64,000 bases of DNA from positions 31,795,473-31,859,472 of the forward strand of contig NC_069122.1 in assembly GCF_026914265.1 (NCBI RefSeq), given 5' to 3'. The translations under genes were made by a program, and so were the position numbers. The notes under the pieces are model-generated. The model was given only the letters and a program-made list of their open reading frames with translations, had not been told where the DNA came from and ran no database searches. Position 1 is the stretch's first letter. The number at the start of each line of letters is the position of its first letter. This document shows, in pieces, positions 1-64,000 of this stretch. Source of the DNA: Mya arenaria. Its lineage: Eukaryota > Mollusca > Bivalvia > Myida > Myidae.

Positions 1-66
1 GATACGAGCTCATCATCTTCAAATCATCAAGGACGTACGGTACAGATATTCGAAGTTCTTGACAAG
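1..66 (+). CDS. Partial exon, Ser-rich cytoplasmic tail of plus-strand EGF-TM paralogue
   Basis: Frame 1 is open from the window edge to a GACAAG|gtaccg donor, which leaves phase 0, the phase needed by the next exon at 1,271. The encoded stretch contains TSSSSSN and ends IFEVLDK. The minus-strand exon at 44,180-44,273, which would follow the membrane exon there, also contains TSSSSSN, so this is probably the equivalent juxtamembrane tail exon. Its start lies outside the window. The homology is by eye and the exon is short. Confidence 0.5.
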
Positions 67-119
67 GTACCGATTTGTTTTTTTTACAAAAGATGGATCA
101 TAGAAAATATATGCTATCT

Positions 120-505
120 TACTCGGCCGCCTAGTGGTATAATACCATCATACACACACGTATATTGCGATAAGGGTGAAAACAAGCAGTACTACGCCTC
201 TATGGTATGATGCAATCATAGATAGACACAATAAGCCGACCAAGGTACAGTGATGTCACCTCTGGTGTACTATACAATCACACAGAGCTACAATTCGCTT
301 ACCAATGTTTAATGATGTGTGCTATATGGTCCTATATAGTCATACATAGACACGATTTGCCTAACAATGCAGTGCTGTCTCCTCTATGGTATAATGCATT
401 CATAAACAGAAGCGATCGGCCAACGACGCACAGTGTTGCCTCTTCCATGGTACTTTTAAATCATACACAGACACGATTTGAAAACAGGGTAAACATAATA
501 TTAGG
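120..505 (+). repeat. About 60-bp minisatellite, degenerate (inverted partner at 44.9-46.05 kb)
   Basis: About six diverged units share blocks such as cctctatggtat, atcatacacagacacgat and ccaa.gtacagtg. The reverse complement matches the long array at 44,880-46,050. Both lie just upstream of tail exons, on opposite strands, so the repeat predates the inverted duplication. Confidence 0.75.
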
Positions 506-1270
506 AAACAGACCACGCTTTATGCATGATTATCATAAACATAACTATCCGAACTGCTACAAATTGACTGTTTAAAACTGTTCCAAATTGAGCATTTCAC
601 ATTTCTGTTTTTGTCATCGAAAACACGGATTGCAAAATGTGTACAACGTATCCTCCAACGAACTAATTTAAGGAATGTAATAACTTTGTCCCTTCGTTTT
701 ATAAGTCTCTTTTTGAATTTGTTCAACAGACGTGATATTAACACAACGGAAACTACCCATTGTTTTTTTTTGTGGCATATAGTTGTTTTGATTTGCAAAG
801 CATACAGAACTCGTGGCAAAATAATATCAATGAGTTTACTTTAAAGCTTGTGGAAAGGGTTAAATGAAAAACAAATCAGGCAAAGCCATAAATACAGATA
901 TTTAAAGTCTTTGAAACCTACGTTTTGTTTTGTAAAAAACACTCAACACAAATGATTTACGTTTTCAAAACGCAAGTTTTAGAGCCGCTTTCCGCTCAGA
1001 GTGGAATGAAATAAGAAAAAAAGGAAGTGATTCCATGTTTTTCTGTTTCCGATCTGTTTTAGCTGTTTAGCAATGTCATTAATTGTTTTCTTTCTTTAAA
1101 ACTATCGAATTCACGGTGTTTTTTTAGTAACTAAATTGCTGCAAGGCTGTAATGGTTAGTTGGAGTTGTATGTGTGTTGATTTTTCGAAAGTGAATTGAC
1201 AGTTCAACATATTTTAAAATTTAGGTGAGACATGTATTGTCAATATAAACACCCGTTTTCTATGTTCCAG

Positions 1271-1331
1271 AACAGAGGCATCTCTTCAAGCGAAGAAACA
1301 TCAAGTTCTGAAACGACTTCAGGTGGCTCAG
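1271..1331 (+). CDS. Tail exon A1 (Ser/Glu/Thr-rich), phase 0 to 1
   Basis: The acceptor is ttccag|AACAGAGG and the donor GGCTCAG|gtaggaa. The 61 nt encode 20 residues rich in Ser and Glu, with NRGISSSEETSSSE followed by a Ser/Gly tail. It starts in phase 0 and leaves one base for exon B1. Exon A2 at 7,607 differs by a Thr-to-Ser change near the 3' end. No known domain is recognised; the cytoplasmic placement is inferred from the paralogous minus-strand gene. Confidence 0.75.
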
Positions 1332-2600
1332 GTAGGAAACCTTTACGGCCATTTTGATGACGTCATCACATATGCGAGGCTCGAACATTCAAAATTTTGG
1401 AAATTAAGGCGGCAATTTTTACTTAGATCTTGTTTTTATTTTTAGAACGTCACTTTTAGAATGCTTTTTTGACACCTTTTTAGTCAATATATTAGTCCGG
1501 CAAGTTTACAGAGCCGACTAGTATACAAGATTTAACCTTTGACTGCGAACATAGGGAGTCATGTCCTCTGCGCTAAGTGGTGACTATTTTTTAAGCTTTT
1601 TATATGAAAGTGTCCAGATTATAACATAAATTGAACCAAGTCGCTGTCTTTACGGGTTGGAAGTATTATTGCCGGAAACGTTATAGTTACAGATTACTAA
1701 ATTACAACGTAAAACATGAAAGGAGGAAAAAGAAAATGTTTGTAAATGCCTATTGGAAGTATTTCACATCATATCAATCACAAGCTGTACTACTGCACAA
1801 TAATATATTTTTTATATTAACATTATACAATGTTCGTGTATATGTATAAGATTTAAAATAATGCATTAAGAAAATAACAGTATCGTTTTATTGTAAATGT
1901 TATGTAGATTGTTAATGTTATCAGTAAAAAAGATATAAAAACATATTTGAGTACACGAGGTAGTTTTAATATATATAAAACTATCAAATGAATGATCAGA
2001 ATAGAGTTGTCCTACTCATTACAACTTTAATAGAGCTAGTATGTATTTGATAAAGCACACAGAGGCATTTGAAGAATATGTAACAGAACACAAAAAAGCG
2101 TTATTGCATTTTTACTAAAACTGAATTTATTAAAGCCATTTAAATATGAAGTAAAATCATGGCTTAACATTTACTAAATTACTACAATTACTAATGTTAA
2201 TAAAACTGACGGATCCCTTACCCTTAAATAAATACCGTATTGATTATACATGGTTAATGAACTATTTGTAGCCAAGCAACTCTGACTCTACGTCTGGAAA
2301 ACATCATGGTGAGAATACAGAATACAGTTTCATTTGTTTGTTATTGAAACAACATAACTCAAAACCAGTTAGAACATTGTTCCTAAATGTTACATTGGAA
2401 AAAGACTTATTGTTTTGATCAAATATAAAATACAGCTTTCCATAATTATGCAAAAAGCTACAGAAACATGCTCAGTAGCAAAAAGTTTAAACATAAACCC
2501 GGTTTAGTGGCAATGGGCAAACGCCAAAGACATAGAACACAAATTCACAAACAAGAAACATAGAACAATACACAACTCTACAAACAGCACAGTGCATAAA

Positions 2601-2603
<3 letters not shown>

Positions 2604-2657
<54 letters not shown>
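2604..2657. repeat. (AT)n microsatellite
   Basis: About 54 bp of uninterrupted TA/AT dinucleotide lie inside the copy-1-specific part of the first cassette intron. Confidence 0.95.
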
Positions 2658-2660
<3 letters not shown>

Positions 2661-4296
2661 GGTATGTTTATCAAGAATTGTTAGGTACCGCCTTGAAACG
2701 GTCAGTAAAATGTAAATTTACTGGGGGTTTAAACCAGTTTATGTGCACAAACCTTACTCTTATCCCAACAATTCTTAATAAAGATAAAACGCAAAAGATA
2801 AATCTTATCAAAGTATGCATTAACTTGAGGAAACTTATCAATAAAACAAATAATAATAAAAAACGAAAAGGTAAACCCCAAGTACTTCAATGATTAGAGA
2901 TCCCAACTCTATCTGCAGACGGAGGGAAACAATTCAGAGCACCTAATGCAAATACTTTTCAAAGATACGATGCAGTCATCGTTAGAAACCAAAAACATCA
3001 CACACAGTCTGCCTTATAAAATAAAAGGTTTAAAACTGTGTGATCATAGAGTTTCATAATGAAAAGCATCATTGTACTAAAACTGGGAATAAATAAAGAA
3101 AAACATTTTTCCAATTTTCAAGCATCATCAAGTTCATAGTAGCGAGAAATGTGGATATATATATTTGATTTTTTTATATATATTCTTTGTTTCAGCGATA
3201 TTTTATTAATTTACCAGAAGCATTAATAGTTTTACTGACCAAAATAAGTTTTTTCTCTTTACCGTATTGCTTACTTTCCAGTCAAATGAAGAACATGAAA
3301 CAAGACTATGTAAAGGTGTGCATGTGCTCCGTGTATTTTTGTTTTGATTACCACTGATTAACGGAGATAAGATCCCGCCGAAAACATGTGCATTTTGCTC
3401 TATGATAAGCCCACACATTGTTTGAGCAATAAATGACGAGCTTTTCTGTGTATTTTATGGTTCGTTGCTTCCCATTAAAAGCCATCACTCCAGCAAGGAA
3501 ATGACGTAGTCCCTTTCATAAATAAACCGTATCGGACCTGACGATACTTCAAGCCCGCACTAACGAAGTGATCAAATTTGTTTAATAACATATGATAATG
3601 CAAGAGAGAAATACGCCGCTTATAACATTTTCTTTTCGGCATAACGAACATTAAAACACAATTAAATAATAAACATAATTATTAAACAGAGATGCTTACC
3701 ATGTACAATAGCTATAGAAAAAAAGACATTTATATTGCGAACTAGAATTCAAGCATTAGTATATATTAGACCAGTGCGCATGCTTCAGAGTTTGTTGATT
3801 TTAAAGAGCTCCGTGAGAAACTACATTGGGTGCCCAAGTTACAGATTTCTCCAAGACTACAAAAAAGAAGTCGACTTAAAATTAATCCACAAAATGTCGT
3901 GAACAATATATGTACATTGCGCTATATATTTTTTTCTAATAATAATTTGTAAAAAAAGATGTACCCGTATATAAAAAAATCCTGGCAACCTTCGATTTAC
4001 GTTCTCAATCTGAAATGATGATATCTTTGAAAAGGCCGTCGAATATATAAAATTTTGAATATTTTCGCCGTGAATATGCAATACATCATCCAAAGTGGCC
4101 ACCGCGCATGCGTATTCTTGATTCTTTAGATATCCATGTATTATTGATTCACCAACCTTGTAAAATTAGAACAAAGGTTTCAACACACAATTCATGTTCC
4201 TTTTGTTTGTATGTCCTCAATATCACAAAATACTAAAGATTCGACTTAATTGAGTTCACCATTTTAAATATTCTATAAGATAGAAAAGGAGCGATA

Positions 4297-4410
4297 AACA
4301 ATTCTGGTTGTTGCAAACTCATTTTGTTTGTTAAATTTAAATCAACATTCGTTTAAAAATGTTGATTTAAATTTAACAAACAAAATGAGTTTGCAACAAC
4401 CAGAATTGTT
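4297..4410. repeat. Perfect 52-bp inverted repeat with 10-bp loop
   Basis: The left arm at 4,297-4,348 is the exact reverse complement of the right arm at 4,359-4,410. The loop is tcgtttaaaa. The paralogous position in copy 2 (about 10,765-10,850) has the left arm but no right arm. It would form a long cruciform or hairpin in an intron. Confidence 0.95.
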
Positions 4411-4876
4411 GATATAACGCCTATTTTAGGTCATTATAATGTGTAAGTGTATTATAATTGAGTACAACTTTGCTGTAGAATGTTTAATTTTAAGAATTTG
4501 ACCATTTATTTTATCAAAATGGTATTATTAAAAGAGGTTGCATTTCTATTTTATTTTTGTATAAAAGTATGCTTTGCTGTTATCAACACACAACAAACGT
4601 TAATATCACCAGACATCTCAAATTTAAATAATTGAATATCTGAAACCTAAAGTAAAAAATCCTTGAATGACGTCAAGGGTAAAGACATGCTATATCAGTC
4701 TCCTCTAGCACAATGATATTATGACAAAATGTAGTCTAGACGCATTTAAGTACTGGGGTTTGATTATGAGCTCATATGGTTTCTGTCTTCTCAGATACAT
4801 AAACGAAACAATTATGTATCAAGAAAAAAGCAATTTAAAAGGAAATGTTGATATAAGCTCTGTTTTCATATTACAG

Positions 4877-4971
4877 ACGAGTCTGTAGCGGGAGGGAAGA
4901 AAAAAAAGTCACCGAAAACGACAGTTGTTTCCATCATCGAGCAAATATGTCCATGTTTAACTATAAGTGAG
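4877..4971 (+). CDS. Tail exon B1 (Lys-rich, II-E-x-x-C-P-C motif), phase 1 to 0
   Basis: The acceptor is attacag|ACGAGTC and the donor AGTGAG|gtaaat. With the carried G it reads DESVAGGKKKK, then a Lys/Thr segment, then VSIIEQICPCL and a TISE end. The 95 nt are consistent with phase 1 in and 0 out. The hydrophobic VSIIE block followed by CPC is shared with B2 and is partly conserved in the minus-strand exon at 43.5 kb. The Cys pair could be lipidated or bind metal; this is speculation. Confidence 0.75.
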
Positions 4972-5272
4972 GTAAATATCAATCCATATCGGTCATCTTG
5001 TGTTGTGTTGTTGTATACACGGTTTCTTAATTGCTCTTTTGCATGAACTTTACTTTTTATTTCCATAAAGGAGAAGAAAGTAATTAAATATGCCCCAAAA
5101 TGCATTATTTCTGACTAGAATTTGTCTACCTTTTCTTAGGAGGGGGTAGCGCCCCATCTCACGTCTTTTTCTAGATACGACTCTTCTTATTGCTTAAAAG
5201 GTGAAGGGAAATTTCGAATAAAAATATCGCTAAAACGTAAATGTCGATAAAAAACTAAATTGTATGCTTCAG

Positions 5273-5309
5273 GGCGAAGAAACAGATTCTGGCACAAATA
5301 AGGATGAAG
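5273..5309 (+). CDS. Tail micro-exon C1 (acidic), phase 0 to 1
   Basis: This 37-nt micro-exon has acceptor tgcttcag|GGCGAAG and donor GATGAAG|gtaaca. It encodes GEETDSGTNKDE plus a split Gly. The same exon occurs at 11,770-11,806 with an identical protein, and a diverged version at 13,901-13,943. Confidence 0.75.
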
Positions 5310-6083
5310 GTAACAACATACCTTTTCCTTGAATTCATGTTCTTAATTATCTGGACTCAATATCATAAAATAGTTAAGATTCGACTCAACTGAACTAAAG
5401 GTCACACTATACCATTCTCCAGTGGCTCATGTTGTTAAAAATGATTGGCCGCAATATCACATAAGTACAAATAAATTCGAATTAACTTAGAACATTGTTT
5501 AAAATTGTATTTATAATGGAACTATTTTTCTCTATTTTCAAATTCTGGTTTATTCCTCAATTAAATACATTCTACAACAAATGTTGTTTTGTGATTTATA
5601 GGTCATTAATTATTTATCCTTAAGCAATTAATTAAGTACATTGTTTGCTATTTATTTATTTTACAATAGTGAGAATGATTGTTTACTTACATGATATATG
5701 AAATAAAGCGATCTTAAATATATATTATATATAAAACAAATGTCAATGTTATGCTGTTATTTACACATAACACACTTTTAAGACACCAGCCATCACATAT
5801 GCACATACATTTACAAAGGATACTATATGTAACAAAACCCCAGTATGGCGTCATAATTATTCTTTTAAGTAAAAGCGTATTAAGATAAAACATGCTTTTC
5901 ATTCAAAGAAGAGTTTTCTTCCCTATCTCATAAATATTCATGAAAACGAGGTTGTCTACGGTACTTCCTTAGCGTTTGTTTCCTTGTTAGATTTATCGAA
6001 ATAAAGAAAGAGAAAATTCTGAATTAAGTACAAAGCGATTTATAAACAGAATTGATGCTCTTATCTCTATTGCCCTATTACAG

Positions 6084-6142
6084 GAGAAAGTAACGAAGAA
6101 GAAACAGATTGTTCGGGGCCGGAAGATGCCTCCACCAAAAAG
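6084..6142 (+). CDS. Tail exon D1 (acidic), phase 1 to 0
   Basis: The acceptor is attacag|GAGAAAG and the donor AAAAAG|gtatca. With the carried G the 59 nt read GESNEEETDCSG, PEDAS and TKK. It exits in phase 0 and can join exon A2 at 7,607 in frame. Confidence 0.75.
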
Positions 6143-7606
6143 GTATCATAGACACGTCGATGAGGATTAGTTTTAAAGGGATTCCTTTATGATTTTGTAA
6201 ATGCTTTTTTATGACGCATTGATTTGTGGCAAATCATTAGTAGTGTTTAAAATAACATTCCGACGGCGGTTACCCTTCAACTAATGTTGATATATGCTCA
6301 TATAATGTCGTTGAAGTCTACGATTTTGAATAGCGTTAGTAACGAGATTCAACAAAAAGCTTAAAAGTCATGTTATCCTGATGTTTGTATTCTAGTGTGT
6401 GAGTTTTTTTGTCTGTTTTCTATTATTTCATACGTTACATTAATTTTATTCCTACAATACGGTATCAAAGAGTAAAGTAGTTATAATATAATGTTTTACA
6501 GACGCATTTTCGAAAACACAATGTTGGTGCCAAAACATTAGCGAGTCCCTTTAAATTCTCAAACATACTCGTCTGTCTATAATCAAAGCGATTTAACTTG
6601 TCCGTAAAAATATTTTAGATATACATACATATAAATAGGCATAATGCATTTCGGCCATTTGAAACTCCATCAAATCAGTCAAAAATAGTAAATGTGTTCA
6701 CAAATTAAGCAGAGCTTTAGCATTATTACAATACCAACTAAAAATTACATGCAGTTTGATCAGAACATGGATTTTGCAGGTTCCTTTCGAACGCCCACTT
6801 TTTTTACTAATGGAAAGGACCCTTTTTTATAGCTAATCACACCGACCAACTACTCATTTTAGTATAGAACATAATCACAATCAGATGCATTTTGTTAAAA
6901 CAAATCCGTTTTGACTATTTGCTAGCTTTGTTTACTATTGTTCTGTCAAAAGCATGGCTAACTTATTTGAAACATGATACATGATCATATAATACAACCG
7001 TATGCTTAAGGGACATAACAACCAAAACGATGAATTTTAAACTAAATCACTGCCTTAAAAGTGTTCGATTATTATAATTATTTGCTGAAAACACCTAAAG
7101 TCAAAGACAGTTCTGTAGCGTTCGTTGATATTCTTGCATCAGCATAGTCAACCTACTCAATAAATCAAATTTCAAAGAAAATACAGAATGCAATTGACAA
7201 ATATTGCAGCACGTGTTTGTTTATATTCTCACTAGCATCTGGCGCCTTCCCGTTCCCATGTCAAAGTACTTTTGTATATACAAGTACTTTTGTACAAGCC
7301 CTTATTTTCCAACGTAAAATAACCTGACCATTTCGGTCAATATGAAATAAGAAAAAAAGGAAGTGATTCCATGTTTTTCTGTTTCCGATCTGTTTTAGCT
7401 GTTCAGCAATGTCATAAATTGATGTCTTTCTTTAAAACTATCGAATTCACTGTTTTTTTTAAGTAAATAAATTGCTGCAAGGCTGTAATGGTTAGTTGGA
7501 GTTGTATGTGTGTTGATTTTTCGAAAGTGAATTGACAGTTCAACATATTTTAAAATTTTGCTGAGACGTGTATTGTCAGTATGAACACCAGTTTTCTATG
7601 TTTCAG
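6143..7606 (+). other. Intron D1-A2 across the copy 1/copy 2 junction
   Basis: No exon was recognised. About 410 bp here (6,355-6,763) are absent from copy 2 but present at 15,190-15,540 in the third copy, so copy 2 lost them. The junction motif lies at 7,323-7,342. Confidence 0.65.
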
Positions 7607-7667
7607 AACAGAGGCATCTCTTCAAGCGAAGAAACATCAAGTTCTGAATCGACTTCAGGTGGCTCAG
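7607..7667 (+). CDS. Tail exon A2, phase 0 to 1
   Basis: The acceptor is gtttcag|AACAGAGG and the donor GGCTCAG|gtagga. The 61 nt encode NRGISSSEETSSSE and then a Ser/Thr/Gly tail. It is almost identical to A1. The open frame runs on into the intron, but the splice sites match A1 exactly, so the read-through is not taken as coding. Confidence 0.75.
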
Positions 7668-10600
7668 GTAGGAAACCTTTACGAACCAAAAATCCGCATG
7701 CGCGGCGGCCATTTTTGATGACGTCATCACCTATGCGAGGCTCGAACATTCAAAATTTTGGAAATTAAGGCGGCATTTTTTAAATTAGATCATGCTTTTT
7801 TTTTAGAACGTCACTTTTAGAATGCTTTTTTGACCCCTTTTTTAGTCAATATATCTTAGTCCGGCAAGTTTACAGAGCCGACTAGTATACAAGATTTAGC
7901 CTTTGACTGTGGACATAGGGAGTCATGTCCTCTGCGCTAAGTGGTGACTATTTTTAAGCTTTTTATATGAAAGTGTCCAGATTATAACATAAATTGATCC
8001 AAGTCGCTATCTTTACGGGTTGGAAGTATTATTGCCGGAAACGTTATAGATAAAGTTTACTAAATTACAACGTAAAACATGAAAGGAGGAAACATGCAGC
8101 AAAACGGAATGCATATTCTTAATCTAGTACACAGAAAATCACTACCACGTGATTATCTTAAAAGCTCAGTTTGATTTTATTGAAATTAATTATTATTTTT
8201 TAGTTAATTGTTAATGTAGCGCTTATTTGGTCGAGTGAGTGATGCCATTGGACACTCCTATGCAAGTCTGTTTAATAAAGCATTACTTGAACCTTGGGGG
8301 TTTATTAGACATTATCTGAGTCTTTAGTGTAGTTATATCTACACTCTTTTTTTCTGACGATTATAAAACCCTTAAACATTCTAGGCCTTTAAAGTATGAA
8401 CATGATTTATCTCAAATACGAATCAAGTGATATTGCCAGTAAATACACTAACATATTACTGATGTGGAGAGAACAAGAAAATAAATTTCATCCCTGAACT
8501 AGAACCGGAAACAAATCTTACGTTGCTTTGGTAAAGTGTGCTTATGTTTAACAATATGCATTGATTGTTTCAGTTTAATTATAATAAATATCACAATATA
8601 AGAGATAAACCAGATGTAGTATCTCCTTTTGTAAAAAAACACAACATAACATTTTCCATTAGATAAAATTTTGTATCCCTGGCCTGTGGCCACAGTATCT
8701 TTCCTACATGCTTCACTAATCTGGATGAATGTTTGCAATACAGTCTCAAGTTATGTTGAACTATAAGCAAAAAGACCACCAGTTTCTTCTCTTTCATTCA
8801 ACTTACAACTTCATGCTTTTTTAACACAATCACTCTCTTTCTGTATTAGCAACTGGATCCTGGTCAATAGGTGTAGTCTTGAGCATATTTGAGTATCATT
8901 TATGACAAAAAGGGAGTAAAACATGCTTCTGTTCAATTTTAAGCTAAATGCAACAACATCCAAAGATTGATAACAGTCTATTCAATATTTTAATGTTGAG
9001 ACAAGTATTAGAACATGTGATATATTAAAAAACACAACAGACATAGCCATTTCGGTCAAATAAGAAGCAGCCAACCTTTGAACATTCTCTTGGTACGATT
9101 TCGTAGTGGTAACTGGTACGAAGTCTCCGTATTCGGGCAAAGCCATACCTCGCTATAAGATGTTCAATTGGAACGCGATCGATAACACATGAAATTGCAA
9201 GTGAAAAGCGATCTGATATCCATTATACAATTAAAGATAAAATTCATGCATCTCAGTGTTAGCCCCATTTTTTCAGACAATGCACGTGAACACACTTAAA
9301 AGTAAAACTATTTTACTCTTTGATTCTGAAATCGAAGGAAAAAAAACAACTTAAGAAACCAAAGCTATTCTGTGGTGAGCGATCCCACGTCGGTACCGTC
9401 AATGAATAAATAGAAAACTGACGCTGACGCTGAATATTAAAGCATATATCGACACTTCAGGATTACAGCCATCAGTATCTAAGTTTTGACACTTTTAATG
9501 ACTTTCCAAACTTCATTTCGTCATACAAAAAAAGAAGGTTAAAACAAAAACATGAGTGAGTCCCTTTAAAATCACCTTTCAGAAAAAAGGTTATCCGACT
9601 TGTTTCTTAAACTTATTTGCTTCGCTTCCAGGCAAATAAAATGGTGTCCAATTTTCAAGCCTTCATCAAGTTCATAGTAGCGTGAAATGTGGATATATAT
9701 AAAAAACATTTCTACATATACTTTGTTTCAGCGATATTTTATTAATTTGCCAGAATCAATAATAGTTTTACTGACCAAAAAAACGTGCATTTTTGTTTTG
9801 ATTACCACTGATTAACGGAGATAAGATCCCGCCGAAAACATGTGCATTTTGGTCTATGATAAGTGCACACATTGTTTGAGCAATAAATGACGAGCTTTTC
9901 TGTGTATTTTATGGTTCGTTGCTTCCCATTAAAAGCCATCACTCCAGCAAAAAAATGACGTAGTCCCTTTCATAAATAAACCGTATCGGACTTGAAGAAG
10001 AGCGCAATACTTCAAGCCCGCAATAACGAAGTAATCAAATTTGTTTAATAACATATGATAATGCAAAGAGAGAAATACGCCGCTTATAACATTTTCTTTT
10101 CGGCATAACGAATATTAAAACACAATTAAATAATAAACATAATTATAAAACAGAGATTCTTTACATGTACAGTAGCTATAGAAAAAATGACATTTATATT
10201 GCGAACTAGAATTCAAGCATTAGTTTATATTAGACCAGTGCGCATGCTTCAGAGTTTGTTGATTTTAAAGAGCTCCGTGAGGAACAACAAGGGGTGCCCA
10301 AGTTACAGATTTCTCCAAGACTACAAAAAAGAAGTCGATTTAAAATTAATCCACAAAATGTCGTGAACAATATATGTACATTGCGCTATATGTTTTTTTC
10401 TTATAATAATTTGTAAAAAAAGATGAACCCGTATATAAAAAAAAATCCTGGCAACCTTCGATTTACGTTCTCAATCTGAAATGATGATATCTTTGAAAAG
10501 GCCGTCGAATTTATAAAATTTTGAATACTTTCGCCGTGAATATGCAATACATCATCCAAAGTGGCCACCGCGCATGCGTATTCTTGATTCTTTAGATATC

Positions 10601-11289
10601 CATGTATTATTGATTCATTAACCTTGTAAAATTAGAACAAAGGTTTCAACACACAATTCATGTTCCTTTTATTTGTATGTCCTCAATTTCACAAAATACT
10701 AAAGATTCGACTCAATTGAGTTCACCGTTTTAAATATTCTATGAGATAGAAAAGGAGCGATAACCGATTCTGGTTGTTGCAAACTCATTTTGTTTGTTAA
10801 ATTTAAATCATCTTTTTTAAACGAATGTTGATTGTTGATATAAAGCCTATTTTAGGTCATTATTTAAGTGTATCATAATTGAGTACAACTTTGCTGTAGC
10901 ATGTTTAATTTTAAGAATTTGACCATTTATTTTATCAAAATGGTATAATTAAAAGGGTTTGCACTTCTACTTTATTTTTGTATAAAAGTATGCTCTGCTG
11001 TAATCAACACACAACCAACATTAATATCACCAGACATCTCAAATTTAAATAATTGAATATCGGAAACCTAAAGTAAAAAATGCTTGAATGACGTCAAGGG
11101 TAAAGACATGCTTTATCAATCTCCCCTAGCACATTGATATTATGACAAAATGTAGTCTAGACTAGGGGTTTTGATTATGAGCTCACATGGTTTCTGTTTT
11201 TTTTGGTCAGATACATAAACGAAACAATTCTGTATATAAAAAGCAATTTAAAAGGAAATGTTGATATAAGCTCTGTTTCCATATTACAG
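7668..11289 (+). other. Intron A2-B2
   Basis: No exon was recognised. The segment 8,093-9,645 is specific to this copy. It carries ccatttcggtcaa at about 9,049, a partial copy of the motif found at the duplication junctions. The segment 9,650-11,289 is collinear with copy 1. Confidence 0.55.
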
Positions 11290-11384
11290 ACGAGTCTGTA
11301 GCAGGAAGGGAAAAAGAAAAGGCACCGAACAAGACATTTGTTTCCATCATCGAGGAAATATGTCCATGTTTACCTATATGTGAG
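11290..11384 (+). CDS. Tail exon B2 (II-E-x-x-C-P-C motif), phase 1 to 0
   Basis: The acceptor is attacag|ACGAGTC and the donor TGTGAG|gtaaac. It reads DESVAGREKEKAPN, KTFVSIIEEICPCL and PICE. Compared with B1 the Lys-rich stretch has changed, but SIIE-x-ICPCL is preserved and a third Cys (PIC) is gained, which suggests the motif is under constraint. Confidence 0.75.
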
Positions 11385-11769
11385 GTAAACCTCAATGCAA
11401 ATTGGTCATGTTCGGTTGTGGTGTGTTGTTGTATGTAAAAACACGGTTTCTTAATGGCTCTTCCACTTTTTGAGAATATGTACGCAGTTTACTTTTTATT
11501 TCCATAAAGGAGAACAAAATATTAAAAAAACTCCCAAAATGCACCATTTTGCACTAGATTTATTTTAAATTTTCTTAGGAGGGAACCCCCCAACCCTCTG
11601 CCCACATTTTAAAAGAAATAAAATTCAGTACGAGGGGGGAGTAGCGCCCCTTCTAACGTCATTTTCTAGACCCGCCCCTTATTATAGCTTGAAAAGTGAA
11701 GGGAAAATTCGAATAAATATGTCGCTGAAATGTAAATGTCGATAAAAACAACTATATTGTATGTTTCAG

Positions 11770-11806
11770 GGCGAAGAAACAGATTCTGGTACAAACAAGG
11801 ATGAAG
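11770..11806 (+). CDS. Tail micro-exon C2, phase 0 to 1
   Basis: This 37-nt exon with acceptor gtttcag|GGCGAAG and donor GATGAAG|gtaaca encodes the same peptide as C1 (GEETDSGTNKDE plus a split Gly), with only silent differences visible. Confidence 0.75.
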
Positions 11807-12609
11807 GTAACAACATACCTTTTCCTTGAATTCATGTTCTTAATTATCTGGCCTCAATATCACAAAATAGTTAAGATTCGACTCAACTGAACTAAAGGTC
11901 ACACTATACCGTTCCCCTGTGGCTCATGTTGTAAAAAAAATGACTGGCCGCAATATCACCAAAGTACAAATAAATTCGATTTAACTTAGAACAGTGTTTT
12001 AAATTGTATTTTTAATGGAAATAATTTTTCTCTGTTTTCAAATTCTGGTTTATTCCTCAATTACAAACATTCTACAACAAATGTTGTTTTGTGATTTATA
12101 GGTCATTAATTATTTATCCTTAAGCAATTACCTAAGTACATGTTTGCTATTTATTTATTTTTACAATAGTGGGAATGATTGTTTATTAACAAAATATATG
12201 AAATAAAGCGATCTTAAATATATAAATATATATATATATAAACAAATATCAATGGTATGCTGTTATTTACAAATAACACACTTTCAAGACACCAGGCATC
12301 CCACATGCACAAAAATTTACAAAGGATACTATATGTAGCAAAACCCCAGTATGGCGTCATAATTATTCTTTTAAGTTAAAGCGTATTAAGATAAAATATG
12401 CCTTTTCATTCAAAGACGAGTTTTCTTCCCTATCTCATAATTATTCATGAAAACGAGGTGGTCTACGGTACTAAATACGGGGGTTGCGTACATGAGCTTC
12501 CTTAGCGTTTGTTTCCTTGTTCGATTTATCGAAGTAAAGAAAGACAAAATTCTGAATTAAGTACAAAGCGATATATAAACAGAAATGATGATCTTTTGCC
12601 CTATTACAG

Positions 12610-12668
12610 GAGAAAGTAACAAAGGAGGAACAGATTGTTCGGGGCCGGATGATTCCTCCACCAAAAAG
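12610..12668 (+). CDS. Tail exon D2, phase 1 to 0
   Basis: The acceptor is attacag|GAGAAAG and the donor AAAAAG|gtatca. It reads GESNKGGTDCSG, PDDSS and TKK. The EEE run of D1 is replaced by KGG. It leaves phase 0, so it can splice directly to C3 at 13,901. Confidence 0.7.
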
Positions 12669-13467
12669 GTATCATAGACACGTTGATGGGATTTCTTAAT
12701 GATTTTGTAAATGCTTTTTATGACGTAGTGATTTGTGGCAAAACATTAGGGGTGTTTAAAATAACATACCGACGGCGGTTACCCTTCAACTAATGTTGAT
12801 ATATGCTCATATAATGTCGCTTTAGTCTACAATTTTGAATGGCGTTAGTAACGAGATTCAACTAAAGGCTTAAAACAGAACATTGATTTTGCAGGTTCCT
12901 TTCGAACGCCCACTTTTTTACTAATGGAAAGGAGGAAATGACCATTTTCTATAACTAATCATACCGACCAACTACTCATTATAGTATAGAACATAATCAC
13001 GAGCAGATGCATTTTGTTAAAACGAATCCGTTTTGGCAATTTGCTAGCTTTGTACAATATTGTTCTGTCAAAAGAATGGCTAACTTATTTGAAACATGAT
13101 ACATGATAATATTAGTAAACCGTATGGTAAAGGTACATAACAACCAAAACGATGGATTTCAAACTATATAACTGCCTTAAAAGTGTTCGATTATTATCAT
13201 TATTTGCTGAAAACACCTAAAGTCAAAAACAGCTCTGTAGCGTTCGTTGATAGGCTTGCATCAGCATAGTCAACCTACTCAATAAATCAAGTTTGAAAGA
13301 AAATACAGAATCCAATTGACAAATATTGAAGCACATGTTTGTCTATATTCTCACTAGCACCTGGTGCCCTCCCCTTCCCACGTCAAAGTACTTTTTTCAT
13401 ATACATGTACTTTTGTACAAGCCCTTATTTTCCAACGTTAAATAACCTGACCATTTCGGTCAATATC

Positions 13468-13523
13468 TGTGACGAAAAGTGTTTCCAGCATTAAGCAAAT
13501 ATATCCATGTTAATTATACGAGA
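13468..13523 (+). pseudogene. Relic of exon B in copy 3
   Basis: The sequence matches the 3' half of exon B (compare gtttccatcatcgaggaaat with gtttccagcattaagcaaat), and an aggtaaat donor follows. The 5' half and acceptor are missing and the matching frame has a TAA. A and B together take the phase from 0 to 1 and back to 0, so losing both leaves the D2-C3 join in frame. Confidence 0.7.
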
Positions 13524-13900
13524 GGTAAATATTAATGGAAATTGGTCATGTTCTGTTGTGTTGTTGTATACAGAAACACGTCTTTTCAACCTTTTTAGGA
13601 TATCCATACAGTTTACTTTTTATTTTAATAAAGGAAGAACAAAGTAATGAAATACTCCCAAAATGCACCCTTTCGGACTAGAATATATTCAAATATTCTT
13701 AGGAGGGAAACCTCCGACACCCCTGCCAACATTTTAAAATAAAATTCGGTCCGAGAAAGGGGCACAAGTCAAAAGCTTACGTTCTTAAGTAGCGCCCCCT
13801 CTAACGTCACTTTCTTGGTCCGCCCCTTATTCTTTACTGAAAAGAAAAAAAAATCGCTGAGATGTAAATAAATAATAAACAATCATTTCTTATGTTTCAG

Positions 13901-13943
13901 GACGAGGAAACAAGTTCTGATACACCAAGCCTGCCCAATGAAG
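13901..13943 (+). CDS. Tail exon C3, phase 0 to 1
   Basis: The acceptor is gtttcag|GACGAGG and the donor AATGAAG|gtaaca. The 43 nt encode DEETSSDTPSLPNE plus a split base. It is two codons longer than C1 and C2 with the same phases. The flanking intron is homologous to that of the minus-strand exon at 44,180-44,273. Confidence 0.7.
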
Positions 13944-13968
13944 GTAACAACATACCGTACTTCTGTCA

Positions 13969-14256
13969 TTCATGTTTTTAATTGTCTGGCCTCAGTATCA
14001 CAACATACTTTAGATTCGAGTTAACTGAACAGATGGTCACACTATACCATTCTCCTGTGATTCATGTTCTTCATTGTCTGGCCTCAGTATCACAACATAC
14101 TTTAGATTCGACTCAACTGAACAAATGGTCACACTATACCATTCTCCTGTGATTCATGTTCTTCATTGTCTGGCCTCAGTATCACAACATACTTTAGATT
14201 CGACTCAACTGAACAAATGGTCACACTATACCATTCTCCTGTGATTCATGTTGGTA
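13969..14256 (+). repeat. 92-bp tandem triplication
   Basis: Units start at 13,969, 14,061 and 14,153, with a fragment at 14,245. Each holds gtctggcctcagtatcacaa and ends ccattctcctgtga. The first unit differs slightly and the others are nearly identical, so the expansion is local and fairly recent. Copies 1 and 2 have only one unit after exon C. Confidence 0.95.
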
Positions 14257-14935
14257 AATCATGTCTGGCCGCAATATCAGCATTATACAAACAGATTCAA
14301 CTTAACTGACTGCAGTATTTAAAATTGTCTTTATAATGAGAAAAAATATGTTTGTTTCAAATTCTAATTTGTTCGTCTATTATGAACAATCTCAACAAAT
14401 GCTGTTTTATGATTTTTAGTTCATGTATTATAAATCCTAAATTAATTCCACTCAATAGTTAATCACTTCAGCGATTGCTAATGTACATTGTTCGCTACAT
14501 ATTTTTTTTAGAATGTTGACAATGATTTTTCATCAACATAATATATGAGAGAATGCGCTATTATATATATGTATATATATATTTATATAACAAATATCAA
14601 TGTTATGCTGTTATTTACCCCAAACACACTTTCAAGACTCGACATCCCAAATTCACATTTTTTACATCGGATACTTTATGTAACAAAACCTCTGTATGAC
14701 GTCATGCTTAGTCATCTAAGTTAAAGCGTATTAAGATGTAACATGTTATTTTATTCAAAGAGGAGTTTTCATGATAACGAGATTGTCCAAAGTACTAAGT
14801 ACAGGGGTTGCGTCCATGACCTTCCTTAGCTTTTGTTTCCTTAAAAATAATTTCGAAAAAAGAAAGAAAATTCTAAATCAAGGAAAATGCAATAAAAACA
14901 ATAGTGATGTATTTATTTCTATTGCCCTTTCACAG

Positions 14936-14994
14936 AAGAAAGTAACACAGAACATTCAGAGGATCACGAGTCGGAAAATAACGCCAATAATGAG
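14936..14994 (+). CDS. Tail exon D3 (acidic), phase 1 to 0
   Basis: The acceptor is tttcacag|AAGAAAG and the donor AATGAG|gtataa. It reads EESNTEHSEDHE then SENNANNE. The length (59 nt) and the ESN start match D1 and D2; the rest has diverged but stays acidic. A longer frame through this point includes intron and is not taken as the gene. Confidence 0.7.
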
Positions 14995-15843
14995 GTATAA
15001 AAGAAACGTTGCTGTGCTTTCGTTTTGTGGGGATTCGTTCATGTTTTAGTAAAATACTCATTTTAGAAGGAGTAAAGTCTTGGGCCATTCAACAAATGTA
15101 GGTATATGCTCAAATAATGTCTTTGAAGTCCACGAGTTTCGAGTAACGTTAGTAACGCGATTCAACAAAAAAGGCTTAAAAGATAGGTCCTAAACTTTGT
15201 GTCCTAGAAAGCGTGAGGTTTTGTTGCCAGTTTTATATTTTTTATTGACTGTATCGGCGTTTGTTCACACACCTTAAAAGGCAGAATATGTTTTTTGTCG
15301 TTAAATTAATTTATTTCTGCATTTTCGGTATCAAAGACTAAAGTAGTTTTAATATAATTGCTTACAGACTCATTTTGCGAAAATACAATGTTGGTGCCAA
15401 AACTATAGTGAGTCCCTTTCAATTCTCAACATACTCGTCAGTCAATAATCAAAGCGATTTAAATTGTCCGTAAATATATATAACATAAACATACACATAA
15501 ATAGGCATAATTCATTTCTGGCATTTTTTATCAAGTGAACACACTGAACAGTTCCATGTTAAAGAACTTCGTACATTAAATAATCTCAATTCTAAAACCT
15601 GACCATTTCAGTCAATATCTACATTTGTTAAACTCTCCAAGATACAAATACAGTTCTAAAAATGATAGTTTATATTTATTGCTTACTAAAAAACAAATGA
15701 AATTCAAAATCAAGTTGGTTACTAGATTACTATGGAATGATGTTTTCTATGTTTTTTCTTTAAACGTAAATGAACTATTTAGCACGAAATATTTCGCTAG
15801 GACGTAGACTGTCAATAGAAAACCATTTTTTCGTGTATTTCAG

Positions 15844-15885
15844 AGCAAAAGTAACAGTTCTGAATCGAAGGAATCAGAATGCTGA
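15844..15885 (+). CDS. Terminal tail exon with stop
   Basis: After acceptor gtatttcag|AGCAAAAG the frame reads SKSNSSESKESEC and then TGA. It follows D3 in phase 0. The minus-strand homologue at 42,338-42,379 also has 13 codons plus a stop, and the sequence after the stop is similar. The final residue is Cys. A candidate AATAAA lies at 16,024, about 140 bp downstream. Confidence 0.7.
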   Translation, partial: SKSNSSESKESEC

Positions 15886-18530
15886 GACTCCAAAAATAAG
15901 AACAAAGGTTACACCAGACTATTTTCCTGTGATTCGTGTTGTTAAATAATGTGTGGCCGTAATATCACAAAAATACAAAACGATTCGATTAAGCTGTGTG
16001 CATTACTTTAAAATATTCTGTGAAATAAAAAATTCAAGTCTTGTTAATCTTTTAATTGTTCAACCATATATAACAATTTAAAATATTTGATATTAAACTA
16101 AACTGCTACAGTTCAGTACAGCTTAGTATATTTAAACAGTTGCTCAAGTACAGATTTTGATTTTACTGAAATGTTTTAGATTTTTATAGATAATATTCAT
16201 GAAATAAATGCGCTATTTAAAAGAGTAAACTTATATGCTAATTTGAATTGAATATTTGGGTAATGTTCTACTGTTTTGAGGTTGAATTAGATTATATTTA
16301 GATAAATAAATGCCTAAGCATTCTTTAAGTATTGATCCTTGTAGACTCTTGTTGCAAAAAAGGCGCTATGATCGTGATTTTGTTAGCTGCTTAAATATTT
16401 TTTGGCAAACAGTAGGAGTAACATGCCTACGTTAAAGGGGCTTTGACACTAGTGCCATTATAACTGTTTATGAAATTTTCGATATAATGCCATTAAAAAG
16501 TAATCTTTTGCTCATGTACATTAAAACAAATGAAAAGGGGATTTATTTACAAAAAAGACGTGGGTAAAGAAAGGGAATGTGGCCGGACCTGAGAAAGTTA
16601 ACAATGGCCAAGCCGATTCTTGTAGATTGCCACTTATATATGTAGTATGTGCTTTCCACGTTGCAGTACTCGTCATAATTGTGACTACATCCTACGTGAA
16701 GCGAATATATACCTTTGTAGAAAGTTTCGAACTTTAGACGGTTTGAATGTAATTAGAAAAAAAAATGTATTCGGAATTTTTGTTTTAAAACGTTATTTCA
16801 ATACGTATCGATGATTGTTATATGGAAAGAGATAGGGATGCACTTTTGACAAACCGTTCAGCTGTGTATGTAAATGTCTGTATCATTTGTTTTTTTCTGG
16901 ACACATCTGTCAAATCCTTTTACAAAATTGTAACTTAAACATAAGTTTATCGACATGCACTATATGTAGTTGACGTTGACACTAACAAAACCATGCACCC
17001 AGATGCATTACATACTGCCCATCACTATACCTGTGTTGCTGTTCTTTGTATTTTGTGTATGTTTTTGTTTAACTTATTATTCGTTTTATTTATTTTTGTG
17101 TGTCTTTTTTGTGTTTGGATGCAGTTGGTTTAGCTTATTTTTAGAATTAAATAGTATAAGTATTAGAATATGCTTGTTATATATCGAAAATATATTCTTG
17201 TAAAGACAAAAAACCCGCTGGAAGCATTGAAGATATAATGGCTGTTGATTATTTTTAGTAACCAATCAGAACATCTCGGCCATTTTCCATCGAAAACAGC
17301 ATCGGATGTTTGCAGGTCATCAGTAGATGTAGAAGTTAAATGTATTGTTTTAACGTGTTATTTGTAAGTTTAAATTGATTCTCAGTGAAGTATATTATTG
17401 CAAAAAATAATTAAGATTCCATCAGAGTAAAGTTCTTAGGTTTAACTGCTTAATTTAAAAACAAAACAAAACAATCTACTTGCAGCATTGTTAAATGAAA
17501 AACCTCAGACCTTGTAAACCGTCCATATACATCCGAGATTGTTTTTGATGAAAAATGGCCGCAGTGTTCCAATTGGGCATTTCTGTTTTGTGCAAGGTTA
17601 TTGTCCAATCAGATGTTTTGATTTTCAGCATATCAAAATTTCTATTTAAATGGCATGCAGAAGCTGAAACGGAAGTTTGAATTGACAATCAATGATCTAA
17701 ATAGATTAGCATACAGCTATAGGAGCCATTGTTTTAGCGTACTTGTCGTACGATAGTTATTATAAAATCCATACAATACTATCAGTTTGATTCTTCAGTT
17801 GAGGCAAAGCGTTTTTGATTTTATAAGTAAAATTTCCAACTTCATTTGTAACACTCAAGTATATTTCAGTGACCTTCAGACATGTTGTCGTACGTTTGTT
17901 GATAAGATGATCCCCATAGTGTTTTCTACGCACGTATGCACACGATATATTCTTCATTGTAAACCTGTTCGCAATGAAGCACTGTCTTAAAGAAGTCAAA
18001 GGAAACAGTTTAATCAGACAGTCCCGAAATATGACTTATTTCATCACAAAAATGTGTTTGGATTTTAAATCGCCATAAGGCGTGCGTATATAATTAATTG
18101 CACCTGAGAAAGTTTTCAAAAGCTATTTTTAAACGATGTATCCAGTTTGAACATATCAAAATTATTCAGGAAGCATCGAATGATAATGATGTCATCAAAC
18201 GTGAAAAAAATATATATATAAGAAGATGCTTTAGCGGAATCGATTGAAACCAAATGCAAAAAAACGCATGATATACCTGTGGTATATTGCAGAAAATTCC
18301 GTTTTAATTTTTTTTTTTAACTTTTGCATTTCTTATTAAATAGATTTAAATTTTGTCTGAAAAAATAAACCCCACTATAAAATTATTCAAAGATATCGAT
18401 CCGTGTTTAAGACATAGTTAATCAATTAAACTATTTCACTTGTTGCTTGGAATTAAGGCTATTTAAGTTATTTGGGAACCTGAATATGTGTACTATTTTA
18501 TGACGTTGAGTATAACATGCACGTTTTTTC
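15886..18530. other. 3' flank of plus-strand gene
   Basis: The stretch is AT-rich, with an AATAAA at 16,024 and another near 16,203. A diverged inverted repeat has arms at about 17,261-17,316 and 17,522-17,575 (shared core cggatgt and ggccattttccat). The open frames at 16,970, 17,491 and 17,760-17,999 look like chance frames. Confidence 0.5.
17261..17575. repeat. Imperfect inverted repeat, possible MITE
   Basis: The left arm (17,261-17,316) and the reverse complement of the right arm (17,522-17,575) share ggccatttt.catc.aaaac and tcggatgt, roughly three quarters identical by eye. No transposase frame lies between them. The family was not identified. Confidence 0.45.
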
Positions 18531-18539
18531 TTACTTCGA

Positions 18540-19032
18540 AAAGCTGGATAGCTTTCGGTTACGTCTTCAAAAGTCCGGAATCCAACGGTAAGGTCGTCAG
18601 AAACCCAGTAGCCAAAAGTATTTTTTTCAACAGCCCGTCAGCAAACAGTGAAGTCAACAACCCAGAAGCCAATTGTAAAGTTTTCAAAGCCTGGAAACAA
18701 ACGGTGAAGTCTTTAAAACTCCGGTAGCAAGGCTTCAAAAGTTCGATAGCCATCAGTGAATTCTTCAAATGTCCGGTAGCCAGCAGTGAAGTTTTTTTAT
18801 ATAGCCCGGTAGACTACAGTAACATTTTCAAAAGCCCGGAAACCAACAGTTTAGTCTTCATATAGGGTAGCAAACAGTGAAATCTTTTAGCCCTTTGGCC
18901 TACAGTGAAATTTTGAAAAGCCCGATAGCCAACACATAAATATTTCTATAGCCCGGTAGCCAACATTGAATTTTTTAAAATGCCCGGTAGCCAACATTGA
19001 ATTTTTCAAAATGCCCGGTAGCCAACATTAGC
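18540..19032 (+). repeat. About 30-bp minisatellite (inverted partner at 36-37.6 kb)
   Basis: About 16 diverged units are built around agcccggtagccaacagtga followed by a cttcaaa block. The reverse complement matches the array at 36,050-37,560. Both lie 3' of the terminal tail exon on their own strand. Confidence 0.8.
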
Positions 19033-19399
19033 AAACTTATTGTACTTGTCTAGGTTGCATTTCTGTTTACTATCAGAAGTTTGTGTGCACAGTTTAAAAT
19101 TATTTAATTCATTACAACTATTCAACATATAGTAAAAAATCCCAGGACAATATTTTCAACTATCACTTAACATTATCACCCACTGCCAGATAATATAATC
19201 TTAAATAATGATATAACTCCTTTCTTCACAATTTTTGTTAAATATAAAATGTTTAAACCTACAATAAAATGGAAATTATGCTCTTTAAACTCAAAACCGA
19301 CTTTAATGTTTTGATGACACTAGTCAAAGACCTGGCCTTGATGATTTTTTTTGTGAGATAACTATTTGCATAAAACATCGTCTTGTATGTATGGTTGAA

Positions 19400-19780
19400 T
19401 GGCTTTATTATGTTCCTTCAGTGTAAGACTACCTGTGAAATATAGGGATTTATCAGTGTAATAAAATGATATTCTACTGTTTCCAACAGTGAAATAACAT
19501 TTGATATTTTACACTGTTCTGAAAGTTTAGCCCGCGCTTAATTCCAAAAAAAACCGTGACTGCGCACTGGGCTGGGACACAATTTTAACGATTTCATTCC
19601 GAAATGACGTTACGCTCGGATACAATTTGGCGCTCTTTAAAAACATAGTTCACTTACTTGTCATTTGATATCCTTTTAAGGCATATAATAAAAAGAAAAA
19701 AAAAGTTGGTTTCAGTGTAAGATTGAATAATATTTCATCTTGTAAAAAAACGAACAAAAATACACTGAAATAAGCAATTA
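19400..19780 (+). repeat. Dispersed repeat, unclassified (family also at 52.3-52.7 kb)
   Basis: It shares gggatttatcagt, an internal cagtgaaata palindrome, gggctgggacac, gaaatgacgtta and aggcatataataaaaa with the reverse complement of 52,300-52,690. The 3' part recurs at about 21,200-21,420. No coding frame was seen, so it is probably a non-autonomous element. Confidence 0.6.
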
Positions 19781-20062
19781 TCCTCGACATTGCTGTAGTT
19801 TTTCGACATGTTTCTTAAGATGTTCTGCGCTTTGAAGGCCGACTTCAACCACGGCTACCACTTTCTCATGCCGGACGATATTGTGGAAATTATTGTCCTT
19901 TCTATGAGGCTTAGGCGGTTTTGGGTTGTATTCCAAAAGCGGTTTCGATATGTTGATCCAAACGGTCACTTTCTTTCATTACTGGAAATGAGTTTGGATC
20001 ACAAAAGTTCGCTACAGCTTCCTCCATATCAACATAAATAGTATATCGGCTCTCAATAAAGA

Positions 20063-20323
20063 TCAAGACTGTAATACCTCCTCCCCCGATCTGTATTTAC
20101 CAGTTTCACTACAGCAGTCCAGGTGGAAATTGGAATCGTAAGCTAGTGGAGCATCTCCGTCAACTGTATAAGTTTGAAACCACAAGAGGGCTTGGGAGGG
20201 GGTCAGGCGAGATATTACAGCCATGATGATCCTCCAGTGAAGCAGCACAGCTGGATTGTTAGAATAACGGAGGTAAATCAAATCTTGAAAAGGTATTCCT
20301 AGATACGCTCCGAAATCCCTCAT
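20063..20323 (-). pseudogene. Possible Death-domain fragment
   Basis: The frame reads MRDFGAYLGIPFQDL, then IYLRYSNNPAVLLHW, then a TPSQALLWFQ segment. This resembles helices 1 to 5 of a Death domain (a Trp/Phe then LG, xxIxxLR, NP, LLxxW). In the same frame upstream there are stops, and no splice sites were convincing, so it is probably a decayed exon. It could be a chance frame; only a profile search would decide. Confidence 0.25.
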
Positions 20324-21199
20324 GGCTTAATCTAGATTGTCCGTAATCGTTGATGCTCAAGGAGTTGTCATAAGACGGTGCGCATTCACGATGTTCAAAA
20401 GTTCCTGTAAGGTTGAAGGACGATCTAGCAGACCAAACGCTGTTTGCAGAAATGCTAAGTGTCATCTTTTGTTGTTTTGTTGGTATTCTTGAGACGTTTT
20501 CACCTAAATATGTCGGGATTTGAGCCTGAAATGCATGGGCCTTTTTGTTGGAGGTTAATTTATGGCATTCAGAAAATACTAAAACGTATTACTGGTCTTG
20601 ACGAATTTGTGAATTTGACTGGCGAAATTTATGTACCGGTCACCTTTCGGCCTTGGGCAATACAGCTCTCCTTTAAGTTGTTCAGACGTTGTAAAATCTG
20701 ATATGTTTAAGCATTTATCGTCTCTTATAACTCATAATTAGTGAGTATGTGTTTAATGTAAATGACTCGTATATGCTCTGTCTATGTACATTAATGGGAC
20801 GAAAATAAACGAAATAATATGCTTTCTAGAAGAGTTCGTTCACGGGTTAATGTAAATGGCTTGATCAATCCGAAGAAGAAGCTAATCTGCCAGACACACG
20901 CATAAATCTATGTGGCAGATTTTGCTACATGTTTTAAGTTCATCTGTGACACACTTTAAGAAATATTAATTTATGTATTCATAGTCCAGGCTTTTTCAGC
21001 AATCACAGAACAGTTTGTTGTAAAAAGATTAGTATGCTAAGTTAATGTTAATTATTTTTGCATTGTGTTTGCATTGGCGGGATGCTACGAACCATTGTGT
21101 AAATTAGTGTTAGGCATATTCTATTCCTGCATGCACTTTAATAATGTAGTTATGCAGTCCATATATGAGTCACTAAACGGGTTGCGCAGGTCAAAGGTC

Positions 21200-21420
21200 A
21201 TTCTGATTAAATATGAAAAACTCTAAAACCTTCGTTCGGAGCATAACATAAAAAGAAAAATTGTTTGTTTCAGTGAGATTAGAATTTTATTATATCACGT
21301 GATCACCGGAAACGCATTTTTTCTCTCATGGCTCCGTCACTCCTGAAAATATAACTTTCCGTGCTCACTCGATGAAATAAAATCGATATCTTACTGTAAC
21401 AAACAAACTTCCTCTATTAA
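21200..21420 (+). repeat. Partial copy of the 19.4-kb dispersed repeat family
   Basis: It contains cataaaaagaaaaat.gtttgtttcagtg and ccgtgctcactcgatgaaat, matching the 3' half of the family seen at 52,300-52,450 (reverse) and 19,678-19,760. Confidence 0.5.
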
Positions 21421-21429
21421 ACATAAAAG

Positions 21430-22361
21430 TCATTCACAACAAATTTAAAGATAAAAACAATCAGCCGGAAACGTACGCGGAAATAATTGTCGCCGTTGGT
21501 GCACACGTGTATTCGTTTTGAAGCAATTGCCGGTCAGTGACGCAAAATGATAAAACCCTCCAGGCCGTGAAACAAATCATACCAATTGATTGGCCTGAAG
21601 AGCGTAAACGATGTCCTATTTAAGTTCCAGAATTATGGAACCACACAGACGAGTTGTCATCTGAAGAAGAGATATCATTCCAAGGTCATTAATTGATTAT
21701 TCCCGGAGCATTAATATCTATTATTATTTAGATGATACGAGTAGATGGGTCGTCTTTTGATAATGGATTCCAGTGCTAACGTTACAAATTTCATTGTCAT
21801 TCAGAAACCAAATGTAGGATCGTTTGACCTGAAAATAAAAACAGACAATAGCCCAAAGTTTTTATCAAGGCAATTTGCACTGTTAAGAAATGAAGGTAAT
21901 AGATGGCACGCAGCTTCAAGCCCAAATCATCCAAGTGATATGGTTTGAGTGAAAGCTATGTTTAAACACTCTAAACGCATGTTGCGAAAAGCAAAGAATG
22001 CAAAATGGATTACTATCCCTTTCTTCTGGAGTAAAGAAACACCCGATCCAATCTGGTTATAAATCGGCACAACTGATATTGGAAACTGCCACCAACCTTG
22101 TTTTGAACTCTCAAATATCTTAAATCTAGGTCAGTAAATGTGCAAGATGCCCGAGAGGAAATAGACATTTTGGAAGCTATACCATAATATAATTACGACC
22201 GTTCAGCTCGCCATCTGCCACCACTCAAATTTGAAAAAACAACAACATGCAAGTAATTAAGGAAGCTAGTGTTATGTCATACAATATGATAAGAAGTTGA
22301 ACCGACTCATAATCTATACAAGTTCACAAAATGACCAAATCAGGTAACTTGTTTTAATCAT

Positions 22362-22392
<31 letters not shown>

Positions 22393-22440
22393 CAAATTTC
22401 TATTAAGATGTAATTTTAATTCGGACGTATTATTTTTTCT
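21430..22440. other. Non-coding, with poly(T) tract
   Basis: No gene was recognised. A run of 30 T lies at 22,363-22,392 and could be the tail of a minus-strand retroposed sequence. The small open frame at 21,745-21,948 has no recognisable motif. Confidence 0.5.
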
Positions 22441-22461
22441 ATGTTTTCAATTAAGGAATGG

Positions 22462-22585
22462 ATTGCAGGGTTGATGTCTTTATCGGGGTATGAACGCAAT
22501 TGGACGCGGAGTCCGAAGGACTCCATGCCTACTTTGTTCAGCCCAATTGCGCTCATATCCCCGATATTGACATCAACCCCGCAAT
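22462..22585. repeat. Foldback element, nested hairpins
   Basis: The arms at 22,462-22,503 and 22,543-22,585 are near-perfect inverted repeats (attgc.gggttgatgtc...). In the centre a second hairpin, ggagtcc-gaa-ggactcc, lies at 22,508-22,524. Related blocks recur near 22,920-23,030. No coding capacity was seen; it fits a foldback or MITE. Confidence 0.75.
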
Positions 22586-23641
22586 TGATTACTTATATTT
22601 ACACCAATAGTTCATGATTTTATTCAAGAATTGCTAAAAAATTAATTAATTTCATTTAAGAAAACCTTTTAGTAACCCTTTCCTACCCATTCTGAACGAC
22701 CCGATTGTAACCGGAAGCATTTTTTTTCAAATGACGTAACAATAACTCGGGAAAAGATCAACCACTTTAAATCACTTTTAAACGTAAAATTCAAACACTA
22801 ATGGCAACGATTCATTTAAATTTAAAAACAAATAACACTTTCTAAAATGTTGATTTATATTTTACGGGCCTGTAATACAAACAATAACAAGATCAATAAT
22901 TTGCATTTGTATTGTTATGCAATGGATTGCGATCCGAACATATCCGAAGATGTTGCGCTCATCGATTGATATACGCAATTGCCGAAAGGCAGTTCATTTA
23001 AGGAATGGAAGTTGCTTTGCATGCGTATGAACAAACCTTATTTCTTATCAGCTCCGTTCAATGAAGAACTATACACGAAAAACTGGTTTTGTTAGTATAT
23101 CATTAAGTCATTTTAACAAATTATTCAAGCTTAAATAGAAGCTGATACAGTAGACCCCATATTTGTTGGTATAATATGAAAATGTTTAACTTGTAGAGGA
23201 AGAATATATAAGTAGTATACTATAGATTGGAAAGACGATCATTTCACTTCGTTTTTCAGTTGTCATGTAGAAAAGAATTATTTGACAAACTGCCATAATA
23301 TTTGCTATAGTGTATGTTTTGTATAACGTTTATGTAATGAATTGATCATTAGTAAGCAATCAGGGGCGTAGCTGGGCATATACAGGAGTATAGGCCCTTT
23401 TGGTAGTGGGGTTCGGGACCTCCCTCGGGATTCTTTTTAACCACTGATCCGATATGGTGCGATTTGGCGTATACATGGACTTATTTAGTGAACAAAAATA
23501 GCTTCATAATTTTCTTGACTGCAATGTATTTCTGTCTTACGTATGATGTAGAGTAACAGAACTGAAAAACAAAGCTTTGGTACGAACTTGTCATAAAAAC
23601 TTCAAAATAGAAAATACTATATAATGGCTAAATAAGCGTGT

Positions 23642-24211
23642 CTAGTTGGTTTTGTTTACGATAATATATCGAGGGTCTTTAAATGAAATGAAGTTCCTGC
23701 ATTTGAGTAAAGCAAATGTGTTTATGAGTATATTTATGTCTTTTTCAACATCACGATGAATATAGAGGACGCCAACTAAAGATAGCCTCTCGCCGGTCAT
23801 TGTAGAAGGAAGGTGTGTCTTGATACGCCTCATAGAACTGAAGGAGCGCTCACATCAGGCGGATGTAGCAGGCCTAGTCAGCAGTTACTGCAGTATAATG
23901 TATATGCGCGGATAAGCTGCCTCCGATGTCTTGTTGAGTGTCGCCAGCAGTGTCAAAGGCTTTGCATTATGCAGCTGCCATCGCATATTCTACCTCCTTA
24001 CTTCCTCGCTGAACTCTTGCCGAGTCTTGGGCAGGTCTGGATCATAGGCCTCGTAGATTCTGTCCGCATTGGCCGGCTGGAGACTTTCAAATTCGGTCGG
24101 AATTAACCACTGTGCCTTGAAGCGCTTTTCATTATTCAGGATACGAGTATCCGTATCTTGAATCTTATCACCAGTCATTATGTTACTTATTAAGTGGAAT
24201 TTGCAAACCAT
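23642..24211 (-). pseudogene. hAT transposase C-terminal fragment (dimerisation region)
   Basis: The frame contains CERSFSSMRRIKTHL, then STMTGERLSLVGVLYIHRD. This is the ERSFSxLRRIKTxLRSTMxxERL signature of the hAT dimerisation domain, as in ZMYM/hAT-type elements. An upstream piece with AYDPDLPKTRQEFSEEVRRW belongs to the same protein. At least two in-frame stops and a shift separate the pieces, so it is dead. Confidence 0.75.
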
Positions 24212-24589
24212 GAATAGATAACCAGTTACTGCAACAAGTCAAAAGTGCATTTATAGATAAGAGGTAACAGGAATCTTATCTAGTTAACGAGTTATTATGT
24301 GACTTATTAAGCTGAATTCGCAAACCATAACTAGTTAACTAGTGTTGTATAACTAAAAAGGTTAATAGGTGGAAGGTCTAGGTACTTTCAAGCCTGTTTT
24401 TAGTCTTATGAAATATATCTTACCAAAAATGTATCGCAAATATAAACTAGATAGCTAGATAATCATTGCGAAAATTAAGTGGTTAACACGAAATAATTCG
24501 CAAAGACTATCAGCTCATCTTACGGCAGTAATATGCCACATAGAATATAGACTGTAAATCTTTGAATATTCTATTGATGGGCATGTTTG

Positions 24590-24790
24590 AACGGACGGAT
24601 CAATGGACGGAGTAAAGACGGACGGTTTGGTAAATTAGTTGGCGTACGGGTGGACGTGGAAGAGGGGATGGATGGAGAAATGAAATAACGACAAGAAGAA
24701 AAGGACGGAAAGACAAATGGATGGATGAACAGATGAAAGATGGTCAATGAAAAAAGGATTAACGGACGGATTGTGTTAGGGCGGACGTTT
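24590..24790. repeat. Degenerate GGACGGA-type simple repeat
   Basis: Purine-rich short repeats (ggacggatggat, acggacgga) run through the hAT relic. The minus-strand open frame here is Pro/Ser/Phe-rich and simply translates the repeat. Confidence 0.7.
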
Positions 24791-26454
24791 TTACGAGTCA
24801 TATATTCTGAATTCTTGTGTTTTTATCTCTTTAAGCCCACTCTGTTTTTAACCCTACTACACAGTTTCATAGTTTTATCCCACAATAGCAGACTGAAGAA
24901 CTGAATGAAACCCTACGATCCTATCCCTGACAATAGTTTAATGACCATTTAAATGTAAATCCTTGCTACCATTTATTCTATGATAAACTAAGATAATAAC
25001 AATTTATTTGTGTTCGAAATTTCCGTAACTTTTGCGATTAAACATCTGTTACCAGCACGTACCCATTGGAAATTTGAAATCACTGACCAACTCCCACTTC
25101 TGTGATAAAGGATAAAGTTATGAGTTTAAAGTCATCATTCCACGATCCATCGGAATCTCCAGGGTCGGGATAAGGGGGAAACATGTTGAATGACATTCAA
25201 AATATACTCCCGCTTCGCAACTTTACATTTGTAAACAAAGCCGACGCTCACTGAAATTATGCGCTTGTCGGTTGTTGTAAAATATTATCGAATCGATAAG
25301 TTTAACAGTTCGACTGTCTTCATAAAATAGTCACTAAACTATTTAAAAATGCTTAGTTAAAGTGGAGTGTTAGCTTGAATACAAATAGGTGTAAGCTGTC
25401 ATCCCCTCCCCCTATTTTTTTAGCAGATTAGGACGATTTGTATTTTTCATATTTGGAAATAAGTGTAGGCCCGGGCCTACCGTGCCTAATGGAGCAACGC
25501 CGATGGGGCGTACCTAGGCCTAAAAGACTTTTAGGTCCGATGGTTCTATTTGAGTTTGGGAATCCCCCCCCCCCTTTCGATGTCATTTGGGAGCATTCCA
25601 GGAGAAAAACAAAAGGCACAATTTCATCCATTTTAATGGATAGATGGTTTATTTTGAATAAATGTTCAATAAGCCACATGGCCCGTGAGAAAAACAAAAT
25701 ACACGATTTAACATTTACAAATGACATAGCAAGTGGAGCACGTAAGGCTTGTTTGAATTTTACGAAAGATTTTACAGGTTACGAAGGACATTTTTTGATA
25801 TCATGATAAGAGACAACGTGATACTTAAAGGTGCAAGTTGACATCATATACAGAGAAGGTGTTCATATACCTATATTACTACATACAGTGTCAACATAGT
25901 GCAACAAAGAAATCTGATAAAAGTGACCTTTTTACACATTATACATTTACTCAGTTCAAAAACAAAAATACCGATCTTCAATACATACAAATCAAAGGAC
26001 AAATCTACCAATACATAAAATGAAATGTAAGGCAACATATTATAACAAAACAACAACAACAACAAAAATGAAAAAGAAGGTTGTTTATCTTTGTAAACTT
26101 TTTCTAAATTTAAAAGCCTTTTATACGTATGTCCATAACTTTCTGAGTTCAGAAATATTAGTATAGTCGAAGGATTGGACCAATAATATTTTGCAATGTA
26201 TCTTTTACGGATATGTGTATTCCACAAACTTAATTATATATGCAGTGATTACAATAAAAACAATCAATACAACCTGCATATAGTTAAAATAAACACCAGA
26301 CTTGCTTTGGTTATATTAACGTTATATACAAATTTTGAGTTGTTCAAAAATTTTGAGTAGCTATTAGTTTTAATTGCATTTTTGGGTTATTTACATTTTG
26401 TCATTTTTCGAAAAAAGTCGTAGGCCTACAAGGCCTATATGTAGCTACGCCACT

Positions 26455-27640
26455 AAATTTGCTGATCTTACGAGCTGTTTGGTAAGATGCCTGGTAAAAG
26501 CAGTAGTGTAGACAGATGTGGTCGTTAAGATCTGATATAAAACAGGCATTATAAAGCTGAATAAGTTCTATATATATAATGTATAGTCTAGTATTCACTA
26601 ATATCTAGTATTTGATAACATTATATTAATTCATTTCTTTCTATATATCAATACAAGCATGTCAAATGATGTCCTCGGAAATAAAGGTTGTTTCATTGCA
26701 ATGCAATTGCTTATGATTTAAGACCAAATAATAATCAAGCATATATGCATATTTATATGTAACAGCTTAAGTGAATGGTATCGAATGTGCATTTCCGGTG
26801 TTAATTTACTTCTAATTATGCCCCCACTAAATAGGCGACATTGCCGATGTTTGTCGCACAGCGATTTATTTACTTGCACGTCCGCATGGGATCCATACTT
26901 GTGATGTTCCTAATAGTTTAAAATCTGTAGGCTTATAAAGTTGAAGCCTTTAATCACGCTTTTTGAAATGCAAAATAGTTTGCAAAAACATGTTTTCCTT
27001 ACAGATAAACAAATTTTAACTTTTGCAAATGTTTTTTAATTAATAGCTACGTGACCACAATCCATAATAATGCATGCCAATGAATTACATTGCATTAACC
27101 ATTATTGCGCTAATCGAATGAAATCTGGATATTATGCATGTAATCTATAGTCTACTCTTGCTTCACTCACCGCCGATAAGAAGCCATACGAATCGCTCCT
27201 GATTTGCAGTCTACTTATTGTTTCACTCACCGCCGATTAGAAGCCATACGAATCGCTCCTTATTTGCACTCTGTCATGTTAAGATTTTTCTTAAAGCAGC
27301 GCCAATTCTATGACATAATGATCAGTATTATTTGAGTAATTTTGTTCCAATTTCATTTTTTCCTTACTATGTGCTAAACTTTGCGTAAAGCACATTCGAC
27401 TTTATTGAAATACAGCCTTGAAATGAAGCGTCCCAAAAACAAAACTTTATAAGTAAAATATAATTGTTTTTTGAAATGAAAACAATGACTCTGATTGTGA
27501 TTGTGTATTCACCTTTAATATAACTCCTTAATCTGGAGACAAGTTTTAGACACCAATCAGCCTTTGTGTACAAACACTGTTTGATGGGCAAAAGCAGTGG
27601 ATTAAGCATTTGGCAACTGTATTAATGTGTTTTCGTTTCT
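26455..27640. other. Non-coding, with 59-bp tandem duplication
   Basis: Nothing coding was recognised. A direct duplication of about 59 bp lies at 27,150-27,268 (core tcactcaccgccgat.agaa). Confidence 0.5.
27150..27268. repeat. 59-bp direct tandem duplication
   Basis: Two units start at 27,150 and 27,209, each with tcactcaccgccgat, agaagccatacgaatcgctc and atttgca. They differ at a few positions only. Confidence 0.9.
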
Positions 27641-27655
27641 GGCATCGTTTAGAGA

Positions 27656-27769
27656 TGGATGAGTGTGCCTCTAATCCATGCCGGAACAACGGATTATGTA
27701 CAGACCTTCTATTGCAATTCGACTGTACCTGTCCTTCGGGTTTTACCGGTCGATTCTGTGAAAATGGTT
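27656..27769 (+). CDS. Orphan EGF-like exon, phase 1-1
   Basis: The acceptor is tcgtttag|AGATGG and the exon ends GAAAATG|gttcga, a weak donor. It encodes [15 protein letters not shown], then [14 protein letters not shown], with all six EGF cysteines and the same 114-nt size and phase as the minus-strand EGF exons. It lies on the opposite strand in the spacer of the inverted duplication. No transmembrane or tail exon follows and the next EGF exon is broken, so it is probably a gene remnant, although this exon itself is intact. Confidence 0.6.
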
Positions 27770-28605
27770 CGACAAATATTATCACATACTAAGGAATAAT
27801 TCAAAACGATAGTTTCAATCACCGAATAACCAGTCTTTTGTTTCTTTTTAAGATGGGTTTCAAAGCACTGTGGTGGTTTTGGTACAAATAAATGTAACCC
27901 GTTATTCTTATTTAAAAGAATGATTTCTTATCAAAGGGCCAAGAATAAAAAGCACCCTGAAGAACGCTACAATAATAGTGACAATATGTCTTTATTAAAC
28001 TTGAAGGTGGGGCACGGACGGGCGTTTTAATATGCTCATTTGTAGGTTTGTACTACAACTAGTATTGTAATAATGTTCACATTTTAGCGAATATTATTTT
28101 ATAAGGCATATCCTATATGCCCCATCGCTTCAGATATACCGAATATGCGTATGTTTTGTCATAAAGGGACTCTTTTTAATGTTGACATCTGCCATGTTCA
28201 CCGTATTGAAACCACCTGATTGTATTCATTGTTGATTAGAACTGTCCTGGTCGCAAGCGCTGACTTCTTTTTGTATCTTTATCGCGTTACTTACTTAGTC
28301 GCCAACTTCAAATACAAAAATACATTATTTATATACATTTCCTGCAGGTTTTAGCATTGTTTCACAATATTTACAATTTGCAATATCGGCGTTCTTTCCA
28401 GGAAAAGTATTTCCCCAATTATGTTATTTGCAAATTTATCAAAGGGTCTGATTAAGGCTTTTTGTCATTTAATTCCAGTTCACATATTTTGTTCGATGTA
28501 CTTTTGACATACGAGTTAATGTACGAGATACACGAAGAAACATGTATAAAAATAGGAAATTATTTGTCATAATTACTCATGATATGTCCTTATAGTTATT
28601 AGTGC

Positions 28606-28708
28606 ATGTTCATCGGCGCCATGCAGGAACGGTGGCCTTGTAATAACGTTCCCGGCGGATACAATTGTTCATGCAATCCGGGATAAACAGGGCCAACGTG
28701 TGGAATCG
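28606..28708 (+). pseudogene. Decayed EGF-like exon
   Basis: One frame reads ACSSAPCRNGGL and another PGGYNCSCNPG, then a TAA, then TGPTCGI before a gtacat donor-like end. The EGF cysteine spacing is clear across the two frames, so this exon carries a frameshift and a stop. It is in the same orientation as the exon at 27,656 and supports a dead plus-strand EGF gene copy here. Confidence 0.65.
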
Positions 28709-29895
28709 GTACATTTTCCTTTTTTCTAAAACTCGTTTTTTCTACGTTTAGTTTTGTTATGGAACTGGAAATGATAACCCTATTATATATTCTCTACAAA
28801 AACCGCATGTATCCGACAAAACTAATAACAATTTGTGTGTAACCAGGACTCCATCCTTTGCAACATATTACGTTTCTTAGGAAAACTTGTGTAGGCATAT
28901 GGCATGTGGCATTATTTGACGTTTGTGTATCGATTTAGTTTTATCTGAACCTATACAAAGAGCATGTTATTCCACAAAACAAACTTGAAAGAATCATTTT
29001 TCGTAGAAGTTTGTGCTGTTGAAGAAGAGATGGATACTGACTAATTGTCCACTTCAATTGTGTAACATGTATTCAAAGAGATCCATGCCCGATTGAATAT
29101 GTCCAACATTTGCTTACAGCGCACCAACTCGTTCGCCTAAAAGTATACGTTACTTGATTGAGTAACGTAAAATTGCCGATTTAGTAGTCTTTTCGAGTTT
29201 CTAAATAGTCAGAATTACCGCCATGTAAAAATTTCGGCTTTAAAGTTAAATCATACCAGTCGAAAAAACTGAAAATAGTCTTTTGTCCAAATATCCCAGC
29301 CTACTTACTGTACATACGTTTTTGATGCCGTAACTATCCAATGAAAAATATTTAATATGAAGCTTGAGATGAGTATACAGGTTGACTGACAGTGACCGGA
29401 GAGGGTATTACGTTTATTGTACACCAGTGAGATATTCGTTAAACACTATACGCGTTTTAGTCTTGTATTATATTACCTGCCGCCCACTAGGCCCCCGAAG
29501 GGTACCCGAAAGCAGGAGTTGCAAAATCGGGATGTTTCGGCGTGTCTTCGCGATGTTCTGGAAAAAATAAAGTCATGATGCGAGGCAAGGACAAGCTACC
29601 TAAAAAGAGATTTGGCGTGAAAAATACTAGACAGCCAGCCCCTGAAAACTCAAATTCGGATATAGGCATAAACCCCTATTTGTCCAAGCTGAGAAGAGAT
29701 TTTTTGAAAAATTCTCGAAGGGATGCTCCCAGTACATCCCACTCTTCTTTGGCTATTGAAGGCAGCAATGACAAGAGCAAGCCGAAACAGAACTTGAAAG
29801 AGACTACGAAAGTGATCAGTCATCCTTATATATACTCCTGAAGCAGAGCAGTACACACTTTTGGGCGAAATGGAATACACTTTCCGCAGCAACAC
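28709..29895. other. No recognised feature
   Basis: No further EGF module was seen. The open frame at 29,542-29,841 encodes a Lys/Ser/Asn-rich peptide without a recognisable domain and has no splice or family support. Confidence 0.4.
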
Positions 29896-29900
29896 AGAAG

Positions 29901-30155
29901 TCATACGAAAAGGAGGCGTTTGTGTCCCAAGATGCCATTTACCTCAGCATCAGCGTCATCGCAAGCTTTATGCCAGCAGGAAGGGTATATCAGAAGCAGG
30001 ATCTTTTTTTTCTTAATGCCAGGCGTTAGATGCTGGAGTATTTCTTCAAACATTGTTGGCGTGATCCTCAAATACCTTTCGAAGGAGAAGGCATCTTCAT
30101 CTCGGAGTTCTTGCAGCAATGTATTGTACTGTCCATACTCATTGTCTCTAAAACA
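29901..30155 (-). pseudogene. PIF/Harbinger transposase N-terminal fragment
   Basis: The minus frame reads NTLLQELRDEDAFSFERYL then RITPTMFEEILQHLTPGI, the pattern that precedes the DDE domain of PIF/Harbinger transposases (RYLRMTPxxFdeLLxxvxPxI). Past a frame change come LPAGIKLAMTL and more stops. No DDE region or inverted termini were found, so this is a short inactive fragment. Confidence 0.65.
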
Positions 30156-30159
30156 ATGA

Positions 30160-31380
30160 CAAGGTCAGCATGGTATCCATTTCGGCTTAGAATAGAAACT
30201 GAAGTGCAAGGTGAAGGCCTCTTACATCCATAGTGTCCCACCAGCAACCGATAACAAAATAGTAGTTCGGCATAGATTATATACCCTGACTATCGACTCC
30301 GCATCATTTAAGAATTATTTCGCAAATTTATTCGGCAACTCTTCAACACATTCTGCAATGTTACCGCAACCTATCTGCACGACTGGGAAACATTCGGGAG
30401 CCAATCGGATAGGTTTCTGCGTTTATACCGCAACCTTTTGTATGCCACTCCGCGAATGCATGCAAATACATGCCGAACGGGCCCGATGGCAAAGCTTCGC
30501 CCATTTATTAAGTAATGATACGGAAAGGTTCCCGAAACTAGTAAAATTTTATCGGCAACCCTTCTGAAAAGCATCGGGGTTGTAGTGGACAGCAGCTAGA
30601 GCTTCTCCGGGTCTGTTACGTTTGTCAGAGTTAATCACGTAAGTATTACCCTTACACAATATAGCAATTTGTCAGTTTACATGTTTGAAGAATGTCTCTT
30701 TGATGTCGAGGATTTGTTAATGTATTTTTGTTTGGGGCGGGGGAGAGGGGGCATCGCTTTGGACTTTGCTAGTTTATTTTTACTATGGTATAATTGCCAT
30801 TTTATACCAGCCCCATAAACAGTAGATCAACATCAACTGATAAACGTTAATAACAGAGAGTATGTCTTCATATCAATACCGGGACACGTTTCTATTCAGA
30901 TCTTACTCGATCTTAGTCCTAAGTTTAAAGTTTTTTTACAATGGAGTATACAAATTTTAAGTAATAACCATTATTAAATAGAATTTTGGAATTGTTGTAC
31001 GTCCGATACTTTTTCCACACAATTCTATTACCTTCTGGTTAATAAATGTTCGGTTCTGTATTGACATATAAATAAATTTGACAATATTGTTTTTTTTAAT
31101 ACAAGGTGTGGTTAGTGGTTATTGAAGTTATAAAAAAATTACTGTATGTGTATTACCTTCCTGTAGGTATTTTTTATATTCAATTCTAACTGGGATATCA
31201 AAAGTTATAGTTCAAAGGTTATGGCCAATTGTGATTCTCAGTTCAAACACAGTTAATTTGACTGTAGAGGGTTCATTGGAATGTGTAAAGCTGACAAACT
31301 ATTAAGAACTCATTCTGGATCTTACAATATTGAAAATCTGGGTGCCATTTGAATAAAGTACTATTTTGGTCAAAGCTTCA
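30160..31380. other. No recognised gene
   Basis: The overlapping open frames at 30,211-30,574 on both strands show no family motif. A G-rich patch (ggggcgggggagagggggc) lies at about 30,735. The stretch may be further remains of the Harbinger element. Confidence 0.35.
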
Positions 31381-31970
31381 AGTCGCTGTCGTTTATACGA
31401 CACTGTTCATATATACTAGGGGCACCTCTTGTACAATTACCTGTATGCGTAGGAATCGCTGTCCTGTATACGAAACTGTTCATATGTACTAGATGCACTA
31501 CTTACAATTACCTGCACGGGTACGATTCACTGTCGTGAATACGACACTGTTTATATACACTAGAGGTACTACTTGTACAAATATCCGTACGTGTATAAAT
31601 CACTGTCGCGTATGCAGTAACATGTTCATATATAAGAAACACTGTGTGTTCTATTATCTGCTTTCGTATGGATTCATGTACGCGTATGAATAATGTCGTA
31701 TATACGGTACAATATACATTTATGAGAGTCACTATGTGCACTATTTACAAATATGGATATGAATCCCTATGGTTTATACCGCAAAATGTATAATTATAAC
31801 ACTTCTTTTCTTTTACCTGCAATCGTATGCATCGCCTTACAATGTTCGAATATTAGAGGCACTTCTTATAATGTAACCTGCAAGTGTATGCATCGCTGTC
31901 GTATAAACCATACAATATTTATATATATAGGATACTACTTGTACCATTACCTGTATGCGAATTAATCTTT
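31381..31970. repeat. About 70-bp minisatellite
   Basis: About eight units of 69-73 bp start near 31,383, 31,456 and 31,527, with blocks cgctgtcgt.tatacgacac and ttgtacaattacctg. The open frames on both strands here are translations of the repeat. Confidence 0.8.
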
Positions 31971-34900
31971 CGTTTGTTTAACTTTACATTGAATCACCAC
32001 TTTTTTCTAAATGTTTAAGTTATAAAATCATTGTCAGATGACAAAAAGAGTACTTGTACCTTGACTCAGATTTACTATTGACTCAGGTCTTTATCAGGAT
32101 AAGCAAATAGTGTGTATCGTCTCGAGAAAACACTCTCATTCAGTGTCATAGTTTTTTTGCTGTATTCAGATTGTTCATGGAATTCAGAGGTGTCTTCTTA
32201 TAAACGCACGTATCCAACGATCGCTTTTTTAATCAATATGTCTGAGTAGTTATAATTTCTATTTAAAAGCATTTATCTTGATTTATTTCTTCAGAGCAAC
32301 TTTTTTTGATTTGACGTTTGTTTGTTTTTTGGTATCATTTCTGACATTTACCAAATGTTCAATTGAAATTCGTGATTTGACGACAGTTTGTCGTACGTTC
32401 GATGATAAGAAAGACCTTTTATGTTCTTCACCTCTCTTTGCCGACACATAAAATATTTTTCAAGTAGCCTGTATAATTTTTAATAATAAATAAAAACGAT
32501 GAAAATTGATAATTATTGTCCGTATGCATCGAACATACTTTAAAGATGAATTGTATGATATTAATATGTTTCGCTTACCGCGTGTATTTCAGTTGAGCGC
32601 ACTCGTAAAGCGAAAGTTAATCGGAAATTCCGGCATGTAGCTCCCTTCTCACAATCAGTTTATAGCTTGTTGTTCATACACATGACGTGCAAATGTTTGC
32701 GTCGAGCTAAAACCCTTTAATTTCTACAACTTTTTGACTTGATGCGTTTCATTTTTAGAAAAATCCAGACGACTTTTTTTACAGATTAAGAACTTATTTG
32801 TGTATATCTCATTAAAGTGTTGTTAAAGTATAAACATTAAATACTCTTTTTTAACTTCATTAAATCTATATAGGGCTGTAATAAATAAAAGTCTGTTTTG
32901 TGTTACCTTACCGACCCACATAAAAATGCGACCCGCAAATACTTCAAGGGCCTGCCAACAATTTGTGGGGATGGCCAAAATATAAATAAATTAGGTTCCT
33001 TAATATTATATTTAGCTACGAAATTATTTTTTTTCGTGAGTAGACATCTTTTGCGATATGTTTTGTGGTATAAAAAGTTGACAATATTTTTACGAAAAAA
33101 GATTTGATTAGATTTCGGGTAAAAAAGTATTTACATTGTTTTAATTATGTCGACAACATACAATCAAAAACATATTTTTGGTTCCTGATGATGCTTTTCA
33201 TAAAACGATAGATATTCAATAAAATAGTGAAGGTAGTGGATATAATTCATGTCCTGGTTAGAAAAAGGCGTATATATTTCTTAAAATAGCTGCAATCATC
33301 ACAAAGCCACATTTCATTGTACACACGGAAGTACTGACTATTTTGACACAAAATCTCATTCATTTTTTAATAAGGTATTTCAGAAAAAATGCAAATGCTA
33401 TTTAAATAGATTGACAATCGGATAAAATTTTCATCAACTCCTACTTACACATACACATATTTCAACAAATGCAGTACAATGCTTAAGATTGAATCTTTAA
33501 ACTAAATGTGAAATGATTTTTTTTAAACATTTTTTGTTTTGGTCCATTCAACGAGTTTTGTTATGTTGAAGGCCGTTAAGCATTGAGTCATTTCTTTTTT
33601 TTAGGTTTTCGATTGTCGGCTGCAAGCGGTATTTACCTTACTTGACTAGGTTACTTTCGTGAATATGGAGGACAAGAGCTTGCCAATGCGTATTTCAAGC
33701 ACTCATTCAAGTAATTTTTATAAAATTCATCGCGTGATATAAGAATTTAACATAAAGATTTTATGTAAACTCGAATTAAGTTTGTTTTATCATACAGCAG
33801 GTAGCTCCGCCATAGCTTTGCAAGAATAGACATTTTATTATCGTTGACTGCTGCATATTTATCAGCCTAGGCGGGTAGGGTTTAGTTCACATGTAGATAT
33901 TCTGGGCCATTTTCTTTGCCAGTAGCATTATCATGCAGAGTGATGGAACTTTCTTGGCGAGTGATTGTTTGGTGCAGTTGTTGGCGGACTATTGATAAGA
34001 TACTGAAGGATTATTTGTGTTTTTCCTCTGTCATATCGGAATAGAAAAAAGTCCGTTTTCGAGGTAAAATGACCAACTGACTGAAGATAAACATTACGTG
34101 GTCAACTGTCCTTATAATCTAAAATTTAAAATCTAAAATGATGACCTAAACAGAAATGTACTTATAAAATTGGCATGGTGGAACTGTACCGTTATAAAAT
34201 TCACTAAAAGTCCAAAACTGTGACAACGTTTGATAAAACCATTATGTAGCTAACACTTTGGACAACTTTCCTAGTAGTTCGACATCTCCTGTATTCTTTG
34301 AATACATAGCATCGTTCTCTCTAAATCTAAATCAACAGGCATTTAATTCTCCACATCTCTAATTAAAAGCTTATGGCATAGCTTTACACGCAAATATAAT
34401 TTGGCAATTAAACCGGGGCCTGCGTATCGGCATTAACGATTGTCCCAGGGGATGCAGGTCATCGGAATTCCTGCACGGCATCTATTTAGTTATAGCTATC
34501 CGGACAATTAGGTAATTAACCGTACCCTTTTGTTATGAAATGCACAGGTTTCGAACTCATCTGGTGAAATATGGAGTTTAATGAGTGAAAAAATATCAAT
34601 ACAAATATCAGTTTGAAAATTCAGTTTGATATTTTCACTGCAAATTAAGAAGTGAAAATATAACGTTAAGATTTTAAAATCAATTGTAGTTATTCCCTTT
34701 ATCATAACTGACTTCCTCTGTTTTGAATCAGTTAATCATGTCAAAGTAATGACTTGATCTCTGAACACAAGTTAAACCGTTTGAAAAAATTTTTTTTTGG
34801 TAATACACACGACTTAGCGATTGTTCGGGAAATAAATGCCGATCCCTTTTTTTAAACGTTTTTGGAAGCAGAATGCTCGAACATTAACTTTCATACAACC

Positions 34901-36045
34901 CGTTTGGATTGGATAACTGTCTGACTGTTATACGAACTTCCTGGATAAATAGGAGAACAATTAACTTATAAACAACATTTCCCGACCACATTTTAAATAA
35001 TATGCCAACAACCTAGTGTGGTCTTCATCCCATCTGAAAACTACCCGTGTACAAGCAGATTATACTGGTCTCTGACAATGAAATTGATTCAATATCCAAA
35101 TTTCATAAACCAATGTTTATTAAACAAACTCTTAAACCTGAAAAAGAAAATAGTTTTAAATCAAATATTCATCTAGATGTATTTGTTTACACGTTCGACC
35201 TTTCAAATATTTTTTCAATGATTTAGAACAAGTGAAATTTGGTATTCATATTCCTGCACTGTTCAATGTAAAAAAAGAAATCATACAATAACTGTTCTTA
35301 ACTGATAACTACATGCATCGGTAAAAGATTATTGATGACTGCACTGAAATACGGATAAAGAATACACCTTATAAAAAATCTTTCAAAACTATTTCTCCTA
35401 ATGTCGGCGAACGAACGACAATCCATGCTATCGTCAATCGATTCTACCCGGGTAGCAAAGAGATATTCCAAATCGGGGTTATTTAGAAAAGATAGCCAAT
35501 AAATCTCCGAAAATAATCATGAAAGAAACTGTATTTATTGATTTAATTGTAAGATTGTTTTTACTTCACTCGTATCATAGAAAAACTACACTTACATTCT
35601 CTGTTTTGCCACTCGTGAAATTAAATGCAATATTACATTGAAATCAACAAATTACTTCTTTATAATTTTTTAAAGCGACTGCGAATATTTGCACCAAAAA
35701 CCTAATAAAAGAGCTTAATACAAATAATGTTAAGCTATGTAACAGCTTAAAATATTTTATAATATCTCACAGACAACACCCGATTAAATTATAAAAATCG
35801 AAGAATGCGTGGAGAAGGTACTACCAATTACAGGTTAAAGGAAAAAAACAGTCATTCATGGTCAATATTGCCAATCTCGATTATAAATTATGTAGGGATA
35901 TCTTGTTTTTCCTTCTTTTACTCGTTCGTATTTTGATTTCGCTCGCTCAAACTGGGACATTTTTATTTTTGTTTCAAAGAAGTAAGACAAAATATGTTTA
36001 AGATACCTAAATCTATGCATAAACGAATAAAATAATGTCATTTTG
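31971..36045. other. AT-rich spacer, no gene recognised
   Basis: About 4 kb without a convincing exon, family motif or structured repeat. The open frames at 32,898 and 34,508 are short and compositionally non-coding. Confidence 0.45.
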
Positions 36046-36049
36046 CATA

Positions 36050-37560
36050 TGAAGGCTTGTTTGTGACCTGGTTTTTGAATACTTCACTGCTTGCTAGAGG
36101 GCTTTTGAAGACTTCACCGTTTGTCATCGGGCTTTGAAAGACTTCACTGTTTGCTACAAGGCTTTTGAAGTCTTAACTGTTTGTTTCTTGGCTTTTAAAG
36201 AGTTCACTGTTTGCTTCTAGGCTTCAAAAGATTTAACGGTTTACCACCGGAGTTTTAAAGACTTACTGTTTGCGTTTAAGTTCACAGTTTGCTACTGGGC
36301 TTTTGAAGATTTCACTGGTTGCTACTAGGCTTTTGGAGATATTACTGCTTGCCACAGGCTTTCGAAAATTTCAATGTTTGCCACCGGGCTTTTGAAACAT
36401 CACTGTTTGTTTCCGGGGTTTTGATGAATTCACTGTTTTCACCAGACTTTTGAAGTTTTCACTGTTCGTCACCGGACTTTTGAAGATTTCACTCTTTGTT
36501 CCCGGAAGGATTATATTTTGCTGCTAGGCTTTTGAAGACTTCACAATTTGATGCCAATCTTTTGAAGACTTCACTGTGGCCATCGAGCTTTTGAAGTATT
36601 CACTGTTTGCTACCAGGCCTCTGAATAATTTAACGTTTGCGACCGAGATTTTGAAGACTTCACAATTTGCTACTAGCCTTTTGAAGACTTCACTGTTTGT
36701 CACTGGGCTTTTGAAGATTTTACTTTTTGCCACTAAGCTATGTTAGACATCACTGCTTTTGACCTGGCTTTTAAAACTTTCACTGTTTATTATCGGGCTT
36801 TTGAATACTTAACTGTTTGCATCTAGGCTTTGGAAGACTTCACTGTTTGACCCCGGACCTTATAATACCTACTGTTTGCCACTGGGTATTCTGAGACTAC
36901 ACTGTTTTCCACCGGGCTTTTGAAGATTTCAATGTTTGCCGCCGGTGTTTTGAAGGCTTTATTGTTTGCAACCGGGCTTAGGAAGACTTCATTGTTTTCA
37001 TCGGATTTTTTAAAGCTTCACTGTTTGATTACGGGGTTTTGAAGTATTCATTGTTTGCTACTAGTCTTTTAAAGGCGCTACTGTTTGTGTCGATTCTCTT
37101 TAAGACTTCACAGTCTGCTGACAGGCTTTTGAATACTTCAATGTTTGTCACCGAGCTTTTAAAGTATTCACTGTTTGCTACTGGGATTTTGAAAACTTAA
37201 CTGTTGGTCACCGGGATTTTGAAGACTTTACGGTTTGCCAACAGGCTTTTTAAGACTTAACTGTTTGTAACATGGCTTTTGCAGACTTCACTGTTTGTCA
37301 CATAGTATTCACTGTTTGCTACCAGGATTTTTATTGTCGGTCACCGGGATTTTGAAGACATTACTGTTTGCCAACAGGCTAAAGTCTGAACTACTTGCCA
37401 ACGGGGTTTTAAAGACGTCACTGTTTGCCATTGGGTTTTAAAAGACTTCACTGCTTGTCACCTGGGTTTTGAAAACTGCACTGCTTGTAACATGGCTTTT
37501 GAAGACTTCACTGCTTGCCACCGGCCTTTTGAAGACCTCACTTCTTGCCACTTTAATTGC
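36050..37560 (-). repeat. About 30-bp minisatellite, long arm (partner at 18.5-19.0 kb)
   Basis: About 50 diverged units have blocks ggcttttgaagacttcactg and tttgccacc. The reverse complement is the 18.5-kb array. The array is roughly three times longer than its partner. The minus open frame at 36,524-36,733 is a repeat translation. Confidence 0.9.
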
Positions 37561-38856
37561 ATTTATTTCGTATCCGTTCATTGGTTTACTTAGCTATGTG
37601 CAAACGTTGTTTTGCATCTACCCAACCATGTGCAGGTTCACCGCTTTGAAAGGTTATGGTATATATGTTTGAAAAAATAATATCTGTATCAAATAAAAAT
37701 AAAATTGAATTGATCGGTTTGCCGACATACATAGTATATGTTATCGCTACCCAGGCGACATCCATCGACACTTATTTAATAAAACCCTTTAAAAATAACG
37801 AATACATTGTTTTCTTATTACATTCAAACCATCTACAATTTGATACTTTCTACACATACATCTCTTTCCGCATCTCGTACTAAGGTTATAATCTCAAATT
37901 TGGCAATCATTTTATTTAGGGCAGCTCACACTACACATAGAAGTTTTGATATTACAGTCTTGGTAAGGCCAACATAAATAATTTTGAGTTTTTCAGCCCC
38001 TCCACGCTCAGTTAATTCATCCCACTCTTATGTTTTTATTCCACTCTTTTCGTAGACATACAAAGACGTTGTGTGTGTTTTTAATTGTTTTAAGAAATTA
38101 TTTTTAAATCAGCCACACGATGTTTATTAAATTGAAAAAGTTTGTATTACTTTAAGATAGCCATAGCTAGATGATATCTTTGCTATATTTGGTTTCTTTC
38201 TTTTTATAAGTTTTTTGATGAAAATATGAGCTCAATGTTTATTATATTTTAAGTGCATTAATGGCTTTATTTGAGAAACTAAACTCAAGATCAAATTTAA
38301 ATTGCCTTCAATCGGGGCATTAAAGCCAACACTGTTAAGTCCTTTAACACAGACATGCTACTACTTCTACTGTTTGAAATAAACTGAGCAAAGCATTTAA
38401 TAAAATCAAGATCATAATCCCCTTTTTGTAACGAATAGTCAGTCGATCTATACAGCACCAAAACGATTTCGAACATAAGATTCTCTGCACTTCAAAGAGC
38501 CTATTTTAGAATAAAAATAAATCTGACCGGTTTGATTTGACACAATTGCAAATTGCAAAATTTATACGTAATAGAATACTCTCAATCTCTGACGGTGGCA
38601 GTCGACTTAATTCTAAGGGTGAAGCCGCTTGACATGCAAGGGATGTTGCCCTTGATTCGGAATTAAATTTGTTCATTTAATTATAAGCAAACATCAAGAT
38701 TATTCAATGCTCCAAAACTTCTAAATTCTACATTTATTTGCAAACAGGAGTAAAATCACCTTTCAAGGTTTCTCTCATTGACACAAAGGACCAATATCAC
38801 TTTCCAATCTCAACTAATTTTACTACATAACAGTATAACATTACCAAAATCATGTA
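37561..38856. other. No recognised feature
   Basis: AT-rich sequence with chance frames on both strands between 37,586 and 37,883. No repeat or family motif was recognised. Confidence 0.4.
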
Positions 38857-41800
38857 CAGTCGAAACTCGTTATGTCGACTTTGTCGGGACGTAGGGAAAA
38901 AAAATCGACATAACGAACATTCGACACATCCGAATAACAAAAAAAACATCAGAAATCCCAACACATTTGAGTTCGATGTCCGACTTCTGCAATTGAACGG
39001 TCTTGTTACATATTTCCGTCGTGAAAACAGCAGATGTAATTTTGAAAAGTAATATGAAAAAAATGACTTTTTTGTGTCAAATTATTTAATTCAATTCAAT
39101 TTATTGGTTTAAAAAATGTTGTTTTCTACATGCAGTGTAGAGATTTTTTTTTCGTCACGTAACTTTCATTGCTGTCGAATTTTCCAATGATGTCAACGGC
39201 GTTTCAATAAATGTCTCTTCCGCAATAAATGGCTCTTGAGCAATAAATGATTTACTTAATCAGAAACATAAACAAACAACTTTAAATAACACTTATTAAA
39301 TAACCTCCAATTATGACATTTTATGCTCAAAAAGAATTAATGCGACAAACCGTCATGAACATTTTCGCACGTACAGCTCGATCTTCTGTTCAAGTCAAGT
39401 CAAGTCAAGTTTCCTTTATTTCACTCATTCCAATACAAACATGGCAAAATGAGGTAATATCAAATGCTAAATGTCACAAAGGCAAACGAGTGAAATGGGT
39501 ACATTTAAAGGTTTGTTTTCTTATATTACAAACGTTTGACAATGATTATTATATATAGTAAATTACCAGTGTAATCAATTTGGTTATTGTCACATACATT
39601 AGTGGATAAATAAATAAATGGAGAGTCAATAAAATATCGTAGCAATTAGAAACAAAATGGCTCAAATTCTGTATATGTCAACAGGCATGTCCTACAACTA
39701 TTATAATAATGATTTCAATAAAATTGCTTTAACAAACATTATTAAGTTAAACATCTGCGTTTTATTCCGGGTATTTATAAGTTTCTCTAGTTTAATAATA
39801 TTCGCGTGTCTATAAATGTAGGGTTTCAAATATTTCTTTCGTTCTTCATCAAAAATTCTACATTCTAAAAGATAATGAAATTCATCGCCTAATTTATCGC
39901 AATGTGTACACACTCTTTCCTTTAGAGGCGTTCTGTTCCAGCTATCAGTTTCAATTGGGAGTCTATGGTTTCTTGTTCTGAATTTAAGTTTTTAGTCGGT
40001 TGATCTAAAATGTATGGCTCAATGCCGAATTTTGATTCAAATATTCTGTAAAACGTTACTTTATTGGATGTTTCAGTAGCACTAAACCATTCATTAATAA
40101 AGAGATCTTTTAACTTTTGCTTAACCGTTGCCTTCAACCACTTTTGATTCACAAAGTTTTGGCCTTCCCATATATTAATTAAACCACATTTACTTAAAAT
40201 ACATTTTAGATGGTAGATCCATGGAAATTTTCTTTTCAATACTTGCTCACTATAATTGATTGAGTAATTATATATACTCTTATATATCAAAGACGAGAGT
40301 TTCGTAATATTGTTATCAGTATTTGTTAATAATTTTGTCCAGAAGGCAATCATTTTATCTTCGATATCAACCGAAAGCGGCATTGCCCCGGTTTCACCAT
40401 AGACCATATAATTTGGAGTAGATCGTTTTAGCTTTAAAATATACTTAAGAAATCGAAGTTGAACTCTCTCTAAAACCTCGTTTTTTTCCATAGCCCCAAA
40501 TTTCAGCTCCATAAAGATGTATTGGTTTCACAGTTTTATCAAAAAATTTCAATTTGTAAATCTATAGGTAAAGAAAGGCGATTTGCGTTCCGTAATAAAC
40601 TGTACATTGCTCTTGTAGTCTGATTTGCAATATGTACTTTGCATTTTTGAAAAGAACCAGTTCTACTAAAGTATATACCGAGGTATTTATATTCATTAAC
40701 TATATCGAGTTGGCTTGCTTGAAATGAGAAAGTAAATGTAACCGGTCTTCCCTTTCCAAATACTAGTATTTTAGACAATATTAACTATTAGTTTCCATGA
40801 ATCGCAGTATTGTGCGTAAGCATCGAGTGCATTTTGTAAACCTGTTGGAGTTTCAGACATTATAACTGTATCATCAGTATATAGAAGTATAAATATTATT
40901 ATGAAATTTTGCAAATTTTGAAAATGGTTCGGATTTGGTAATTGTACACTGCTGTCTATATTGTTACTTATAAAATACTCGTGTAAATCGTTTAGAAACA
41001 TGGAAAACAGAAGTGGAGACAGATTTTCCCCCTGTCTGACACCTATATTACTTGGGAAATAATTTGACAATTATGAGTTAACTGTGACACATGATTTGAT
41101 GTTGTTGTACAAATTTTTAATAAGAGTTAAACATTTGCCGTTTATATTGCATTTTAAAAGTTTCACCCAAAGCCCTTCTCGCCAGACAGTGTCAAAAGCT
41201 TGTTTGAGATCAATAAACGCGCAGAATAGCCCTTTTTGTTACTGTTCGAATATTGAATTATGTGGTTTATGGCAAACATGTGATCTGATGTCGAAAAACC
41301 AGCTCTAAAACCTGCCTGAAATTCATGTATGATATTATTAGATTCGACGTAATGTTTTAGCCTATTATTTATTACGCAAGTAAACAATTTCCCCATACAA
41401 CTAAGTCGATATAGGTCGATAGTTTTCAGGTTGTGTAGGGTCACCCGTATTTTTGAAAATAGGATTAATAACTCCAACAGTCCAAGATTGAGGTATAACA
41501 CCATATTCAAAAATTAAGATAAATAATTTGACATACATGTTCTTAAGAGCGTCAAAACTAGTTTTAATATGTTCATTTGTTATTTTATCTAGTCCACTTG
41601 CTTTGTTATTTTTTTAATGATTTTGCAGCTTTTTCAATTTCTTCCAATGTAATTGGAATATTAATTTCATCATTAGTTACCACGTTTACATTAAGTTCAC
41701 CAGACTGGTTACTTGTGGATTGTATATCCTTATAGTTAACGCTTTTAAAGAAATTAGACAGGTCTTCAAGTCCTGCTTCACTTTTGCTCTTACTTTTGTT

Positions 41801-42018
41801 ATTTAATATTTTCGACATAAGGTACAAGGGAAATGTGTGAAATTCGACCACAGGGACTGAAATAGGGGGTCGACATAGCGAAATATTCGAGATAGAAAAA
41901 TCGACACAAGCAGTTTTATTATATATAGAATAAGAAGGAATAATTTCGGGACCGGAGAAAAAAATCGACACAACCGAAAAATCGAGATATCCGACGTCGA
42001 CATAGCGAGTGTGGACAA
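38857..42018. mobile_element. Pogo/mariner-like inverted-repeat element, split by a LINE
   Basis: The left end is cagtcgaaactcgttatgtc after a TA. The right end, read inward from 42,018, is gtccacactcgctatgtcgac-like. Both subterminal regions carry gtcgac and aaaaaatcgacataac blocks. The TA flank and the CAGTCGAA-type end resemble pogo/Tigger-like Tc1-mariner elements. No transposase was seen; without the LINE it would be about 0.7 kb, so it is probably non-autonomous. Confidence 0.6.
39391..41815 (-). mobile_element. 5'-truncated LINE (non-LTR retrotransposon), degenerate
   Basis: Minus-strand frames give, in order, a segment with ITLEEIEKAAKSLKK (41.6 kb), reverse-transcriptase motifs with NNRLKHYVESNNI and FQAGFRAGFSTSDH (41.2-41.5 kb), GVRQGENLSPLLFSMFLNDL then LLYTDDTVIMSET (40.8-41.07 kb; the usual A/F/Y-x-DD is TDD), and a 196-codon C-terminal region (39,922-40,512) with a Cys-rich end (39,701-39,913). 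The pieces lie in different frames, so it is inactive. The 3' end is a tandem of ttgac units (39,391-39,410). No 5' UTR, ORF1 or endonuclease remains. The clade is not certain; the architecture is jockey/CR1-like. Confidence 0.85.
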
Positions 42019-42337
42019 ATATTTATTTGCTTACATTTTTAAAAGCGCATTTTCCTTAAAATAATGTAAATAAAAGAAATGTACTTTGGCAAGTGCTTAA
42101 AACAAATCGAATATTGATGAATGTAACATTATAAATTATGAAACCAGAGTTTTAAACAACAAGATTTGAATTTCTTTCTCCTTTGAATTACACAACATAT
42201 TTGAGCAATGTAGTTTCCAGTTGAGTTGCATCTTATTTGTTTGTTATATTTGGACCAGACTATAATTAACAATTACAATCATGAATCATAGGAGAACAGT
42301 CTGTTGTGCCCTTCAATCTTATTTACAAGTCTCAGCA

Positions 42338-42379
42338 CTAAGATGAAGATGAGGAGGTCTTGGAACTTCTGTATACGCT
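42338..42379 (-). CDS. Terminal tail exon homologue of the minus-strand gene
   Basis: After acceptor gtatttcag|AGCGTATAC the frame reads SVYRSSKTSSSSS and then TAG. It matches the plus-strand terminal exon at 15,844 in length (13 codons) and in downstream sequence. Entry must be in phase 0. The 44.2-kb exon exits in phase 1 and no D-type exon was found between, so this exon may be unused, or the intermediate exon was missed. Confidence 0.45.
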   Translation of the reverse strand, partial: SVYRSSKTSSSSS

Positions 42380-43438
42380 CTGAAATACGAAATATTGTTT
42401 TAATTGACAATTTAATGAATATAAACAAGCGTTGTTTTTGTATCTTGTAGGTTCAGCAAATGTTAATATTGACCGAATGCCTTTAAAACTGCACTTTCAC
42501 ACATTTTTACAACTTTTTTATTTTTTTGTCTTGGAAAGAGCATTTTTTTTTCGAAAATATCTGCAAACCAATGATATAAGATTGCTGACAAAAATCAGGT
42601 CGTAGATTTTCATATTTGCGTTCGAAAATTAATGTTTTATGGCTACTAACGGTTAAAGAAAAATATGTAAAACATTATTTTTTTAACTTAAATCTTCCGT
42701 CTAATGTTTTGTCAGTAGACTCACATGACTGGTTTCCATGGTTTTTCGCAAAAATTGGCAGGTTCCAAGCCAAAAAATAAAATAAAATGTCAAAACGTTC
42801 AATCTGTGAGAGTGCAGCTTTAAGAAATTATATAATGTGAAATCCAGCTTATTTGGTTCAATGGTTTTTTGTGCAATCAGGTTAATCATATTATCACATA
42901 GAAAGTAAATGGGCTACGATTTAAACTTAATTATTATAAAATAACCGTCATACTTGTTAAAACGGATTTTTTAACATAAATGTATTTCAATCGCTCATCA
43001 ATATTTTCAATGTTTATTAACTTGAGTAATCTATCGGTATGAAAAGTTATGTAAAAGTATTTATTCAATCCGAAAGGACTAGCATGAACCTGCACGTTTT
43101 GATATAATTGCACATGATTATATAAGAGTCGTTAAAATTTTACAAATGTGTTGGATATTCATTTACATTTTTAATATTTTTCAACTTATTTGATGGAGCT
43201 TCAATGCATGGTTGACAAATCCATTTGTGTCGACATCGCATGGTAAGGCTCTAGAATAGAGATTAATAATTGCAATGCGACATTGTATTATACCATTGTG
43301 CTACCTGATTTAAATGTGCAAATAAAAGCTTTGAAAATCGATGACCAGTGAACAAAACGTGTCCTTGTATACAAACAACTCAACAAAACATTACCAATAA
43401 CCGTTGATATGAGGTCCTGTCCAAATATGGTCCAATGG
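42380..43438. other. Intron or 3' UTR of the minus-strand gene
   Basis: No D-type exon could be found. If the stop at 43,439 is used, this stretch is 3' UTR or downstream flank. Confidence 0.4.
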
Positions 43439-43503
43439 TCACATTCTCTCGATAATGGTGAAACTTTTCGTCTCCGACACTTTTGCATTTTCCTTCACCG
43501 ATT
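43439..43503 (-). CDS. Tail exon B homologue with early stop
   Basis: The acceptor is tttgactcag|AATCGG, entered in phase 1. It reads ESVKENAKVSETKSF then TIIERM and TGA. This aligns with exon B (DESVAGREKEKAPN, TFVSIIEEICPC), but translation stops before the CPC motif. The position of the B donor, GAG|gtaaat in the plus-strand gene, is CAG|gacctc here, so the donor is lost and the exon would read into its stop. It could be the true last coding exon of this paralogue. Confidence 0.55.
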
Positions 43504-44179
43504 CTGAGTCAAACACACCTGTGTTATGACACCAAAGCTAAGTTCATCATTAATATATGTGCTATCTTTTTCCCTGATTCAGAATGTTCTCTCTTTTTTT
43601 TGAGAGAACTGACAATTCTGTAAGCTTGTCATCACAGCCCCAGTACATTATTACGTTTGCACTACAGTTCGACCGTTCACAAATATAGTTTTTATAAAAA
43701 CTGGTGGTAGGGGAAGCAAACTCTTATTCAAATGAAAATGCATGTCTTAAACTAAGTATTTACCTTGACGCCATCAGGTGTTTGTAACTTATGATATCCG
43801 ATGAACAATTACACAAAACAACATTTGTTATAAAGTGTTGATTACTGGAATATTAAACCAGAATTTGAAACAACCAGCAGCCAATTATATAAATCGTGGA
43901 TAGGTTGTACACAGGTTATTTTAATGCTAGTTTGCATATTTAAATGAATTGATTGGTTAATATTGATTTTTGGATACATATTGACCAACCAAAAATATTT
44001 TGGCCAACTTAAACCTAACCAAAGACTACACCAGTTCTGTAGATTTTTTTACACTTCCGTTTTCCATCATACATAATACTTTAAATAATGTACTCAGTTG
44101 AGTAGAAACTTGAGTTATTTGGTGATACTGAGGCCAGTCATTAACAACATGAACCACAGGAGAACGGCCCGATAATTAC
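43504..44179 (-). other. Intron between tail exons, homologous to the copy-3 intron
   Basis: The reverse complement of 44,070-44,170 matches the 92-bp repeat unit that follows exon C3 on the plus strand (ggtcactgaggcc / gtctggcctcagtatcac region), which anchors the inverted paralogy. Confidence 0.6.
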
Positions 44180-44273
44180 CTTCGTTTTTATTTAACAAGT
44201 TTGAGGAGTTAGATGAAGATGAAGAGGTCATCTCCGAAACAAATGTTCCTTCTCTCGACGAGTTTATCCTTTT
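44180..44273 (-). CDS. First cytoplasmic-tail exon (Ser-rich), phase 0 to 1
   Basis: The acceptor is atatttcag|AAAAGG and the donor AACGAAG|gtaatt. The 94 nt read KRINSSREGTFVSE, MTSSSSSNSSN and LLNKNE. The transmembrane exon at 47,009 ends in phase 0 with YLR, so splicing gives YLR-KR, a standard basic stop-transfer junction. The exon combines the TSSSSSN of the plus-strand partial exon with the end and downstream intron of exon C. The link to the EGF gene is inferred from phase and order. Confidence 0.65.
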
Positions 44274-44479
44274 CTGAAATATAAGAAATGTTTCTTTATT
44301 GACAAATTAAGACTCAGTGAAATCATTAATGTTGAACTGTAATAATAATAATAGACGGAAATCTTATATGAAGCATTTTTTTGTCTAATATGTTCTGTAT
44401 TTCATTTAGATTTTGATTTATTGAGCAGTTGAATGCTTTCAACGCATTTTTCAAACATTGACTAGTAGAGATTTTAGCA

Positions 44480-44630
44480 TTATCATCTAGGCGACCTAGG
44501 ATCGATTCCCGGCCTTGGCGCATGCGAGTTTGATTTGTGGTCACCATGCCAGGTGGTGGGTTTCCTCTAGGTACTCCGGTTTCCCTATAGCATGAAACCA
44601 CACTTTCATGTAATACGGTTCAGTGATCGA
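44480..44630 (-). mobile_element. tRNA-derived SINE fragment (strand uncertain)
   Basis: It contains ggatcgattcccggcc, a box B-like sequence, then gtggtcaccatgccaggtgg, gtgggtttcctct and ggtactccggtttccc. These blocks resemble tRNA-derived SINEs of molluscs, with a conserved central domain. Read on the plus strand the box B comes first, so the element may actually be plus-oriented; only the 3' part of a tRNA-like head is visible. Confidence 0.5.
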
Positions 44631-44879
44631 AAGTGATTAATAAAAATGTAGTAATCATTTATTTCACAATCGTTGTTAAAATAAATAAGTCTAAAACAAT
44701 GAACACATATTAATATAAAAAGATTTTCTTTAAGTTAAATATATCTTACAATTATATTATATATATACTACACGCATTGTCTCATTTTGTATTTGAAATG
44801 CGACACTGTAATAAATGAAGCTATATATTGAAACGTTGAATAAATGACTATATAAATATACATATTTAATCTTAAAATG

Positions 44880-46050
44880 TGTGTCAGCTGGTGTCACCGT
44901 GTGGTTGTACAGTAACATAGATGACACTGCACTGTGCGATGGTCGACTATTCGGTTATGTGTACACTTGTCAAGCACAATAAAAAGTGAGCACTGTCCCT
45001 TCAACCTGGTTATCGTGTAGATGTATGATTATTTAGTGCCAAAGAGGAGGCAGCAATAAACATTGGTCGGCTTATCGTATGACTGTATAGTCATATATAG
45101 TTATATGGACGTGAGAGGAGTTGACATTGAACCTGCCTTACGTGTCTGTGTATGACTCTAAAGTCCCACGGAGGAGTCAGTATTTTTTGCATAAATATTG
45201 TACATTGAATCGGCCATGATTATTAGGTCCTATAGAGGATCAAGCATTGTACATTGAACCAGCTTACCGTGTCTGTGTATAATTGTATAGTCCTATAAAG
45301 GAGTAAGCATTGTACGTTTGGCTGGATAAACGTGTTTGTGTATGACTTTATAGTCCTATAGAGGAATCAGCAGTGAGCGTTTGTCCGGTTTGTCTGTGTG
45401 TTATCATATACGAGTAGTCCTATAGAAGAGACAGCACTCTGTGTTGGCCCGACATACCGGTTCTGTGCATGGTTGTATAGTTCCATAAAGGAGACAGCAC
45501 TGTACCTTGGTTAGGTTTATCGTGTATCTTAATTCTTGCATTGCACAACAGAAATAATGCGTTGTATTATTGTAGTGTATAGTTCAGTGATCGGCTTATT
45601 GTGTATGTGCATGATTGTACAGTACCATTGATCAGTCAACACTGTGCGGTGGACAACTAAACGGTTCTGTGTATGTCTTTATAGTACAATAAAGGTGTCA
45701 GCACTGTACATTGAACCTGCTAATTGTGTAGATGTATCATGATTGTTTAGTTCCAAATAGAGGTATCAGAGCCGTGCACGAGGTTACTTTTTGTGTAGAT
45801 ATATGGTATTGTTTACTTCCTTCGAGGAGGCAGCACTGTACATAAGTCGTTTTTTCGTATCTGTGTTTAATTGTTTAATTCCTTAGATAAGGCAACGCTG
45901 TACATTGGTCGACTTATAATGTCTGTGTATGATTGTATAGTACAAAACAGGAAGCAATATTGCACGTATCTCCAACTAATAGTGTATTTAAATGCATAGT
46001 GCAATAGAAAAGTTAACACTGCGTTTTGTCCATTAGTACCATAAAGGAGT
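44880..46050 (-). repeat. About 60-bp minisatellite, long arm (partner at 120-505)
   Basis: About 19 diverged units have blocks ggcttatcgtgtctgtgtat, gattgtatagtcctata and gaggagtcagcactgtacat. It lies in the intron between the membrane exon and the first tail exon. The reverse complement is the array at the left edge of the window. Confidence 0.9.
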
Positions 46051-46061
46051 CAGCGCGATTT

Positions 46062-46064
<3 letters not shown>

Positions 46065-46109
<45 letters not shown>
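46065..46109. repeat. (GT)n microsatellite
   Basis: About 45 bp of uninterrupted GT directly adjoin the 60-bp minisatellite. Confidence 0.95.
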
Positions 46110-46110
<1 letters not shown>

Positions 46111-46483
46111 TTTTATCACGAAACCTGTACTTTCATTAATGGGCGAGCTTCGGCATTGGATTTTGTTTATTGTAACTACATGATGCATAAATTGAACATT
46201 GACTAGGATATGTTCGGGTATACAGTGTATTGGCCTTAATTACGGCTTACTAATAATTATGTTTAAAAGTATATTAAAGATAAGTAATCATTATTGCTCA
46301 ATGATTTAAAATAAATTGTATGATAAATAAACTGCATGTCAGTCTGATAAGTAGCTTTTCTTAATCTTCTATGTAGAAAAAGACATTGTTCAACAGAGTA
46401 GACAAGTATTATTTTTTACAAAATTACATAGGCTTGTATCAGCATTAACTAGCACAGTAATACAGAGTACAACATTCTTTGGA

Positions 46484-46503
46484 TTTTTTTTATTTTAGGC
46501 TAC
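46484..46503 (-). CDS. Candidate alternative short terminal exon
   Basis: Acceptor acttacag is followed by GGC CGT AAC AGT and, in phase 0, a stop after seven codons (GRNSSLK then TAA). The stop overlaps AATAAA. Joined to the membrane exon it would give a receptor almost without a tail. The exon is tiny and could be a chance match; the end at 46,484 is approximate. Confidence 0.25.
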
Positions 46504-47008
46504 TGTTACGGCCCTGTAAGTATTGTAAAATAAAAGTTGTGAAATTCCATTACATGAAATACATGTAAATATATTTTTATTGACAAATATTTTCCGTTTG
46601 GTTTGCAAGTTTTTAAACATTCAACGTAAGAGAAACATTTGTGATTGTGTGCAGTATACATTTTCAAACCCTTTAAAGTGACTTCAAAAATCGCCTTGTA
46701 GAAAAAGCTCGAATTTTTTTAAGTCTAAAAGGGTATAGATGACGAATCGAAAAGTGATAAATATACCTAAGCATTCATTTAAATGTTCACAAATTATTTC
46801 TTTAAATTGCATTATATAATGAACAACTATATATCTAATAAAAATAGAAATTGAACTCGATCAATTCAATATAACTCGACCTTTTCACAACTAACAGCGC
46901 AGTCAAAGCCGGAGCTGTACATATGTATATCTAATACAAATAAGCAGGATAAACGCATAAAAAGTGAATGCAACAAGCAGGAATATTATAAATATCAAAA
47001 GTATCAAC

Positions 47009-47088
47009 CCTCAGGTATATTATTGTAAAAGTAGTTCCTGCTATCACCACGATGATGCACACCAAGATAACTCCAATGAGAACAGCAA
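47009..47088 (-). CDS. Transmembrane exon, phase 1 to 0
   Basis: The acceptor is cttgttacag|TTGCTG and the donor CTGAGG|gttgat. The 80 nt encode about 26 residues: VLIGVILVCIIVVIAG followed by TTFTIIYLR. This is a single hydrophobic helix ended by a basic residue. It is entered in phase 1, matching the exit of the EGF-type exon at 48,678, and leaves phase 0, matching the Ser-rich exon at 44,273. The orientation (EGF modules outside, Ser-rich tail inside) is that of a type I receptor. The gttgat donor is weak. Confidence 0.8.
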
Positions 47089-47279
47089 CTGTAACAAGAA
47101 AAGTTTTTTTTTAAACTTAATGTAAAACCTAAGTCCTTGTATTAACGGTCAAGCGGTATACAAATAGTCTTAAGAGTGTTTTTTATATCTATTTTGATTT
47201 TTAACGAAACGAAATGATGAAATTAAAATTAAATATTAATTGAAATATAACAATATATTTTAGGTTTTATTATTTGTGG

Positions 47280-48260
47280 TAAAATTCATAACGGTCTTGA
47301 TAGTGTCAACCTATACTGCCCTGATACTGGCATTAACCTTAACAGCTCTGTTAATGACGTCAACTTAAACTGACTTGACTGTGGCATTAACTGAAACTGA
47401 CCTGGTTGTAGAGTCAACCTTAACTGACCTCATTGTAGAGTCAACCTTAACTGACCTGATTAAGGCTCCGACCTAAACTGCCCTTATTGTTGGGTACATC
47501 GAAGATGCGCACTGTCTGTGGCGTTAACCTAAACTGACCTGATTGATGCGACAACCTAAACTTATATGACTATGGCATCAACCTAAACTGTTCTAATTGT
47601 TTGGTACGAAGCTGCACTCTGACTATGGCGTCAATCTAAGTTTACCTTATTGTGGCGACAACCTCAACTGAGCTAATTGTTGAGTTAATCTAAACTGACC
47701 TGATTGTTGGATACATCGAAGTTGCGCTCTGAATGTGGCGTCGACCTAACATTACCTGATTGTAGCGTCGACCTAATCTTACCTGATTGAAGGGTCGACC
47801 TAATTTGACCTGATTATGGCAACAATCTTAAATGACCTGATTGTGGCGTAAACGTAAAATTACATGATTGTGGCGTCAACGTAAAATGACATGATTGTTG
47901 CGTCAACCTTAACTTTACCGATTGTAAAGTCAACTTTAACTAAGCTGATTGTGGCGTCAACCTAAACTAACCTGATTGTGGCGTCAACCTTAACTTACCT
48001 GATAGTGACAACAACTTCAACTTTCCTGATTCAGTCTCCTAAACTTGTCTGATTGTAGTGCCACATGATTGAAGGGTTATCGAAGCTGCGCTTTGAATGT
48101 TGCGTCAAGCTCAACTGACCTGATGCTAGCATCGACTTAATCGACCTTATTGTGGCGTCAACCTAAACTAACCTGATTGGGGTGTCCACAAAAGTGACCT
48201 TTTGCGGTGTGAATATAAACTGCTATGACCTTAATTGCTTTCAATTTTAAATGCTCTTTT
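47280..48260 (-). repeat. 27-bp intronic minisatellite
   Basis: About 35 units of cctgattgtggcgtcaacct plus aaactga, with occasional longer units carrying catcgaagctgcgctctgaa. It fills most of the intron between the last EGF-type exon and the membrane exon. Confidence 0.9.
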
Positions 48261-48677
48261 TATGGCATCAATCCGATATAAGTGTAAATTTAGATTTAGA
48301 AAGTATGAATATTTTCAGAATTAATCAGAATAATAGCAACACACAAGGGTGTATTGACTCTTTAATAATTTATTAAAGAAGGTACTGCAGAACTGATGGT
48401 CAGTTCCAGTGGATCTATAATGTCTTTTAGCATGTACATTGGATGTTAACCTTAAACACATCATATTACAATCAAACTGTAGAATCAGGCATAGCCTTTA
48501 TTTTGAAACGTGTATTGTACTAATAGTTAATTCATTCATGTAAAGTTTAATAACTTGAATCAAACTAAGGCTAACGAGAATGGCTCATGCGACTATCTTG
48601 CATTACACCTGTTCATTAAACAACTAACACAAGCCAAATAAAAGGACCAAATAAAAAGAAACGTTCAAGAAACTGAC

Positions 48678-48797
48678 CATGCATGCAATCATTTCCGGCC
48701 ACACCAACATACTGATCAGCGCAAACGCATTCTTTATCTACACACGTCTTGTGAGAACCACAATCGTCTGACGAAAGACACACCGATGATGTTCCAA
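48678..48797 (-). CDS. Atypical six-Cys module, juxtamembrane, phase 1-1
   Basis: The acceptor is tttccttt ag|TTGGAAC and the donor ATGCATG|gtcagt. The 40 codons read GTSSVCLSSDDCGSH, TCVDKECVCADQYVG and NDCMH. The spacing C-x5-C-x5-C-x4-C-x-C-x9-C has short loops, differs from the neighbouring EGF modules, and resembles the EB or short EGF-like modules found next to membranes. It is the last extracellular module. Confidence 0.7.
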
Positions 48798-49496
48798 CTA
48801 AAGGAAATAACTGTCAACATTTGACATTTAAATAATTAAATGACATTTTGTAAATCAATCTTGTTGAAGTATTATATTCTGTATAATCTTAGGTTCTGTA
48901 TTTGACTTTGATAAAAAGTGGTCTATATGAATGGAATGCCGATGCCTATAATCATATTGAAAACATGTACATGTTATTCAAAGTTTGTTATCGTTTGTCT
49001 TTGCATTCTAATATACGTTAACAAGGTTATGTTACTGCTGAAGAATTGATCTAGTTTTCCAACGATTAGATAGAAAATCTGTAGCCCAAACTGAACTAAA
49101 TTAGAGCTCAAGCTTACGTACTTTTTCAAATTTACATATAACAGTATTCCTACTTAAGCAGAGGTTGTCAATAAACATTGCAAAATCAGTAGTTTGATTC
49201 TGGCCAGTCGAGATATTTTCCTAAAGCTATTGTTTTCCATTGTTGGACTTTTAGCGTGATAACAAGTCATAACTTCCATAAAAATTCCAGATGTGTACGG
49301 AGTGTATGATTTATCAAAATTGATAATTATAAAAGTAAATAAAAAAGTTTTTTGTTTATTTTATACTTCACAATGTATTTGAAGTTATTTTATTGTTGTT
49401 GTTTTTCAACAGGCCCACACGGAGATCCACTCGCTCGAAAAACGTTACTCCACTGGTCAGAACCAAAGTTAAATAAGTATGATTGCAGTTACCAAC

Positions 49497-49616
49497 CCGT
49501 AGGGGTGTCACAATGAAGACCCGTCATGCCCTCACGGCATATACAATAATAGCTGCCAATGGTATCCACGCTCATGCTTTTGTCCAAACAAGGAGTGGCT
49601 GTACACTCGTTGATGT
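49497..49616 (-). CDS. EGF-like exon lacking the third cysteine, phase 1-1
   Basis: The acceptor is tttttag|ACATCAACG. It reads DINECTATPCLDKSMSVD then TIGSYYCICREGMTG and LHC. Where siblings have TC-V-D, this exon has MSVD, a TGC-to-AGC type change, leaving five cysteines. Two donors compete. ACGG|gttggt keeps phase 1 and the downstream frame; the better-looking GGTTG|gtaact four bases later would shift the frame. The coordinates use the phase-keeping donor. Confidence 0.7.
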
Positions 49617-50127
49617 CTAAAAATGAGGCCAAATAAATAAATAAACTTATGTTCAAATTTTAATGCCAACGAAAGGATTGTCTTTTTAGGAAAATAGCAA
49701 TACAGATAACATTTTCACTCTAAAAAATCGTGCCCATATCGTCCGGATATATTAACACATCATTGGCGTAGACTGTCTGTATCCAAAAGGTGATCAATTA
49801 ACGGTCTGAAGAAATAATCCTTGGAAATTGTAAAAAACAACAACTAGACTCGGGTACGAAAAACCGTGAACTCCCAATTGTTCAATCAGACAATCATATG
49901 AGTGTTAATTAAATACTCTTTAAAACACTGCCATGTGTATTAGCCACAAGACTAGCTTCAAATAAACTATTTCTATGATGAAAGAACTTCATATACAGGA
50001 TTATTGTAGTTTGGATGCATACTACCGTAGCTACCGTTTCACTTTAATACAATAAAGTAAAGTAAATCTAATTGTCTAATTGCCAAATTGGTGACACCTC
50101 AACAACCATAACAAAACAAGCACTAAC

Positions 50128-50241
50128 TTTCCGTGCAGAACGTGCCAGTAAAACCAGACTGACAAATGCATACGTAAGAGTTGATTCCGTCCTGACAAGT
50201 CGCAAAGGCTGCACACTTTCCATATAGGCAGTCGTCAATGT
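50128..50241 (-). CDS. EGF-like exon, phase 1-1
   Basis: The acceptor is aattttcag|ACATTG and the donor ACGGAAA|gttagt. It reads DIDDCLYGKCAAFATC, QDGINSYVCIC and QSGFTGTFC. It has all six cysteines, a DIDD calcium-type start and the C-x-D-x4-Y-x-C-x-C pattern typical of beta-hydroxylated calcium-binding EGF modules. The loop between the second and third cysteines lacks the usual NGG. Confidence 0.85.
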
Positions 50242-50389
50242 CTGAAAATTGCAAATTGTTCAAGTTAATCCCTAGAAAAATAAATAAAATAAACAAACAT
50301 CAATGTAAACAACGATTACCAATAAAAGGTTTGATATCTAATACTTTTTTATCTTCAGAAATAAAAAGCAGTCAGATATTCGATAGCTT

Positions 50390-51075
50390 CAATGTATGCA
50401 ATCAATGTATTTATCGATGGCTTCACAGCCAATATATGCAATCAACCAAGTTGTTGTACAATTAACGGTCAATTTATACAATCACCTTAGTTGTCGTACG
50501 CTTCAGGATCAATTTATACAATCACCTTACTGGTCGTAGGCTTCACAGTCAACCAATACAACCAACCTAGTTGTCATATGCTTCATAATCAATTGAATCA
50601 ATCAACCTTGTTGTCCAAAGCTTCAGAATCAATTGATTCAATCAACCTTGTTGTCCAAAGCTTCAGAATCAATTGATAAAATCAACCTTGTTGTCCAAAG
50701 CTTCAGAATCAATTGATAAAATCAACCTAGTTGCCGTGGGCTTCATAATCAACTGATATAATTAACCATGTTTTCGATGGCCTCAATTAAACTTATACAA
50801 TCAACGCAGTTATCATTGTCTTCACTGTTAACTTATACAATCAACCTAGTTGTCGTAGGTTTCATAATCAATTAATACAATCAACATTGTTCCCGTAAGC
50901 GTCATAATAAATTGATATAATAAACCTAGTTGTTGTTGCCTTCATAATCAATTGATAAAGTAAAGCTAGTTGTCGTAGCCTTCATAATCAACTGATACAA
51001 TGAACCATGTTTTCCATGGCTTCAGATAACTCAAACAATTAAGCTTGTTGCCGTAAGCTTCACAGTCGATTTATT
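50390..51075 (-). repeat. 40-bp intronic minisatellite
   Basis: About 17 units of ttgttgtccaaagcttcaga then atcaattgattcaatcaacc. The period is 40 bp at its most regular (starts at 50,608 and 50,648). The plus-strand open frames at 50,238-50,676 are repeat translations. Confidence 0.9.
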
Positions 51076-51138
51076 CAATAAAACTAGTTCTATATCGGAT
51101 AATGTAATTAGAGAATACATGTGGAAGCGAAGTCTTAC

Positions 51139-51261
51139 TGGTTCGACAATTGGTTCCGGTAAATCCCGCTGCGCATGTGCAAACGTACCCAGCGTCAGGG
51201 ATGTTCGTCACTTCACACGTCCCATTGTTTGTACATGGGCTTGAATCGCACACGTCAACCG
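51139..51261 (-). CDS. EGF-like exon, non-calcium type, phase 1-1
   Basis: The acceptor is cacttcag|CGGTTG and the donor CGAACCA|gtaaga. The 41 codons read VDVCDSSPCTNNGTC, EVTNIPDAGYVCTC and AAGFTGTNC. It has six cysteines but a longer third loop, no DINE start and no hydroxylation pattern, so it is probably not calcium-binding. A longer open frame around it is read-through into introns. Confidence 0.85.
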
Positions 51262-51364
51262 CTGAAGTGAGTGTTTTGTGAAAAATTATTAAAAACTGCA
51301 ACTGAAAATACATGGACACCCTAAGCAATAGAAGACTGACTATGACAAAAATCAGGAATAGGCT

Positions 51365-52280
51365 AATAAAAACAGAGGACTGATGTAAACAAATGAAGAA
51401 TTTGCTTAGCAGTAGAGATCTTACTATGAAAAATTTAGGAAAACACTATGCAGTAGAGGTCTGACTGTGAAAAAATATAGGAAATCGCTAAGCAGTAGAG
51501 GACTGACAGTGCAGAATGAAGGAATAGCAGTAGAGAACTGACTGTGAAAAATATAGGAAAACGCTATGCAGTAGACAACTGACTTTGAAAACATACAGGA
51601 AAACGCTAACCAGTAGAGGACTGACAGAGAAAAAATGCAGGAAAACGCTTTGCAGTAGAGGATTGACTGTGAAAAATGTAGAAAAACGCAAAGCAGTAGA
51701 AGACTGACTGTGGAAAATATAGGAAGACGCAAAGCAGTAAAAGACTGACTGTGAAAATTGTAGGGAAACGCTATGCAGTAGAGGACTGACTGTGAAACTT
51801 GTAGGGAGACGCAAAGCAGTAGAGGACTGACTGTGACAAATGTAGGGAAACGCGAAGCAGTAGAAGACTGACTGTGAAAAATGTAGGGAAACGCTATGCA
51901 GTAGAGGACTTACTGTGAAAAATGTAGGGAAACCCAAAGCAGTAGAAGACTGACTGTGAAAAATGTAGGGATACGCAAAGCAGTAGAAGACTGACTGTGA
52001 AAAATGTAGAGAAACGCTATGCAGTAGAGGACTGACTGTGAAAATTGTAGGAAGACGCAAAGCAGTAGAGGACTGACTGTGAAAAATGTAGGCAGTAAAA
52101 GACTGACTGAAAGAATACAGGAGTACACTCAGCAGTAGAGGACTGACTTATAATACAGGAATACGCTTAGCAGTAGACACTAACTGTGAAACAATACCAG
52201 AATACGCTTAGCAGTGGAGGACTGACTGTAAAAAATACAAGCACAAGCGTATCAGTAGAGGACTGACTGTGAAAAATATA
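51365..52280 (-). repeat. 41-bp intronic minisatellite
   Basis: About 22 units of gcagtagaggactgactgtg then aaaaatgtagggaaacgcaa. The period is 41 bp (starts at 51,980 and 52,021). The 190- and 102-codon minus frames here come from the repeat, since 41 bp cycles through three frames that happen to lack stops. Confidence 0.95.
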
Positions 52281-52299
52281 TAGAGGATAATTGTATGCT

Positions 52300-52690
52300 T
52301 CAGGGAAAGATCGTAAAATATTTCACCGAGTGAGCACTAAAATTCATATTTCACGATTGGCGTACCCACTAGTGAAATATTCACTTTTGGTGTTCACGAC
52401 GTTATTTTTTATTTTTATTATATGCCTAAGATTGGAATTTGAATAGGAAAAACGACTCATTTTATTACACTTTTTTAGAAATATTCGTCAACTGGTATGC
52501 GTACATAACGTCATTTCGAAAATGACTCTTTGGAATAGTGTCCCAGCCCTGTGTACGCTAACGTTTGATTCGGAACCTAAAACGGGCTTTCAATACATTG
52601 AAAAATATATATTTGATATTTTCACTGTTTGAAACAGTGAAATATCAATTGCATCTAACTGATAAATCTCTATAAACCACCAAAAATCAT
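52300..52690 (-). repeat. Dispersed repeat, same family as 19.4-19.78 kb
   Basis: Read on the minus strand it contains cactgtttcaaacagtgaaa, agggctgggacacta, gaaatgacgttatg, aggcatataataaaaa and tgctcactcggtgaaata. It inserted in the intron between EGF exons at 53.2 and 51.2 kb. Confidence 0.6.
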
Positions 52691-53157
52691 ATAACAAAAC
52701 ATAATATACACTATTTTACTTAATTATGACTTCAAATACTTTTGTTTATGAATTTAAATTTGAGTCTACAAACATGTTCATGCAGGTCATTGGCATATGG
52801 CTTGCAAGTATACATCAGAGAGGCTTATCAGTGATATCAATCTTATCAGTCGAAAACTATTAGTGCAGTTGACGATAGTCTGGATGAAAGCCATGTTTGT
52901 TTCGCGAATTTGAGATAAGTATTTGTTATAAATCGTCAACATATGATGATAAAATGACGTTCTTTTGAATAAAAATGTGGAAGAAAAAATAACTAACTTG
53001 ATTATCATCTATGCTTATATCATATGTAGTTATGACCAAAAGAAGTCAATCTCACGTTGAACATATGCCATTCCTTAACCACCGTGCAACTAAAAATGCA
53101 AACAGACGGAGTGAAGAGTAGCGCATTAGAGATAAATGCAAATACATGTACACTCAC

Positions 53158-53271
53158 GTATCGTGCAAAATGGACCTGTATAACCTTGGGGGCAATCACA
53201 TCTGAAGGAATTCACCAGATCCACACATGGGACCGAGGGTGGACAGGGGTTAGACGCACACTCATTTATAT
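53158..53271 (-). CDS. EGF-like exon, calcium-binding type, phase 1-1
   Basis: The acceptor is attcatag|ATATAAATG and the donor ACGATAC|gtgagt. It reads DINECASNPCPPSVPC, VDLVNSFRCDC and PQGYTGPFC. Six cysteines and C-x-D-x4-F-x-C-x-C are present. The NGG turn of its siblings is replaced by Pro-Pro-Ser-Val. Confidence 0.85.
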
Positions 53272-53788
53272 CTATGAATAGCATACAAGACATTTTATAC
53301 TGATAATTATACTTTTACAAGTTTTTTGAATGCTATGATATTTTATAAGATAGTCCGGCCTAGATAATATTATTCAAGTATTATATTAGATGAATTTCTT
53401 CCCTCGATCGGAGTGGAAGGTAGATGTATCTACCCACAAATTAACGATCTTGAATTGCATTGGTTCGGATATGGACTTCGAAAGCAAAAGGCATAATATT
53501 CAGAATATAGTGGGTTTGACCTTTATCTATGTGGTGCCGTCAACATTTAGATAAATTTCAAGACATGTTTCTCTAAACATTTATGTTTTTAAACCGTATA
53601 CATATTTTTATTCCTTATATACAGTAGATTAAGAGATGGATCCTACCTGGTAGTCTATTTTTAAAATGAAATGATTTCGTAGAGCAAGATTGTTTTGAGT
53701 AGAAATGTCATGAAAAATAATCTTCGAATTTTTAGTAGAATACACATGACTGGACAACATCAACGGCTGGCAATCAATTTTATTATAC

Positions 53789-53902
53789 CAGTCTGACAAG
53801 ACTCCCCTGTGTAGCCTTGAACGCACACACAAATATACGAGTTGATCCGATCTACACACAGACCCCCATTACTACAGGGGCTTGACGCACATTCGTCGAT
53901 GT
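53789..53902 (-). CDS. EGF-like exon, calcium-binding type, phase 1-1
   Basis: The acceptor is cacttcag|ACATCGACG and the donor CAGACTG|gtataa. It reads [27 protein letters not shown] and VQGYTGESC, a textbook calcium-binding EGF module very close to the one at 56,788. Confidence 0.9.
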
Positions 53903-54855
53903 CTGAAGTGTAAAACAAACTTCAAATACTGTAAAATCATACATATTCGTGTGACGTTAATTCTTAAATCATACCGTCTATCTAAAAGGGTATACATGTA
54001 TGCACATGAATATACATGGTGGCGGTAAACAACTTGTTAGTACCTTGTAAGTACTCAATCATTGTTTATATTACTTTTTAATGAGCTTTGCATTATGTAT
54101 TATTAAACCTCACTGCTAATAAATTAAAGTCATTTTTAGTAATGCATTAAATTTTGAGGAAGAAATTGCCGGAACATTCAAACAATCTGAACTTCCTGTG
54201 TGGCACATGTGAAACGTGCTGTTTATTAACCTCATATGTTTGAGTGTCGCCACTTGACTTCGTTTTATTGATCAAATATTCAATCTTCTATTATCGACTG
54301 AGCTAATTTCTGAGTAGCACTAATATTAAACGCACAGATTACACGTAAATGCAAAATAACAATTTATTGAACAAAATGAAGATGGAATAAATATTAAAAT
54401 GATATGAGCTAAACATTGACATGAATACTTGTCAACAAGGAATACAACACTAAGCACTATGAAACTCATTAATGGTGATTTTGTTATTCATGAAAACATA
54501 AAAAATCAATATTTTTTTTCTCCACAAAGTTGGTAAAACATCAATATTATACAATTGTTGTTGTTTTTATAAAAAATCATGTACATGTGTTGTTATTTGA
54601 TTTAATCTTCAATTATAGAAAACATTTTGAAAGGCATTGGAGGAATCTTGAAAAGAAACGATATGGAAATGCAATTGAAATTTAAATGTTCACATCCTTA
54701 AGAGGCAGTGATTTGATGAATATGATATGCAGTTTTTATGAAAAGCATTATTTGGCAATACAATAGTTTTAATCTCACTGCGCTCTGATCCAGGAGGTTG
54801 TATTGAACTTATAAATTTGGATCGCACAAACAAGATTCACAATAAAAAAACATAC

Positions 54856-54969
54856 CAATTTTGCAGCATGATCCCGTGTAACCATGCGCACAAATGCAGT
54901 GAAAACCACCAACCAGGTTAATGCAGGATGCGTTGTTTTGACAGGACGCAGTAATACACTCATCAATAT
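54856..54969 (-). CDS. EGF-like exon with seven cysteines, phase 1-1
   Basis: The acceptor is tatatctag|ATATTGATG and the donor AAAATTG|gtatgt. It reads DIDECITASCQNNASC, INLVGGFHCIC and AHGYTGSCC. The final GSCC gives one extra cysteine next to the sixth, so the module has an odd number. The calcium and hydroxylation patterns are kept (C-x-N-x4-F). Confidence 0.85.
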
Positions 54970-55650
54970 CTAGATATACCAAATTATTACATTATTAACA
55001 ATGATATTCTTAAGAACACATACACAAAACTATTTCTACACCATCCCAATTGTAGTAAGATGTTTAAAATTATCTCGCACACATTACGCAATTTACTCAC
55101 GCATTGTTTGCTAATCTAATCTGTTTATTTTTGTTTTCTTGTGATTTTATTTATATCAATTTTGTAAAATTGTATTGTTTCCATCTTATATGTTTGATAC
55201 ATTCAAATCTTGACGTCACGACAAAAGGAGATGTTTCTTATATGTTCCATACATTCAAGTCATTAAGAAAAAGGGTTACATACATTGAACTTTGATACTC
55301 GAAACCCTTACCAATATCACAATTTAACCCGGAATATCCATAATTAATAATTAACATAATTAAGGCCAAACTTTCCATCTCAAAATAAATAAAGAAATTA
55401 ATTACAACAAATTAATAAAAATGTAACAATATATGATTTCAATCTTGTTTCACTTCTAGTAGTAATAAATAAAAGTTTTCTTAAACTCTCAAATCTAATG
55501 CGCATGGTTAGCACGTGACTCATGTTAAAATTCATTTAAATGTAAGCATTTCAATTGTTTGATGTTGCCAGTAAATACTTATTTGGATTCTTGTTGTTCG
55601 TAGTTATGCTATAAGGTAAACAATAACAACATCAATAAACCAAAACCTAC

Positions 55651-55773
<123 letters not shown>

Positions 55774-56181
55774 TTAAACAACATATATGAGGATCATGTG
55801 GTGTAGGGCGTATGCATGAATGATATTACAAATATTCAATATAAGTTATCGGAGTATCTGTAGTTGATTGAATGAAATAGTATATTAAGATTTAGGTAAG
55901 CCGTTTAAGCCTTCACTATCTCACAATTGTCCCAACATATATTAATACAAGACAGTAGCCAATTGTATAAAACTGGTTATTTTGTTGGTTTGGAAAAACT
56001 TGATTAAATGTTAATTGATTGATCAATATTTACTGTTGACCAATGACATTACGTTCATGTGTTACCGTATCAAAAGATACCTAAAAATCACTTTATTATT
56101 ATAAAATTGGCCGCTATCCATCTTCTATGCGTTTAATGTATTTTTTTACAGAAAAAGGTTTAAACACCATTTATAACTTAC

Positions 56182-56295
56182 TTATATCGCACGTGATGCC
56201 GGTGAAACCAGGACGACATACACACGTAAAGTTGTTTAATCCATCAAGACATACGCCGTTGTTTGAACAAGGCTGAGACAGGCAATGATTTACGT
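56182..56295 (-). CDS. EGF-like exon, phase 1-1
   Basis: The acceptor is atattcag|ACGTAAATC and the donor GATATAA|gtaagt. It reads DVNHCLSQPCSNNGVC, LDGLNNFTCVC and RPGFTGITC. There are six cysteines; the usual Glu before the first Cys is His, which may weaken calcium binding. Two partial copies of its 5' end lie upstream in the intron at 56,320-56,440. Confidence 0.88.
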
Positions 56296-56319
56296 CTGAA
56301 TATGAAGAATAATTGCTAA

Positions 56320-56440
56320 GTTAAAAAGGCTGAGGATGACAATAATCTTTATCAAGACATCAACTTTGATTGCTAAGGTAAGACAAGGCTGAGGCTGGCA
56401 ATAATCGATGTCCGAATATGAAAAATGATCATTAAGTAAT
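56320..56440 (-). repeat. Two degenerate copies of an EGF-exon 5' end
   Basis: The blocks at about 56,325 and 56,387 repeat the acceptor and first ~20 coding bases of the exon at 56,182 (aaggctgag..tggcaat, gtctgaatatgaa). They are too short to encode a module. Confidence 0.7.
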
Positions 56441-56787
56441 AGAAATAACTAAAGGCAAGTAAATATGTTTAGACGAGTTACTTAAGTTGATTTAAACTTT
56501 ATTTAAACCGCGGTTATAAGATTAAAATTAAGTAGTGCCATTGGAACCTATAGGTATTGTAGTTTAAAAAATAAGTTGGATATGAAAAGGCATTACCGCA
56601 GGTTATAAATGTCTTATTAGTCACTTTATATCATTTGTTTCTATTTTTTAATAGACGCGACAGAAATAATTTATATTGTTTAACGTCGTAAATTTGCTTG
56701 TATAACATCATGTCTTCTAAATAAGATCAGCAAGTTTAAACCCTCTCTATTTGAGCTAATTCTAATGATTGTATATGAATAGTTTAC

Positions 56788-56901
56788 CTGATTGACATCG
56801 GTCGCCCGTTAATCCAGGAACACAATGACAAATATAGGAATTAATTCTGTCTTCACACAAGCCCCCGTTTAGGCAAGGGGATGAGGCACACTCATTTATA
56901 T
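56788..56901 (-). CDS. EGF-like exon, calcium-binding type, phase 1-1
   Basis: The acceptor is cctttcag|ATATAAATG and the donor CAATCAG|gtaaac. It reads DINECASSPCLNGGLC, EDRINSYICHC and VPGLTGDRC. All six cysteines, the calcium start and the hydroxylation pattern are present. Confidence 0.9.
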
Positions 56902-57538
56902 CTGAAAGGAAGCTGAATGATATTATTGCCATACTGAATTTCGAACACCATGCATCAAGTATGCGGATTTCATTGTCAGAATGGTTCTATGAAACAAGGT
57001 ATCTGTTCGTGGATCTTAGAAAGTGTTAAGAAAACAATGCATCACGTATGTTGATCTCGATTTCAGATTGTGTTTATAAAACAATGCATCAATTAAGTTG
57101 ATCCAGAATGTGTTTATAAAACAAGGCATCAACTTTGTGGATTCCATTTTCAGAACGTTTTGATGAAACAAGACATCCAGATTGGTAATCTCTTTTTCAG
57201 AATTTGTTGAAAGCTTTTATTGAAAACCAAAAATGCATAAGAATTTTCAAGCATATTTAAAGTGAATGATACATTCTACTTATGCTTTTGTTGTAATAAT
57301 TTCATTAAAATCTGATCGTGCATTCGCGTGATTTCAACAATTGATATATGTACATTATATCATGTGTGCACAACAAACCAAAACTATATTTACACATCAT
57401 ATCATGTTATCTAAACATATCAGATACATGTATACTCTTTATATTTCTACATTTTACACATTTCTCGGTGTAGTCCCGACGTTTTGCAACCTCGCTTACA
57501 GTATAAAATCATCCACAACAAAGCAAGGTACAACCCAC

Positions 57539-57652
57539 CTATATCACAGAATGCTCCGGTGTACCCGGGCATACAAATGCAACGGAATCCCGGAATAAGT
57601 CTCGCACACGTTGCTCCATTCTGGCAGGGACTGGAGGCACACTCATCTATAT
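57539..57652 (-). CDS. EGF-like exon, phase 1-1
   Basis: The acceptor is taacgcag|ATATAGATG and the donor GATATAG|gtgggt. It reads [27 protein letters not shown] and MPGYTGAFC. Six cysteines are present, but Arg replaces the Asp/Asn of the hydroxylation site. The 101-codon frame around it is read-through. Confidence 0.9.
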
Positions 57653-58791
57653 CTGCGTTACAAAATGTTCCAAACCTGTTTAAATGACTGACGTTCGCAT
57701 TTAAGACATGCAAGTCGTTTTGTCCAGATGTGTTGCATAAAGCAATAGACAAATGTCTTGCTCTTAAAATAAGTTGTTAAACAAAGAACTTCAATTGGGA
57801 CCTCATATAGTAAGCTGTAGATATGAACATGGAACGAATGATCTAACATTGAATTATAAATACAAATCAATATTAGTGAGATCTCTTCGTCAAATCAGTA
57901 CACCAAGAAGATACATATATATGTCTATAAAATTAGTGAGTAATGCATGTTTTATAAGTGTAATTGCATATAAATAATATACGACTAAACATATTAGTGG
58001 AACTGGTCAAATGAATATTAATGACGACTAATATTCCGTACATTTTCGTTTTCTTCTGTTTCTTTTCATAAATTAAAAATTGATAACTGTTTCGTTTTCG
58101 TTTTCTAGAATTGTTTTATTTGGTAGTCTAGTGTCAAAACGGCAGACATACCAGGGCCATACAACACAGTGCGTCATGACAAAAGGTACGTTACAACTAG
58201 TCTAGTTTAATCGTAGTTAAGTTAAAACGTATTTTATTGTATATAATATACGCACGTAATATAAATCATTTCAACAAATAACATAATTATACAATTGGGT
58301 TGGGCCACAAGTTATAACACCGTTAGAAAATGACCCTCCCTGCAAACGTTATAACTAAATGGCAAGCACTCATATTGGTTCAAGATGCTTTCTCTACATA
58401 TAAGATTGAGAATGCTACTTCAGACAAATAACTTGTTTAAATCTTAGCAATGCACTTATTTGAAAGTTATTTTTCTTTGAATTCAGTTTAATATCTACAA
58501 CCAAGAAGAATCGTGAATATTATTCAAATATTGTTTTGCTGGACTAAAACTAATTCAGATCAAATGCCACATGTTTTCTATAAGTAACTTCAAAGTAAGT
58601 GAACTCTCAGGAGAAACGCAACATACCTTTTTATTGTTTAAATCAATCGGTTTTGAACCGAACTTTAAGGAAATGTATGTTTGTCATATACTTGAAACCT
58701 GAAATGTTGCCTATTTCCATGGAAATGTATAGCGAAAAGAATGGGAAGTGTAATCCCATTATACAATTACAAATATACTTAGTACTTATAC

Positions 58792-58905
58792 CTAGTTCAC
58801 AGTTAATTCCCGCATATCCCGGTGTACAGTAGCAGATGTACAGGTTGACTCGATCGCTGCATACGCCGCCATTCTGACACGGTCCAGAAGCACACTCGTT
58901 TATGT
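58792..58905 (-). CDS. EGF-like exon, calcium-binding type, phase 1-1
   Basis: The acceptor is cttttaaag|ACATAAACG and the donor GAACTAG|gtataa. It reads [27 protein letters not shown] and TPGYAGINC. It has six cysteines and C-x-D-x4-Y-x-C-x-C. Confidence 0.9.
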
Positions 58906-59374
58906 CTTTAAAAGATTAATATCGTTATATTTACATGTAACCACTCTAACTATTATCGAACTTCCAATGCTCTTTTCACGAACATACGCTATTGACGTTA
59001 ACTGCGTATTTCTAAAGGGGGACGTCAGGATATCGTTCTAATAAAATTGGTGTATAAAACACGACCATTTAGCTACAAGTAATTTAATTTTGATTTGTTA
59101 TTAACGTTTTATAAAATATAAACATTGATATAAATTCCAATATCGCTAAATCTGAGTCTAACATTGAAAACCCGATGAAAAATTCGCATAAACATTGATA
59201 ACGTACAGAAGAAAATAATTCAGAATTCAAGGTTGCGTAGACAATTTTCTAAAAATAAAACAATTAGTGAAACACCAAAACTAGTATATAAAACACTTGC
59301 TAAAAATATTGATAAGTTGGCTTTTTTGCATTGTTATCCAGTTCTTGTTCTCTGTCATGATTTACATAACTTAC

Positions 59375-59488
59375 CTATTCCACAATGTAGTCCAGTATAT
59401 CCAGGGGTGCATGTGCAATTGTAGGAATTAATGCCATCCAGACATGTTCCACCATTACGGCATGGACTGGAGGAGCATTCGTTTATAT
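59375..59488 (-). CDS. EGF-like exon, calcium-binding type, phase 1-1 (5'-most in window)
   Basis: The acceptor is aaactcag|ATATAAACG and the donor GGAATAG|gtaagt. It reads [27 protein letters not shown] and TPGYTGLHC. It is entered in phase 1, so at least one more exon precedes it beyond the minisatellite and the window edge; no signal peptide is in view. Confidence 0.9.
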
Positions 59489-59559
59489 CTGAGTTTTTGA
59501 AAAGAAAATGTCAACCACACATTTTAAGAAAGCCTGTCCTTTGTTTGAAAAGAAAATCA

Positions 59560-62500
59560 GTTGTGAACTGACTGCTTCTTGCATCATAACACAAACCCAT
59601 TACACAAGCTAACAGTTGGGTATTGACTGATTATTTTTCATAACACCTGACAACAGTTGGGCATTGGCTGGGCAAAATGTCACTATGCAACACCACAGCT
59701 GCGTATAGACTGATGATTATGTCATAAAATAAGACCCCAGTTGTGTATGTTTAATTTCTAAAGTAATCATTTAAATAAACAGTTATATATTGGCTGATTA
59801 TAGAGTTATAACACTAGACCAGAGATTTGTATTGACTGATTTCGTGTCATTACTATGGACCACAGTAAGGTTTGAACTACTTATAGTGTTATGACGGAAG
59901 ACCTTGTGTATTGACTGATTATAATGCCATTACACAAGACCACAGTTGTGTATTGACAATTTCTAACGACATCACATAAATATATCATTAAATAAACAGT
60001 TGTGTATTGACAGATTAAAGAGTTATAACACAACACCAAAAATTGGTATTCACTGATTCTTGGTCATTTCAATGGACAAACTATTGGTATTGACTAATTC
60101 AGGTGTCATTACACTAGACAAGAGATTGGTATTTGGCTGATTCTGGGGTCATTACACTAGACAAGAGATTGGTATTTGGCTGATTCTGGGGTCATTACAC
60201 TAGACAAGAGATTGGTATTTGGCTGATTCTGGGGTCATTACACAAGACAAGAGATTGGTATTTGGCTGATTCTGGGGGCATTACACAAGATCAGAGATTT
60301 GTATCTGGCTGATTCTGGGGACATTACACAAGACCAGATAATGGTATTTGGCTGATTCTGGGGTCATTACACAAGACCAGAGATTTGTATTTGGCTGATT
60401 CTGGGGACATAACACACGAACAGAGATTGGTATTTGACTGATTCTGGGGTCATTACATAAGATCAGAGATTGGTATTTGGCTGATTCTGGGGGCATTACA
60501 CAAGATCAGAGATTGGTATTTGACTGATTCTGGGGTCTTTACAAAAGATCAAGGATTGGTATTTGACGGATTATGGGGGCATTACACAAGATCAGAGATT
60601 GGTATTTGACTGATTCTGGGGTCATTACACAAGATCAGAGATTGGTATATGGCTGATTCTGGGGTCATTACACAAGACCAGAGATTGGTATTTGGCTGAT
60701 TCTGAGGTCATAACACAATATCAGAGATTTGTATTTGGCTAATTCTGGGGTCATTACACAAGATCAGAGATTGGTATTTGGCTGATTCTGGGGCCATAAC
60801 ACAAGATCAGAGATTGGTATTTGGCTGATTCTGGGGGCATTAAACAAGACCAGAGATTGGTATTTGGCTGATTCCGAGGTCATTACACAATATAAGAGAT
60901 TTGTATTTGGCTGATTCTGGGGCCATTACACAATACTAGAGATTGGTATTTGGCTGATATTGTGTTTATTACACAAGACAAGAGATTGGGATTTGGCTGA
61001 TCCTGGGGTCATTATAATAGATCAGAGATTGGTATTTGGCTGATTCTGGGGTCATTACACAAGATCAGAGATTTGTATTTGGCTGATTCTGGGGTCATTA
61101 CACAAGACAAGAGATTGGTATTTGGCTGATTCTGGGGCCATTACACAATATCAGAGATTTGTATTTGGCTGATTCTGGGGCCATTACACAATATCAGAGA
61201 TTGGTATTTGGCTTATTCTGGGGCCATTACGCAATATAAGAGATTGGTATTTGACTGATTCTGGGGCCATTACACAGTATCTCAGAGATTTGTATTTGGC
61301 TAATTCTGGGGCCATTACACAATATCAGAGATTGGTATTTGGCTGATTCTGGGGCATTACACAATATCAGAGATTTGTATTTGGCTGATTCTGGGGTTAT
61401 TACACAAGACAAGAGATTGGTATTTGGCTGATTCTGGGGCCATAACACGATATCAGAGATTGGTATTTGGCTTATTCTGGGGCCATTACACAGTATCAGA
61501 GATTTGTATTTGGCTGATTCTGGGGCCATTACACAATATCAGAGATTGGTATTTGGCTAATTCTGGGGCTATAACACAAGACAAGAGATTGGTATTTGGC
61601 TGATTCTAGGGCCATTACACAATATCAGAGAATTGTATTTGGCTGATTCTGGGGTCATTACACAATATCAGAGATTGGTATTTGACTGATTCTGGGGCCA
61701 TTACACAATATCAGAGATTTGTATTCGACTGATTCTGGGGCCATTACAAAATATCAGAGATTAGTATATGGCTGATTCTAGGGCCATTACACAATATCAG
61801 AGACTTGTATTTGGCTAATTCTGGGGCCATTTCACAATATCAGAGATTGGTATTTGGCTGATTCTGGGGCCATTACACAATATCAGAGATTGGTATTTGG
61901 CTAATTCTGGGGCTATAACACAAGACAAGAGATTGGTATTTGGCTGATTCTAGGGCCATTACACAATATCAGAGAATTGTATTTGGCTGATTCTGGGGTC
62001 ATTACACAATATCAGAGATTGGTATTTGACTGATTCTGGGGCCATTACACAATATCAGAGATTTGTATTCGACTGATTCTGGGGCCATTACAAAATATCA
62101 GAGATTAGTATATGGCTGATTATAGGGCCATTACACAATATCAGAGACTTGTATTTGGCTAATTCTGGGGCCATTTCACAATATCAGAGATTGGTATTTG
62201 GCTGATTCTGGGGCCATTACACAATATCAGAGATTGGTATTTGACTGATTCTGGGGCCATTACACAATATCAGAGATCTGTATTCGACTGATTCTGGGGC
62301 CATTACACAATATCAGAGATTGGTATATGGCTGATTCTAGGGCCATTACACAATATCAGAGACTTGTATTTGGCTGATTCTGGGGCCATTACACAATATC
62401 AGAGATTGGTATATGGCTGATTCTGGGACCATTACACAATATCAGAGAATTGTATTTGGCTAATTCTAGGGTCATTACACAATATCAGATATTGGTATAT

Positions 62501-64000
62501 GGCTGATTCTAGGGCCATTACACAATATCAGAGATTGGTATATGGCTGACTCTGGGGCCATTACACAATATCAGAGATTGGTATTTGGCTAATTTTGGGG
62601 ACATTACACAATATCAGAGATTGGTTTTTGACTGATTCTAGGTTCATTACACAAGACCAGTGATTGGTATTTTGCAGATTCTGGGGACATAACACAAGAC
62701 CAGAGATTTGTATTTGGCTGATTCTAGGTTCATTACACAAGATCAGAGATTGGTATTTGGCTGATTCTGGGGGCATTACACAAGATCAGAGATTGGTATT
62801 TGACTGATTCTAGGTTCATTACACAAGACCAGAGATTGGTATTTGGCTGATTCTGGGGTCATAACAGAAGACCAGAGATTGGTATTTGGCTGATTCTGGG
62901 GTCATTACACAAGATCGGAGAATGGTATTTGGCTGATTCTGGGGCCATTGCACAAGATCAGATATTTGTATTTCGCTGATTCTGGGGTCATTACACAAGA
63001 TAAGAGATTGGTATTTGGCTGATACTGGGGTCATTACACAAGATCAGAGATTGGTATTTGGCTGATTCTTTGGTCATTACAATAGAATAAAGATTGGTAT
63101 TTAGCTGATTCTGGGGCCATTGCACAAGACCAGATATTTGTATTTCGCTGATTCTGGGGCCATTACACGATATCAGAGATTGGTATTTGACTGATTCTTG
63201 GGCCATTACACAATATCAGAGACTTGTATTTGGCTGATTCTGGGGCCATTACACAATATCAGAGATTTGTATTTGGCTGATTCTGAGGACATTACACAAT
63301 ATCAGAGATTGGTATTTGGCTGATTCTTGGGTCATTACACAAGACCAGAAATTGGTATTTGGCTGATTCTGGGGGTATTACACAAAATCAGAGATTGGTA
63401 TTTGGCTGATTCTGGGGGCATAACACGAGATCAGAGATTGGAATTTGGCTGATTCTGGGGTCATTACACAAGACCAGAGATTGATATTTGGCTGATTCTG
63501 GGGGCATAACCCAAGATCAGAGATTGGTATTTGGCTAATTCTGGAGTCATTACACAAGCTCAGAGATTGGTATTTGGCAGATTCTTAGGGCATTCTACAA
63601 GATCACGGTATTTGGCTGATCCTGTGGTCATAACACAAAATAAAAGATTGGTATTTGGCTGATTATGGGGTCAAACACATGATCAGGGATTGGTATTTGA
63701 CTGATTCTGGTGGCATTACACAAGAACAGAGATGGGTATTTGGCTGATTCTTGGGGCATTACACAAGAACAGAGATTGGTATTTGGCTGATTCTAAGTTC
63801 ATTACACAAGACCAGAGATTGGTATTTGACTGATTCTAGGTTCATTACACAAGATCAGAAGATCAGAGATTGGTATTTGGCTGATTCTGGGGGCATTACA
63901 CAAGATCAGAGATTGGTATTTGGCTGATTCTGGTGCCAATACACAAGACCAGAGATTGGTATTTGTAATTCTGGGGCCATTACACAAGATCAGAGATGGG
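59560..64000 (-). repeat. 43-bp minisatellite, about 100 copies, runs off the window
   Basis: The unit contains attacacaagatcagagatt then ggtatttggctgattctggg. Units are diverged at 59.56-60.1 kb and regular from 60.1 kb to the end. Sub-families alternate: acaagatcagag-type and acaatatcagag-type. A 344-bp block of eight units (61,567-61,910) is repeated at once from 61,911. All minus-strand 61-100-codon frames here are repeat translations. It lies in an intron or 5' flank of the EGF gene. Confidence 0.97.

What the first reader, a model, noticed from the sequence alone, without database searches (positions are those of the whole stretch)
1003..15885. Cytoplasmic tail lengthened by frame-neutral duplication of a four-exon cassette
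Exons A-B-C-D have phases 0-1, 1-0, 0-1 and 1-0, so any number of cassettes, or just C-D, can be stacked without breaking the frame. Two full copies and one C-D copy are present, with 10 internal exons plus a terminal exon all in register. A repeat-modular intracellular tail made of Ser/Glu-rich micro-exons behind an EGF ectodomain is not a family I recognise.
Basis: partly seen in the sequence, partly recalled or inferred. Interest (0 to 1): 0.8.

Follow-up and report, generated by a model that had tools for sequence, protein, structure and literature searches.

The report
Receptor tail built from two-exon modules
In an animal genome, the tail end of a gene (probably the inside-the-cell part of a surface protein) seems to have grown by repeatedly copying a pair of tiny exons that can be stacked without upsetting the reading frame, while a related gene nearby on the other strand keeps just one such pair.

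Summary
The exons are real as described: A1-B1-C1-D1-A2-B2-C2-D2-C3-D3-terminal, all on +, phases 0-1/1-0, one open frame. Three corrections. (1) The basic unit is probably a two-exon module P(0-1)-Q(1-0): A, C and the terminal exon are P-type, B and D Q-type; exon letters alone join A, C and T, but not B with D, whose link rests on their upstream introns. The 'C-D copy' is an older repeat that still holds a dead B remnant. (2) No EGF exon precedes the array in the window. The EGF exons belong to a convergent minus-strand gene (10 EGF exons, an EB-like exon, a transmembrane exon) whose tail has one P-Q pair plus a terminal-exon homologue. That paralogue makes 'cytoplasmic tail behind an EGF ectodomain' likely, by homology, for the + gene. 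(3) A-B shows coding constraint between the genes; the extra copies C3/D3 diverge faster than their introns yet keep frame, splice sites and a hydrophilic make-up. Best reading: module stacking lengthened a disordered tail. Transcription is untested. Multi-exon block duplication is known (nebulin, titin).

The parts
1..66 (+). 3' part of a preceding exon (DTSSSSSNHQGRTVQIFEVLDK), ends in phase 0; start lies outside the window
   Evidence: AAG|GTACCG donor and open frame joining A1 in phase; weak 7-residue TSSSSSN match to P' (E 0.99)
1006..7341 (+). unit 1 of the recent tandem duplication (A1-B1-C1-D1)
   Evidence: five BLAST blocks 87.8-91.9% identical to unit 2, gaps counted
7342..13466 (+). 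unit 2 (A2-B2-C2-D2)
   Evidence: breaks at 7341/7342 and 13466
13447..15620 (+). unit 3, older (dead B remnant, C3, D3)
   Evidence: main BLAST blocks 70.5-80.3% identical to units 1 and 2; 77% in gapless intron columns
1271..1331 (+). exon A1 (P-type, 0-1)
4877..4971 (+). exon B1 (Q-type, 1-0), carries SIIEQICPC
5273..5309 (+). exon C1 (P-type, 0-1)
6084..6142 (+). exon D1 (Q-type, 1-0; in the alignment its donor lies where B reads on for 30 nt)
   Evidence: exon letters alone do not match B
7607..7667 (+). exon A2
11290..11384 (+). exon B2, carries SIIEEICPC
11770..11806 (+). exon C2
12610..12668 (+). exon D2
13472..13525 (+). dead B3 remnant: 5' part and acceptor gone, a 1-nt deletion followed by an in-frame stop
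   Evidence: found by a B1/B2 profile at E 2.7e-8 but by the B+D profile only at 0.13
13901..13943 (+). exon C3 (6 nt longer than C1)
14936..14994 (+). exon D3
15844..15885 (+). terminal exon T with TGA: a P/C-type copy that gained a stop; the place of C's donor reads GTTACA instead of GTAACA
   Evidence: flanks align to C's introns; P profile without T or T' finds it at E 1.6e-8; exon-only match to A1, A2 and C2
47009..47088 (-). transmembrane exon of the minus-strand paralogue (VAVLIGVILVCIIVVIAGTTFTIIYLR), phase 1-0
   Evidence: maximum 19-residue hydropathy 3.15; donor weak
44180..44273 (-). P' exon of the paralogue (KRINSSREGTFVSEMTSSSSSNSSNLLNKNE), 0-1
   Evidence: found by an A1/A2 profile at E 1.4e-7
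43438..43518 (-). Q' (B') exon of the paralogue, ...ESVKENAKVSETKSFTIIERM then TGA; homologous donor lost
   Evidence: found by a D1-D3 profile at E 2.4e-9 and a B1/B2 profile at E 5.1e-9
42338..42379 (-). T' exon homologue (SVYRSSKTSSSSS then TAG)
   Evidence: found by the P profile of the six + members at E 4.1e-5, but by the profile without T only at 0.21
48678..59488 (-). ectodomain exons of the paralogue: 10 EGF exons (phase 1-1, nine of 114 nt and one of 123 nt) and an EB-like exon
   Evidence: all 10 pass Pfam's EGF cut-off; EB-like exon below cut-off; borders were sought with phase 1 required, joined

Best explanation
The + strand region is the 3' end of a gene for a single-pass surface protein, a paralogue of the minus-strand EGF-transmembrane gene. 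Its cytoplasmic tail grew by repeated tandem duplication of a two-exon module, P (phase 0-1) followed by Q (phase 1-0), with flanking introns. Because each P-Q pair is 0-0, pairs add in frame in any number. The order inferred is: one P-Q pair plus a P-derived terminal exon (the state still seen in the minus-strand gene); doubling of the pair into A-B and C-D; older repeats, of which unit 3 has no P exon before its dead B; and a recent duplication of the whole A-B-C-D block with breaks at about 1006 and 13466 (at most a 2-nt overlap). Copies then specialised. B keeps the hydrophobic SIIE.IC motif; D lacks it, perhaps through an earlier donor; the last P copy gained a stop and became the terminal exon. 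Likely effect (inferred): a longer, acidic, disordered tail carrying two copies of the B motif (possible membrane anchoring or docking through Cys-Pro-Cys), so more reach and valency. Shown: exon anatomy, phases, homology, paralogue. Inferred: transcription, membrane topology of the + gene, B-D exon descent, function.
For: One open 714-nt frame through 12 exons. Held-out profiles of exon plus upstream intron: A1/A2 find P' (1.4e-7); C1-C3 find A1 (6.7e-6) and T (1.6e-5); D1-D3 find B' (2.4e-9) and B1 (3.4e-5). Pairwise, 21 of 28 P-P and 12 of 15 Q-Q pairs beat all 300 background windows, against 0 of 48 P-Q pairs. The A-B intron matches the C-D intron. In the minus gene EGF, EB-like, transmembrane, P' and Q' exons follow in phase on one strand. 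Coding constraint between genes: A1-P' synonymous 8.3 of 12 sites, nonsynonymous 10.7 of 39; pooled with B1-B' p = 0.0011, A2/B2 version p = 0.013. C3 and D3 kept splice sites, frame and openness at 77% intron identity, P = 0.0115 under a neutral simulation, and have 1 hydrophobic residue of 33 where drift gives a mean of 7.7 of 31 in runs that stay open, P = 0.0006 given open. B3 decayed. Exon GC 43%, intron 32%.
Against: No transcript. The 5' part of the + gene, with any EGF or transmembrane exon, is outside the window. Exon letters alone do not join B to D: exon-only, 5 of 15 Q-Q pairs beat all 300 windows, none of them B-D; 11 of 28 P-P do; 3 of 48 P-Q pairs also do (C1-D1, C2-D1, P'-D1). 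B2-D3 is at background with intron too in one test (66 of 100 shuffles). C1-C3 do not find P' or T' (E about 1). Units 1 and 2 show no purifying selection overall (dN 0.089, dS 0.077) and exon and intron mismatch rates are alike (20 of 252 against 276 of 4019, p = 0.52). B2-B' alone shows no significant constraint (p = 0.16) and no third-position excess (9, 16, 15). D3's donor is weak (43.7% of GT score as well) and C1's acceptor ordinary (17.8%). The minus gene's transmembrane donor is weak (5 of 9), its Q' has an in-frame stop and one further EGF exon is decayed, so it may be partly degenerate.
Confidence: 0.63

Rival explanations
1. Relic: the + array is an orphaned 3' fragment of an EGF-transmembrane paralogue, no longer expressed, and the modules are drifting.
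For: dN about equal to dS between units 1 and 2; C3/D3 diverge faster than introns; dead B3 next door; no EGF-like pattern on + before the array in the window.
Against: All 12 exons remain open and in phase with the splice dinucleotides intact; hydrophilic make-up kept in C3/D3 against drift (P 0.0006 given open); A1 and B1 constrained against P' and B'.
Confidence: 0.18
2. Alternative use (not exclusive of the best explanation): the copies are not all stacked in one mRNA but are chosen or skipped in pairs, giving tails of different length, as for tandem alternative cassettes.
For: Every P-Q pair is frame-neutral; some weak splice sites (D3 donor, C1 acceptor); an 82-nt stretch only in unit 1 holds a 0-1 micro-ORF at 3282-3315 (read by eye) that could replace A1.
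Against: No direct evidence either way; by phase the pairs can be stacked and need not be mutually exclusive.
Confidence: 0.4
3. Secreted acidic phosphoprotein: the Ser/Glu-rich array belongs to a secreted, calcium-binding protein (casein or shell-matrix-like), not a cytoplasmic tail.
For: 30% Ser+Thr, 24% Asp+Glu, net charge -35; SSSEE-type stretches.
Against: Homology to a tail that follows a transmembrane exon in the minus gene; S-x-[DE] and [ST]xx[DE] sites are not above composition (13 against 11.8 and 18 against 16.9 in shuffles).
Confidence: 0.08
4. Assembly artefact: units 1 and 2 are two haplotypes placed in tandem.
For: A recent 6-kb direct repeat in a repeat-rich region.
Against: About 7% mismatches in aligned introns (276 of 4019), many indels, non-homologous blocks 1730-3109 and 8093-9646, and a break inside an intron with only unit 2 followed by unit 3. 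An artefact would not make unit 3 or the homology of A with C.
Confidence: 0.05

Closest known systems
Nebulin triplicate region (and titin segmental duplication region)
   Same: A multi-exon block repeated in tandem inside one gene (nebulin: 8 exons three times, 10 kb each; PMC9109913, passages; titin: search listing of PMC9142044).
   Different: There the copies are highly similar and belong to a muscle protein; here units 1 and 2 differ by about 7% and unit 3 by about 23% in introns, the exons are 37-95 nt, and the product is a Ser/Glu-rich tail, probably of a surface protein.
Chelicerate sDscam tandem 5' cassettes
   Same: Two- or four-exon cassettes in tandem in a surface-protein gene (PMC4835542, passages).
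   Different: Those are at the 5' end, encode Ig domains and are chosen by alternative promoters; here the cassettes are at the 3' end, encode no known domain and can be stacked in phase.
Tandem duplicated exon substitution events (mutually exclusive exons)
   Same: Homologous exons side by side in one gene (PMC9741552, search listing only).
   Different: Here pairs are 0-0 and can be joined in series; mutual exclusion was not tested.
EGF-repeat single-pass surface proteins encoded by phase 1-1 EGF exons
   Same: The minus-strand paralogue has phase 1-1 EGF exons, an EB-like exon and a transmembrane exon.
   Different: The + strand tail has no Pfam or PDB sequence relative (0 families at E 0.1, 0 chains at E 10).

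Membership tests
EGF-repeat single-pass transmembrane protein (+ strand gene) | EGF exons upstream on the same strand | tested here: inconclusive
   None on + before the array within the window; the gene runs off the window start
EGF-repeat single-pass transmembrane protein (+ strand gene) | Transmembrane segment before the tail | not testable with these tools
   Upstream DNA not held; no genome held
EGF-repeat single-pass transmembrane protein (minus-strand gene) | EGF exons, transmembrane exon and tail in phase on one strand | tested here: met
   11 ectodomain exons, transmembrane, P' and Q' in phase (phase 1 was required when EGF borders were sought); 10 of 10 EGF exons pass Pfam's EGF cut-off; EB-like exon below cut-off (16.2-19.4 against 24.3 bits)
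Intragenic frame-neutral multi-exon tandem duplication | Block with equal start and end phase, repeated in one orientation inside a gene | tested here: met
Intragenic frame-neutral multi-exon tandem duplication | All copies included in the mRNA | not testable with these tools
   No transcripts
sDscam-type alternative cassettes | Cassettes at the 5' end, encoding Ig ectodomain | tested here: not met
   Array ends in the stop codon; no Pfam match in the tail
sDscam-type alternative cassettes | A promoter per cassette | not tested
   No tool for animal promoters
Secreted Ser-phosphorylated acidic protein (casein-like) | S-x-E sites above composition | tested here: not met
   13 S-x-[DE] sites; 769 of 2000 shuffles reach it
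Secreted Ser-phosphorylated acidic protein (casein-like) | Signal peptide and no transmembrane segment | not testable with these tools
   5' end outside the window

The most novel reading that the evidence does not exclude
A family of EGF surface proteins varies its intracellular tail by module copy number: a stackable two-exon unit is multiplied in one gene and single in its neighbour, and the extra copies are selected for composition (hydrophilic, Ser/Glu-rich, almost no hydrophobics) rather than sequence, diverging faster than their own introns. The tail would act as a tunable disordered spacer carrying repeated SIIE.ICPC docking or anchoring motifs, its length varying between genes, individuals or splice forms.
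Probability: 0.3. Interest if true: 0.62.

Novelty: new variant of a known kind. Interest (0 to 1): 0.46.

Why it matters
It gives, in one 64-kb stretch, a single-module and a multi-module version of the same tail, so the steps from one P-Q pair to a long array (pair doubling, block duplication, loss of a partner exon, stop gain making a new terminal exon) can be proposed from sequence and tested. It offers a testable case of selection on composition and length of a disordered tail rather than on its sequence.

Tried and rejected
Own-genome search: no genome is held for this window. Pfam and PDB searches of the spliced tail: nothing. tRNA and Rfam scans: nothing. Phosphosite enrichment (CK2-like, Fam20C-like motifs, recalled): not above composition. 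The idea that a relict fifth C copy sits at 4.16-4.29 kb was first taken from BLAST; it fits better as homology of the A-B intron with the C-D intron. A homologue of exon Z0 in the minus gene was sought and not found convincingly. Exon-candidate enumeration at donor score 7 does not recover B or D. Bacterial, viral, plasmid and phage collections were not searched, because the locus looks plainly animal (introns, EGF exons); organism not identified (a mollusc is my impression, from no call). Nine paper searches listed no report of such a tail; only open-licence PMC papers are covered, and I read passages of two, the rest as listings.

Choices before counts: one search used exon ends one base off for some exons and its translation was wrong; one search corrected them. 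One search left out window 13961-14144 (extra 92-nt tandem copies) from unit 3. The 276 of 4019 intron mismatches come from the seven intron segments, its totals rebuilt from rounded identities; the non-homologous blocks were left out. The B-B' block is 16 codons chosen around ESV and SIIE, which favours constraint; A-P' was given for 17 and for all 20 gapless codons (A1 p = 0.037 and 0.035; A2 p = 0.042 and 0.069). One search's pooled p of 0.0035 used hand-rounded counts; (0.0011) replaces it. In one search, 16 columns of B1-B' were out of register and not counted. After the exon-only control failed to join B and D, I lowered the main confidence from 0.66 to 0.63 and raised the relic rival from 0.17 to 0.18.
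Full report
What is there. With a partial exon that runs in from the window start (1-66) they form one open frame of 714 nt, 237 residues, ending in TGA. Phases are A 0-1, B 1-0, C 0-1, D 1-0. By a simple consensus score, nine of eleven acceptors are in the top 3% of the 820 AG of the region; C1 (17.8%) and C2 (9%) are ordinary. Ten of eleven donors (Z0 included) are in the top 3.4-17.7% of the 881 GT; D3's is weak (43.7%). Exons are 43% GC, introns 32%.

Repeat structure. Block 1006-7341 is repeated at 7342-13466 in five BLAST pieces 87.8-91.9% identical, gaps counted, with about 7% mismatches in the aligned intron segments (276 of 4019). A third, older unit follows (13,447-15,620). The DNA after the terminal exon is 76% identical to the C-D intron and the DNA before it aligns to C's upstream intron: the terminal exon is a C-type copy that gained a stop. 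The ends of units 1 and 2 share the sequence CCTGACCATTTCGGTCAATAT, and unit 3 ends in it with one difference.

The unit is probably a pair. With 80-90 nt of upstream intron included, 21 of 28 P-P pairs (A, C, T, P', T') and 12 of 15 Q-Q pairs (B, D, B') exceed all 300 real background windows, none of 48 P-Q pairs does, though two come within one window. Held-out profiles: C1-C3 find A1, A2 and T (6.7e-6 to 1.6e-5) but not P' or T' (E about 1); A1/A2 find P' (1.4e-7) and T (3.5e-4) and C2 only at 0.02; D1-D3 find B' (2.4e-9) and B1 (3.4e-5); B1/B2 find B' (5.1e-9), the dead B3 (2.7e-8) and D1 (3e-6) but not D3 (1.3). The A-B intron matches the C-D intron (score 60 against a maximum of 39 in 30 shuffles). 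Exon letters alone give a weaker picture: A1 matches C3, T and P', and A2 matches C3 and T, above all 300 windows, so A-C-T homology holds; but no B-D pair does, and three P-Q pairs (C1-D1, C2-D1, P'-D1) do, perhaps through the shared Glu/Ser-rich codons. So the P family is well supported; the Q family rests on the introns before B, D and B'. In the alignment, D's donor sits where B reads IIE|Q, 65 nt into B with 30 nt to go; D is 59 nt. A new donor in D is therefore a suggestion, not shown.

The paralogue. Introns of the array match the minus strand at 42.2-45.9 kb. Reading that strand gives, in phase: 10 EGF exons (phase 1-1, the phase being required in the border search; all 10 above Pfam's EGF cut-off), an EB-like cysteine exon (below cut-off), a transmembrane exon (VAVLIGVILVCIIVVIAGTTFTIIYLR, hydropathy 3.15; donor weak), P' (KRINSSREGTFVSEMTSSSSSNSSNLLNKNE) and Q' (ending ...ESVKENAKVSETKSFTIIERM-stop), then a homologue of the terminal exon. 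So the EGF exons of this window, but for a lone one at 27.7 kb, belong to a convergent gene with one module; they cannot be spliced to the + array. By homology, the + array is most likely the cytoplasmic tail of a related protein whose ectodomain is left of the window. That step is inference.

Is it coding? Between genes, A1 and P' differ at 8.3 of 12 synonymous and 10.7 of 39 nonsynonymous sites (17 codons; 10.3 of 15 and 14.7 of 45 over all 20 gapless codons). Pooled with a B1-B' block chosen around conserved residues p = 0.0011; the A2/B2 version gives 0.013 or 0.023; B2-B' alone 0.16. Mismatches by codon position are 4, 8, 13 for A1-P' but 9, 16, 15 for B2-B'. Inside the array the picture differs. 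Units 1 and 2: dN 0.089, dS 0.077, no contrast with introns, though B1-B2 differ more than the intron before B (12 of 95 against 75 of 1500, p = 0.004). C3/D3 against C1/D1: exon identity 64.6%, intron 77.5% (34 of 96 against 290 of 1288 mismatches, p = 0.006); allowing for base composition (unit 2 against unit 3), 23 mismatches were expected and 35 seen. Yet splice sites, frame (a 6-nt insertion only) and openness were kept (neutral simulation P = 0.0115), and one of 33 residues is hydrophobic, where drift from C1/D1 gives 7.7 of 31 on average in the runs that stay open (P = 0.0006 given open). I read this as selection on length, frame and hydrophilic make-up, not on sequence; the simulations rest on simple assumptions.

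How it most likely works. Each added P-Q pair lengthens an acidic, Ser/Glu-rich, presumably disordered tail without frame damage; the two B copies each carry SIIE[QE]ICPCL, whose IIE core is also in Q'. The likely effect is more reach and two docking or membrane-anchoring motifs; length variants by skipping 0-0 pairs are possible. None of this is tested. No motif enrichment for acidic kinases was found.

Known or new. Multi-exon block duplication inside genes is known: nebulin's eight-exon block (PMC9109913, passages) and titin (PMC9142044, listing); tandem two- or four-exon cassettes at the 5' end of sDscam (PMC4835542, passages). Nine paper searches listed no report of a stackable two-exon module in an EGF protein's tail. 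I call it a new variant of a known kind.

Noticed in passing
window 60083-63997: Satellite of 43-bp units, 91 copies at 86% match, with strong GC skew, next to the 5' side of the minus-strand EGF gene.
   Followed up: no
window 55650-55763 (-): A further EGF exon of the minus gene has an in-frame TAA just before the expected donor; if it is phase 1-1 like its neighbours it can be skipped without frame loss.
   Followed up: partly
window 27653-27766 (+): A lone EGF exon on the + strand with a weak donor between the two convergent genes.
   Followed up: partly
window 3248-3329: 82-nt stretch present in unit 1 only, with a micro-ORF (SNEEHETRLCK) at 3282-3315 between AG and GT; phase 0-1, so it could stand in for A1 (read by eye; the print was one base off).
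   Followed up: no
window 1730-3109 and 8093-9646: Non-homologous blocks at the same place in units 1 and 2 of the duplication.
   Followed up: no
window 4294-4413: Inverted repeat, 56-bp arms 98% complementary, 8-nt loop, in unit 1; unit 2 was not listed with the hairpin.
   Followed up: no
window 39925-41613 (-): Reverse-transcriptase-like ORF pieces; also transposase-like ORFs near 23.7 and 30 kb (names recalled from the residues, not searched).
   Followed up: no
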